64,000 nt of DNA from Physcomitrium patens (taxonomy: Eukaryota; Streptophyta; Bryopsida; Funariales; Funariaceae), in contig NC_037273.1 in NCBI RefSeq assembly GCF_000002425.4, positions 12,143,986 to 12,207,985 of the forward strand, read 5' to 3'. A program made the translations under genes and the position numbers. The notes beneath the pieces were generated by a model. It worked only from the letters and a program-made list of their open reading frames with translations. It was not told the origin of the DNA and did no database searches. Within the stretch, counting starts at the first letter, position 1, and each line of letters opens with the position of its first letter. Below are positions 1-64,000 of the stretch, one piece after another.

Positions 1-1960
1 CCCCCCCCCACAAACACAACAATTAGTATTAGTGTTTTTAAGCACTAGTCAATGACTTTGTTAAATATATTCAAAACCGAAACCATTAATTTAAAGCACA
101 TCTAATTAGTTTGAGTTTACTAGCAAATCTCCTTTCTTGAAAGATTTGTAGTATTTAAAAAACTCAAGTAGAGAATCATTAGGTTTCAATTTTAAAATAT
201 CTTCTGTGGTGGCTCAGATCTCAAACCTTCTGGAGGCATCTTGTGCTTTTTCCCCTCCTCTCTTGATTATTCTTCTTCCTTTTTGTATTGTGTTTTTTTC
301 AAGGATTCTGGGTGTTCCAAATATTCTAGAAAACTCATACCACAAAAAGCCATCAAAAGTGGAACAATTCATCCCTTTGTTTTGGTCAGTGGGTGGGTCA
401 GGTTCAAAGTGTGCTAACATGGACAATAAACCACAATTGGGGGGGGGGGGGATAAATTAAAAACTAGGTTTAAAGTACATTGCTATCTCAATGAAAAATG
501 GGAATCATGGGTAATTTTTTTCCTTAAACAATCCATTTCCATCACCAAGGCCCTACATTGAACTCGATCTCATCCTTCTGCTCTCATCTAATAACTACAT
601 TTGACATTTTCATGGCAGGCAGGAAAAGAGGGAAAACAAATAAATGAATAAATAAATGAAAATTGATAACTGCATGGAGATGAGAAAGTAACTTGAACAG
701 CTTATTTTTATATTTGTGTAGCTCCTGATCACTATTATTCTGAAATTCTTATGGTCTTTGTGGGTTTGTACTATGGCTCATTACATTGACCCAATTGAGG
801 GCAGTTGTAGTGGTTTGTTTTCCATGTAAATAGTAAAAGCACACATCAATACCAACATTAATGTGTATTAATGTGTATAATAATATAGGCAGATGTGCAG
901 AGGGATGGATGGATAGATAGATACAACAAAAAGCATTTGCATTTAGAATAGTTTGTTGGATGCTATGTAAAGTGATCAGAACTTTTTCTTGTTGTGGAAA
1001 AATACTATTTGCATTTGTATAGTGAGTGAGTGGAAATTAGGGTTTTTCAATGTACATTAGCTGAAAAATCACCCTCAATTTAAACCATGTTTTCTATGAT
1101 AAATGTGACTTGTTTCTTGATTTTTTTAATTTTAATTTTTTTCATATCCGAGCTTTTCATAGATGTATTCTTTCGTCAAAAATAGTTACGGGAAAAATTA
1201 GCATTACAAATGTCTTGCTCAATGCAGAAATTTAATGTCTGTCCAGAGAAAATCATGAAAAAGGTTGTATTGAAACAAAATATAACCCTTCAATATTAAT
1301 TTCCAATTTATCATCAAGAAAAAAAATAATAATAAATGACACATAATGTATTTGTTTTCAAATTTTAAGAAACAATTAACACAAAGATTATTTATTTATT
1401 TATTTATTTTAATAATTGCGGCATGATGTTTCTTTATCATATCTGCAAGGAGTATCTAAATTTTTTTGCAAATAACTAATTAGATTAACCAAAAACACTT
1501 TATTCCATCTGTGTGAGTTTGTGAAATCTGCACTAAGCCTTGAATTTAAACATGCCATCCAATCTTCATTACAGTCTCAAGTTTAATTCAATGTTCCAAT
1601 ATTACAATAGATATTTTAAAATGTAAAATGCATCAAATTCTGATTGTTATTCCAATACTCAATTCATCCTTTTCATTGCAATATACAAATTTGTAATACA
1701 TATATAATTCGATTGTTTGATACCCCTTAATTAATATTCTTTGTTCACTTGATAATATTTGTTGGAACAAAGATCATTAGTAGATCACAAACTTGTAATC
1801 TCAACTACTATTCCTTGCATATTTCATAAAATTTCTATGCACCAAGGTTATAAATTAAGTAAATATTTGTATATATATATATAAATATATATTTGCAGAC
1901 ATATATGAACTGAAATTCAACTGTTCATCCGCTTAATAAGATTTTTTCCGTTCGTCCACC
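1..1960. other. AT-rich intergenic DNA, no gene seen
   Basis: Low-complexity AT-rich sequence with short simple repeats: a C-run at the window edge, GGAT/GATA repeats near 904-925, ATTT repeats near 1388-1410 and a short AT run near 1870. Open frames here are short, and those at about 206-460 on both strands have no recognisable domain or codon character. I see no RNA gene and no retroelement terminus. Confidence 0.6.
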
Positions 1961-3480
1961 AAAGTGATGCTTTTCGATGCGTCGATGCTACAGCACTGTC
2001 TCCGTTGCTCGCACTTTCGCTTGTCACGAGGGAAAAGAGAAAAGGAGGATTATCTCAACCCTAAAACCTGAATCTAACTAAGAAGGAGCAACTAAACACG
2101 GCGGTTGGCCATGTCAACAAGCGATAAACTCAACAAATAATCTCGTGTCTCTCATCAGGGAAGGAAACACAAGTCTCTCCATGCAGCTGGAGAGGGAAAG
2201 AAGAAGCAGAAGAAGAAGCAAAAATCGAATAGTGAAGTTGAGAAATGACGAAAAAAACCACATGGGGTTTAGCTGGTGAAGGGCATTGCTCAGCCGTGAA
2301 TTTTGGCTGGTTTAGTGATTCAGAAGTGAAAACAAACCTCGGCTCTCAATGCCTCCGTCAGCCGTGGAGGTATTTCACGCCGACGCATACGTCACATGCT
2401 CCAAATCATGAACTATGGTGACGCTTGCGTCGCATTTCCCGCAACGCAATGATAAGAGAAATGGTGAGAGCGACAGAGAAAGCCTGCGCTTGCCTAGAAC
2501 CCACAAAATATGATTCCTGAGCGAAAGCATGTGGCGCTGCTAGGTGGACAAAATGGCTTTCTTCAAGCCAAACTGGGAAGAGAGTTGCATGTATTGTGGG
2601 GAAGCTGAATGGGAATCGTCCGGATTCGGCCATCACTTCGGGTTATTTAATAACCTTCCCCCTGTAAAGAAGGAGAATTTTAAGCATACAACCTTCTCGA
2701 ATCTCGAGCGGCATGGCGTTTTCCTGCATTATTACGACATGACAGAGATTTTTCTTTTCCTTTCGTGCCGGTTTTAGCCCATATCTCATTGTGGACAGAT
2801 TATGCCTTTTCCTCCGCCACTTCAGGGATTCTTTCTTCAAGCCAAAAAAATAAAAACTCCATTAAGACAAACGCACTTTTCAGCGAATTTGAACCATCAC
2901 TTGGTACATTCTCCCTTTCCCAACAGCCAATCGGAGCTCCAGCATTACGTCAAGTAAATGGCGTTTGTGGAGTTGCAATTACTTTATTCCCGATTCCGGA
3001 GCCTTCACGATCAGACAGGACAGCGAGAGAGAGCGAGTGAGAGACAGACAGCTCGAGAGAGTAAGAGAGAGAAATCGAGAGAGATTGCTCCAATCAAGTG
3101 GGGGGAGATGGATGGCCCAGGTGATCCATCCGCTAAGCACGCGCGCCAATATCTCCGATGAGGTAACTTAGTCGAAGAAGGAACTGCTCTGCCCAGTTTC
3201 CTCCTTACGCATATGTTTGTGCCTCTTCGGCAACAAAACACCACCTTTTTCCAGGATCTTCTTCCAAAAACGAATTTCGAAGGGCTTCTGCTTCTTCTTC
3301 GTCCTCCTCGTCCCACCATCGGAAATTTCACGTACACTGCGAGCGAGCGCCCGCGACCAGATCTCGCTGCGTCGATCGAATATCCGCCCACAGCTAACTC
3401 TTCGCGGGAATAGGATCCCGTCTCGGCGTGCTCTCCTGTCCCCCCTCCCTCGTTGCCTATTTCCGAAGCTAGAAAACGCA
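1960..3480. other. GC-richer gene-like island without a readable gene
   Basis: Base composition rises sharply between AT-rich flanks. The stretch includes a GA-rich segment (about 3020-3085) and pyrimidine-rich segments (about 3260-3310) typical of plant promoters and 5' untranslated regions. The longest open frame, 156 codons on the minus strand (3011-3481), is Arg/Ser-rich, overlaps frames on the other strand and matches no family I know, so I treat it as chance. It could be a promoter plus untranslated exon of a non-coding transcript, or the remnant of a lost gene. Confidence 0.35.
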
Positions 3481-4053
3481 TAAAGGAATCGAATGGTATT
3501 ATTGTGTGGTAGATAGAATATTTTGTGTAGCTTATACGTAATAATTGTTCAATGTCGCATTTAAAGGCTAGATGAGGAGGGAAAGTGGGTACAGAACATT
3601 TCTTCGCAAGTTTATGTAATCATCATACCTCCTAAAAGTGGATTGCTTTTGCATCGATGCATTTTGGTGATGTTTTGGGGTTTTACCAAGTTAAGGATCC
3701 AACATGGATCAATACATAATTCTCGTAATAATTAACTTCTTTAACGATTCTTCAAAGACTCAGCTCTTTTCCAAAATAGAAGTTGGTTTTCTTGTTTACA
3801 TTTGTTATGCTCACGCCATTTGTAGCATTCTTATAACATCTTCGTGAAGTGTAATTTGTCTCCTTGATTTCCCAACACTAGCCAAAAGTATAAATTAATT
3901 AATTAATGTAAGAAGTGTTGTTAATGTCACCACAATTTTTCCTCTTGTCCCTACGACCCACCACTCACCCAACATGAGTTATTTTATTTCAATCAAGAAA
4001 ATTATTATTATTTAAATATTTGTTCTTTTCTTACATACCATATATAATGAATG

Positions 4054-4088
<35 letters not shown>

Positions 4089-5200
4089 AATAGGTGGTGG
4101 GTCATGATGCAACAACATAAGTAATATTAACAAAAATGTTGGTGATATTAGCAGTACCTTCTTTATATATATATAAATGTATATTACAAAGAATGATAAA
4201 TTGTCAAATAAAAGATACACACTGAAGTGGCAAATCAAAGGATATAAATGAAAACCTCTTTTTGTTGACATGACCAACATTTATAATAAAATTGATGGTA
4301 ATAAACAGAACCAAGACACTTTGTGTGTCTATATGTTCAAACATTCACATACATGTATCTATACAAGAATTGATAGATTTTAATATGAAAGATTTTTTTG
4401 TAATTTTCCCTAATATATTCTATGCAAATTGGCTTCATATAATATAAAATCGATCTTATTTATACAACAAAATCTATAATTTATTTGAATACATCAATCT
4501 TTTTAATTGCCTAAAAATAAGATGGATGTCCCACACAATTGCACATATATATATATATATATATATATGTTTGTAGAAACAATTACTATTACTATTTGAA
4601 GCATGGTGTTGTATGTTTGGACTATGCTTTCTTCAAGAAAAAAAAAAAAAAAAAAAAAAATACACATTTTGATTCAACCAGTATCACACTAACTTCTTAG
4701 TCTTTGAAAACAATACCTACATTGAATAGGAAGTGTACAAAGTTATTACGAATTCTTAATAATAATAAGAGTACCCAAATAAAGATAGACAATAAAATGA
4801 TTAATTAGTAGCCTTCCACCAAAAATCTATTGTTTTTCGTATCAATGGGCAAAGCAATATTGTGAATAGGCTCAATAAATATGGCTTTATATTGTTCCTT
4901 TTCCATTCGTACAAGCACAGCTAGGAACCAATCAAAGAATTTCACTTCCCCAACATTCTATGACAAACATTCTTGTATATCACAATTATTTCATTTCAAT
5001 CTGTGGGATTGGTAACAAGTCATCGGATTGTACAAACATGGATGAGAAGAAAAGTAAACTTTCACAAACGATCTTAAAGTTTTTATAAAAAGAATAACGA
5101 GAATATTCCTAACTAAAGTAAATAAAGTAATAGTACTCTAACTGAATACTAAAAAAACGCTTCATAAATTCTATGTGTATACGTATGTGTATGTAATCCT
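3481..5200. other. AT-rich intergenic DNA with microsatellites
   Basis: No gene seen. It holds AT dinucleotide tracts at about 4055-4086 and 4544-4568, a poly-A run near 4638-4660 and scattered short open frames without recognisable content. Confidence 0.6.
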
Positions 5201-5810
5201 AAATGACTCTCCATGAGTCCCTGCACAAGAAAGCCTAATTTTGACAGCAGGATACCTGCCGCATGTCCTAGGGGAGAGTACAGCCTTTTACTTTTTAAAA
5301 CTTTATGTTCGTTACTTTTTTGTTCGTTAATGATGTGGGTGGGGGGGGGCAGTGCTTTCTTCTTCTACTTTCTTCTAGATCCTTGCCTCCTTTCACTTTT
5401 TCTCAAAGGAATGGAATAGAACTGAACAGAAGAGAATGGAGAGAGGGAGAGAGAGAGAGAGAGAGAGTTGAAACGAGACCCGGAATCCATGATGGGACCC
5501 ATCCCATCATCTGGCCAACCCCGCCCTCTCATCACCCGGCGGCCCGTGGTCCGAGGCCAACGAAGTCTCGGGGGGGGGGGGGGGGGGGATTTCTAGAAGA
5601 TTCCACTTTGCCGGTCCCAACTGTAAGGGAGGTTCCTCTTTGGGGGGGATGACGTGGAGGGAGGGGGGCAGCTCCCAACCTGCCCTTTTCTGCCCGGCTC
5701 CAACTGCCCGGCCTGTCCAGGCAGTTGCTGCTTCCTGAATTTCCATTGTTTCCGTGGAACAGGGTGAATAACTTAAGTTCGCCTTTTTTTTTTTTCTTTT
5801 TTTCATTGGA
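5200..5810. other. Short GC-rich island with poly-G tract
   Basis: A 600-bp GC-richer stretch with a GA microsatellite (about 5445-5467), an uninterrupted run of 19 G (5570-5588) and a second G-rich run near 5641-5668. Overlapping open frames on both strands are low-complexity and not convincing as proteins. It resembles a promoter/untranslated-exon fragment, but no transcript can be inferred. Confidence 0.35.
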
Positions 5811-5922
5811 TACCTTTCTCAGATACTTTTATGTGGAATGTACGTGTGCATGTATGCATATGTACATAAAAACATGCGTATTATATCTACAACTAAATAT
5901 GCTATTTTTTTATATTTACGAG

Positions 5923-5963
<41 letters not shown>

Positions 5964-5982
5964 AAAACCATCTAAGAGTAAG

Positions 5983-6036
5983 CCATTTAATTTTCAATAA
6001 CCATTTAATTTTCAGTAACCATTTAATTTTCAATAC
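5983..6036. repeat. 18-bp tandem repeat, three copies
   Basis: Three back-to-back copies of CCATTTAATTTTCARTAM differ at one or two positions. This is a local minisatellite in intergenic DNA with no associated gene. Confidence 0.9.
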
Positions 6037-7339
6037 CACTCACTGTCAGTATAGAAATGTAGTTTTAAAAATTAAATTTGGTAAGTAAATATTTAAATTA
6101 AGAATATATTACTTTTTATTTTAAGAAAAATAAATAAATAAAAAGAAGCTACAAGATTGAGTTTGTTCTTTGACTGTGTTACATGGTCCCAAATAAAAGC
6201 AGGTAAAGAAAAATAAGGTAAAGAAAAGAAAAATCTAAGGTAGTCATTGGAATTGAGATCTTTCACATTGCAATAGTATATAGGTTTTGTTTTAAAATAA
6301 AAATAATTCTGGAAAATAACTTATGAATTTCAATGATTATTTCTTCTTTTGTTTTGATTTGAAGACACAAATTTTCTCATTCAAAAAAGATGTAAAAAGT
6401 ATAAATCTAATTAGTCGCCAACTTTGTATTATAGAACTAGAATATTTCGTGGTTTAAATTAAAAATTATTTATCTTTAATAATTATCTATCTTAGAACAC
6501 ATACGTCATGTAAAACATTACTTTCTATAGTAAATCATATCTTAGATTTATTTTTAGGTAATATGTGTTTAAAATAAAAATAAGTGAATGAGAATATTAT
6601 GAAATTTGATTAAAGTATGCAAAAATTAAAAATAAATTAGTACAAAGATTTTTTCCAACAATATTTATTACCATTCTTAAAACATAATAATATTAAAGAA
6701 ATCTTAGACAACCAATATTTTAATTGTCATGCATTTGTTTTTAGTTCAAAATATTTAAATAAAAGCAAATGTTTGTGTCACTATAGATAAACAATGCAAC
6801 CAAAAATTATATTTTGAAAAACATTTAGGCTATTAATTAACATGTTTAATGTAGTAAGAAAAAATCACATATAAATTTTTATATTAAGTATTTTGATTTA
6901 AAAATAAAAACAAGATTTAAAATTTTTATTGTAATATCATATGTATAAAAAAAATTACATACACATATTAGTTATCATATCTATTTTATTGCTAAATTAT
7001 ATAAAATCTAATAGTTGAATATAATTTATTTTTTCTTCATGCATTCAATTCCCTTTACTTCTATAAAATGCTAAAGTGCCAATAAAAATACTAGTAAACA
7101 TAAAAAACTTAAAATAAATATTTTTAATCATTATTATTCATTTTATTTTAAATAGTAAATATTTAAAATATAAAATTTTAAAAAATGATATATTTAACTC
7201 TCATTATAATTAATTTTATTAAAGTCAAGTTTAGATTATAATTAATCTATTTTTTGGTCTCAATTTATACCACCAAAAATAACCTTGAACGTAGTTAATT
7301 AACTAACTATCTAGTAAACCATCTAATCACATGTCTAAC

Positions 7340-7375
<36 letters not shown>

Positions 7376-9095
7376 TATAAATATTTTATTATTAATTGTT
7401 AGATGTTTTATAGTGTGCAATAGCCTTTGGGCAACTGTTAGATTATCTTTATGACTTTTAGAATCATTATTGTACTCTATGCAACTTGAAAATGTTTGAT
7501 TGCCAACTATTCCATCTCTTGTCTTAACTACTTGCACGTCAACATCACTATCTTTATTGTGAATGGCATCTTCTGCTCCATCTTTGTTTAGTTTAGCAAC
7601 TAAAGCCAAGTTCTCTTGATTGAAAAATTCATCAACACCCATTGCATTTTCATTGATTCCAATAAAATCATCAAATTATTTACTCCTCAATGTAGGAGCT
7701 CATTGAATAGAAATATAATATCTACATGCGCATTTTGGAAAATCTTACTATCACGGAGATGTATATTATTGTCAATTGTAGCTATGTGTGAAGGAAGAAA
7801 GATCTCTATATATTTTTAGTAATTTGCAATCATTTTCTAATTCATTTCTCTTTATATGTTTTCAATAAATGTAATTACTTCATATAAGTTAATCTTATGT
7901 ATATTTGTTGAGACTTAATTATTTGAAATGTTATCAATTTGGCCATAATGTGTTGAAGTTTTAGTTTCTTATATTACAACTTAGAATTGATAATGATTCT
8001 AGCATTGCATGGTTGCAAGTTAGCTATGGACTGAGATGGCAATAAATTCACTTAGACATGTAAAAATTCTAATAAAACTTTGTTATTTATAAACTAAATA
8101 AAAGCATTATCACAAAATATAAGAATATTTCTTCTTTGATTCTACATCTTTTAATTGAATAATGCAATTTATTTAAGAAAAATTATTGAATTCATTTATA
8201 TAATTGTATTATGATGGTATTTTATTAAAAATTGTCTCAATACTTGAAATTACATGGATTTTTTTACTTTCTTATAAGAATTTGAAGGATTTTGTCTCAT
8301 CTATCACTATTTACATCAAATAATAAATTAATTTGTTGTTTATTTTATTTTATTTTATTTTATTTTATTTGCAACTTATTACAACATTTGCTAAAGTTCA
8401 ATTTAAAAGCATAAAATTTCATGAAAATTGAAGATATTGCATGGTGCATAAGCTTGTAGGACTTATACAATTTTTTCTGCTCCTTCTTAAGTTGCTAGTA
8501 TAGACCACTTTTTGCTTCATCGTACAAGACAATGTTTTTTAAGTTATTTCTCTTTATTAAATTTGTAAACCATCCAACAAAAAAATTTATATGTATCTTT
8601 GTCAATTCTTAGTACTTTAGCAAAGTATTTTACTTTCAAATTTAAGAACAATATTACTAAAGTGAGGATTTTTTACTTTTGAGATTACATACCTAAATCA
8701 TGAAGGCCTCTTCTAAATAATACTACTTGTTAATTTTAATATGTTTTGATATTTTTCCACATTATAAGATAATTTTGGTCAAGACTTCCTATCAAAAATA
8801 ATCTTAGATATTATTATCTTATAGTACCAAATTTTTTTAATTAATTCTTTTAATATTATTTTTAGATTATCAATCTTTTGTTAATACATCTTTTTCTTGT
8901 TTTGGATTGTTAGTTGGACACATTTAAGTGGCATAATTTAAAATTGACATGTGGTTTGAAGAAAGATTAGTTTTGATTCAAAAAATAAAGATATAAAATA
9001 TATTTTTTAATCTAGATGATGTCACCAAAAGCAAGTATAGTATATTACTAAATTTCAAAAGAAATTAAATATTAAATATATTATTCTAATCAACA
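6037..9095. other. AT-rich intergenic DNA, no supported gene
   Basis: Very AT-rich, with an AT tract (about 7344-7370) and a TTTTA pentanucleotide repeat (about 8339-8370). One minus-strand open stretch (7307-7642) has about 85 codons of mixed composition (Asp/Lys/Asn-rich). It begins at an ATG but runs into low-complexity sequence and matches no family I recognise. It may be an exon or gag-like remnant. Confidence 0.5.
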
Positions 9096-9100
9096 ATAAG

Positions 9101-9620
9101 TATTAAGGATATGAATCTCAAAGAAAGAGAATACTCAATATACTCATGTATTAAAGAAGGGAACTAAAAAGTCACTCAAAAGATGATGTAATATTAAACT
9201 AGAATGGCTATTGCCAAAAAAAAGAAGATTAGAAAGTCTTGAAACAAGACTAAGGACTAGAAAGACGTTGACAAGAGTGAGGAAGGCTTCATTCTTGCCT
9301 CTATATATATTCTTAACTAGGAGCTATGTTACAATGTCCTATGGGACCTCCAAAACATGTTGACTTTGCTAATCACATGTCTTAACTTGCAAGGCATGTT
9401 ATCTATGTATGCACCACATAGTTAACTTATTCCACAAGCTACCAATATGTGGTTAACTTGTTGGCCAAGTTTCTATTCTATAAATACATCTAAAGTCAAT
9501 ACTACATCTATGAAGCTTCTATGAAGCTCATCTAGAAGACTTTATGAAATTAATCTATATTTACCTACTTCTATCCAATCATATAAGTAACTATTGATGT
9601 AAATATATATGTTCATGAGA
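9101..9620 (-). repeat. Solo LTR of element-A family, with target duplication
   Basis: A 520-bp sequence is the reverse complement of an LTR related to that of element A. It is flanked by identical 5-bp duplications ATAAG (9096-9100 and 9621-9625), with no internal retroelement sequence beside it. That is the footprint of a solo LTR left by LTR-LTR recombination. On the minus strand the TATA box lies at 9309-9302. The conserved transcript-start motif ACTCTTGTCAA begins at 9278, 31 nt downstream, as in the full-length copies. The termini have drifted from TG/CA to TA-like ends. Confidence 0.88.
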
Positions 9621-9625
9621 ATAAG

Positions 9626-9637
9626 TTAACAATATTC

Positions 9638-9677
<40 letters not shown>

Positions 9678-9989
9678 TATATTATTATGTCATCAACAAT
9701 AATATCATTGTTAATATCATTAAATCATTTATAATATTAAAATATTGTTAATATTAATTACATATTAATAATGTGATAAGAATCTTTGATATTAATAATA
9801 TGAATCATATTAACAATATAAAGACTCATTATAGTCAACATTGATTGTATAGAATATTCTCAATTTCACTATATAATCAACATTTTTTTTGATCTTGAGA
9901 AGTTGATTGTAACAAAGGTTAATTTTAATCGACTTCTAAGATTTTCTTCCTTACTTTTTAAAGCTTTTAATGGATGACTTTTAGCAAGT

Positions 9990-10021
<32 letters not shown>

Positions 10022-10361
10022 TAAGAGGAATCCTAAATCATTTTATTTTTATTTTTAATGTGACTACTTTAGTAAGTTTAATGTCTGATAAATGTGCTCA
10101 ATTTAAAACGTCTAGATAAAAAAAAAACGTGAATTCCTTAAAGTAATTACTTGGTTTGTAGGTTTTTGTCATTTGTATAAATCTATCAGCTTTTAAGATC
10201 TTATGATGGTCAATTTATTTATTTATTTTATTAATATTTTTATTAGGTTATTCAAATGTAGATTGTGAGGTAGGTTTTAAATTCTTTTTTTAAATTTGTA
10301 TTAGAGAAGTTTCATATTTTTTTTAGAATTTAATCATTATTTATTTGGAATTTATAGAATT

Positions 10362-10407
<46 letters not shown>

Positions 10408-10530
10408 TTATTTTTTTGGTTTACCTATTCTATGATAATAAAAGAAAACTATTCCAATACAATGGAAAGTTGTTACATTTAATAAATGAGTGATCACAAC
10501 CCTAAACACCATAAAGACTGCTTACTTAAG
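9626..10530. other. AT-rich intergenic DNA with AT tracts
   Basis: No gene seen. AT dinucleotide tracts lie at about 9641-9670 and 10365-10400. An AAATA-type repeat is near 10000. Confidence 0.6.
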
Positions 10531-13500
10531 TTGAAACGTGTATATTTTGGGTGCTTACAGCTTATATGTTTTAATGGAGAAAAAAACAGTGGAGTTGGTT
10601 GGTGGATCTAGATCGGAGGAGGAATGGCCCCGTTCGTCGCCGCTCATCGGCACCGGCGCCGCAGAGGGCGATCGGACCACGACCCAACCAAGCCCAGCTT
10701 CGGCTTCGGCACCAGGGGATCGCAACCCACATCTTCGAGAGCACTGTGGGATTTGTTTTTTTGTTTTACCGATGGGGAGGTCCAGAGGGCAAGGAATGGG
10801 AGAGCATCGATGGATTGACGGATCAGGCCCGGGCGGGACGAGTCTAACGTTCATCGACTGATCGGTCCTCGGTGCGGCGGCACCTGCTGCAGCAGATCAG
10901 GCACGACACGGATGCAAGACTGGTTGGTGCCGGGGATGATCTCGCGACATCGGGCGGTGAATCCACAACCTAGCGGGGTCTGAGCCAACCAAGGCTTCTT
11001 TCCATGCTTGTTGGAGTTGCAGTTCCAGGGACCATGGGATCGTGGCTATTCTATATCCTGAGTGATGCGGGAAAATAGTGTAAGAGAGTGTTGGAGCCCA
11101 GTTGGGCGATCGGCAAGGGGGGCTGCTCACTTAATTTTATATGGGTGAGGGGAAGTCCTTTCTTCAACTGTCTCTTCCATGGTGATCTGGATGGGGGCCA
11201 TCTAATCCACACGGTTCAATTATTGGAACCGCCACTTGCTTTCCTTTTCAGTTGTCCTCGTGTTGTCCAGATTAAGATACATCTATTTTATGTTTGTGTA
11301 TTTATATATGTTCTTTCTTCCTATCTTTCTCTTTCTCTTTTTTTCTCTCTCTCCAGATAGTTATACTAGAGGCTCCCTGGTGGTCAAATAATTGCGACCA
11401 CTGTGTTGTTCCAGGTTTGCCTTTTCCTCCACAGTGACACTTTTAGGTCTGGAGAAATAAACATGTATTCTTACACACTGCTGCACGGATGGTTTGAAGG
11501 GTCGGACGAGCGCTGGACGGCTTCTAATTTATGCTCCCCACACAAGGGAGAACTTGTGGAGCACTTTAGCGCAGTGGGTTCTATGATGTTGTCCGGAGTC
11601 GTTCACCGCATTCTAATCATCCAGCGCATGAGTCTGCAGAGATTGCCTTCGATCTCACTTAAATGGTGCTACGCAGAAGAGGTTGGGCACCACAGCTAAC
11701 CGCTCTAATTTAACACTAGGAAGCTCAGTGCTGCAGTAGGCCGTGAGGAACAAAGGCTAACGACAAGGGGTGTAACTTGCCAGACTCTGGAACTTGGTCT
11801 GCCGCGTTTGAGTGGGCAGCTCTGACTACTCGCTCATCATTTTGCGACAGAATTCTAACACATGTGTGGAAGTACCAACAGTGTATTTCTTACACACACC
11901 AGACCAGCCGGTGTGATGGAAGAATTAAAAGGAAACTTCGAGCTGGCCCTTACTGTGGGAATGGATGACTGCAGGGAACGAGGGTGTTGGCTGGCCACGA
12001 GAATAATTTTGTCCGACAGTGGAGCTACGATCCAAAACATCCAACATGCTAATTAATCTAGTACGGTGGAAGGAATTCGTCAGACGGTGGAAAAATTGGA
12101 ATTCCATCCAAATCATGGGCTCAGGAGCTCAGTCGTCATGAGTGCGGACCCGAGAGAACGAAATAGATTAATATTCTCTGGAAGATAAGATCCTCGGGAG
12201 CCGGTGGGTACTATTCTGAACACACTACTTTACAGCTAACCGAGGAAGTGGTTTGGTGTTTTACGAGGTCATGCTATTGACTTTTAGCGCATGATCAAGG
12301 CTTTCTGTGGTTAGGAGCACAATGAAGGTTCGGATGGCGCTGGGGGTAGTGAATGGGGGAAAAAAACAAAAACGGCCAAACATTGTCTTGGAACTTTGGT
12401 CTCTCATGAATCATCAAGGACAGACGTGATTGCTGCATCTAGCATGTCTCGAAATTAATCTATTTGGCAATAAGTTCTGGAATTGCGGCTCAAAAGACCA
12501 GTTTTGTTACAAATCAGTGCATCTTGTGGGGGGTCTGAAAAACTGACACCAGTTCATAAGGTTCGGTGTCGAGTTTCAAAGCGGTGCGTTGAGTCGGTTG
12601 TTCAATTCTGTGTGACACATGGATTAATTACTGCTAGGTTTTAGTTTTTCTAGACTGTAAGCAAAGATCTGGATTTTCGAAGACGAAGATGATGAGAAAG
12701 CACACAACGAAAGCGACCTTAGCGGACGGTGGCGCAAAATCATTATTATTTTGGTGAATTCCAAGTTTGAACAAGAGAGCATAGCTAGTCGAAATATAAA
12801 TATTCCTCGCTGATTAATTCCACCCAATCAATTTGATAGCGTAAGATGATAAGTTTGAACGAACCTAGGGGGAAGATCATGAAGAGAACTTGCTCCTTCA
12901 GATGAACAGTAGCTTGTTCTAATGTTCGACTTGACCATCTGAAATTTCCATACAACAAAAGGTTTCGGTGAGCCGTGGAAAATGCTTTTAGTCGCTCAGT
13001 ATGCACAGTGCAGGATATCAATCTGATTCGTAAGCCTCACCCTCTCATCACCTTAAATACATTTAGATGTTAAGTTTTTATCTCAAACGTGTGATGCAAA
13101 TTAATAGTAGGCTATTTGATGAGCTGCTCTTTTTATTATGCATCTATGACACAACCAAAATTTTGGATAAACTAATGCAGAGCAAAAGCCGGCAAGCCGT
13201 TCAGAACAAACTTCACTTTGTGTTGTCAGTCGTTCCGAAAACCTGTTGCTGTTATCATACACTATTTTAGAACAAACACATTGAAATAATTGGAATAATC
13301 AAAACGTGTACTTTACAGCTCGAACACAATTTTAAGTGCTTCTTTGACTAGTAATTGGTGTTAGGAGGTTAAGTAGCCATCCACTTGGGTTCTGAAAGAA
13401 AGTATGAGAGACGGTCCGAGGTGTATTGCAGAAGTCTTGAACAAGTTGCTGGCTAGCCTAAATGAAGTTGGCTTGGGTGCCTCATACTCATCGTAACACA

Positions 13501-14280
13501 GAGGAGAAGCAATGGGTTGTAGATTGCTCGAGCGGGGCGATCTCGACAAGATTGAACGGCTAACTTGTCGGTGTTGCAAAAAGCAAAAGTAGAACCGCAA
13601 CCCTGGGGCGCTGCCATGGCTAAGTTAGAGCTGAAAACTGCAACAACTCAGGCTGGGACTGAGTGCATGCTATTGAAGACCTCGACAGCAACCGATTAAT
13701 CTAGATCCTTTCATATCTAGTTGGTTCTACAACTAACCTGTAATTTCAAGCAAGGATTGAATTCGACGACGTTGTCTAGAATGCAAAAAAATCTGGAATT
13801 CCTGCATTACTGAATGAGTCCATGATCTCCAACAAGCTGATCGCTCATGTCAGTGTCGCGAGTTTGATTGCTCTTCGAAGTTGGTATCGGCAGCTTAGAT
13901 CCTTCACTCAGCTGCAGGACGAAAAGAAAAGACTGCACCTGTCCCTCCGAGACTGCAAAATGCGTTGAGCTGCGATTGAAGCGGCAACTACTGGTCTAAG
14001 AACGAAGCATGGTTCCAATTTGTTCTTGTTTCTGTTTTTGGAAACATAAGGGTAGTCTTTTGCTGCTGAAGGTAAATTTTTATATCCTTTTGTGGATTAC
14101 ATAAGATGATGAAGCTATTATTCAAGAATTGGGATAGGAAATGCACACCTTAGTAATGAGGATGAAATTTCATTCTGCAGAATTCCTTCTCCTTATGACG
14201 TAATTAAAAATGAGAACAAAGCTTTTTAAAGTTTTTATTATTTGTTAGTTAGTTTGGTGTTTGTTTATATTTTTTTCCTA
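10530..14280. other. GC-richer island, possible non-coding or decayed gene
   Basis: A 3.7-kb stretch with composition like the gene island at 33-46 kb, bounded by very AT-rich DNA. Around 10590-11060 there are overlapping frames on both strands (up to 107 codons) rich in Arg, Ser, Pro and Gly, none recognisable. From 11340 on there are pyrimidine tracts followed by CAG (for example about 11330-11355) that could be splice acceptors, but no chain of exons in compatible frames emerges. A long non-coding RNA gene, a strongly decayed gene or a fast-evolving coding gene are all possible. Confidence 0.35.
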
Positions 14281-14634
14281 CACACGTCGAGTATTTTCAG
14301 TAAGTAAGCTGTGCCATGTTGATTTAGGCCGCTGTACATAAACTTTTTTACTTTGATATTCTAACTCAGGATGTGGTTTCGTTGGGCCATGCCTGGAAAG
14401 ATTTTTTTGCCGGGCCTGGTAAATTACTAAAGCTTTTTCCATTGTTTCATTTGCAAAAACCATCCTACACAGTGCGCACAAGACCTGCCACATGATTGAG
14501 GCTTGAAGAATGTCATCCGCCAGCCTGAGGCAACATGTGGCAGATTGGTATATGTCAAGCAGACTTGTGTTTAGGAGAATTCTAGTGAGGATTTCCTGCC
14601 ATGGGAATTGCTTATAATGGCCAATTACAAGCAA
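14278..14634 (-). CDS. Unrecognised 118-codon open frame, doubtful
   Basis: An ATG-initiated open frame of 118 codons lies at the edge of the GC-richer island. It has mixed amino-acid composition, including a Cys/Leu-rich stretch in the middle and a basic C-terminal third. I recognise no domain, signal peptide or membrane segment. No convincing donor or acceptor sites join it to neighbouring sequence. It may be a real short exon of whatever gene occupied the island, or chance. Confidence 0.15.
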   Translation of the reverse strand: MLVIGHYKQFPWQEILTRILLNTSLLDIYQSATCCLRLADDILQASIMWQVLCALCRMVFANETMEKALVIYQARQKNLSRHGPTKPHPELEYQSKKVYVQRPKSTWHSLLTENTRRV

Positions 14635-14639
14635 TATAG

Positions 14640-17489
14640 TACCAAAGAAATTCCAAATTTGGTTGATCTCATGACACTATTTCAAATAGTATTTGAGGGT
14701 TTTAGTAGTAGTCCTTGTTCAACCTTGGCAATTCCTTACGAAATACATAATCATACACTAGCTACATGTTGATAAATCACCTAAATTGATTTTTCAAAAG
14801 AAGGTTTGGAGTTTTGATGGCTTATTGGGATCCCAAATCAATTTGATGGCTTTTTTGGATTTTAAATCAGTTATATTAAGTCTCATTTTTAATATATGGA
14901 AGTGTGACAATTGGGATTTTTTCAACATTGCCACTTGATTTTTTATTTTTTATTTTTTATTTATAGAATATTGAAAAAACTCCATTTTCAAAAAAAAAAA
15001 AAAGGGAGTATGCACCATTTCTACTTTCCAAGTTCAAAAGGTAAATTATAGACTAAGCTTAGTAATAAAATGGAGCTCTTGTAAGTCAAGTCACAGTTGA
15101 AAATTATTTACTAAAAGTCTTGATTCTAGATCAGTATCCATACTTGATGTAAATTCCATCTCATTATTGTAACAATGGAGTCAAATAGCAAGATGTAGAT
15201 ACTAAGGGATGAAAAATAAAACAAGACGCCCTTATAGAAGCCATGCAATTGAATAAATTGTGTAGTCTGGTTACTATCATTGAGAATAGTGACCCATTTA
15301 AATTCTTGAAACATTGTTAATTGTGATAGGTTCTATGTGTTTGGTATAGCGGCCAGTATATCAAGACATCATTGGATTATATGATGATACCTAATTACAT
15401 CTTCACTTTTTCATATTTTGGATTGAGCATTTTAAAGATCCTTTATTTGAAAGAAATTCTTTTGTATCTAGGTGCAATAAAAAAAAATATGCTGAATTGC
15501 TTAATATGCAATTCGAGGTGGTGAAGATTTTTGCATTCTAAAAAAGACAAAGTCCACCAATGGTTTTGGCATTGAATGGATGTTAGAAAATAAGACAATG
15601 CTTGATACTCTTCTAGGCGTTTCATATTGCATAATATACATCAAATCCCAAACCATGGATATACTTAGTAAAGAACATAAATTATATATAGAGTGGCCAA
15701 CATCCTCCCCATTTAAGTTGTAATAAACAAGGTCTATATTGGAAGATGACCTTCTAAGATGAGTGGCCAAAGAAAAGGCTACAAATTATTAGTTTAGCTG
15801 GTAATGCCTTTATCTGAGCATTTGGATCTAAAATTTTTAAACTGCAAAATTTGTAAAGTATAATCAAAGATTTTTATGCAATCTTTTTTCAATAGTGTTT
15901 TTCTCTATTCTTATTGCTTTAGATATAATTTCTAATTAATACCCCCACTTTGTAGATGGAATAGCAATTAAGGCTCTAGCATGATGCAATGAACCAAATT
16001 GATGTAAATAACCTTTGGTTCATAATTAGGACTTTTTTGGCCAACATTAATTTAGTGGTGGCCTAATATATTAGTTTCCATTTAAAACTAGTCATTGTAG
16101 TCATTGAAAGACCTAAAAGCTAATCATGAATCCAAATCAACAACTCATCTCTATAAGTCCTAGCTACCAAAAATATTCTACTATATTTCACATAAATGGT
16201 CTAAGTTCTTGTAATATCTAAATAAGATAGGATTATCCTAGTTTATCTAAGAACCTTCAATTAATACAAACAAAGATAGTACTATTTTTTTTTTTATGTA
16301 AATTCTTCTTATTGCTTTTAAGGTACATATTAGTATTGTCTAGAAATTCTTGATTCATAATGCAAAAATCAAAAGTCTAGATGTCAGATATCTTATATTC
16401 TTTCTACACATTTTAAAAAGTAATCTAAGCAATCTGTGATAAAGAAATATACAAAAGGAGCAATCTAGCAATTTTAACTAATTAAGTATGATAGCTTAAA
16501 AATTACACTAATTTTTCTATTAATGTCCACCAAATACTAGAAGTTATTGTAGAGTATACAAATCTAGTTGATTCAAATCTTGTCAAAATCCATGGCTTCC
16601 ATGATGCTTTCTAAAAACAACCATACCACTCTTTCATAATTCATTTAAAAATCTAATAAGAGCTTCTATGGTGTAATAGGTGACAATTGATAAGGAAGAA
16701 GCCTTTGCAAATTTAGAATGGTATTATTTTTTGTAATGTATGAAGTGGTTAAAGGAATATTGGTGGTAGTATCCATTATAATTAAAGTTCCAATGGCTTG
16801 TACCTCCAAAATTCTATTTGTAAAGTCTCTTCTTCTTTGATACCTAATTTTTTTTGTTAGCAAATATAATAATAAGTCTTTGTCTATGCTAATAAAAGAT
16901 ATTGGTTATAGCACAATTTTAATGAGTATTACATCATGATCCTTCCATGTACCAGATAGCTCTATGTCTACTTCAAATATGTAATTAGTATAGTGAGAGA
17001 TACCAATCTTTTAAGGCCATCTCTTAGTTGAAATGTATACAAACTTTAAAATTATTCATATTAGTTTACTAGAGCTATGATTTATTAAAGTAAAAGAAGT
17101 CATCATTTGCCAAAATTTATAGTTGAATTATAATGTGACATACAATATTACTATTGACAAGGTTTTGTCACTTGTGGATCTACTTTGTCAAATTCCATCC
17201 ATATATAGAGACAGTCTTATATATGAATCTATATGTGTAGAACAATTTTTTTTGTAATTGCTTCTAATAACTCTTATAGATTCCATCAATTATTTAGATG
17301 ATATTGGTAGGAAGAGAAATTGAAGTCTCTATAACCTCTCTTGACATTACACTCAATTAATATTTTTGTGGATTTGAGTTGAGCATGTAGATAATTGATC
17401 AAATTTATAAATACTTGTCAATGTCTTTTGAGGTAGAAGAAAACTTTAATAACTCTTCCATTTGAATTTTAAATAAGCTAGACAAGATC

Positions 17490-17533
<44 letters not shown>

Positions 17534-18832
17534 ATGGGGCCAACTAGTCTAGGCCTCATGTATATAATAATTTAGTTATTTTATCTTTTTTTTTTTTCAA
17601 TTATTCTATATTCAAGGTCTTGAAAGAGAGAAGGCAAGGTAAGGTGATCCTTGCTTGAGTTTTGGTATCTAGCATATAAAGCAAAGGATGTTGATGACAT
17701 CCAAAGTCTCTTTTTCTATTCTTTGTAATTCTTCCATCTTAAGATAGTTAAATGATAGTTTTTTTTGGATATATGATTTAATAATATGAAGTTCTATGTT
17801 ATTTAATTGATTTTTTTCTAATGTACACAAATTCAAGTTTTTCAAAGGTATTTTGTATTAGTTCTAAACATAAGAAGTAATATAAAGCAATACCTTTGTA
17901 TTTAATTTGGATTTCTATTTTTTTTAATAAAAAAGAAATTGATAGTATTATATACAAGGAAATTTATGTTATTTTTGATACCAAAACATATAGTCTAGAT
18001 ATAAAAGATTTTTTCAAGTAATCCTCTTGAGTTCTTGCTCAAAATACTTTCTCAATATATGAGCATACTGAGGGCAATATTCTATAAAAAACGTCATCTA
18101 CTTTTAAAAAGAAAATCTAGACAGATATGCAAATTTAAATTGATATATGAAGGTCAAACTGTGGCTGCCATGGTTGCAAATATAAAAGGTGAATACCAAA
18201 GTAAACATGACTTTGTGTAAGAGTTGCTTGCATCTAGGTTTTTGATACAAATGTTAGCACAAGATAATCTCATTATAGCATTTTGAATCTTGATACTATT
18301 ATTATAAATTCAATGAGGTTGACATTGATCTAATCTTAGATTTTCAATCACAAGAGATGTTTGATTAGAAAAAAACCAACAAAGGCTAATTGAGATAATA
18401 CTTATATATTTTTGTCATTAAAGACAAGGATTTTTCATAAGAATTTAGGTCAAAGCTTAGATTTAGAAAGAAATTACATAGCCATAACTATTTTAGATGA
18501 TTTTATTTAAAGCAATAGATAGTCAAATATAGTAGTATTTTTTATAAAAAGAATACTTCTAGTGCTTAGTCTTCTACTATTCTACTATCAAATACTATTC
18601 ATTGAGCTATATTGAAAAGTAAAAATAATAAATAAATATTAATTCAAAAAAATTATATCAAAATTAGAAATATAATTTTTTTACTATAATTACTTAAAAT
18701 CTACATTATTGTCTCTTTGAATGCATAAACATTGTCCTATGCATGTTCTAGCAATCAAACCTCCTTTTATATGTCAATCAAACATCAAAGATCCAATAAT
18801 AAAGGTATTGTGAAGGATCTCAACTTAGGTGA
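14640..18832. other. AT-rich intergenic DNA, no supported gene
   Basis: Contains long homopolymers, notably a run of about 35 T followed by 8 A (17492-17534). Short open frames on both strands (for example 15126-15314, 15443-15770 and 16666-16863) have the AT-driven composition of decayed DNA. Some may be old retroelement debris, but no conserved motif can be read with confidence. Confidence 0.5.
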
Positions 18833-18837
18833 TTTTG

Positions 18838-19389
18838 TGTCACGGCCATAATCATGTAAGCTAATAATTACATATAGTAATAGGTAGAAGTAAGTAAAAG
18901 TAGATAAAAGTAAGTTAATTATATAATATTTAATATAGAAGCTTCCTAGAAACTTCCTAGACACTGCTTTGACTTCATAGGTATCTTTAATTGACTTTTT
19001 GGATTAGAAACATGGTCAACAAGTTGGCCATGTGCCACACATGTTGTTAGCTTGAAGATCAAGCTAACTATGTGGCCCACATGTAGAAAAACTTGCCTTG
19101 TAAGTCAAGGCATGTGTTCTACAAAGTCAACACATATTGGAGGTCCTATAGAACGTCGCCACGTAGCCCCTAGTTAGATAGTATATATAGAGACAAGAGT
19201 GAAGGCTTCTTCACTCTTGTCAACTCCTTTCTTGCTTCTAGTCCAGGTTCAAGAGTCTTTAGTTTCTTGTCTTGTGGCAATAGCCATTCTAGTTTCCTTT
19301 TAATATACCTACTTGTTTATATTTTGACTTATTATATCGAGATAGCCTTTTGGTGTATATTTTTCCTCATCGAGTCTTTGTCCTTGACA
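18838..19389 (+). repeat. Element A 5' LTR
   Basis: Begins TGTCACGG and ends CCTTGACA, 552 bp, the same length as the 3' copy. U3 contains a perfect 10-bp inverted repeat (GTTAGCTTGA at 19046-19055 and its complement at 19059-19068). It also has two GAAnnTTC palindromes near 18936-18961 that resemble interrupted heat-shock elements. A second perfect inverted repeat (13-bp arms, 19192-19221) spans the inferred transcription start. Confidence 0.97.
19182..19223 (+). promoter_or_regulatory. Element A promoter: TATA box and inferred start
   Basis: TATATATA at 19182-19189. The conserved motif ACTCTTGTCAA (19213-19223) starts 31 nt downstream of the first T, the usual distance to a TATA-dependent start. 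Its complement recurs as the presumed primer binding site just after the LTR, which supports 19213 as the 5' end of the genomic RNA. The same spacing recurs in the solo LTR at 9.1 kb and the nested LTR at 31.1 kb, and in B at 32 nt. The start itself is inferred, not observed. Confidence 0.75.
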
Positions 19390-19391
19390 GA

Positions 19392-19402
19392 TTGACAAGA
19401 GT
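19392..19402 (+). promoter_or_regulatory. Element A primer binding site, self-priming type
   Basis: TTGACAAGAGT lies 2 nt after the 5' LTR and is the exact reverse complement of ACTCTTGTCAA at the inferred start of the element's own RNA (19213-19223). There is no TGG-initial tRNA complement adjacent to the LTR. About 20 nt further on, ATATCAGAGC (19412-19421) matches the core of the plant tRNA-iMet primer site TGGTATCAGAGC, but it is too far from the LTR for standard priming and lacks the leading TGG. Confidence 0.7.
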
Positions 19403-19438
19403 ACACTTACGATATCAGAGCTTTGTTTTTTCTTGAGT

Positions 19439-19507
19439 AAGAGTGGATTACCCCTTTCTCTTGACAAGACATAAGCGTATTAGAAGTTTGCGGATTACCC
19501 ACTTCTA
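19439..19507 (+). promoter_or_regulatory. Element A leader hairpins with GGATTACC loops
   Basis: Two potential RNA hairpins lie 47 nt apart, each presenting GGATTACC in the loop. The first has stem AAGAG/CTCTT (19439-19462) and the second stem TAGAAGT/ACTTCTA (19481-19507). Equivalent hairpins with different but still complementary stems occur in B, C and D. The position between primer site and gag suggests a role in packaging or dimerisation of the RNA, or in translation. That role is inference. Confidence 0.65.
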
Positions 19508-19601
19508 AACTGATATTGTTCTTAGTATCTTCTTTGTTATCAAGTCTTTCTTTTCTTTTGTCTTGAGAAATATCAAACAAATTTTTCTTCTTAGTGTCAT
19601 T

Positions 19602-20606
19602 ATGGCAGAACTTGTTGAAATGAAGAGTGCAATGGCACAAATGCAAGAGCAAATGAGGGAGTTAATGCTTGCGATGCATCAACTCAATTCACCAATACAT
19701 GAAAGAACAAGAATAGCAGAAAGTGGAGATATAGAGATGATCGGAGCTGCTTCAACATCTACAACAAATCACGTTCCTTCTCCAATTGTACAACACCCTA
19801 TAAGCACTAGAGAACCAAGAATTGCCTTACCTGAGAAATTTGATGGTACGAGATCAAAGTTTCAAGGGTTCATCAATCAAGTACAATTGGCAATTGAACT
19901 TCAACCGCAAAGCTATCCAACTCCAGGATCACAAGTCAGGTTTATTGGCACTCTACTTTCTGGTTCTGCATTATCATGGTTTTCGTCTTTTCTTGAACAA
20001 CGAAATCCAATATTGGACAATTTGGAAGCTTTTTTGGCGGAGTTTCGATCTATGTATGGTGAACACGATGCAACTCGTGTTGCAACAAATAAGATCCGAA
20101 TTCTGCGACAAGGAAATCGCTCAGTAACAGTGTATGCTTCACAATTTCGACAACTTGCAATTGACATCAAGTGGGATGATGCTGCACTCATCAGTCAATT
20201 TCTTTATGGATTGCAATACGAAGTAAAGAAATTGATGCTCAACTTACCTGATCCTCAAACTTTGAGTCAAGCAATCGATTTTGCGGTAAAATGTGATAAT
20301 CGACTTTTTGAATTTCGATCCAAGAATCATTCACGGGAACCTCAACGTTATTACTCAATGGCAACATCAACATCTTTGCCAAACGTACATTCGGAAGTAG
20401 AAGACATGCAAATTGACGCGGTACGTTTTAAACCTCTAACTGAGCAAGAAAAGATTCGTCGTCGTCAAGAAGGATTATGTTTATATTGCGGAGAACCTAA
20501 GCACACTGCTCAACATTGTCCAAAGAAACGACGCAACTATAAAATGAGGGGTACGACGGTCAAAGAAGACAACATGTCGGAAAACGGATTCGTCCAGCTA
20601 CAATAG
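19602..20606 (+). CDS. gag: Element A Gag
   Basis: A 334-aa Gag that would form the particle packaging the element RNA. I chose the ATG at 19602 because the leader before it has no conserved coding; the open frame extends 13 codons upstream. A short predicted coiled coil (Met/Glu/Gln-rich, residues about 1-30) is followed by a linker. A retrotransposon Gag domain runs from about residue 75 to 240 (motifs LPEKFDGTRSKFQGF and WFSSFLEQR). A CCHC zinc knuckle lies at 293-306 (C-x2-C-x4-H-x4-C). The stop at 20604-20606 sits at the same place as in B and C, and pol follows in the -1 frame. The closest relative in the window is the Gag of B. Confidence 0.92.
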   Translation: MAELVEMKSAMAQMQEQMRELMLAMHQLNSPIHERTRIAESGDIEMIGAASTSTTNHVPSPIVQHPISTREPRIALPEKFDGTRSKFQGFINQVQLAIELQPQSYPTPGSQVRFIGTLLSGSALSWFSSFLEQRNPILDNLEAFLAEFRSMYGEHDATRVATNKIRILRQGNRSVTVYASQFRQLAIDIKWDDAALISQFLYGLQYEVKKLMLNLPDPQTLSQAIDFAVKCDNRLFEFRSKNHSREPQRYYSMATSTSLPNVHSEVEDMQIDAVRFKPLTEQEKIRRRQEGLCLYCGEPKHTAQHCPKKRRNYKMRGTTVKEDNMSENGFVQLQ

Positions 20607-23600
20607 GGACCGTGCAGCTGGAACCTTGTACAATTCCTAATGAAGGTCCTATCCTCTCCTCAGAACCCTCTCCTTGTTTTATAATAGACTTATATTTAGG
20701 ACCTAAGAATTACAAAGCCTCTGCTTTATTAGATTCGGGAGCCTCAGCATGTTTTTTAGATGAACAATTTGTTAAAAGTCGTAAAATACCCTTTGTACAG
20801 AAACCTAAACCAGTACATGTAGAAGTCATAGATGGTCGTCCCTTGTCTTCTGGAGATGTCACTCATGAAACTCATCCTATAAAAGTAACAATAGACGGTC
20901 ATGATAGCTACATAGCTTTTAACATAATTAAATCCCCGTCCAATCCAGTTATTTTAGGTTTATCTTGGCTAGAAAAATATAACCCTCGAATAGATTGGAA
21001 TTCGCGTAAACTTGACTTTTCCCAAAGTATTATTAATAGCTCTACCAACCAAATAAAAAATTATAAGTCTAGTACAGTAAAACCAGTACTGATAGGTGCA
21101 AAAGTATTTATACACGCAGCAAAAGAAGGATCAACTTTTGCTATTTATGCTGCACCTATTTCTGAAAATGTAAAGACTTCAAGTAGCATTCCAAGTCAAT
21201 ATCAGGAGTATCAAGACGTTTTTGAGAAAAAGAATGCAGATATTCTTCCTGAGCATCGCCCATATGATTGTTCAATCGACCTCAAGGAAGGAACTCAGCC
21301 ACCATTTGGACCAATTTACAGTTTATCGCAAGATGAGATGGCTGAACTCAAGACATATATTGACGAGAATTTAGCGAAGAATTTCATACGCCATTCAAAA
21401 TCTCCAGCAGGAGCTCCAATTCTATTCGTAAAGAAAAAAGATGGATCTTTACGAATGTGTGTTGATTATCGAGGACTCAACAAGATCACAATCAAGAACA
21501 GGTATCCATTACCTTTGATATCAGGACTCCTTGACCAGTTGAATCAAGCTAAGATCTATATAAAAATAGATCTAAGAGGAGCATATAATCTAGTACGGAT
21601 CAAAGAAGGAGATGAATGGAAGACTGCGTTTCGAACCAGGTATGGACATTTCGAATATAATGTCATGCCTTTTGGACTCACGAATGCACCAGCTGCTTTT
21701 CAACATCTCATGAATGATATATTTCGTGAATTCTTAGACAATTTTGTCGTCTGCTATCTAGACGAAATCCTGATCTATTCTAAGAACGTCGAAGAACATG
21801 AAATACATGTTCGTCAAGTATTACAAAAACTTAGAGATGCAGGATTGTATGCCAAGATGGAAAAGTGTGTATTTCACACTACTCAAGTTGACTTTTTAGG
21901 ATACATCATTTCAAATGATGGTCTCATGATGGATTCTAAGAAAGTCCAAACAATCGTGGATTGGAAGATTCCAAGGACAGTAAGAGATGTCCAATGTTTC
22001 TTGGGATTTGCCAATTACTATCGGATCTTCATCAAAGATTTCTCACGAGTTGCAGCTCCACTTACACGCTTGACTAGTAAAGATAAATTTCAATGGAATC
22101 AAGAAGCAGAAGCAGCATTTGAAGCCTTGAAGACATTGTTTGTCTGTGCACCAGTCTTATATCGTGTTGACTTTTCCAAGGCATTTTTTATGGAAACAGA
22201 TGCATCAGATTTTGCCTTGGGTGCAGTTTTATCACAAATGGGAACAGATGACAAACTCCATCCGATAGCTTTTCATTCAAGAAAATTCTCAGCAGCCGAG
22301 ATCAATTATGAGATCCACGATAAAGAACTTCTTGCGATCGTGGATTCCTTTCAAGAATGGCGTCATTATCTAGAAGGCGCTTCTAGTCCAGTCACTGTGT
22401 ATACAGATCACAAGAACCTCGAGTATTTCATGTCAACACGCGTGTTGAATCGTCGTCAAGCTCGTTGGAGTATGTCTTTGTCAAGATTCGAGTTCATTAT
22501 CACTTATCGGCCAAGAAAACAACAAGGTTTATCCGATGCCCTATCTAGACGTTCTTATTTTGCACCAAAAGAAGGAGATGCAGCTTTTGAGCAACAAAGA
22601 ACGGTCCTCTTGAAACCGGGGCAATTTCATCTCCGAGCAATGAAATCAACATTGACTGTTGATTCAACTTTTCTCAAGCAAATCCAGTCCAGTATGTCCT
22701 CAGACCCTCTTGTTTATGATATCGAGAATAATTCTTCCAAGTCTCATGATCCTTCTAAGTTTGAGTTCAAGAATAATCTATTATATTTTGAAGGACGCCT
22801 ATATGTTCCAGAAGGAGAAGCACGTTTACGTGTTCTTCAAGCACGTCATGACTTTCCAGCAGCAGGGCACTTTGGATATAATAAGACTTTGGAACTCATA
22901 TCAAGAGATTTTTGGTGGCCACAAATGTGGAAGTCAGTCAAAGACTTTGTACAATCATGTGATATTTGTTCAAGATCAAAAATTCCTCGTCATCGACCTT
23001 ACGGACTTCTTCAGCCATTACCTATACCAAAACAACCATGGTCTTCTGTTTCTATGGATTTCATCACAGATCTTCCAAGCTCAAGATCTTATGATTCTAT
23101 ATTTGTGATAGTAGATCGTTTCACCAAGATGGCACATTTTGTGCCATGTACAAAATCTATCACAGGTGAAGAAACAGCTAAGCTTTTCATTGATAATATC
23201 TATCGCTATCATGGATTACCTAAAGATATCATATCGGATAGGGGAACTCAATTTGTGTCAAGATTTTGGAGGACCCTTTTCAAGATTTTAAAAGTGGACA
23301 TAAAGCTATCTTCGGCTTTCCATCTTCAAACTGATGGACAAACAGAGCGCGTAAACCAAGTCTTGGAGCAATATTTAAGGTGTACTATCAACTACCAACA
23401 AGATGATTGGACAACCCTTCTGCCATTGGCAGAGTTTGCTTATAATAATACGGTACATTCTTCCACGCAACAAACACCTTTCTTTGCCAATTATGGCTAT
23501 CATCCACGACTTGATACTTTTGATTTTTCAAAAGTTGATAATCCTGCAGCAGAAGATATGACAAATCGGTTGTCAGAGTTACATGCAATAATGAAGACAC

Positions 23601-24100
23601 AATTGAAGGAAGCTCAAGAACGACAAAAGATAAACGCAGATCTATATCGTAAGGAGCAACCACAAATCAACATGGGTGATAAGGTATGGCTACTTCGTCG
23701 CAATATCAAGACTACTCGACCTTGTGATAAGTTGGACTATCGTAGGCTTGGCCCCTTTTCTGTTTCTGAACAGATCAACCCAGTTGCATATCGGTTACAT
23801 CTACCGGAGTCAATGAAGATCCATCCTGTATTCCACGTATCTCTTCTTGAACCATATAAGACAGTGGATATACAAGGAAGAAGACAAATGCCACCGCCTC
23901 CTATAGAAGTAGATAATAATGAAGAATTTGAGGTGGAAGAGATATTAGACTCAAGGCGGCGCCGAAATAAGCTGGAATATCTTGTTCATTGGCGCGGATA
24001 TGATATTAGTGAACACACATGGGAGCCATCCAGGAATCTAACAAATGCATCAGCTAAAGTCAAAGTTTTTCATCAACGACATCCATCAAAACCAAGATGA
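20543..24100 (+). CDS. pol: Element A Pol polyprotein with chromodomain
   Basis: One open frame, reached from gag by a -1 shift within 20543-20606. No ATG precedes the protease. Counting from 20612 as residue 1, the order is aspartic protease (DSGA at 41-44), reverse transcriptase ([19 protein letters not shown] near 272-290; active box YLDE at 382-385), RNase H (TDAS at 529-532, HDKELLAI near 569-576, YTDH at 597-600) and integrase. The integrase has an HHCC zinc finger (H746, H753, C783, C786) and the triad D816, D876, E912. A GPF motif (1047-1049) and a chromodomain (about 1105-1157; EFEVEEILD, YLVHWRGY, HTWEP) follow. The chromodomain keeps aromatic residues at all three cage positions and could bind methylated H3K9. 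Two oddities are E385 for the second catalytic Asp and HLQTDGQ where B has HPQTDGQ. Confidence 0.95.
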   Translation, partial: NEGYDGQRRQHVGKRIRPATIGTVQLEPCTIPNEGPILSSEPSPCFIIDLYLGPKNYKASALLDSGASACFLDEQFVKSRKIPFVQKPKPVHVEVIDGRPLSSGDVTHETHPIKVTIDGHDSYIAFNIIKSPSNPVILGLSWLEKYNPRIDWNSRKLDFSQSIINSSTNQIKNYKSSTVKPVLIGAKVFIHAAKEGSTFAIYAAPISENVKTSSSIPSQYQEYQDVFEKKNADILPEHRPYDCSIDLKEGTQPPFGPIYSLSQDEMAELKTYIDENLAKNFIRHSKSPAGAPILFVKKKDGSLRMCVDYRGLNKITIKNRYPLPLISGLLDQLNQAKIYIKIDLRGAYNLVRIKEGDEWKTAFRTRYGHFEYNVMPFGLTNAPAAFQHLMNDIFREFLDNFVVCYLDEILIYSKNVEEHEIHVRQVLQKLRDAGLYAKMEKCVFHTTQVDFLGYIISNDGLMMDSKKVQTIVDWKIPRTVRDVQCFLGFANYYRIFIKDFSRVAAPLTRLTSKDKFQWNQEAEAAFEALKTLFVCAPVLYRVDFSKAFFMETDASDFALGAVLSQMGTDDKLHPIAFHSRKFSAAEINYEIHDKELLAIVDSFQEWRHYLEGASSPVTVYTDHKNLEYFMSTRVLNRRQARWSMSLSRFEFIITYRPRKQQGLSDALSRRSYFAPKEGDAAFEQQRTVLLKPGQFHLRAMKSTLTVDSTFLKQIQSSMSSDPLVYDIENNSSKSHDPSKFEFKNNLLYFEGRLYVPEGEARLRVLQARHDFPAAGHFGYNKTLELISRDFWWPQMWKSVKDFVQSCDICSRSKIPRHRPYGLLQPLPIPKQPWSSVSMDFITDLPSSRSYDSIFVIVDRFTKMAHFVPCTKSITGEETAKLFIDNIYRYHGLPKDIISDRGTQFVSRFWRTLFKILKVDIKLSSAFHLQTDGQTERVNQVLEQYLRCTINYQQDDWTTLLPLAEFAYNNTVHSSTQQTPFFANYGYHPRLDTFDFSKVDNPAAEDMTNRLSELHAIMKTQLKEAQERQKINADLYRKEQPQINMGDKVWLLRRNIKTTRPCDKLDYRRLGPFSVSEQINPVAYRLHLPESMKIHPVFHVSLLEPYKTVDIQGRRQMPPPPIEVDNNEEFEVEEILDSRRRRNKLEYLVHWRGYDISEHTWEPSRNLTNASAKVKVFHQRHPSKPR

Positions 24101-24194
24101 AAATCTCTCTTATAAAAGAGACAAGATTGAGGCAAGATAACATTCAATTTCCTATCCTTGTTTGTAACTTCTTTACATTTGTGATGCTAATTAG

Positions 24195-24617
24195 ATGGAG
24201 AGCCAACAACCAGTGGATTCAACTCAAGAACCTTCGTTTGCTGACCTGCCGGACGAGACATTACGATTGTCACAACCTTCAAGACGACGCAATCGAGATG
24301 AAGATCTTCAAGAACGACATGTTCTTCCTCGAACAGATGGTGAGATATAACGCGTTTGGTATCATGATTTGAGAAGGGACTCCCGATGTTTGGTGATTTT
24401 GCTAGAGGTAGGAACAACTCCTGATGGTGTTCCGAATATTCTATTCGAAGGAAGTTATGAAGGCCTCAATAATGATCAAATAACTGGGTGGTCTTCCCGC
24501 CCTGGTATGGGACACTACCGATGGTTGAGAGGCCCTATCAATCATCTTCGAAGAGAACAAAGATCAGAGTATGTGGCGAATACAATTCGTCGCATCATAG
24601 ATTTCCTCAACATATGA
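24195..24617 (+). pseudogene. Element A ORF3, one internal stop
   Basis: Starts at an ATG 94 nt after pol and ends 41 nt before the 3' LTR. It is 140 codons plus stop, interrupted by a single TAA at 24348-24350. Related copies have other codons at that point (GAA in C, CAT-like in E), so the ancestor was probably open. The N-terminal third is polar with an Arg-rich block (SRRRNRDE). The C-terminal half carries the conserved motif GHYRWLxGxxNHLxxEQ followed by an amphipathic stretch ending in DFLNI. I recognise no known domain. Counterparts at the same position in B, C and E argue that this is a genuine third gene of the family, of unknown function. Confidence 0.72.
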
Positions 24618-24644
24618 TGACCGCTCCTCGTGGAACTCGTCTCT

Positions 24645-24658
24645 AGAAGGGGGGGTAA
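24645..24658 (+). promoter_or_regulatory. Element A polypurine tract
   Basis: AGAAGGGGGGGTAA lies immediately upstream of the 3' LTR, where plus-strand DNA synthesis is expected to start. Confidence 0.85.
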
Positions 24659-25210
24659 TGTCACGACCATAATCATGTAAGCTAATAATTACATATAGAA
24701 ATAGGTAGAAGTAAGTAAAAGTAGATAAAAGTAAGTTAATTATATAATATTTAATATAGAAGCTTCCTAGAAACTTCCTAGATGCTACTTTGACTTCATA
24801 GGTGTCTTTAATTGACTTTTTGGATTAGAAACGTGGTCAACAAGTTGGCCATGTGCCACACATGTTGTTAGCTTGAAGATCAAGCTAACTATGTGGCCCA
24901 CACGTAGAAAAACTTGCCTTGTAAGTCAAGGCATGTGTTCTACAAAGTCAACACATATTGGAGGTCCTATAGAACGTCGCCACGTAGCCCCTAGTTAGAT
25001 AGTATATATAGAGACAAGAGTGAAGGCTTCTTCACTCTTGTCAACTCCTTTCTTGCTTCTAGTCCAGGTTCAAGAGTCTTTAGTTTCTTGTCTTGTGGCA
25101 ATAGCCATTCCAGTTTCCTTTTAATATACCTAGTTGTTTATATTTTGACTTATTATATCGAGATAGCCTTTTGGTGTATATTTTTCCTCATCGAGTCTTT
25201 GTCCTTGATA
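24659..25210 (+). repeat. Element A 3' LTR
   Basis: 552 bp, from TGTCACGA to CCTTGATA, followed by the TTTTG target duplication. It differs from the 5' copy at about 11 positions by eye. Confidence 0.97.
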
Positions 25211-25215
25211 TTTTG

Positions 25216-25570
25216 GTATTAATTAATATAGATTATTTTTAATTCTTATAATATATAAATCTTATATTTAATGATATAATAGCTAAAATTTCATTATATC
25301 CTAGAAATCTAATCTTCTTTTATATTTTATATGAATTAATAGTTTTTATTTTTTTTTATTTATTTTTAAAAAATTAGCTCCAATTTTAATTGAAAGTATG
25401 ATTTTTAAAACTTGACGGTTATTTTTATTATTGAATTATTTTTAATTATATATTTTTAATTTAAAAAATAATATGTTTCAAAATTTTACATTGTAAGAAG
25501 TTTATGCTAATTTATATCATATCTAGATATGACATAGAAATATGATAATTTTCTAATAATTATTATAATT
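25216..25570. other. AT-rich spacer between elements A and D
   Basis: Extremely AT-rich intergenic sequence between two insertions. No gene or repeat terminus seen. Confidence 0.6.
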
Positions 25571-26117
25571 TATCAAGAACATAAATCTCAAAAAAAAAAA
25601 AATCTTCAATATACTCTTGTATTACTTAAAAGGACTAGAAAATCATTCAAACATGATATAATATTAAATTAGAATGGCTATTGTCAAAGACAAGAAGACT
25701 AAAAAATCTTGAAATAAGACTAAGGACTAAAAAGATATTAATAAGAGTGAATTAGGCTTTACTCTTGCTTCCATGTATACTATCTAATTAAGAGATATAT
25801 GGCGATGTTCTATTGGACCTCCAATATATGTTGACTTTGTTAAAAATATGTCTTAACTTGTAAGGCAAGTTTTCTATGTAAATACTATATAATTAGCTTT
25901 TTTTACAAGCTACCAACATCTATGGTATGTAGTTAATTTCTTGATCAATTTTCTAACCTATCAATCAACTACAAACACATATAAAGTCAAAATCACATCT
26001 ATGAAGCTTTTAGAAAGCTTATTTAGAAGATATTATGAAATTAATCTACATTTATGTACTTATACCTAATCATATAGGTAACTATTTGAATATATATATA
26101 TATATATATATATGATA
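25571..26117 (-). repeat. Element D 3' LTR
   Basis: 547 bp, reverse complement of an A-type LTR. On the minus strand it starts TATCA (from TGTCA) just after the purine tract AGAAGAAAAAA. An AT microsatellite (about 26091-26113) has expanded near that end. The start motif survives as ACTCTTATTAA. Confidence 0.85.
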
Positions 26118-26184
26118 TTTTTTCTTCTTTTAGAAATGAATTCTACGAAGAGAAATCATCGTCTTTTATGGATCTTGCTATTCT

Positions 26185-29100
26185 TTATTTTAGTTTTGAT
26201 GGATGTTGTTGATACAAAGCCTCAATCCTCTTTGCTGCATTCGCAAGATTCTTTATTTGCTCCCATGTATATTTACTAATATCATATCTACACCAATAAA
26301 CAAGATATTTCAATCTATTTTGGTGTTGTCTTGAATCTAATACTTTTTCTACCTGAAATTCTTGTTTTTTATTTTCTTCTATAGGAGGAGGTGGCATTTT
26401 TCTTCTTCTTGAGATATTTACTATCTTATATGATTTAAAAAGAGACAAATGGAATACGAAATGGATCTTCATAGACTTTGGTAGATATAATCAATAAGCA
26501 ACATGATTGATTCATTTACATATAGAAATAGGTCCAAATCTACAATAGTTCAACTTGTCACAAGAATAAGTAGTCTTGATATTAAGATAAAGTAATCATA
26601 CTTTGTCACCCTCATTAAATTATGGTTATTCTTTGCAATAGGCATCCGCATTAATTCTTTATTGTTCTTGAGCATCTTTTAATTGTACCTTTATTATTGC
26701 ATGTAGCTTTAATAAATAATTTTTTAAACCTTCTATTGCAAGATTATCAATTTTTTAAAAGTCAAAAGTATCAAGTTGTGGATGATAACCACAATTAACA
26801 AAGAAAGGTATTTATTAAATAAAAGAATATATTGAATTATTATATGCAAACTCTATCAATGACAAATAAGTTGTCTAGGTATCTTGATGATAGTTGATGG
26901 TACACCTTAATACTACTCTAGAACTTGATTTGCTCATTCTATTTTCCCATCAATTTGAAGATGAAAAGCCAAAGAGAGTTTTATATCTACTTTTAGAATC
27001 TTGAAAAAGATTTTCAAAATCTTGATACAAATTGAATCCTCTATCTAGATACTAGGATAGTCCATAATAGCAATAGATGTTGTCAAGAAAAAGCTTAGTC
27101 ATTTCTTTACATATGATAAATTTTTTACATAGTATAAAATATGACATCTTGATAAAACGATCTATTATCATAAATATAAAATTATACAAAATTGAGATTT
27201 GAATATCTATGATAAAATCCATAGAAACAAAAGAGCATAGTTGTTTCAAAATAGGTAATAGTTGTTTCAAAATAGGTAATAGTTGAAAAAGTTCATAAGA
27301 TTGATAATAAAGAGTTTTGGATCTTGAATAAATATCACAAGATTGTACAAAGGCTTTGATTGCATTCTACATTTGAGGCCATTAAGAATTTTTAGATATT
27401 AATTTAAAAGTCTTCTTCTATCCAAAATTTTATGTTGTTGAAAAGTTATGATACACTTAAAGAACATATAAATGTGCTTTTTCTTCTGGAATATATAAGC
27501 AACCTTCAAAATAAAGTAGGTTATTTTTGAACTCAAATTTGAAAGTATCATGACACTTAGAAGAAGTATTATGGATATCATGAACAAAAAGATTAGATGA
27601 TATACTTAATTGGATTTATTTTTCACATGTTAAATTAATAGTCAATGTTGATTTTATTGCTCAAAGATGAAAATACTCCAGCTTTAAGAAAATCATTCTT
27701 TTTTGATCAAAAGATGCATATTTTCTTTATGAGATAAGATAAGAATGTCTAGATAGGATATTTGATAAACCTTATTATTTTTTGGATTGATAAGTAATCT
27801 AAAAATCAAATCTTAAGAAAGACATGCTCCAACTGGCTTAGCAACAATTCAAAATACATCCTAATATGAAGTACTTGAATTTCTTGTAATTTGTATACGT
27901 AATAATTAGTCTGGAAGTACCTTCTAAATAATGATCCCATTCTTGAAATAAATCTATAATTGCAAGAAGTCCTTTTTTATAGATCTCATAGTTAATTTCA
28001 ACTACTCAAATTTTTTAGAATAGAATACTACTAAGTGGAGCTTGCCATTTTCTCCCATTTATGACAAAATAACATCCATAACAAAGTTTGATGTATCTGT
28101 TTCGATGAAAAATGTATTTGAAAAGTTAACTTGATACAAGATTGGTGTAGAAATAAACATTATCTTCAAGGCTTTAAAAGTTACTTGAGATTTTTTGTTC
28201 CACTCAAGTTTTTCTTTATATGTCAAGCATGTAAGAAGAGCTCTAAATTGAAAAAAGTTATTCATAAAGATTTGATAATAATTAAAAAATCCTAAATAAC
28301 ATCATATATCTCTAATTATTTTTGAAATTTTTCAATCTATATTAGTTTTGACCTTCTTAAGATCTATCATAAGACCATTGTTTGAAATAATATATCTTAG
28401 GAAATCAACTTAAATAGTATAAAATATAAAATTTTCCATCTTGGCATATAATCTTGCATCTCTTAGTTTTTGTAACATATGATGAATATAAACTTTATGC
28501 TCTTTTGTATTCTTAAAGTAGATTAAGATATCATCTAAATAAAAGATAATAAAATCATCAAAAAACTTATAAAATACACCATTCATTAGATGTTAAAAAA
28601 TAGTTGGTGCATTTCTAAATCCAAAAGACATGATACTATATTCAAAATATCCATACTTAGTTTAAAATATAATTTTCTATTAATCTCCTCCTTTTGTGGG
28701 TACCAGATTGTATGCTCATTTTAGATTTATTTTTATATAGATCTTTGCTTGATTCAATTGATCAAAAAAAATTTAAATCAACAATAGAAGGTACTTATTC
28801 TTAATAGTGATCTTATACAGTCCTTGATAGTCCATATACATCTGCAAAGATCCATTTTTTTTTCTTTACAAATAAGATAAGAGCCTCAATTGGAGATTTT
28901 GAATGGTATATAAAATTCTTAGCCAAATTTTCATTAATGTATTTCTTGAGTGTAGCCAACATGTTCTGTAATAGGCTATATATTGATCCAAATGGTCTTT
29001 GAGCTCTTTCTTGAAGATCAATGGAACAATCATAAGAATGATACTTTGGAAGAATACTTGCATTTTTTTAAAAAAAAATATCTTGATAATCTTATTATTG

Positions 29101-29700
29101 ACTTAGAATGCTACTTGAAATCTTTTCTCCATCAATAATAGGTGTGGCATATATATCAAAAGTTGACCCATCTTTTATAACATGTATAAAATTTTTTGCA
29201 CCTATCTGTAATAATTTATATATATTAGTCTTATGGATTTCTATTTACCTAGTAGAATCTTAAGCTAAACTATGGAAAAAATCAAGGTTGCAAGAGATCT
29301 AGCCTATTTAAAGATTATACCTTCTTAACCATGATAATCTCAAAATAATTAAGTTAGAAGGACATCTAATCACATTAAATATTATTAAACTATTATGATA
29401 ACTAGTCGCTACTTCTAAAGAAATAGTTTCATAAGTAACATCTCTAAAAGACAACAAAAGACTATCTATTACTTCTACATGTATGGGTTTGATTTTCTTA
29501 ATTAAAAACATATCTTATTTTTTGACAAAATCTTTGTCAATAAAACAATCTAAGGCTCTTGACTCTAACAAGGCTTCTTGATTTTTTGGTCTTAAATAAA
29601 CTTCTATTATAAAATAAGGTGAGGGATCTAAAGAGAGAATAAAACCTTTACTAAGAGTTATACAAAATTTCAAGTACACAATTCCTATTATAATTGAAGT
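26185..29700 (-). pseudogene. Element D Pol, degraded
   Basis: Read on the minus strand, fragments follow the order of A. A protease region is near 29308-29600, reverse transcriptase is near 28500-29063, and RNase H is near 28059-28265 (ETDTSNF-like). The integrase zinc-finger region is near 27399-27587 and the integrase core near 27052-27270 (MDFIID and ISD-type blocks). The longest intact piece is 26185-26472, 95 codons with the chromodomain (EFQVEKVLD, YLVYWCRYD, YTWE). Many stops and frameshifts exclude function. Confidence 0.85.
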
Positions 29701-30720
29701 AATTTATTTTTTAACACATTGTCATTTTTAGTAATTATGCTCCTTATTTTGTAATTATATTGCTTCTTTGGATAATGTTGAGTAATATGCTTGGATTTTC
29801 TATAATATAGGTACAAATTTTTTTTATAACAATGAAACTTTTCTTACTTAGTAGGAGGTTTAAAATATACTATGTCAATTTGCATAGGCTCTGGCTCACA
29901 CAAATAAGCTTCTAAAAACTTAGAAGATGTTCCTATGGCTTGACTTGCACTTCTATAATCAAATCTTTGTTCATGGCATCTTTAAAAGAATTAACTGTTG
30001 CCTATGATGGCTTAAGCAATAAATTGCTCCAATGAATTTGTTCTCAATATTGTCAACAATAAATCTTTGATATTATCTTTTAATCCATATCAAAATTTAT
30101 CGATAAGGGCTTTATTATTCTAATTCATATTATAAGTAAGATTTTGAAATTCGGCAATATATATAGTGGCTGAATGTGATTCTTGTTGTAGTAATACAAG
30201 CTTCATCTTTGCTATCTTTTTTCCATCATTTTTTCCAAATGTAGCCATATATACTTCCAAGAATGAATTCAAATTATAGAATAATTATGAATCATTTTCT
30301 ATCAAAGATGAAAATTGAAAGAAAGCTTTTTCTAATAGAAGTGTGCCTACAAATCTAACTTGTATAAATCCATTGAAGCATTGGAAAGGATGCAACTTTA
30401 AATAGAACTTAACTTATTATATAAATCTTCAAAATTTTGATCTTATTCCATCAAACTTTATAGGATATAGTAATCCTTTATTCTATTATGCTTATAGGAA
30501 TGAGACTTCACAATTTTTTTTATGAGGGTGATATACTTGCTTCTTTCAACTGTAGAACTTCTTGGCATAGATTTTGGACTTCTTTCATATGTGTAGGAAT
30601 AGTACCTCCATGATTTACATTAAAAATATGTCAAATTTCTACACTTAGAGTGTTGACAAGCTTGTAAAGATTGGCAATAGTTCCAAATCTATTCTCACTT
30701 CTATTGAGAGTAGTATCTAT
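29700..30720 (-). pseudogene. Element D Gag, degraded
   Basis: Alignment by eye to A Gag picks out a decayed zinc knuckle near 29770-29815, with the second and last Cys changed to Tyr, and the WF-containing Gag domain near 30250-30400. Frames are broken repeatedly. The N-terminal end is approximate. Confidence 0.7.
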
Positions 30721-30766
30721 AATCTTTCTTTCTATAGACAACTCAAGCAAATTCAAAAAATTAAAT

Positions 30767-30901
30767 TAGAAGAGGATAATCTACAACTTCTAATAGCAAA
30801 TTAAAACTTTTACAAAGAAGAATATTGTACTTTCTTTAAGAAAAAAATTAGTGTTAGAAAACTAAACTATTTATTTAAAGATGGATAATTTGCAATCTTT
30901 A
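30767..30901 (-). promoter_or_regulatory. Element D leader hairpins, conserved in decay
   Basis: Two hairpins match those in the A and B leaders. The first has stem TTAGAAG/CTTCTAA around 30767-30794 with a GATTATCC loop. The second has a perfect 7-bp stem TAAAGAT/ATCTTTA (30876-30901) with loop TGCAAATTATCC on the minus strand. Stem sequences differ from A yet stay complementary. Confidence 0.55.
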
Positions 30902-30979
30902 AAATACAACAATAGAAGTGAAATAATCTACTCAATTTTAAAATAAGACAAGAACAATAAGTTAGCATTCTGATCAAAT

Positions 30980-32015
30980 TGTTAAAGATATGAATTTTGA
31001 AGAAAGGAATCCTTAATAAATTCTTGTATCACTTGATAAGACTAAGAAATTACTTAAAGATGGTAATATATTATTATAAATATATATCTACTATAATTGT
31101 TACCTAAGTAATATAAATAGATAGAATTAAGTAAAAGTAGATTAATTTTATAATATCTTCTATTTTGACTTTACATGTGTCTATAATTGATTTGTAGGTT
31201 AGAAACTTGGTCAACAAGTTAACCACGTGCCACATGTATTAATAGTTTGTGGAACAAGCTAACTATGTGCCACATGTGTTGATAGTTTGTTGAATAAGCT
31301 AACTATGTGGTGCTCATATATAAAACTTATCTTGTAAGTTAAGATATGTGTCATACAAAGTTAATACATTTTTGGAGGTCCTATAGAACGTCGCCACATA
31401 GATCCTAGTTAGATAGTATATATAGAGGCTAGAGTAAAGTCTTCTTCACTCTTGTCAATTCCTTTCTTGTTTCTAGTGTAGTTTCAAGAGTCTCTATTTT
31501 CCTTGTCTAAACTCCACAAAAATAAATATGACAAAATAGAAATAGAGAAGTATGTATATTAAAAATAAAACTAGAATGGCTATTGCCAAAAGACAAAGAA
31601 ACTAAAAACTCTTGAAATTATACTAAAAACAAGAAAGGCATTGATAAGAGTGAAGTATGCTTCACTTTTGCCTCCATATATATTATCTAACTAAGAGCTA
31701 TGTGACAATATTTATAGGACTTCCAACATGTGTTGACTTTGCTAAACATATGTCTTAACTTATAAAGCAAGTTTTCTATATGAGCGCCACATAGTTAGCT
31801 TGTTCCACAAACTATTAACGTGTATGGCACATGGTTAACTTGTTGATTAAGTTTCTAATCTATCAATCAACTACAAACACATATAAAGTCAAAACTACAT
31901 CTATGAAACTTTGAGGAAGCTTCTTTAGAAGATATTGTTAAATTAATCTATATTTACTTACTTCTATCTAATCATATAAAAAATGATTGGAATAAATATA
32001 TTTATATCTATGATA
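30980..32015 (-). repeat. Element D 5' LTR, split by a nested LTR
   Basis: Minus-strand LTR sequence occupies 30980-31071 and about 31511-32015. Between them is an LTR of the same family in plus orientation (31072 to about 31510). The outer end reads TGATA followed by the putative target duplication TAACT. An alternative reading is that the 31511-32015 segment is a separate minus-strand LTR that replaced the rest of D's own LTR. Inner borders are approximate. Confidence 0.65.
31072..31510 (+). repeat. Nested plus-strand solo LTR
   Basis: An A-family LTR in plus orientation with TATATATA at 31417-31424 and the start motif ACTCTTGTCAA at 31448-31458, again 31 nt apart. Its 3' end cannot be followed beyond about 31510, and no clear target duplication is seen, so it may be truncated. 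With the neighbouring minus-strand LTR it forms a roughly 0.9-kb inverted pair. Confidence 0.7.
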
Positions 32016-32020
32016 TAACT

Positions 32021-32173
32021 TTAGATATTTCAAAATTAATAAAATTAATGATTTATATGCATAATGATTTAAGATTTATAATTTTAAGTTTTTATAATTT
32101 TAGTCCATAGTTTTTTTAGTTTAATAAATATATGTAATTAAAATATAGATTTCTTTTTATAATAATTAATATG

Positions 32174-32231
<58 letters not shown>

Positions 32232-32486
32232 TTGCCACTTCTTCTTTTAGAATGATAATTTGAAAAGTAGAACCTTATTCATATTAGATATATTCTTTGT
32301 ATAATTAAATATTTATTTATTTAATTTATTAATCATTAAAAATTTAAAAAAAGAACTTACATTGATTTTATAATAAATTATGACAACATTCTTTACAAAA
32401 TTCTTAACATTTAAGCTAGATTTTATCAAAATATATAATAAGAGATGTCAAGAATCAATATAATATTATTAAAATTATATAAAAAA

Positions 32487-32518
<32 letters not shown>

Positions 32519-33268
32519 CTCATTAGTCTTGACCTATAACTTTTGAAAAGTTTCATTTCTTCTTTAGTTATAAATCTATACTAATTATTTTACATATTGC
32601 CTTGAGCAGAATAATACATTTATAATTAAGTAAAACTTTTTTAACAATAAAATTATAAGTTTATAATAATGCATATCATAAATATTATTAATAGTATATT
32701 TAATAATATGAATAAATGGACTTCTACCAAAGACTACTATAATATGATATCTTGGATAATATGATTTTTATTTTTATATTTTTTGTATATTTTTTATAAA
32801 TAAAATTATTTTTTTCTTCATTTGGCACAAATTTTTACTATTAAATAAAGTCTTTAAGGATTTTTAATGTTTTTAAAATTAAATGGTGCTTCTAATAATA
32901 ATCTTATTATACACTAAATTTGAAACAATTCATATCAACATATTGGTAAAATTCAAAGAATATTTATAAATATTTAATTTTATTACTTATTTAATTTTAG
33001 ATTTTAATTCATTTAATTCCAAAGCAAGAAATTTAATTGATATATTATCTATTTTTGATCATTTATAAACATATTTTGGAACAAAAAGATTTTCTAAAAA
33101 AAGATTTAAATTCTTTATCTTTTAAATTCTCAAGAGCATCTAATTTGCATTCAACCAAGCTACAATCCATCACATTTGTATCCCTTGATTAGAGAGGATA
33201 TTATTAATGAGATCTTTTTTTCTTTTTTTTTTTCTTACAATATTACCCACAACTATTTCTTGTGGAAC

Positions 33269-33300
<32 letters not shown>
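32021..33300. other. AT-rich intergenic DNA with long AT and A tracts
   Basis: Holds an AT dinucleotide tract of about 50 bp (32180-32229), a poly-A run of about 30 (near 32486-32518) and another A run (about 33271-33302). No gene seen. Composition changes to gene-island type at about 33300. Confidence 0.6.
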
Positions 33301-33304
<4 letters not shown>

Positions 33305-34062
33305 ATATAACCACGTGAAAAAATTCCAAAATAAAACTAAGACTTTAATTGGATGGAGCCCTCTTGACTTCATCAGTGATCCCATTGTTTCTACAAAATT
33401 TACATCTCCTTGTTTGTGTGCATGTGAGGCAAAGCAGCACACCCTTGTAACACCTTCCTTTGGTATTGGAAAACATGCCCTCATGCCTCAGGTAGCATGC
33501 ACACTGTCTGCATATGAAGTTGTCAGCTTGAGAACCCTGATAAAAAAATTAAGCCCTAATCTGAGCTAACACTTTACTTCGCTGACAGGCTATCATTAAT
33601 CTCCTAACTACTTATTGTTCTACCACTGTACCCTAGCATGCAACTCACATTTTCCTTCCCACTTAGCAGATCCAGTTTTCGAATCCTGCGATTTGAACAC
33701 ATGTTTTGTAGTCGGATTGTGCCCGACAATTAGTGCTGAAACCTGGAAGGCATTGACTTTAGAAAACTAAAATTAAAATTAAAAACAAATCACAAAGCTA
33801 TCAACTCAGGCTACGAATATCAACGGCACGTCAGCAGATTCTGAGAGTTTCTGTATGAATGTACTCTGAATTCATGCAGAAGACGGTCCATGGAGAGAAT
33901 ATTTGAAGTCCATTGAACCAACCTGAGACTTCGTTGGTACCATGGAACGTCATGGCTCGCTGTATGAATCTCTATATATACATGCCAAACACAGTACCGT
34001 AGAAACTGAAAAGATGAGAAAAAGGAAGAAGCTTTAGTACTTTAATTTTACAAGAGAGAAAA
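33300..34062 (-). other. 3' flank of the two-membrane-segment gene
   Basis: Composition resembles the gene island. Open frames at 33272-33569 on both strands are short and unrecognisable. The stretch probably holds the 3' untranslated region of the upstream minus-strand gene (stop at 34063-34065) and its downstream flank. I could not place a poly(A) site. Confidence 0.4.
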
Positions 34063-36534
34063 TTACATTGACAAATCACTAAGTTTAACCGGCACTGACG
34101 GTGGTTCTGCTGGCACTGATGGCGCTGACGGAACTACTATCGTTCTCCGTGAGAAAAGCAACGTGATAAAACTAAGTACTGTTATAATAACTGCCGCAAG
34201 TAGAAGCAACTGAGGAAGAAAGCGCTGCAAATCCTGACGTGTCAGCTTTTTTAAATCATTAAAACTGAAGTCTTTAAAATTCCTAGTCTGCTTCCCCAAC
34301 AGCTGCTGATCAGAGAACGTGAAATCGCCTTCAGCAGGAATAAATTTTGTTCTTGTCACTATTTCCTCGACTTTGAGCCCCTTCCCAGTTTCCTGAACGT
34401 TGTACACAGAGGAATGGACTTCAGACTCGTTACCTGAGGGTATGGGTAAAAGTGTTGACCTTTTGACAACCTCCCTCACTTTGACGCCTTCTGGAGTATG
34501 TTCAGCACCAGCTACAGAAGAGACCACGGATGATTTTATACGCAGGTACGCCTCTGAGCCTTCTGTATGCTTCTTTCGTTTGTGTATCTTCCCATCCCAT
34601 ATACTTTTGGCCCTCTCGGTTTCTTCTCTTTCCTTCTCAAACTCCCTAACTAACTGTGCATTGCCTTTCAAGTTTGTAATCGCTTCGTCTGCATCCAGCT
34701 TGAGCATCGCTTCAGCAATGTTTGGAATCTTCGAGGTCGTAGCTTTCAGCACCTTATAACCATTAATAGATTCCCACATACCAGCTTCATCAAAGATGAC
34801 CTCTTTGTCAGCACCCATTTCAGGCGTGGTTCCCGACTTTCGGGTCTTCTCAATCTTCTCTTTTCCACCTTCTTTGCTCTTACGTCGTCGTGTCGACTCT
34901 CCAGAAGATGTACGTAAAGGCTTCTTCTGCAATTGCCATATCCTAAAATAGTGAGCGCCATCTTCTACGAAATTCCGAGAGTTTTGTGAAACCAAAACTT
35001 CACTTCAATTGCACAGGATAATTTAATTGTGCAAGCATCAGCACACTAAGTTTTTAAAACTTCACGGCAATTGAAATCTATAAAACACTAAAAGATATTT
35101 CTACAGAACTGCAAGGAGATGAAAAAAATGGAGAATAAGTAAGCCTACACAATTCGAAGAAAGAGAAGAGCACCAGCCTTAACCTGAGGCAATTTCTGCA
35201 AACCGCTGCTTGTAATGTTCAATTCCTTTACAGGTAACTGATTTTTTTTAGGCTCTCCTTTTGTCGCCTCTTTACTGTACAAAAGGCAAAGATAATCCTA
35301 TCAACATTTATATCTTGAGGTGGAACTTTCCCGTGTAAATATACTAAATAATCACACAACTAAAGCATACATACAAGAATGATTCTCTATAGATTATACC
35401 GCTCTGCAAGCACATCGTACCACCAGACACAGACGAGTGGGACAGAAAACAGATACTATCTAGCTTTCCAAAACATCAAATAAGCGCTAGCAATGTCCCA
35501 ATGTTAGGCACAATACCAGCAGGTGAAGTGTACTCCAGTTCAAGGACCCTGAGAGCGGCAGAAGGCTTTGAGATAACTACACTTCTAATCTGTCAAGGTA
35601 GAAGCTTAACAACTGCAGGAAGAAGCTTTCTAGGACATAACTCAATGAATCGTACGCACCTTAAGCGATTCTCTTCGCCACCTTTATTGTCATATTTCTT
35701 TCCATCTTTGATGTAATGATCTTTTCCATACTCACTGTCCTCGCTGAGATACCCTTCTCCATCGTCGCTATGATTTCCTTCTTCATCCTCATTGCGGTGC
35801 CTCTCATCGTCTTTCTTTTCATTGTAACGCCTTCCTCCATCTCCTTTGTGACCCCTTTCTCCAACTGCATGGCCAAGTTTACCTCTATCATCATAGTGAT
35901 GATTTTTACTATCCTCGACATTGATGCGTGACACTCCCTTGATACTGAACCCCCCTTGACTCAATTGCGACTGCTTACTACGGCTGGTAAAATTTATATC
36001 CCTACTCCTCCGAGTGGTGAGAGTATTTTCCTCGTTACGAGCATCCATCGATTGCCTTGCTCCACGCGAATCCCTCTCTTTGTTACCACTTCTGTCAATG
36101 CTATCTCTGCGGTCCCTAAGCCCAACTGGATCCTGGTTAACATAGATCTCGCCATCGTTGGCGATGTCGTCCTCGGGAATTATCTCAGAGAATGAATCTA
36201 CATACTTAGAACGCCGGTAATTTTTACGGTTCTCCACCTCATGATCAGGCTCATCGTTCTCTAGGTTAGCAAGTTTCCTCCTCTGCACTTGTGCCTGAAG
36301 TGGTTGATTGCTTTTGTCTGAATCGTCCACATGTAGTACTGATTCCAAGGTTTCTTCGTCGTCGTCTTTCTTTTCCTTCCGTTTCTCTTTCGGTCTTCTC
36401 AAAATCGAGAGAAGCTTTCCCGCTAAACCTAGACCAACTACCGTAGCTATCCCGATGATTAGATTCCTCTGTGACTTGGTGAGTTTCCTCCTGCTCCGAA
36501 CTACCACTTCTCCGGCAGGCTCCTTGTTTTCCAT
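34063..36534 (-). CDS. Unrecognised 609-aa protein with two membrane segments
   Basis: Three coding exons on the minus strand with agreeing phases: 36534-35660, 35274-35184 and 34926-34063 (donors GTGCGT and GTTAAG, both acceptors CAG). The start ATG has a plant-like context (ACAAAATGG), with an in-frame stop 9 nt upstream. A hydrophobic helix (residues about 23-45) is followed by a long charged, Arg/Asp/Glu/Lys-rich and probably disordered region (about 48-320). A mixed domain follows (about 340-540). A C-terminal hydrophobic helix (about 558-580) precedes a Pro/Ser-rich 29-residue tail. The protein probably sits in a membrane as a hairpin or with both ends anchored. No enzyme motif is seen and I recognise no family. 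A 59-codon ORF ends 63 nt before this start in the same exon. Confidence 0.75.
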
Positions 36535-36597
36535 TTTGTTTCAACAATTTTAGAAAAATTTCCCCCTCAATCACAAGTTAAGGTTGGGACCCTTCCC

Positions 36598-37251
36598 TCA
36601 ATCGCTTTCAGCAGCAATTCCCGCAGACATGAGTTCTAAAAAAACCAAAAAAAAGTTAAGCGATGATACTAGCATACACAAACCTCTGGATTTGAAATCC
36701 GTAGCGTCCTGTAGTACACAAACTTCTCCACTAAACTCTGTCAATGACCTACAATTCCAATTCAAACCTTATTCGAAATGAACTCGTCAACTCTTTTCCC
36801 ATACACCTCTCCCAAGACGGCACAAGAGACAACTAAGACAAAATTTCGACTGATTTGACTTAATGCTACTTGCCATACCGAACACTTCAATAACAGAAGC
36901 AAAGAAAACCCAAGAAATAATTCTCAGGCAAACCAACCAGGTTTTTAAACACAAAGATTACGAAACCCTTGCAACCGAGCACACTACGTGAGACCCAATT
37001 AGGCCATCGTAACTAAACATTGTTGAACTGCCACAGACAAAAGACACCAATTCCACGGCGCAATCCCATGAACACGTACCCATCACATCCAAAAACTCCA
37101 AAGACTAACCTCTAATTTGAATCAAAACTTGAAACTGTTCCTCTTCTGGAAGCTCATCAGCCACACCCATCATGGGCTGCGTAACAAATGATTCATCACA
37201 ATCTTCTTCGGTTCCATCATCGTCCTCCTCCTCTCCCTTAACCCACCTCAT
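36598..37251 (-). CDS. 59-aa acidic ORF in the leader of the same transcript
   Basis: Two exons, 37251-37110 and 36635-36598, joined by a GT-AG intron (37109-36636) with a strong acceptor (T-rich tract then TTTAG). An untranslated exon ending at 37383 and an intron (37382-37262, donor GTAAGT, acceptor TTGCAG) precede it. The product is 59 aa, very acidic in its first 40 residues, with C-terminal stretch QFQVLIQIRELMSAGIAAES. No domain is recognised. The second exon is the one that continues into the 609-aa protein's coding region. The transcript therefore appears dicistronic, or this is an unusually long upstream ORF that could control translation. A separate small gene whose 3' end overlaps is also possible. 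Confidence 0.55.
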
Positions 37252-37383
37252 CCGCTGACTACTGCAAGATACACACAATGGCTCCCAATCAAACTATTAT
37301 ACTCCAATTCTTCAACAAATTGCAATCGGAGCGATACGAAATCCCACATTTATGCTTCAATAAACAGAATGCAAGTACTTACC

Positions 37384-38550
37384 AGAAGAATTCAACGATT
37401 GATAATCGTCCACTAACCTAACTTAACGTATTGCGCCTAGCACGAGTTACAACTGTAAGGTCCTCGGAGAATTTTATTCCGAGCAACAATGCTACAAATT
37501 TTGCGCAAACGTGATAAATTTACCAGCAGTAGCAGTGTGATCATTGCATCGATGATAAGAATATCTTAAATTAGAAAGAAGAGCGCCATGCGGCGAATGC
37601 AGGCACCTTCTGGCCATGTGTCTAGCCAGATGACATGCCACCATGAACCCGGAGCAAGAGGGTTTCGAAATTTTAGGCTTTGGCTATTTTACACTTCTCA
37701 ATCGTCCGGTTTGTAGGTGTTTCGGAATTGCGAATCAGGCTGCCCACGTCAATTGTCGCCGCAGATTTACTTCCTCCGCAGATATCCATACCTCAGCAAT
37801 TAATAAAACCCGAGTTTGCACTAAGTCTACCTTGTGCTTGAATTTCGACTGTTCTCCGCTCGCCAAGTGTTGATTCTAGAAACGCTCAATATTTTCGGTA
37901 TCTAATGACGTGTGGATGTGCCAGTGATAGATATGTGTTTATTACCTGAGGAATAGTAAAATTTCATTGCAACTTATCACTTCATAACAGTGCAGGAATG
38001 AGTCATTATCACCAGGCTTTACAGATCTGGGTTCTAACCTGCTATTTAGACGCTCTCACGCGCACCGACTTCACACAGCAAAGTTATCAAAACTGTAACG
38101 GCGAGACAAGTTGCGCCACCCACCGGCCAATATAGCAGCTGATAGTTCAATCTAACTTATTAAGCATTTGAACGAAAGCTGCTCAAAGAGAGTGAGTTTA
38201 AAACACATACAACCAGTCTGGATGATTCGCAAACACTCCTTACACCAAGACTAATGTGAACCAACCGATAATAAAATATTTTTATTTAATGCAACCATTG
38301 CCACACGACCAGCTTCTTTGTTTTTTTTGAATGAACAGAGTACCTAACCATGTTCTTTTCACACTACAGGAGACATTCAACCTTCACAAAATGTTCTTGA
38401 GTAAGAAGAGAAAAATGAAAGCTTGGGTAGGCTTTCCAAAGATCACAACCAGCCTAATGATGAACCAAAGCTCCTCTGCAAGCATCAGCGCTTAGATCGG
38501 GGTTCTTATGTACAATATTCGGTGGCGTCTCCTCGTGTGAATCAGGACCC
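37384..38550. other. Intergenic region between two minus-strand genes
   Basis: Expected to hold the promoter of the gene at 34-37.4 kb and the 3' untranslated region of the GTPase-like gene. An 76-codon plus-strand frame (37643-37873) is Cys-rich but has no recognisable content, and I do not call it. Confidence 0.5.
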
Positions 38551-39714
38551 TCAGAACATAGCATAGGTTACAAGAAGTAGCGCCAGCAGTATTAACCAAC
38601 ATACTGCAAGGCCAACAAGAGCCATTTGCCGTCTGGAGTCGAGTTCCTTGAACCCACTTGCCATCATCTCCCCCGCCTGCTTACGAAAAAGTAAAAGAAC
38701 TCTTAGCAACCCATGTAAAGCCTTAAATCTCTGGAATTTAAACTAAATGTGATTGAAAGTGTAGAAGAGACCCACCAGCTTGACAGTACCCAAGAGCGTT
38801 GGTTTGTAAGGTAAATTGCGATCAGCTCGCTGTAGAGCGTACTCCAACATATCTAATAACAACAAATCGTTTTCTGCGCATTGATCTCCGTCTTCCATGA
38901 CACGGCCTGTGAATCCTGGTACAACACAAAGTCTACGTCTCTGGATCACACGAAGAATAGCTAAGAATCAAAACTACGCAAACGGTTACTAAGTGATGCA
39001 TTCCTGTATTCGTTAAGTGAATATACAAACCTGCAATGTCGAAGACGTGATCCACGGGAGATACTCCAAGCAAATTGCCCAAGTAGATACGTGCAGCTAG
39101 CCGATCATCTTCACTTAACTCATCTCCGTGTGTCATCACAACCACTGGCCTGTCATCTGCAGTCCATGGTCTTAACACGTGAGCCTTCCCTAAAAGTCAA
39201 CCAAGATGAATCAACAATCTGAATGCGGCTGAATCATAGACAACATAAACTTAGAGTACAGTTTATGTCGTGGTGGACCCTAAGAGACATATGTGTGCAA
39301 CTGAGGTGTCAGATGGAGCAAGACAGCGTTGTTGAGCAGGTATGATATTGACCTTTGAAGGTGATTAAAGGAAACTTGAAGATGCGCAAAAAATTTGGAC
39401 GGCTCAAGGTGTCACCGCTATGGCGTATCTTGTGCACAGTCGTAGCATTGATCACAAAAATGACGAAATTTATGTGTCTTTTCTTGCTGAGCTTGTGATG
39501 ACCCTGCCTCGCTTTTCTTTCTACAGCCTCCTTAACACGGCTGCTATCAGAAGTCCTACAAAAGAGTCCACTAATATTCAACCAACTCTGCTGGTACATC
39601 TATTACGAATCTAAAAGTTGCCTTGTAACAGTTCAACTGAGAATGAAGACGGACAGGGTGAATCTGACACCTCCATTCCCTCGCAATTGCTATAATTATA
39701 AGAATAGTGAGAAG

Positions 39715-39745
<31 letters not shown>

Positions 39746-42011
39746 TAATGAAGCTACCTGATGACCATCTGACCGTGACGAACACCTTTCACCATCCAGT
39801 CTTCAAGCACTTCTAAACCATCGGCTACCTTTAATTCGGGCATGCCCCGGCTGTCAAACACGCAGATGTTGTTCTTGCTTTCATTAAGCATGTACTCGTT
39901 CAAGAAGTACGTGCCATTCTCCCCTGGGTCCCCTGCTTAAACAAAAACCGCATAACTCTTACTTTCAGTGAGCTCCACCTATACTTTCTCAGACAGGGCA
40001 TTCAACAAGACAATAACTACCACCAAACAAGTCAATCCCAAGCCATATTTTATTATCATAGTTCCACACAGTAGTACTTGCTGCATCCAAAAAAGGCGCT
40101 ACTTACTGTCGCGTCACCAAAGTTTTTCTAAATTAACGCTTCAGAATTCACAAAAAGCTTTGACCTTTTTCCAAATCAAATCTTTTAAAATCAAATGATC
40201 TTCAACATGAACGAGTTAACTCCAGAATATGTAGCCAGCATAATTCGGGAACTTAAGATGAGGAGTACTAACCGCACACTTGAGCTCTATCAAAGTCTTG
40301 GGACTTATTGTTGAGAACGCGTATAAGGTTGTTGATAAGGGTGCTTTTCCCAGCGCCCATTGATCCAACTACCAATAGCGTGGTCACCTCAGGGATTGCA
40401 AAGTCGCTCTTTCGCATCCCTCCTGATTCTACCAACCACTGTCCTGGCTCATACCTAAATAGTTGCAAAAGCATATCACCCGTGAGTTTCTTTCATTCTC
40501 GTTTCTGCTCATAACTTGGCAGTTCTTTTGCAGAACATCCAACAAGCACAGCAGATTGAACTTATTTGAACGTATCAAAGTCTTTGCTAGATCATGTGTG
40601 CGTGCAAGCGCCAGAATTTAGGGAGCTTCAATGTGAGGCACAGAAGGGCTTAGACATACCTTTGCAACTTGAGCCGCATTTCTTCAATACGCCTGGCTCT
40701 CTTTTTCAGAGACGCCTCCTGATACATGATTCGTGCGCTCAAAGCAGCCTGCACGGGGTCCATCTCCACAAGACTTGCATTGGACTCGGCTTGGTCATCA
40801 ACTACATTCTGGTCCTCGACGGCCGCATCATCATCAGATTTCAAGGAATCTGCTTCGTCCTCGGACATGCCCATCCACTTGTCCTGGAGCTCAGTGGTCA
40901 CCCATTCCGAGTCACTAGCATCAACTGCAACACATACATTCAGGAATCAATCTCAAAGCATTTCTGTAGGCAAACAAAGACAATTCTCCTACCGAATCTT
41001 CGTCTCGATGCAAAAGTAGAGCGCATTCTCATACACCATCCTCTTAACATTGAACTCGCTTCTAAACCCTCCTCTTCTTTAATAAAAATTTTACTTATTT
41101 ATTTGTTTATATATCAAGAATATGCAAAACAAAGATGGACACATTTAGAATATTTGAACTTGTTGAAATGCAAGTTGTAGCTTCAAGAAATATCACCATT
41201 TATGTTTAGCATACTGAACTTCAGACCACTTAGAGTTCAAGTCTAAAGACGCATACAAATTCTAAGCCCATCATGTAGTCCTAAAAAACCCAACAAAAAA
41301 TAGCCTAACCCTGCACATGCAACTCGGAATTCACGAAACTGCAATCGGACCAAATCAAAGACTTTCATGAGGTATAACTCGTCCATACAGATTGTTATTT
41401 TACCTCAGACATAGCAGAACCAGAATGCAATTCAAGCTCGCTATCTCACAACAGAGGTTACAGAAGGAGGTCATCATTAGCAACTAAATGTAAGTCCAAC
41501 CAAAATCACACAATTAACGCCTGATAAAGATTAATCATCAAACATCACAGATGGACAACATGGCTCGACACCACAATCCGAGTAAAAAGCATCCCAACGT
41601 ATTAGTCAATTATTGCAAAACAGCCGTGCTTATTAACATTGTGGAAACAAGAACAATCCAACTCTGCAAAAACATACAACTAGAACAGAAGAAACCATCC
41701 AAAAAAGCATTCTCAACAACATTGGCTGTCCAATTGAGAAACTAGCATGCAAGGCTCGCCGACACCGGACTTCGTCAGAAAGGCCATCAGACGTAATGTC
41801 CAAGCAACGCTTTCAAAAACCTTCGAAACCAGACTCTGAACCCCCGATTCACAAAGAATCGCACCCAGCGAAACGAATTTCTCCGAGCGTACACAAATCG
41901 CACGGGTCATTCGACGCCATGCAGAATTCAGCGTTCGATGAACTCATCGAGGAGCCAGCAAAAGGTCTAAACCAGAGGTTGAAGTCAGAAACGATACCAA
42001 CCTCCTCCCAT
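38551..42011 (-). CDS. Tail-anchored P-loop GTPase-like protein, 434 aa
   Basis: Eight coding exons with agreeing phases: 42011-42002, 40924-40660, 40454-40273, 39932-39758, 39555-39353, 39189-39031, 38960-38776 and 38676-38551. All introns are GT-AG. The first coding exon holds only MGG plus one base, followed by a 1.1-kb intron. Residues 1-90 are acidic, then helical with basic residues. A P-loop GSMGAGKS lies at 122-129, a hydrophobic strand INFVIFVINA in exon 5 fits a Walker B-type position, and THGDE (298-302) resembles the base-recognition motif of AIG1/septin-like GTPases. The last 24 residues form a membrane helix ending at the C terminus, so the protein is likely tail-anchored facing the cytosol. 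The fold is known; the exact family, substrate and membrane are not. Confidence 0.85.
39711..39744. repeat. Intronic GAA trinucleotide repeat
   Basis: About 11 GAA units on the plus strand, i.e. a CTT tract in the sense strand of intron 4 of the GTPase-like gene, starting about 13 nt after the donor (intron begins at 39757). Length variation could affect splicing. Confidence 0.95.
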
Positions 42012-43844
42012 GTCTTCTTCGACCGAACTCCGCCGCAATGCAACTGGGTTGAGCAAACGATTCCAGGCGACTCTGCGATCGTCGCCGATTGCACAAAAAA
42101 ACGCAAGCAAAACGATCGAATTAGGCCAAAATCCTTGTCTCTCCCTAATTGGGGTTCTGTAGTCTCTCTCTGCTTGTTGTCTACGCCCCCAGGTTCTCTT
42201 CCGACCATTGGACGGTGGAGCGTCCGCTGGCCCCGCGACTTTTGGTCGGTATATGTACAGGCCGCTGATACTTAACGTCGGTGACGTTGCAAATTCGCTC
42301 CTCTGATTGGACCTAACGTCATCTTTTACATCGTTTAAACATCTTTTTCTTATTTTACTTTTTTTAGACGGAGATATTGATAGTTGATTGATTTGCTAAA
42401 TAATATTTGACAATTATATTTTCGTTGCATAATCAAAAAAATAAAATTTATTTTTCATCTACTTTTTGCATTCAATCATGCTTATTGTTTAAATATTATT
42501 GTGCATTTATTTATTTATTTATATGGAATTGTTAAATTGATCCAGGTATTTACTAAATTTACCCACCCATCATCATTAGTTAATTGATCCAATCACTTTT
42601 TCATTGGTTTTGGTCAATACAGATTCAAAAAGGGAGAATTTTTTGATGATGGTTAGGATGGGTGTGTGGATTTAGTAAATGCTTGGGTCAATTTAACAAT
42701 TTTCTATACATACACACATATAATTACAAGACATATCATAACATATCAAAACAGGATGCCACAATGGACAATGATCTTCTCTTTCAAGAATAATCAAAAA
42801 TCAATATTGAAAAAAAAAAAAAAAAAAAAAAAAATTGTATTCAACTTTGACCCACAGAATTTTGCAATCAATGTTGCATTTGCAATGACTACCAATAAAA
42901 TTGAACGCCAAGTATAGTTGAATGTGGGAATAGATTTTAAACCTCAATAATTGCTTATGCTCAATTGTATGTATTCCTACTTTTTATGTACTTTTTAAAG
43001 TTTCATTAAAATGCTTGATAAATATTAAAATTCTATTAAATTAGTGCATTTATAGACATGGGTTGAAGAAGTAAATCAATCACCCTGACCTCTGGTTACA
43101 TTGTTACACGTTCATGCAATCAAAAATATTTAAATATATATATATATATATATATTTATATCTTTGAGCAGTACATATGAAAGTATTTGCTTTGATGGTT
43201 TTGTTTTATTTTTATTTTTCCAAATATTGCAAAGAAATTTGGTAGCACTCTATAAATTAGATGCAATTAGCAAAATTTTATAGGGATTGAGATAGATCTA
43301 ATTTGCACATCATTGTTACACTCAACAACACAAAATTCCACATATAAGGTATGTAATAAGTTAAATAAAGTATGTAAGGTTGTTACACTCAACAAACACA
43401 GAGGAATAAGAAGAAGAAAAACACACAAATAATTAAATCATAAAAATGTCCGTTCATCAAAAGGCGTAAAAACATTACTTAACTCGCTTTAAACCCTTTC
43501 AATTCATGCCAACTAAATCCTAACAACAACTACTAATACATATGATACATTTATGTAAACTAACAAAAAATCAACAAAACCCTAATTACTTCATGCCTCC
43601 TTGAAATGCAATGCCGCTCACACTGCGGCGGCGACGACGACGACATCCGCCGCGGTGCTTCAGGCTGAACTGGATTGTATCTGAATTGTGTGACTCGCGA
43701 TGGATGGAGCATCTGCATCGTTGTCAACGACGCAACACAGCGTCGTTTGTTCCATCTCTTCCACTTCATTCCATACACTTCCTACTAGTGTACAAGCTCA
43801 CAGCAGTGAATCTCAAGAATCAGGCTTGAAGGGGGGTCATGGAT
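42012..43844. other. Promoter of the GTPase-like gene and AT-rich spacer
   Basis: 42012-42290 is GC-richer and should hold the leader and promoter of the minus-strand GTPase-like gene. An overlapping 119-codon frame there reads through the leader and is not convincing. From about 42300 the DNA is AT-rich, with a foldback element (42527-42701), a poly-A run (about 42809-42833) and an AT tract (about 43133-43154). 43560-43844 is probably the 3' untranslated region of the HAD gene. Confidence 0.5.
42527..42701. mobile_element. MITE-like foldback element
   Basis: A 175-bp sequence whose ends are imperfect inverted repeats of about 50 bp. The outer 13 bases AATTGTTAAATTG are perfect, and the arms continue with ATTTACTAAAT and CACCCATC blocks. 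No coding capacity. A miniature inverted-repeat transposable element is the simplest reading. I cannot fix a target duplication. Confidence 0.6.
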
Positions 43845-46523
43845 TCACGGCGATGCGAGAGATGACGTTAATTCCTGGATATCCAAGAGAGAAATCCTGG
43901 AGATGTCTTCTCGGACCAGCTGGGGCCCTTCCGCTGTCAGTTGCTCCTTGCTGAGAGTTGTCGTCACCGAAATGCACCTGATCCGAGCATACGACACCAG
44001 TCAAAAAATGTGACCGGGCTCTGTTTTGGTTACGTGCGTAGTGTGCTAGCCGCGTGATTCACCCACGCTGGTTTAGCCGTGAAAATGTGCGATGGGAATT
44101 TATGCGAAGGCAGTGAAGGAAAGTTCGTACCTCATGCCGGCAGCTCTTGCGGCCTGCACGCCGGCGATTGCATCTTCGATCACCACGCACTGCAGTCAAC
44201 CGCAACAAATGTGAGATTTCAATACGCTGGATTCGGTGTGCTAGTGAGGAATCGGAACACCGAACACCCACGTTCAATCATGCCAAGAATACTCGTTTTC
44301 TATACCTCATGCGGTGGCAATCCGAGGCTCTCGGCAGCTGCAAGAAAGGCGTCGGGGGCAGGCTTCAATCTCTCGAACAAGTCTGCCGCGATGATTGCGT
44401 CGAAACTGCGAGTGATGGAAGCGGTCTCAGACGACACGAAACGTAACAGCAAAATCACGACGAGATTGTGGGTGTTTCATTTAAAAGTACTAGGTCAATG
44501 GCATGGCATTCCACTAAATATCTTGGAGCAATCGTCGCACCAGGTTGGGTACTGCAATAACTGTTTGGAAAGCGTTAACTTAAAACAAACGAGTCGGAAG
44601 ATTAGACATTTAGCAAACAAAGGGGAGTAGAGATGATTCGATAGATACGTATTTTGTGGGATGCCCGCGGCAGCAAGGTTTGCATCCACCTTGACTCGGT
44701 CGGCACTTGAAGCCACTGCGAGCTTCAAGCCAGCCTCTTTACACTGCCATCAGACGCACCAACCCATCAAAAAAATAAAGAATAAAGAAATAAATAAATA
44801 AATAAATAGAGAGATAAAAACATTTTTAATAAGGGGAATTTTACAAAAAGGGGAACAATTTTTCTACATATTTTCTATGGTAAATCTCAATCGACCCCGT
44901 TTGGCAGAGTTATGGTCATTACAAAAAAAAAATCCTTTTCTCATAACAATTCATTTGCAAAAAATAAAATTGCACATAATTTTTGGAAGGTTCTGTACAA
45001 TGGTTAACTATTTCAAGTTAAAAATTGGTAGCTCTTCAAAGTGTTTATTTTGCAAGCCTGATTTTTCAAAGGTAGTTGTGGAGCAATCAGTTGTTGAAGT
45101 CAAAAAAGAGGTGTGTCGCATAGTTCATCAGCAAATCTTTTTGCTACGTTACTGTACATACTGTCAACAGATAAAGCAAGCAAAAAAAATCGTTCCCCTG
45201 TTTGTAATTATTTTAATTTTGTTCCCCTATTTGTAAATACTTCCAAATTTGTTCACTTATTCTTAAATTCCTTTTAAAAAAATTCAGTGAATATGGTTAT
45301 GAGGCCGAACTCCTCGCTGACATATTTCAAGTTTTTCCTATTTGTATGTACTTAGCTTCTGGCGTGATTCTCGAAATTATTGGATACAAACCTGGAGAAT
45401 CAAGTCCAACGCTCCAGGATATCCTAGTCCGGAGTTAGGCGTGGCGAACTGCAACACAATGCGACGACAATTGAGCTCAGATTACAACATTTTACGTCGT
45501 TAATTAACTCACAGCTGAGTGTCTCCCAACAGTTTGAAAAATCCAAGGCACGGTCGTAGAAAACGAGGAAACCAATGATGGGCCTTTTCACGCAAACACC
45601 TTTCCGATGTAAATTTGATAATAGCGCTTCTTTGCGGACGCAGTATCGAAATCCTTGATTCCGTATTTCCTTGCCACTCCACCGAGAAAGTTCGCATCAC
45701 CTGTGATCAGATCACACAAACGTAAACTACACCGAAATTCTGCTTCCTTTCGTTATCATCGCATTGACCGAATCAGCCATTTTCCAAGCCTCAATCATGG
45801 TAATTCTTATCATTCTCGTTTTGTTTTACCTGTGGATTGCTTGAGGGAAACGTTTTTTTAAACATACGTATAGTTGGATCTAATTATGTAGCCTCTCATA
45901 GTAGTTTACAGAAGCTTTCACGAATCGATTAATAATCTTCGGTCATCGAAACCATCCCTTCATCTAGTTCCATACAGCCCAAATCTCGACCCAGGTATGG
46001 TCGACGTCACATCAAACTTTGCAAGCTGCAACTCAAATCAAATTGTATCCAGAAACGTAAGTCGCAGAAGAAAGCAGCGAAACCCAAGCTCTGAGATGCA
46101 CATACCAGTGCCCATGAATGGAATGAAATCTTTGTCATCTACAATATACCCCATCTCCGCGAACAGCTCAACGGCAGCCTTGCGCGAGCAATGCTCACTG
46201 TCACAAAGCACGCCGTCCATGTCAAACAACACTCCTCGCACCACACTCGTTGCTGCCGGAGCTCCACCCACCTCCGACACAGACACCTTGCGCACCTCAC
46301 CCGCCGACGCTTTCACCACCACTCTCCGAACATCCTTCACCTCACTTCCGACTCGTACACCGCCAACGCGGCTCCTCCTCATCATGGGCACGAGCCTGGG
46401 TGCCGAGACTGGCGTCGCCGCAGGCTCCCGCGCCAGCAAGCTCCCAATTCCCTTGCCCAGCTCCACTACCTCCATGGAAACCACGCGAATTACTCCTGCA
46501 AATTCACGAGCAAACTTGTCCAA
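43845..46523 (-). CDS. Plastid-type HAD phosphatase, SOQ1 HAD-domain homologue
   Basis: Seven coding exons with agreeing phases: 46523-46106, 45700-45600, 45448-45392, 44743-44649, 44405-44306, 44189-44131 and 43977-43845, giving 320 aa. Residues 1-90 are Arg/Ser/Val/Ala-rich, fit a chloroplast transit peptide, and contain VVVKASA as a plausible cleavage region. A second Met at 17 could also start. The HAD domain has FDMDGVL (100-106; nucleophile D101, acid D103), AVASSADR (201-208), LKPAPD (237-242) and CVVIEDA (258-264). The sequence closely resembles the stromal HAD domain of Arabidopsis SOQ1. In SOQ1 that domain is followed by a membrane helix, a thioredoxin-like domain and an NHL propeller. 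Here a stop follows directly. It is probably a stromal sugar- or nucleotide-phosphate phosphatase; the substrate is unknown. Confidence 0.9.
44833..45271. mobile_element. Possible inverted-repeat insertion in HAD-gene intron
   Basis: Within the third intron (45391-44744) lies an AT-rich segment whose ends are imperfect inverted repeats of about 27 bp (GGAATTTTACAAAAAGGGGA-like on the left, the complement of GGAATTTAAGAATAAGTGAA on the right). The GGGGAACAAATT-type block recurs near 45195-45235. It carries a 119-codon plus-strand open frame (44877-45236) without a recognised domain. A non-autonomous DNA transposon is possible. No clear target duplication is visible. Confidence 0.4.
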
Positions 46524-47618
46524 TCTCCTGAAACGAACCGCAATTGCCTGATGATTTGCGTTGGTGGGGCTAGAAGCACCGATGTCGAAGTGGATCGGAA
46601 GTCGCGGTATGCAGTGAATTATGAGGCTTGGCAGGGGGTATGGAGGATCGAGGAGGAGGGAGGGAGAGATTGCGATCCAGGGGTGAGTGTTGGCTGGACT
46701 GTTTCTTTCATTCTTTCTGTGTCCAGAAGGGGCGGTGTGGTTATGGCCATTTCTTTTTGCGGGGGACGATGATCACCACATGTGGGTGTGGTGATGTTTA
46801 GTTCGTTCGTTTGTTCAATGGACCTGCCTCGACGCCATCGCAAATATCTATCTATCAATTTTATCTTCCTTGTTGCGTGCAACTGGTGCTCGCTCCCCCC
46901 CATCGCCCTCGCCTCACAGTCGCCTCCGCCTCGCCTCCTACCGGCTCAAACTGTGGACGGACGCACGGATGAACGAGTGGATGAATTTTATGCTTTAACG
47001 AATGAAGGATGTGTGGATAGATGGATGGCTTCATTTTATGGATGAAAATTTATGGATTGGTGAATGGATGAAATGATATGGATGGATGAATAAATGGATG
47101 GGCACCTTGTGCTTCCTAAAAGAGATTTGTTTTGTAATAGACTCTTGTTTTGTTGATGCCAATGTTTATAGATATTTTTAATGTAAAATGCATTAAGGGA
47201 CATAAACTAATAGGATAAAATAGAAGAGACAAATTTGATCTCTAATCAGTTGCATCTCTTATTGTTCTCATTAAAAATGAAGCAAAAGTGAAGCAATTCA
47301 TAGAGCCTTAACAACACATATGATTTACTATTATTTCAAAAAATGATATCACATTAGCTTTTGACTCAACCATCATTGTTTTCATGAATTATCTTGATGA
47401 AACCAATGAATATTTTTTTTTAGTAAAAATAAGATTGAATGATATATCGGGGCATTCTTAATCATTATTCTATGTTCATTGATCTTTGTTTTCTAGATGG
47501 TCTTATAATTTTGAATTTTGTATAGAATCAACTTGACATGGCTTTGGAGAAGTTGTAGATCTCACGATAGATATTAAGAGACTATGAGAACATCAACAAC
47601 AATACATGCATCTATATG
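46524..47618. other. Promoter region of HAD gene and intergenic DNA
   Basis: 46524-46760 is GC-richer and is the expected leader/promoter of the minus-strand HAD gene. 46960-47103 is a degenerate tract built on GGAT/GGATGAA units. The rest is AT-rich up to element B. Overlapping open frames on both strands (46191-46903) have biased composition and are not called. Confidence 0.5.
46960..47103. repeat. Degenerate GGATGAA-type minisatellite
   Basis: About 140 bp dominated by imperfect GGAT, GGATGAA and TGAATGGA units. No coding or structural role evident. Confidence 0.75.
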
Positions 47619-47638
47619 TGTTAGGGACATATTCCTTA

Positions 47639-47934
47639 GAACTTTCTAGAGAGAAGTTTCTAGAACCTTCTAGAAAACAAGCCTCTGGAACCTTCTAGAA
47701 GAGAAGCCTCTGGAACCTTTTAGAGAGAAGTTTCTAGAAGCTTCTAGAAAGAAAGTCTCTGGAACCTTCTAGAAGAGAAGTTTCTAGAAGCTTCTAGAAA
47801 GGAATCCCCTGGAACTTTCTAGAAGCTTCCTAGTTAATAGAAGAAGCTCGAGAAGTTTCTAGAACCTTCTAGAAAGGAAGCCTCTAGAACCTTCTAGAAG
47901 CTTCCTAGTTAATAGAAGTAGCTCGAGAAGCTTC
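47639..47934 (+). promoter_or_regulatory. Heat-shock-element array in element B 5' LTR
   Basis: Alternating GAA and TTC pentamers (nGAAnnTTCnnGAAn, the binding site of trimeric heat-shock factors) fill the U3. At least four stretches have five perfect consecutive modules, e.g. GAAgtTTCtaGAAccTTC plus taGAA near 47655-47677, with further 3- and 4-module sites. The array ends 12 bp before TATATATA (47946-47953). Heat-shock factor control is therefore likely, comparable in logic to the heat-activated copia element ONSEN. Activity here is inferred. Confidence 0.8.
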
Positions 47935-47945
47935 TTAAGTAGGAG

Positions 47946-47988
47946 TATATATAGGAATCGAGGCTGAAGAGTTCTTCAATCTCGATAA
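47946..47988 (+). promoter_or_regulatory. Element B TATA box and inferred start
   Basis: TATATATA at 47946-47953. The start motif begins 32 nt downstream at 47978. In this 5' copy it reads AATCTCGATAA, two transitions away from the 3' LTR copy AGTCTCGACAA (53772-53782), which is perfectly complementary to the primer site. Confidence 0.7.
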
Positions 47989-48115
47989 CACATCTCTTGG
48001 AGTTCTAGCTCACCTTTCTGGTGTTGTTCTTGTACTCATCTGTTTAATCTAGTTCTGCCACTTCTTCTTGAACTTCTTGTTAGATTTCAAGTCTGTATTT
48101 TGTGTCCGTGACAGT

Positions 48116-48126
48116 TTGTCGAGACT
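48116..48126 (+). promoter_or_regulatory. Element B primer binding site, self-priming type
   Basis: TTGTCGAGACT begins after a 2-nt gap from the LTR, exactly as in A. It is the perfect reverse complement of AGTCTCGACAA at the inferred RNA start as preserved in the 3' LTR. A tRNA-iMet-like core GATATCAGAGC follows at 48139-48149. Confidence 0.7.
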
Positions 48127-48162
48127 ACACTAACTTGAGATATCAGAGCTAGTTCTTTCTTA

Positions 48163-48350
48163 GTAGAGTGTGGATTACCCCTCTACTTGAAGGTATACTA
48201 GCATTTTTTAGAGGTTGCGGATTACCTTCCTCTAAACTGATACTTCTTCTGTTACAATATTGGAGTCTTATTCTTCTTGGAGAGAGTGGATTACCCCTCT
48301 TCTTGAAATTCTTAAGGCGTTTTATAGGTTGTGGATTACCCTCCTATAAA
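48163..48350 (+). promoter_or_regulatory. Element B leader: four GGATTACC-loop hairpins
   Basis: Potential hairpins have stems GTAGAG/CTCTAC (48163-48186), TAGAGG/CCTCTA (48209-48234), GAGAG/CTCTT (48282-48301, one G-T pair) and TTTATAGG/CCTATAAA (48321-48350). Each has GGATTACC in its loop. Spacing alternates about 47, 69 and 45 nt, so the two-hairpin unit of A appears tandemly duplicated here. Confidence 0.7.
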
Positions 48351-48393
48351 CCAATATTGCCTCTTATAGGGTCATTTTTGTCCTTCTTTCAGA

Positions 48394-49419
48394 ATGGCCG
48401 GAGGTCAAGACATTAGTATGACAGAAAGTTCGGAGTCTAAGTTAGATGCTATTATGAATGCCCTCGCTACGTTATCACAAAGAACTGCAAAGATTGAAGG
48501 AGTGGTGGCAAGGCTTCATAATGATGGAGTATCTAAAATAGCACAATCTAAACTACACCAGCCTCAAATTTCGGCACTTGGAGAAACAACTTTACCTCAG
48601 GTTCGACAAGAACCACTAGTTCTACAACATAAGGAGCCTCGAGTTAGCCTTCTAGATAAGTTTGATGGAACACGTTCCAAGTTTCGAGGATTTGTCAATC
48701 AAATCAGGTTGATAACAGTTTTACAGCCCGAACGATATCCAACGGAGGAGTCACGTGTTGGGCTTGTTGGAACCTTACTTACGGGACAAGCTCTATCATG
48801 GTTTGCTCCTTTGTTTGAGAAACGATCATCCATATTAAACAACTTCGAAACCTTTTTGGAAGCATTTGCGGAAGCATTTGGTGAACACGATAAGGTTCGA
48901 TGGGCTACAACAAAGATCCGGTCGCTACGACAAGGGATGCGTTCTACATCAGTCTATGCTTTGGATTTCAGGCAATTAGTATGCGACATTAATTGGGATG
49001 AAGAAGTGTTGATGAGTCAATTCTATTGGGGTTTAAGAGATGATGTGAAGGATTTGCTGTTAACTCTTCCGGATCCACGAACGCTCAATGAAGCCATTAA
49101 CCAAGCTGTGAAGTGCGATAATCGCCTATTCCAACGTCGCCAAGACCAACGCTCAAGACAACATACAATTCGCCATGCTCCAACTATGTCAGCAAGCGGT
49201 GTGAATTCGCATTCAGAGGTGGAAGACATGTAAATTGATGTGGTACGTATCAAATCTCTTACTATAGAAGAAAAAAAGCGACGTATGGAAGAAAATTTAT
49301 GCTTGTATTGCGGTGGAGAAGGCCACAAAGTCGGAAACTGCTCCAAAAAGCAAAATCGAGGCATAGTCAAGACTAGGGGAGTATTTGTTCAGGAAAACGA
49401 GGATGCCCAGCCACAGTAG
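48394..49419 (+). pseudogene. gag: Element B Gag, one internal stop
   Basis: Starts ATG (MAGGQD) and aligns with A Gag along its length. A Gag domain contains LLDKFDGTRSKFRGF and WFAPLFEKR, then a CCHC knuckle (C-x2-C-x4-H-x4-C) after the break. TAA at 49231-49233 stands where A has CAA, truncating Gag at 279 residues before the knuckle. The natural stop TAG (49417-49419) matches that of A in position. Confidence 0.9.
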
Positions 49420-52400
49420 GAACCGTGCGGCTGGACAATGAAATATCCCAACAACAATCAGGTTCCTTTCTTTCTGCCCAACCTGCACTTTGTTTTATAA
49501 TCCCTCTGTTTATCGGCCCTCAAAAACTGAGAACCTTAGCACTACTAGACTCGAGAGCATCTGCTTGTTTTTTACACGAAGAATTTGCAAAGCGTCATAA
49601 GATCCCTTTAGTACAAAAATCAAAACATGTTCATGTTGAGATCATAGATGGGCGACCTTTATTGTCTGGTAGCATCACCCATGAATCAAAACCTATAGAA
49701 GTAACGTTTAAAGACCATAGTAGTCATATTATTTTTAATACTATTAGAACCCCATCAAATCCTATTATTCTTGGTCTTTCTTGGTTGGAAAAACATAATC
49801 CATTGATAGATTGGAGGTTGCGGAAGATGACTTTTCCCACAAAACCACCCAAAAAAAAACCTAGTAAAAAACCTCGAAAAAAGAAATCCTTATTCATTGG
49901 AGCAAGAGCGTTTATAAGATCATCTAAGGAAGGCACTCCATTTGTCATTTATGCGGCTCCAACTACCGAGGAGAAGATCTCAACAGCAAGTATACCGGAG
50001 CAATATAAAGATTTTGAAGACGTGTTTCAAAAGAAGAACGCCGACATACTACCGGAACACCGACCATATGATTGTGCCATAGACTTGCAAGAAGGAGCAC
50101 AACCACCTTTTGGCCCAATCTACAATCTATCGCAAACGGAGTTGGCAGAGTTACGAAAGTACATCGACGAGAATCTAGCCAAGAACTTCATTCGTCATTC
50201 AAAATCATCAGCTGGAGCACCCATCTTATTTGTGAAGAAGAAAGATGGATCATTACGGATGTGTGTGGACTATCGAGGCCTCAACAAGGTAACAAAGAAA
50301 AATCGTTATCCATTATCCTTGATTTCTAGTCTCTTAGAACAACTTGGACGTGCGAAGATCTTTACAAAAATTGATCTAAGGGGAGCTTATAATCTCGTAC
50401 GAATCAAGGAAGGAGATGAGTGGAAGACAGCATTCTGTACAAGGTATGGTCATTTCAAATATAATGTCATGCCTTTTGGTCTTACTAATGGTCCAGCAGT
50501 TTTTCAACATATGATGAATGACATCTCTCGAGAACACCTCGACGATTTTGTTGTCATCTACTTGGACGATATTCTAATATTCTCTTAAAACGAGGAAGAG
50601 CATGAGAAGCATGTTCGTTTGGTCTTGGAGAAACTATGCAAGCGAGGACTATATGCCAAATTAGAAAAGTGTTTATTTCACCAGACGGAGATGGAATTTT
50701 TGGGGTTCATTGCGACTACAGAAGGTTTGAAGATGGACCCCAAGAAAGTAGAAGCAATCATGTCTTGGGAGGTTCCAAAGACGGTTAGAGACGTACAATG
50801 CTTTCTTGGTTTTGCTAACTTCTATCGGATCTTCATCAAGAATTATTCTCAAGTTGCTGCTCCTCTCACTCGATTAACATGTAAGGATAAGTTGGAATGG
50901 GGACCTTTGGCGGAGAAGGCGTTTCAAGATTTGAAGACAGCATTTACTACAGCTCTAATTTTGGTACATCCAGACTTTACAAAGGCCTTCTATTTAGAAA
51001 TTGATGCTTCAGATTTTGCTTTGGGAGCTGTGCTTTTACAAATGAGTGAAGATAAGAAGCTCCATCCAGTTGCATTCTATTCTCGAAAGTTCTCTGCTGT
51101 TGAAATCAATTATGAGATCCACGATAAGGAACTTCTTGCTATAGTCGATTCTTTCGAAGAATGGCATCACTTTCTTGAAGGAGCTGCACATCCAGTAACC
51201 GTATATATGGATCACAAGAATTTGGAGTATTTCATGACGGCTCAAGTTTTAAATCGGCGTCAAGCTCGGTGGAATATGTCGCTATCTTGATTCGATTTTG
51301 TTATCACTTATCGACCTGGAAGGCAGCAAGGACTATCCGATGCTTTATCAAGGAGATTGTATCTTGCACCAAAGGCTGGAGAAGCAGCATTTGATCAATA
51401 ATGTACAACGTTATTGAAGCCAGAGAGATTTCAACTTTGTGCTACTATTGTATCATTTGATGCTGACTTCCTAAACCAGGTATGTGCTATGACCATTAAA
51501 GATTCAGTAGCCATTGATATTAAACAACGTACCAATGACGACAAGTTCAAGGTGGAGGGAGATCTTTTATACTTTGAAGAGCGATTGTACATTCCAAAAG
51601 GACTAGCACGACTCCGAGTTCTTCAATCTCGCCATGATTTTCCAGCTGCGGGACATTTTGGATTCAACAAGACCTTGGAGCTTATTTCCCGAGATTTTTG
51701 GTGGCCCCAAATGTGGAAGGATGTGAAAGATTTTGTCCTCTCTTGTGACATCTGTTCAAGATCTAAGAATCCTCGGCATCGCCCTAATGGACTTCTACAG
51801 CCATTGCCAATTCCACGTCGACCATGGTCTTCAATTTCTATGGACTTCATCACGGACTTGCCATCATCAAACTCATTTGACAGCATCTTTGTCGTGGTAG
51901 ATCGGCTTACGAAGATGGCACACTTTATTCCTTGTAAGAAGACATCGTCCAGTGAAGTCACAGCAAGACTCTTTCTCGATAATGTGTATCGATATCATGG
52001 ACTACCAGATGATATCATATCAGATCGAGGTACCCAGTTTGTGTCAAATTTTTGGAGATCTCTCTTTGGGATATTGAAGGTGGATATCAAGCTTTCTTCA
52101 GCTTTTCATCCTCAAACTGATGGCCAAACGGAACGGGTGAACCAAGACTTGGAGCAGTACTTACGATGCAGCATCAACTATCAGCAAGACGATTGGACTG
52201 CATATCTACCGCTAGCCGAGTTTGCATATAACAACACCTTCCATGCATCGACTCAACAAACACCATTCTTTTCCAACTATGGGTATCATCCGAAGCTTGA
52301 TTTATTGAGTCCGTCAACAAATAACAATCCAGCAGGTGAAGGATTTGCGAAGCAATTATCAGAGCTTCAAACTATGTTAAAGCTTCAATTACAATCCACT

Positions 52401-52895
52401 CAAGAATCCTATAAGACGTCTGCAGATAGATTTCGGAATCCAGCACCTACTTTCAAAGTTGGAGACAAAGCCTGGCTTCTTTGACGAAATATCAAGACCA
52501 AGCGACCATGTGATAAGTTGGACTATCGAAGATTGGAACCATTTATCATCCAGAAGCAAATTAATCTAGTGGCATACCGGCTGGAGTTATCGGCTTCTAT
52601 GAAGGTACATCCAGTCTTTCATGTTTCTCTATTGGAACCTTATCGAGAGTCATCTTTTCCTGGAAGAATGCAATGTTCGCCACCTAGTATTGAAATCGAG
52701 AACCACGAAGAATACGAGGTTGAAAAGATATTGGATTCATGGCGAAGGTGGGGAAAGTTTGAATATCTTGTTCATTGGTGCGGCTATGACATTAATGAGC
52801 GAACGTGGGAGCCAGTTGAAAATCTTGCGAATGCGCCACAAAAGGTACAAGAGTTTCATCAACGACATCCCGATAAATCTAAATCAATTCGATGA
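49377..52895 (+). pseudogene. pol: Element B Pol, four internal stops
   Basis: Frame -1 relative to gag, opening after a stop at 49374-49376, with no ATG before the protease. The protease motif is DSRA where A has DSGA, so the catalytic Gly is replaced. The reverse transcriptase has an intact YLDD box. RNase H reads IDASDF. The integrase has its HHCC finger, D-D-E residues (MDF, SDR, TER) and HPQTDGQ. A chromodomain (EYEVEKILD, YLVHWCGYD, RTWEP) ends the protein at 52895. Stops are TAA at 50586, TGA at 51288, TAA at 51399 and TGA at 52482. All pieces stay in one frame. Confidence 0.93.
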
Positions 52896-53011
52896 TAGCT
52901 TCTTTCTGAAGCTTGTTCTCCCAACAATATAAGAAAAGGGGAGAGCACCAGCAAAATTCATAGTTGATGTAGTTATTTTCTCCAAGATAGATCGTAGTTT
53001 GGTCTTTTGAT

Positions 53012-53365
53012 ATGGATAGCCAAGAGATAGATACTATGCCAGTCAGAGTATCGCAACCGAGTAGCTCACGAAGGCGACCCCGAGATGAAGAACTACATGT
53101 ACTATGACGACGACGGAGGATACCGAGTAACCGATTACTGGTGATCGTATTTGAGATCGAGCCTGCTTACGATGGTCAACCAGAAGGCGTGTTTGCAGGA
53201 CAATTTCACAATGAGGACACGGAAGTTCATGCTTGGTCAGAAGTCGAAGGCGTGGGCCACTACCGTTGGCTTCAAGGGTCGATGAACCACTTGCCTCATG
53301 AACAACAGTTGGAATTCATAGCAGAAGTTATGCGACAGATCTTCATTTTCTTGCGTTGGTACTGA
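53012..53365 (+). pseudogene. Element B ORF3, one internal stop
   Basis: Starts ATG 116 nt after pol. It is 117 codons with a single TGA (53105-53107) that would be CGA (Arg) after one C-to-T reversal. The N-terminal part has an Arg-rich block (SSSRRRPRDEE), as in A. The C-terminal part keeps GHYRWLQGSMNHLPHEQ and a following helix. The middle differs from A in length and sequence, so only the ends are conserved. Confidence 0.7.
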
Positions 53366-53398
53366 TCAACAACATTGCTTCTCAAAGACCTCGAAGCT

Positions 53399-53412
53399 AA
53401 AGGAGGGGGTGA
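53399..53412 (+). promoter_or_regulatory. Element B polypurine tract
   Basis: AAAGGAGGGGGTGA lies directly before the 3' LTR. Confidence 0.85.
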
Positions 53413-53907
53413 TGTTAGGGACATATTCCTTAGAACTTTCTAGAGAGAAGTTTCTAGAACCTTCTAGAAAACAAGCCTCTAGAACCTTCTAGAAGAGAAG
53501 CCTCTGGAACCTTTTAGAGAGAAGTTTCTAGAAGCTTCTAGAAAGGAAGTCTCTGGAACCTTCTAGAAGAGAAGTTTCTAGAAGCTTCTAGAAATGAATC
53601 CCCTGGAACTTTCTAGAAGCTTCTTAGTTAATAGAAGTAGCTCGAGAAGTTTCTAGAACCTTCTAGAAATGAAGCCTCTGGAACCTTCTAAAAGCTTCCT
53701 AGTTAATAGAAGTAGCTCGAGAAGCTTCTTAAGTAGGAGTATATATAGGGATCGAGGCTGAAGAGTTCTTCAGTCTCGACAACACATCTCTTGGAGTTCT
53801 AGCTCATCTTTCTGGTGTTGTTCTTGTACTCATCTGTTTAATCTAGTTCTGTCACTTCTTCTTGAACTTCTTGTTAGATTTCAAGTCTGTATTTTGTGTC
53901 CGTAACA
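53413..53907 (+). repeat. Element B 3' LTR
   Basis: 495 bp with the same heat-shock-element array (about 53433-53728), TATATATA at 53740-53747 and start motif AGTCTCGACAA at 53772-53782. The final bases are CGTAACA, followed by the ATATG duplication. Confidence 0.97.
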
Positions 53908-53967
53908 ATATGTTGGATTATATCTCCTATGATAGCTTAAAGTTCAATAATGCCAATGGCAACATCA

Positions 53968-54491
53968 TATCATGGACATACTTATTCTAATAGTTATTTA
54001 AGCAATATGAATGTGTAGAAGTAGATAAAAGTAGATTAACTTGATAATATCTTGTAGAATAGCTTTCTAGAAGCTTTATAGACATTTTTTCACCTTTATA
54101 CATGTCTATGGGTGTTGATAGGTTAAAAACTTGGCTAACAAAGTAGTCATGTATCATACATATTACTAGCTTGTAAAACAAGTTAACTATATGGCATACA
54201 TATAGAAAAATTATCTTATAATTTAGACAAGTGTTGAAGGTCATATAGAACATCGCCACGTAGTTCTTAGGTACATAGTGTATATAGAGGTAAGATAAAA
54301 GTCTTTTTTATTCCTGTCAATTCTTTTCTTATTTTTAGTTTAATTTTAGGAGTTTCTAGTTATTTAGTCATTGACAATAGCCATTCCTATTTCTTATTAA
54401 ATATATTTATTTTCTCATTTCTAATTTGTCATCTCTCTTTTATTCAATTTTCAGTTATTTACACATCTTCTTTGAATTCTTGTCCTTTACA
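53968..54491 (+). repeat. Element C 5' LTR
   Basis: 524 bp, from TATCATGG to CCTTTACA, A-family. A degraded heat-shock-like stretch TTCtaGAAgc lies near 54067. Confidence 0.8.
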
Positions 54492-54661
54492 TATCAAAAA
54501 AAAATACTAATTTATTATTCTTGTCTTGTTTTGAGAAGTAATTGAATTACTCCACTTCTATTAATGTATTTCAAAGGTTTCAAACTACCCACCTTGAACT
54601 AATAATTACTTTTTTAACATTGATTTTTTCCTTAAAGAAAGTAGAAATTTTTATTTGATTT

Positions 54662-54687
54662 TAGAAGTTGCGGATTATCCTCTTCTA
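54662..54687 (+). promoter_or_regulatory. Element C leader hairpin
   Basis: Stem TAGAAG/CTTCTA encloses TTGCGGATTATCCT, the equivalent of the second hairpin of A, still able to fold despite decay elsewhere. Confidence 0.55.
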
Positions 54688-54713
54688 TTCAATTTGTAGA
54701 TTGATAAAGTTGT

Positions 54714-57212
54714 TTGAAATGAAAGGAAAAATCTTGGATGCTATACTTGGCAAAAGTGAGAATAGATTTACAACTATTACTAATCTTCACAAGTTTGTCA
54801 ACACTCTTAGGATAGAAATTTCATGCATCACCAATGCCAACCATGAAAGCATTATTCCTATGTTTATGCAATAAGTCTAGAATCTACGCCAAGAAGTTGT
54901 GTAGTTGAAAGCAGTAAATAGATGATCTTCACAACCAAATCTAAGAAGTCTTACTTCTTAAAGTATGAGAGAGGTAAAGATTAATATAAGCGAGAAGTTT
55001 AATAGAACAAGATCAAAACTTTGAGGACTTCTGCCACAAGTCAAGCTTTATGTAAGGTTGTTTCTTTTCCAATATCCTAATGGATTTACTCAAGTTGGGT
55101 TCATGGATGCACTTCTATTTGGAAGTACTCTCTTTTGGTTTGTACCTTTGATAGAAAAAAATTCACAACTATTTTATGATTTGAATTCATTTCTAGAAGT
55201 ATTTAGAGCCTTATTTAGAAAAAGTGATCAAAAAAGAGTAGAAAAGACCAAGCTATTATTTTTATGACAAGGATTATGGTCAACCACCATATATGTGGTG
55301 TCATGTAGTAATATGACTATAAGGTAAAAAATGAAAACATGGATTTTTTTATAGAAGAGCCTAGTAAAAAGATGTAGTAGAAAATTAAAGATAAATGATA
55401 GGAAGGTAATAAAAGGTATAGTATTAATATTGCCTTTTAGAAAAGAAGCTCTATATTACTTTATAGGAGCATAAATGCCTCAAATAAAAATAAATAACAT
55501 AATTATTTAATATAGACACATTTAAAAGAGAATTAACAATAGGCTTAAGCAAAAATAACCTCAAATTACTAAATATTGATACTTAGAAAAGACCGATTGT
55601 CAACTTGGATCAAAATTAGACTCTGAGGCACAAAATTGAGCACCTACAGTGACTTTAGAGTTCTTTGGTACATCAGAGAGTGGAATTTGAGAGCAAACTT
55701 GCTAAGAGATTTTTAAGCATTGATTTTATATTAATCAAATTAATATTCAATTTTTGGAAGATTTTTAATATTAATGATATTTTTACTTGAATTAGATTTT
55801 AAAAAATAAAATTATATTTACAAAATTGAAGGTTTCTTGTATTTTGAGATATGTATATAGATAAAATTTGAACAAAGTATTGATATACTAATTTTTAATG
55901 TGTGTGCAAATTTTGAGATCAATCGAACAATTAGATCAAAGTATGTGAAGGTTTTCTAAGGATTGAAGTCTCAAAAATTGGATTTTGAAGGTTAGTGAGT
56001 ATTTTTAAGATCTTTAGCAATTTGTCAATTGGATTAAAGTGATTTTTTTTCTATTAAGAATAGACTCAATTTTCAACTATTTAGATGAATTCTCGGAGCA
56101 ATTCAATGGATTAAGAAGGAGATATTGGTACTAGAAGTTCAACATTTAAATTGGAGTAGGACATCGGCCAATACCTAAGTAGAATTTAAGATAGATCTTT
56201 TGTTTAGTAAGTTTGAACTTCTACAAATTTTGTGTACTTATTGTCAACTTACTTGTTGAGAGGTATATAAAATCTTAAGCAAAATCAATGGTATAATTGA
56301 TAAATATTGAGGTTCTAAATTATCCTATAATTAGATTATTTTGATTAAGATTTGATTTGGAATTTAGGAATTGGTTAGGATTTAGGATTTATTTAGGATT
56401 TAGGATTGTTTGGGATTTTTTTAAGATTTGACTTAGGATTTAATTAAAAACTATTAAGATTTTAATTAGGATTAAAATAAGATTTAGTTGAAATTTATTT
56501 AAGATATATTTATGATTTTATTTTAACACTTCATTTGAAATTCTTTAGGATTTTTTTATGCTTCTTTGTAAAAATTTTAAGGTTTTTTTGGATTTGATTA
56601 AAGCTTAATTGGCATTTTTAAGGTTTAATTGGAATTATTCAGAATTCTATAAGAGTTATAATCTTGTTGTTGCAATTTTTCTTCTAACTTCTATAGTTAA
56701 GTACTTAGTGCATTCTCAAACAAGGCTTCACGTAATATGATAACAATTGAATTCCAAAGCCTTACTTGTAATGTTGATTAGAATGACAAAGGCCTTATTA
56801 ATCTATTTCAATATAGATTGAAGAATAACATTAAAGATTTATATTAACAATATTGAAAGTAAATTCTTTGGAACAATTTATTATTTAAGCCATTGCATGC
56901 AACAATTGGCTATTTGAAAGATATCAAGAACAAAAATTTGGATAAAAAAGAACAAAACAAGTAATGATGGCAACTCCTAAGTTTTTAAAATCATATTCAT
57001 CGAGGCTAGAACTAATGCAAATTGATATGATATATTTCAAATTCTCACAAAGTAAAAAAAATTGAACAATGTAAAGAAGATTTATGCTTATATTATAGAG
57101 AAACTAAATAGACTGCTCAAAATTATCGAAAGAAGCAACACAATTACAAAATGAGGAGCATGATTGCTAAAAATGACAATGTATTGAAAAATGAGTTTTT
57201 CCAACTATAATA
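54714..57212 (+). pseudogene. Element C Gag, degraded and split
   Basis: Alignment by eye to A finds the N-terminal coiled-coil part near 54714-54870 and the Gag domain near 55058-55290 (FWFVPLIEKNSQLFYDLNSFLEVF). After an inserted block, the domain resumes near 56750-56900. A decayed zinc knuckle lies near 57082-57135 with several Cys lost. The gag stop position still reads TAG at 57210-57212. Confidence 0.75.
55296..56734. mobile_element. Insertion in element C gag, possible solo LTR
   Basis: 1439 bp that interrupt the Gag domain, bounded by identical 5-mers ATATG (55291-55295 and 56735-56739). The insert begins TGGTGTC and ends TTCACGTA. It has no coding content and includes repeated GGATTTAGGATT-type sequence near 56360-56420. 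A long solo LTR of another family fits, given TG/TA ends and a 5-bp duplication. Confidence 0.55.
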
Positions 57213-57219
57213 GGAATTG

Positions 57220-60200
57220 TATGGCTAGAATCATATACAACATCTACTAAAGGTCCTATTCTCTCTTTAAAGCCTTCACCTTATTTTATAATATAAGTAT
57301 ATTTAAGACCTAAAAATCACAAAGTCTTGACATTATTAGATTTAGGAGCTTCAACTTGTTTCATAGATGAAAACTTTGTAAAAAAATAAGAAATATTTTT
57401 AATCAAGAAAACTAAATCCATACACATAGAAGTCATAGATGATCATTTATTATCTTGTGAAGATATTATCTATGAGATTATTTTCTTAGATATAGTAATT
57501 AAAGATCATAATAGCATAGTAATATTTATTATGATGTTGTATAAACAAAGATCGTTACACACAATATATTGAGTGCCACCAACAAATCATAAAGTATGTA
57601 ATTTAAAATAAAATACAAATGCACATCCAACACACTCAAGGAAAGATTAAAAATCTATACCAAATTAAGTCAAGCTATCTTCAACACCACAAAGTAGAAA
57701 TCTAAGAGTACAAATGTAAAAATAAGAAAAAGCCTAAAACTTTATTATATGGCTAAAACACCATAGCCAAGCAAACTTTTACAACAAATTCTTCCACTTT
57801 CAAAATTACTCAGAAGACTTGATTCGAGAAGAATATCAAGACAAGGATTTTTCTTCACTTAAGTACTCAAATCCTTATTGACATGAATAAGTCAATTGAC
57901 AAAAAAACTACCAATGGATGAAAAATCACCAACTAAACTAAATTACATACATCTAATAGGATTTGGTACTCAATGCCATATCACATAACAATAATAAGAT
58001 ATTCTTCCAACCTAATTATTTTAGGATTATTGTGGTTAGAAAAATATAATCCTTAGATAGATTGGATTTCTTGTAATTTTGACTTTTTTTATAGTTTAAT
58101 CCAAAATTCTTTTAGCCAAGTAAAAATATACAAATCTACTATAACCAAATCTATATACATAAATATGAGAGCTTTCATGCATGTAGTAAAAGAAAGAACA
58201 TCTTTTGCTATATGCACCACATCTATTTTTGATAGTAAAAAGACAAGTAGTATGCTTAGCCCATATAAGATTACATATATTATTACCAAATATTACCAAA
58301 TATTCATCAATAATTTTTTTCAACTTATAGTTCTACTTACATGTTTGATTTGTAAAGAAAAACTTAAGTGGAATAAAAAATTCAAAGTATTATTTGATAC
58401 TTTAAAGAAAGAATTTATTTTTATACCAATTTATATTGTATTAAATTTTTTAAGGCATTTTTTTATGGGAGTAAATCCATCAAAATTTTCCTTAGGTGCA
58501 ATTTTGTCACAAATAGAAGCAAATGACAAGCTCCACCTCATAGCTTTTCATTCTAAGAAATTTTCAGCAATGAAGATTTATTATAAAATCCATGATAAAG
58601 AATTCCTTACAATTATGGATTTATTTTATGAATTGGCAACAATATATAAAAGGTACTTTGAATCCAATGACCACATATATGGAACATAAGAACCTTGAAT
58701 AATTCATATCAATATAAGTATTGAATCATTATTAGGCTTATTAGAGTATGTTCTTATCAAAAATCAATTTTAAAATTACTTATCGACCTAAAAAATATTA
58801 AGATTTATCAAATGTACTTTATAGATATTTTTGTTTTATACTAAAAGAAAAAGATTCACTTTTTGATTAATAAAGAATATTTCTTTTAAAGTCGAAGCAT
58901 TTTCATCTTCAAACAATAAAATCAACATTGATTGTTGACTCAACATTCGTCAAGTAAAGTCAATCAAGTATGTTCTTTGATCTTTTAATTCTTCATATTA
59001 AAAAAAATTCTTTTAAGTATTATGATACTTCTAAGTTCAAGTTCAAGACTAATATATTCTATTTTGAAGAATAATTATATATTTCAGAATGTAAAGTATT
59101 ATTATGTATTCTTCAAGCTCATCACAACTTTCTAGCATCCAGACATTTTAGATACAATAAGACTTTGGAGCTAATACCTAAAGATTTTTTGTGTCTTCAA
59201 ATGTAGAAGGTAGTTAAAAACTTTGTATAATTGTATGAAATTTTTTCAAGATAAAAAATACCTTATTCTCAACCTTATGGACTTCTTTAGCCAGTATCTA
59301 TTTTGAAAGAACTATAGTCTTTTGTTTTTATATTCATGATAATATATTATTTTATCAAAATGTCATATTTTTTATTATATATAAAATTTTTCATAAGTAC
59401 AAATATAGACCAATTTTTTTTGACAACATCAAAAAGCATATAAACCAAGTTTTAGAGCAATATTTAAGATGTACCATCAACTACTATCAAGATGATTTGA
59501 CAAAACTTTTATCATTGATAAAGTTTTTTTTATAACAATATGATATATTTTTTTATGCAATAAATATATATTTTTATTATATATAATTATTATCTATAGC
59601 TTGATGCTTTTAACTTCTTAAAAGTTAATAATCTTGCAATAAAAGTTTTGAAAAATTATTTATTTAAGCTCTATATAATAGTAAAGGTATAATAAAAAAA
59701 AATCAAGGATGAAAAAAATACCATCATGGATGTCTATTGCAAGAAGTGCCTCAATTTTACATTGGCAATAAAGTATGGTTACTTTGTTATAATATCAAGA
59801 TTAATTACATTTATAACAAGTTGGATTATTATAAGCTTAGACTTTTTTCTATTTGTAGACAAATCAGTCTTATTGTTTATTGATTATATCTATTGGAGTC
59901 TATAAAGATCCATCTTGTATTTTACATGTCTCTTTTTGAACCATATATGATTGTAAATATTTTGGAAAGAAGAAAAATGCCATTGCCTCTCTTATAGAAG
60001 TGGATAATAATAAAGAGTTCAAGATGGAAGAAGTCTTAGACTCAATATGATGTCAAAATAGGTTAGAATATCTTGTTTATTGGTATAAATATGATATTAA
60101 TGAATGCATATAAGAGATATCAAAAAATCTTGTAAATGTAATAAATAAAATTGATACTTTCTATCAATAACATCCATCAAAATCAAGATTAAAGAAAGTA
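57220..60200 (+). pseudogene. Element C Pol, degraded
   Basis: Follows A from the protease (near 57320, LLDLGAST-like) into RNase H near 58480-58640 (AILSQIEANDKLH, YKIHDKEF) and integrase fragments near 59050-59520. A chromodomain remnant lies near 60000-60190. Most of the reverse transcriptase core is absent: protease-linker sequence around 58200 is followed directly by RNase-H-flanking sequence, so an internal deletion is likely. Confidence 0.8.
57535..57990. mobile_element. Insertion in element C protease region
   Basis: About 456 bp unlike A separate two stretches that align with A's protease (left part ends TTTATTATG, right part resumes TTCCAACC). The insert starts TGTTGTATA and ends ATAACA, so TG...CA termini suggest a solo LTR. 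The flanking 5-mers do not match, so borders are uncertain. Confidence 0.4.
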
Positions 60201-60293
60201 AATCTTTGATATAAAAGATTTATAATTTAAGAAAGATTACATCCAATATTTTAACTTTATTTATAATTTTTATATACTTATAATAATAAAGAG

Positions 60294-60611
60294 GTGGAAA
60301 ATCAACAACCAGTAGATTCAACTCAAAAGCCATTGTTTATTGACTAATTAGACAAGACATTATGATTATCAAAGCCTTCAAGATGACGTAATTAAAATAA
60401 ATATCTTTAAAAACAATATATTCTTCAAATAGATGGTGAGATAGAATGCATTTGATATGAAAACCTTGAAAGAGACTCTTGATGTTTGGCGATTTTATTG
60501 GATGTAAGAATAAAATTTTATGATATTAGAAATGTTTTGTTTGAAAGAAGTTATAAAGGCCTCAATAATAATAAAAAATTAGAGTGGTCTTTTTCAACTA
60601 GAATAAGATTA
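60294..60611 (+). pseudogene. Element C ORF3 remnant, first part
   Basis: Aligns with A ORF3 from the start codon (now GTG) through the segment corresponding to SYEGLNNDQ. The point matching A's TAA reads GAA here. The copy has several other stops and is cut by an insertion from about 60612 to 61161; the rest (GHYRWL-equivalent) continues to about 61260. Confidence 0.6.
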
Positions 60612-61161
60612 AAACATGACTAGTCTATCTTAAGTATCCAAGATCCTTCTAATCCATTACAATATAAAACTTCATCACAAGGCAGGACAAACTGGACTAG
60701 AACAAAATTGAAAAAAACTACACAAAATGGGACACAAAAGACAAAACTGAGCAACTGTAATTTAGACAAAATAAAAAAAAAATAAGAAGGTATAAAATCT
60801 AATTATATTAAGAAAAATGGTTTGAAGCCATACTTGACCATATGCTCCAAAAGGCCCTGATCAGTCCTATTTAGACTTTATTCTACCACCTTAGACTTTC
60901 TAAAATATTCTTAGATAATAGATCTCACTTAGTTAATCACCTTAAACTCTTTTTAGAAGGTTCTATGGTAGGTCCTATCAAGATAACCACCTTAAGTCTT
61001 TTTTGAAAGATTCTATAGTAGATCCTATCTAAATAACTACTCTAAACTCTTTTTAAAATGTTCCATGGTGGAACTTACCTAGTCTACTAACCTAATCTCA
61101 ATTCTAAAAACTTCCATGGTTCTAATTTTTTATTCCTATAAAAATATCTTATCTATACAGT
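60612..61161. mobile_element. Insertion X in element C ORF3, internally repetitive
   Basis: About 550 bp of unrelated sequence within ORF3. Near 60930-61075 it holds three imperfect copies of a roughly 60-65 bp unit, each with a TTAGAAGGTTCTATGG-like block. Its right-hand 120 bp is shared, in reverse complement, with the end of the window (63872-64000) inside element E. This shows a repeat family inserted twice. It may be an LTR; ends are approximate. Confidence 0.5.
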
Positions 61162-61317
61162 GTTATAGAGACATTATCAATGGCTGAAGGAACCTATCAA
61201 CTATCTTCAAAGAAAACAACTATCAAAATATGAAACAAATATAATTTAGAGCATCTTGGACTTCCTGAATATGTAACCACTATTCTTTGTGGAACTTGTC
61301 TTTAAAAAGAAAGATAA

Positions 61318-61861
61318 TATCATGGATATATCTATAGTTATTTAGTTAATATGAATAGATAGAAATAGATAAAAATAAGTTGATCTAGAAATATCTTATA
61401 GAAAAGCTTCTTAAATAATTCATAGATGTGATTTGACCTTCATACATATCTATAAGCAATTAGTAGGGAAGAAACTTGGCAAAAAAATTAATCATGTATT
61501 ATATGTATTGATAGCTTATGGTACAAGTTAATAATATAGTATACTTATAAAAAACTTGTTTTACAAGTTAAAACATATATCTCACATATTACACACATAT
61601 TGAAGATACCATAGAATATTGTAATATGGTTCTTAGGTAGATAGTATATATAGAAGTAAGAATGAAGCCTCATTTACTTTTATCAATTCTTTTTTTTATT
61701 TCTTATCTAATTTCAAGAGTCTTTCATTTTTTTTTAGCTATTGACAATAGTTGTTTCAATTTTTTATTAAATATTTTTACTTTATTATTTTTAGTTTATT
61801 ATTTCTCCTTCATTTATTTGACTTTTATTTAAGCATCTTCTTTAAGTTCTTGTCCTTGACA
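61318..61861 (+). repeat. Element C 3' LTR
   Basis: 544 bp, from TATCATGG to CCTTGACA, preceded by the degraded purine tract AAAGAAAGATAA. Confidence 0.82.
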
Positions 61862-62641
61862 CTACATTTAAATTTTGTCATTCTTGTTGCACGTAGTTCT
61901 AACAAATAATTTGGTAAATCATTTATTATAAAATTATCAATTTTTAAAACATCAAAAATATCAAAATTGACAAATAATGGTGTTTGTTGAATAAAAAAAT
62001 ATTAAATTATTAAGTGCAAAGTATATCAATGATAAAAGAATTATTTTATCATCTTGATTAAAGTTGATAGTATGCTTTAAATATTACTTCAAAATTTGAT
62101 TCACTTATTCAATTTATCTATCACTTTAAGAATAAAAACATCCATCTTTAATATCTTAAAAAGGATTCTCCAAAATCTTGATATAAATTATATTTTTCTA
62201 TCAAATATTATATTCTTTTATAATCCATGATAGCAATAGGTGTTTTTAATAAAAAAAAAAATTAGTTGTTTCTTTATTTCAAATAACTTTTGTATATGGT
62301 ATAAAATATGAAATTTTGGTGCAAAAATCTATGATTACAAATATAAAGTCATTTGAACTTGAATTTAAAAGATTCATAATAAAATCCATAGAAACATAAG
62401 ACCATGGTTCTTTTGATGTAGGCAATAGTAAGAGAAGTTCATAAGATCAATGATAAGAAAATTTTGATCTTGAAAAAATGTTACATGAATTTATAAAGTT
62501 TTTTATAGTCTTCTAAATTTGAAGTTACTAAAAATCTTTAAATATTAGCTCCAAAGTCTTATTGTATCCAAATAGTTTAGTTACTAAAAAGTTGTGACAA
62601 GCTTGAAGAATACATAATCATACTTTTCCTTATAAAATTTA
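61862..62641 (-). pseudogene. Pol fragment of another minus-strand element
   Basis: On the minus strand this matches the integrase to post-integrase region of element D (compare 26690-27450), with heavy decay. It lies between the end of C and the LTR of E and has no LTR of its own here. It was probably the target into which C and E inserted. Confidence 0.6.
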
Positions 62642-64000
62642 TGTAAAGGACAAGAACTCAATGAAAGTAAATAAATAAATAAGATTCTTTCAAAGAAATA
62701 TGATAAAATAAAATAAAAAAAAATTATATATTAAAAAAGAAATTAAAATTGATATTTTCAAAAGACAAAGAAATTAGAAACTCTTGAAACTAAACTAGAA
62801 GTAAAAAAAAAGTTGAGAATAATGAAAAAGGCTTCATTTTTATCTTTATATATACTATCTACCTATAATTTATGGAATAATGTTCTAAAAGACCTCCAAA
62901 AACATGTTAACTTTATATGACATATAATTTAATTTACAAGATAAGTTTTCTATATGGATGTAATATAGTTAGCTTATTCCACAAGCTACCAACATATGTG
63001 GCATGATGTTAACTTGTTGACAAAGTTTCTAACCTATCAATCAACTAAAAATACATATAAAGTCAAAATAATATCTAAAAAGCTTCTAGGAAGCTTTTCT
63101 AAAAGGTATTACAAAATTAATTTAATTTTACTTACATTGATTTACTCCTACCTATTCATATTATCTAATTAATAGTTATAGTAGATATATATATCCATGA
63201 CATTATTCCACCTTCTAAGAATAAGTTTTATAAGGAGCAATAATCTTATGTTGAGGAAGTCTAACATGTGGCAAGTTGTATTAGTTACGTACTCTAAGCT
63301 TTGTTCCTTTCGAAGGTAGTTGATAGGTCCATTCAACCATTGATAATGTTCCATTCTATCATAGAAAGACCACCCTATTATTTGATCATTGTTGAAACCT
63401 TTGTAACTTTTTTCAAACAAAACATTTATAACACTATCAAGAGTCATTCTTACCTCCAATAAAATCACCAAACATTAAGAGTGTCTTTTCAACTTGTGAT
63501 ATCAAATGTGATGTATCTTGCCATCTATTCAAGAAAAAATTTGTTGTTCTTAAAGATCTTCATTTTTATTATATCATCTTGAAGGTTGTAATAATTACAA
63601 TGTCTTATCTGATAAGTAAGCAAATGATGGCTCTTGAGTTGAATCCACAAGTTATTGGTTTTTCATCTCTTTAATGCCACAATTATATAGAAATTACAAA
63701 TAAGTATAGAAAGTAGAATGCAATCTTTTTTAAATTGTGCTTCTTTTAAACTAAAGATTTGATATCATTTATTTTGATTTTGATAGATATTGTTGATTAA
63801 AAGCTTTAACTTTCTTTACTGCATTCATAAGTTTTTTTGCTACCTCTCATGTCCATTTATTAATATTGTATCTATAACAAGATATAGATAAGATTTTTGT
63901 ATAGATAGATAGAACCATGGAAGTTTTTAGAATTGAGATTAGATTAATGAGTCATATAGGATCTACTGTAGAACATTCTAGAAAGAATTTATAGCAATTA
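62642..64000 (-). mobile_element. Element E: minus-strand chromovirus, cut by window edge
   Basis: The 3' LTR is 62642-63202 (561 bp; on the minus strand it starts TGTCATGG after the tract AGAAGGTGGAATAA). Then come ORF3 and a chromodomain C-terminal remnant (about 63700-63870). From about 63872 sequence of insertion X follows. The rest lies beyond the window. Confidence 0.75.
63230..63666 (-). pseudogene. Element E ORF3 remnant
   Basis: Aligns with A ORF3 from its ATG (63666-63664) to the C-terminal FLNI. A continuous 100-codon piece (63169-63471) keeps LLEVRMTLD, NNDQIIGWS and EHYQWLNGPINYLRKEQ. The first third has stops. At the site of A's TAA the sequence is CAT-like, supporting an originally open frame. 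Confidence 0.65.

Follow-up and report, generated by a model that had tools for sequence, protein, structure and literature searches.

A Tcn1-like chromovirus in a moss genome very probably primes its own reverse transcription

In the retrotransposon Tf1, the first 11 bases of the RNA are base-paired to the PBS, and cleavage by RNase H falls between bases 11 and 12, according to the passages on priming in a published account which also mention that self-priming has been proposed for Cryptococcus Tcn1 (PMC7175516). Nonseed-plant elements are counted within the self-priming Tf1/sushi group in the part of another account that deals with them (PMC10085805). In the sections of Neumann et al. (2019) concerned with primers, self-priming was predicted for most Tcn1 and TAR copia elements, and for 12% of the surveyed elements overall, and tRNA-Met was reported as the primer of most chromoviruses (PMC6317226). 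Every moss investigated by that time had Tcn1 elements, whereas no seed plant did, and the passages on Selaginella SM-Tcn1 in Novikova et al. (2010) give no evidence of tRNA priming or self-priming for that element (PMC2864245).

The window analysed here is a 64,000-nucleotide stretch of DNA, and element A, on its plus strand, is a complete Ty3/gypsy element with LTRs, TSD, polypurine tract, and gag and pol frames. The 5-bp TSD TTTTG (18833 to 18837 on the left, 25211 to 25215 on the right) flanks both LTRs, and the 5' LTR (TGTCACG...TTGACA, 18838 to 19389) is 98.2% identical over 550 nt to the 3' LTR (24659 to 25210). The gag open frame, counted from stop to stop, runs from 19509 to 20606 and matches PF03732 and PF19259. 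The pol open frame, counted in the same way (20543 to 24100), encodes protease, RT, RNase H, integrase and a chromodomain, with matches to RVT_1, RNase H, rve and Chromo (54 bits for Chromo, the cut-off being 25). A polypurine tract, AGAAGGGGGGG, is located at 24645 to 24655, 3 nt upstream of the 3' LTR.

The 5' LTR is followed by the spacer GA (19390 to 19391) and then by the candidate PBS, TTGACAAGAGT (19392 to 19402), which is a perfect 11-nt complement of ACTCTTGTCAA (19213 to 19223). The latter is the proposed self-primer, the 11 nt with which the RNA is predicted to begin; its start is 31 nt downstream of the first T in the promoter-like motif TATATATA (19182 to 19189), and the same sequence is found again in the 3' LTR at 25034 to 25044. 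Since the LTR ends are fixed by the identity of the two LTRs and by the TSDs, the PBS starts exactly 2 nt past the LTR. The 11-nt complement, the 2-nt gap and the 31-nt distance from the TATA box had all been pointed out in an initial annotation of this DNA, and each was found where it had been placed. Pol II starts favour pyrimidine-purine, and the predicted start of the A RNA, C-A, fits this rule. The PBS of A, like that of element C described below, is complementary to the predicted 5' end of the RNA and is not of the tRNA type, which was judged by the presence of TGG, the complement of the tRNA CCA end, 0 to 5 nt from the LTR; no TGG lies in that interval in either element.

The LTR and leader were dinucleotide-shuffled in 2000 trials, and the longest LTR complement starting 0 to 5 nt past the LTR was recorded. 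In shuffled A this complement averaged 5.8 nt and reached 11 nt in 1 trial of 2000; an 11-nt complement was reached in 4 of 2000 trials for C, and a 12-nt complement in 0 of 2000 for L001, a relative introduced below. The primer 11-mer of A occurs 5 times in the window, as against 0.08 expected, and by position four of these occurrences are primer copies in LTRs of the family (A5, A3, 9.2 kb and 31.4 kb), the remaining one being the PBS of A. On these sequence counts, the complementarity of LTR and PBS is not due to chance.

A second family in the window, represented by element C (47619 to 53907, plus strand), has the layout of A with a different 11-mer. Its 5' LTR (47619 to 48113, TSD ATATG) is followed by GT and then, 2 nt past the LTR, by the PBS TTGTCGAGACT (48116 to 48126), the exact complement of which, the intact primer AGTCTCGACAA, is located at 53772 to 53782 in the 3' LTR (53413 to 53907). 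The primer copy in the 5' LTR, AATCTCGATAA (47978 to 47988), carries two changes and pairs with the PBS at 9 of 11 positions plus one G-U. A primer and PBS identical to those of C, likewise with a 2-nt gap, were found in L001, a close relative of C. This 3847-base contig, filed under a cyanobacterial MAG, encodes a related element, with 70% identity in its best segment and 80.5% over RT-RNase H. The gap between LTR and PBS is therefore of equal length in A, C and L001, and the distance from TATA to primer is 31, 32 and 32 nt, respectively. Three of the 11 positions differ between A and C in primer and PBS alike, every change in the one being compensated in the other: with their own partners the two primers pair at 11 of 11 positions, and when swapped at 8 of 11 (Watson-Crick). 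Because the tree described below joins C and L001 as sisters (support 100), this compensatory evidence is essentially a single comparison.

The initial annotation had called for a survey of related elements for the same complementarity and 2-nt gap; C and L001 have both. Element B is an old, interrupted copy on the minus strand, in which the self-primer copy of the 5' LTR, ACTCTTATCAA (31641 to 31651), pairs at 9 of 11 positions with the likely PBS, TTGATCAGAAT (30967 to 30977), placed by eye following ...TTTAACA and AT. Against the PBS of A the same primer would pair at 10 of 11 positions, which means that B has no preference for its own site. The decayed copy D has no recognisable PBS, its best candidate pairing at 6 of 11 positions. 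The misses in B, in D and in the 5' LTR of C fit decay, yet remain misses. Among six fetched relative loci, a complement between leader and LTR was found in L001 and L002, and L003, L004 and L006 hold, as read by eye, too little LTR and leader for the scan. No complement of at least 9 nt lies beside any scanned LTR end of L005 (ACA ends 300 to 800 nt into the LTR region). In L002, a more distant relative, a 13-nt LTR complement starts 1 nt past the LTR, and it stands, by our own count, about 55 nt beyond a TATA-like motif, compared with 31 in A.

The L002 contig is filed under an alphaproteobacterial MAG, and its LTR and the leader with the 13-nt complement (L002:5649-6040) make it another candidate for self-priming. 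All six loci, L001 to L006, are eukaryotic-type chromoviruses on contigs filed under bacterial genomes, presumably through contamination. A scan of viral contigs found no relatives there, and a scan of phage sequences gave one distant match.

We conclude that element A, a Tcn1-like chromovirus of the Tf1/sushi group in a moss genome, very probably self-primes its reverse transcription. Transcription would begin at A19213, and the first 11 nt of the RNA, whose complementarity to the PBS 2 nt beyond the LTR is given above, would fold back onto that site. As in Tf1, the RNase H of the element would then cut after nt 11, releasing an 11-mer from which minus-strand cDNA would be extended through U5 and R. 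During plus-strand synthesis the primer would serve as the template for a new PBS, so that the LTR motif and the PBS would stay matched while families diverge, a prediction which fits the matched changes of A and C. Self-priming had also been inferred in the initial annotation, and the layout of C and L001 with its matched changes, together with the predicted folds of A and L001, supports it well. When an A RNA begun at 19213 was folded, the minimum-energy structure paired nt 1 to 11 with the PBS (z -2.5; 2 of 200 shuffles as good). The minimum-energy structure of L001 likewise pairs 11 nt with the PBS (z -1.3; 24 of 200 shuffles as good), its overall modelled fold energy being unremarkable and no stronger than expected. 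The "pretzel" of Tf1 was searched for as two duplexes flanking the primer:PBS pairing, scored against 500 mononucleotide shuffles. The fraction of shuffles as good was 0.12 in A, 0.002 in C and 0.81 in L001 for the downstream side duplex, and 0.014, 0.96 and 0.99 for the upstream one; the side duplexes thus have no consistent presence across the three elements, being good in one of two for A and C and in neither for L001.

A 13-bp hairpin (-21.5 kcal/mol, z -6.9), overlooked in the initial annotation, gives nine of the 11 primer nucleotides of A another partner immediately upstream of them. Its 5' arm, on the U3 side (19192 to 19204, plus strand), sits between the TATA box and the predicted start, and its 3' arm (19209 to 19221) takes in nt 1 to 9 of the self-primer, so that the hairpin spans the predicted border of U3 and R. 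Hairpins of this kind that include the primer sequence are located at 19192-19221, 25013-25042 and 53752-53779. One reading, compatible with self-priming, is that the hairpin belongs to the priming machinery: it would lock the second primer copy, the one at the 3' end of the RNA, so that only the free 5' end would reach the PBS. We consider this possible and put it forward tentatively. If the RNA begins at 19213, the U3 arm is confined to its 3' end, as the reading supposes. The stems measure 13 bp in A, 12 bp in C and 13 bp in L001 (z -5.2 to -7.1), and both arms differ between A and C. In an alignment of 11 LTR segments, in which TATATATA is exact in 8 (7 of the 10 from the window, plus L001) and B5, B3 and D5 depart from it, 86% of the cells pair, compared with 44 to 50% when the partner is slid by 1 to 3 columns, and 4 of the 11 hairpin pairs are changed on both sides. 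A hairpin at a comparable position also follows the TATATATA of the distant L005 (9 of 500 mononucleotide shuffles as good).

Other results weigh against this masking of the primer. The covariation rests mainly on one split, the A group versus C and L001, and the number of pairs changed on both sides was reached by 128 of 500 shuffles, though the covariation score was reached by only 4 of 500. At least 98% of 300 shuffles fold less well than the native sequence in eight of the 11 LTR segments, whose stems are not all alike, but the folds of D5, D3 and E3 are unremarkable (85, 37 and 20 of 300 shuffles as good), and in a single fold of the region around the L002 primer no hairpin of this kind was seen. 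A role of the hairpin at the DNA level or at the start site is a possible alternative. The U3 arm and the primer would both be inherited through the 3' LTR, so the replication cycle would not match them automatically, unlike the primer and the PBS. The simplest reading is that the hairpin may hide the 3' primer copy. A more doubtful proposal is that the 11-nt self-primer and a U3 arm masking the 3' primer copy make up a switch whose two parts co-evolve in moss Tcn1-like elements. If true, such a switch would solve the problem that a self-primer located in R occurs at both ends of the transcript, and masking offers a testable account of how a self-priming element distinguishes its two primer copies. 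A literature search that was barely aimed at hairpins, and that had the original Tf1 papers outside it, listed no title on a U3/R hairpin of this kind.

The hairpin bears also on the view that the 11-nt match has no part in priming and is a by-product of an inverted repeat in the LTR, such as a palindrome in the promoter or a site for a factor. With its 13-bp stem it does give the LTR motif a second partner, but a palindrome leaves unexplained why an 11-nt copy follows the LTR of A, C and L001 after exactly 2 nt, and the last AA of the primer pairs with TT of the PBS but falls outside the hairpin; we therefore regard this view as highly improbable. Least probable of all is the use of tRNA-iMet at a shifted PBS, TATCAGAGC (19413 to 19421, plus strand, 23 nt past the LTR of A), since this 9-nt match to what we take to be the core of the plant tRNA-iMet PBS, although contained in a 12-mer, GATATCAGAGCT, that is common to A (19411 to 19422) and C (48139 to 48150) and occurs nowhere else in the window at up to 1 mismatch, lacks the TGG for the tRNA CCA end, lies far from the LTR edge, is missing from all six fetched loci including L001, was seen in neither the B nor the D leader, and would give a cDNA with extra nucleotides beside U5; as a working site it was rejected for the missing TGG, the distance from the LTR and its absence from L001. 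The 12-mer follows the self-primer site in A and C, and not in L001, B or D; it may have been left behind by an ancestral PBS of the tRNA type, or may belong to a leader fold.

The host, the type of chromodomain, the similarity of pol and the self-primer together point to Tcn1, the clade that forms the plant branch of the Tf1/sushi group, as the clade of element A, with no named Tcn1 sequence compared directly. Because the self-primer is itself taken as a pointer to Tcn1, that part of the argument is circular. Element A has a Ty3/gypsy pol with an integrase chromodomain, and the aromatic cage of the latter, read by eye from an alignment to human CDY-type chromodomains, has F at the Y24 position, followed by W and Y, its first residue thus being F and not Y. 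The cage is kept in 95% of Tcn1 elements and in about half of Chlamyvir and Galadriel elements, according to the passages on chromodomains in PMC6317226; in those of PMC3350952, a caged chromodomain is termed group I, and a Selaginella Galahad element combines a group I chromodomain with a tRNA-Met PBS. The cage alone is therefore not decisive for Tcn1. Among the best 120 of 7751 matches, the organism names given are those of fungi, a frog and an amoeba, and among the best 120 of 6282 matches to shorter proteins they are those of fungi, frogs and two seed plants, besides one bacterial MAG. Over RT-RNase H, element A has 62 to 66% identity to two Mucoromycota sequences, 50 to 60% to six other fungal sequences, 59 to 60% to two frog sequences and 54.5% to a third, and 53 to 55% to two seed plants. 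In an unrooted tree with weak deep order (39 to 61) and no named Tcn1 sequence included, a group made up of both window elements, L001 and four relatives from metagenomes stands apart from the rest (support 90), and the two seed-plant sequences, represented by pieces of 234 to 240 of 401 aa, form a clade of their own (100), set off by a long branch.

The host is a moss. Exons of a host gene on the minus strand, at 38.5-41 kb, have their best match in Physcomitrium patens (73% identity over a 313-aa hand-typed splice), and the other organism-named matches in a list of 20 are lycophyte, conifer and fern sequences. Taken by itself, an identity of 73% makes the host probably a moss other than P. 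patens. A second gene, at 44-46.3 kb, has HAD-domain exons (44100 to 46772, minus strand) with a Pfam HAD_2 match just below the cut-off, and resembles plant SOQ1 in this domain. The region from 56001 to 64000 contains old nested copies of the same family and has a GC content of 24%, which suggests decay by C-to-T change; in 4-kb bins, the GC content is 39% inside A (20001 to 24000) and 41% inside C (48001 to 52000). No Rfam family was found in the window at gathering thresholds.

As self-priming was already predicted for most Tcn1 elements by Neumann et al. (2019), element A joins a known kind, with added sequence evidence. The initial annotation had regarded such priming as not yet established, to its knowledge, for plant Ty3 elements. 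This is borne out in so far as tRNA-Met is the primer reported for most chromoviruses, but it goes too far for a moss host, self-priming being predicted for most Tcn1 elements in the same sections of that survey (PMC6317226). What the matched changes in primer and PBS add is further evidence for self-priming in plant Ty3 elements, for which the earlier support, in the portions of the literature covered here, was a prediction based on complementarity (Neumann et al., 2019), the question having been left open for a lycophyte Tcn1 element (Novikova et al., 2010).

Element A resembles Tf1 of Schizosaccharomyces pombe in that the first 11 nt of the RNA, predicted in A, are complementary to a PBS beside the LTR, whereas the cleavage, the start site and the side duplexes of the pretzel are putative in A. 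The mechanism proposed for A is also that proposed for vertebrate sushi elements and for self-priming fungal chromoviruses; its RT-RNase H is 50 to 66% identical to those of the eight named fungal and three frog proteins, which were compared by sequence regardless of their priming mode. The TAR-lineage Ty1/copia elements Houba and Osr-1 are plant elements with predicted self-priming (PMC6317226) that belong to a different superfamily from A. The usual chromovirus PBS, a tRNA-Met site beside the LTR (PMC6317226), characterises the seed-plant chromoviruses Tekay, Reina, CRM and Galadriel; A and C are without TGG within 0 to 5 nt of the LTR. SM-Tcn1 has separate gag and pol frames, as does A, in the description of that element in PMC2864245. 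With the Tcn1 clade, which includes elements of mosses, Selaginella and some fungi, element A shares its moss host, a caged chromodomain, fungal relatives, and a PBS that is not of the tRNA type.
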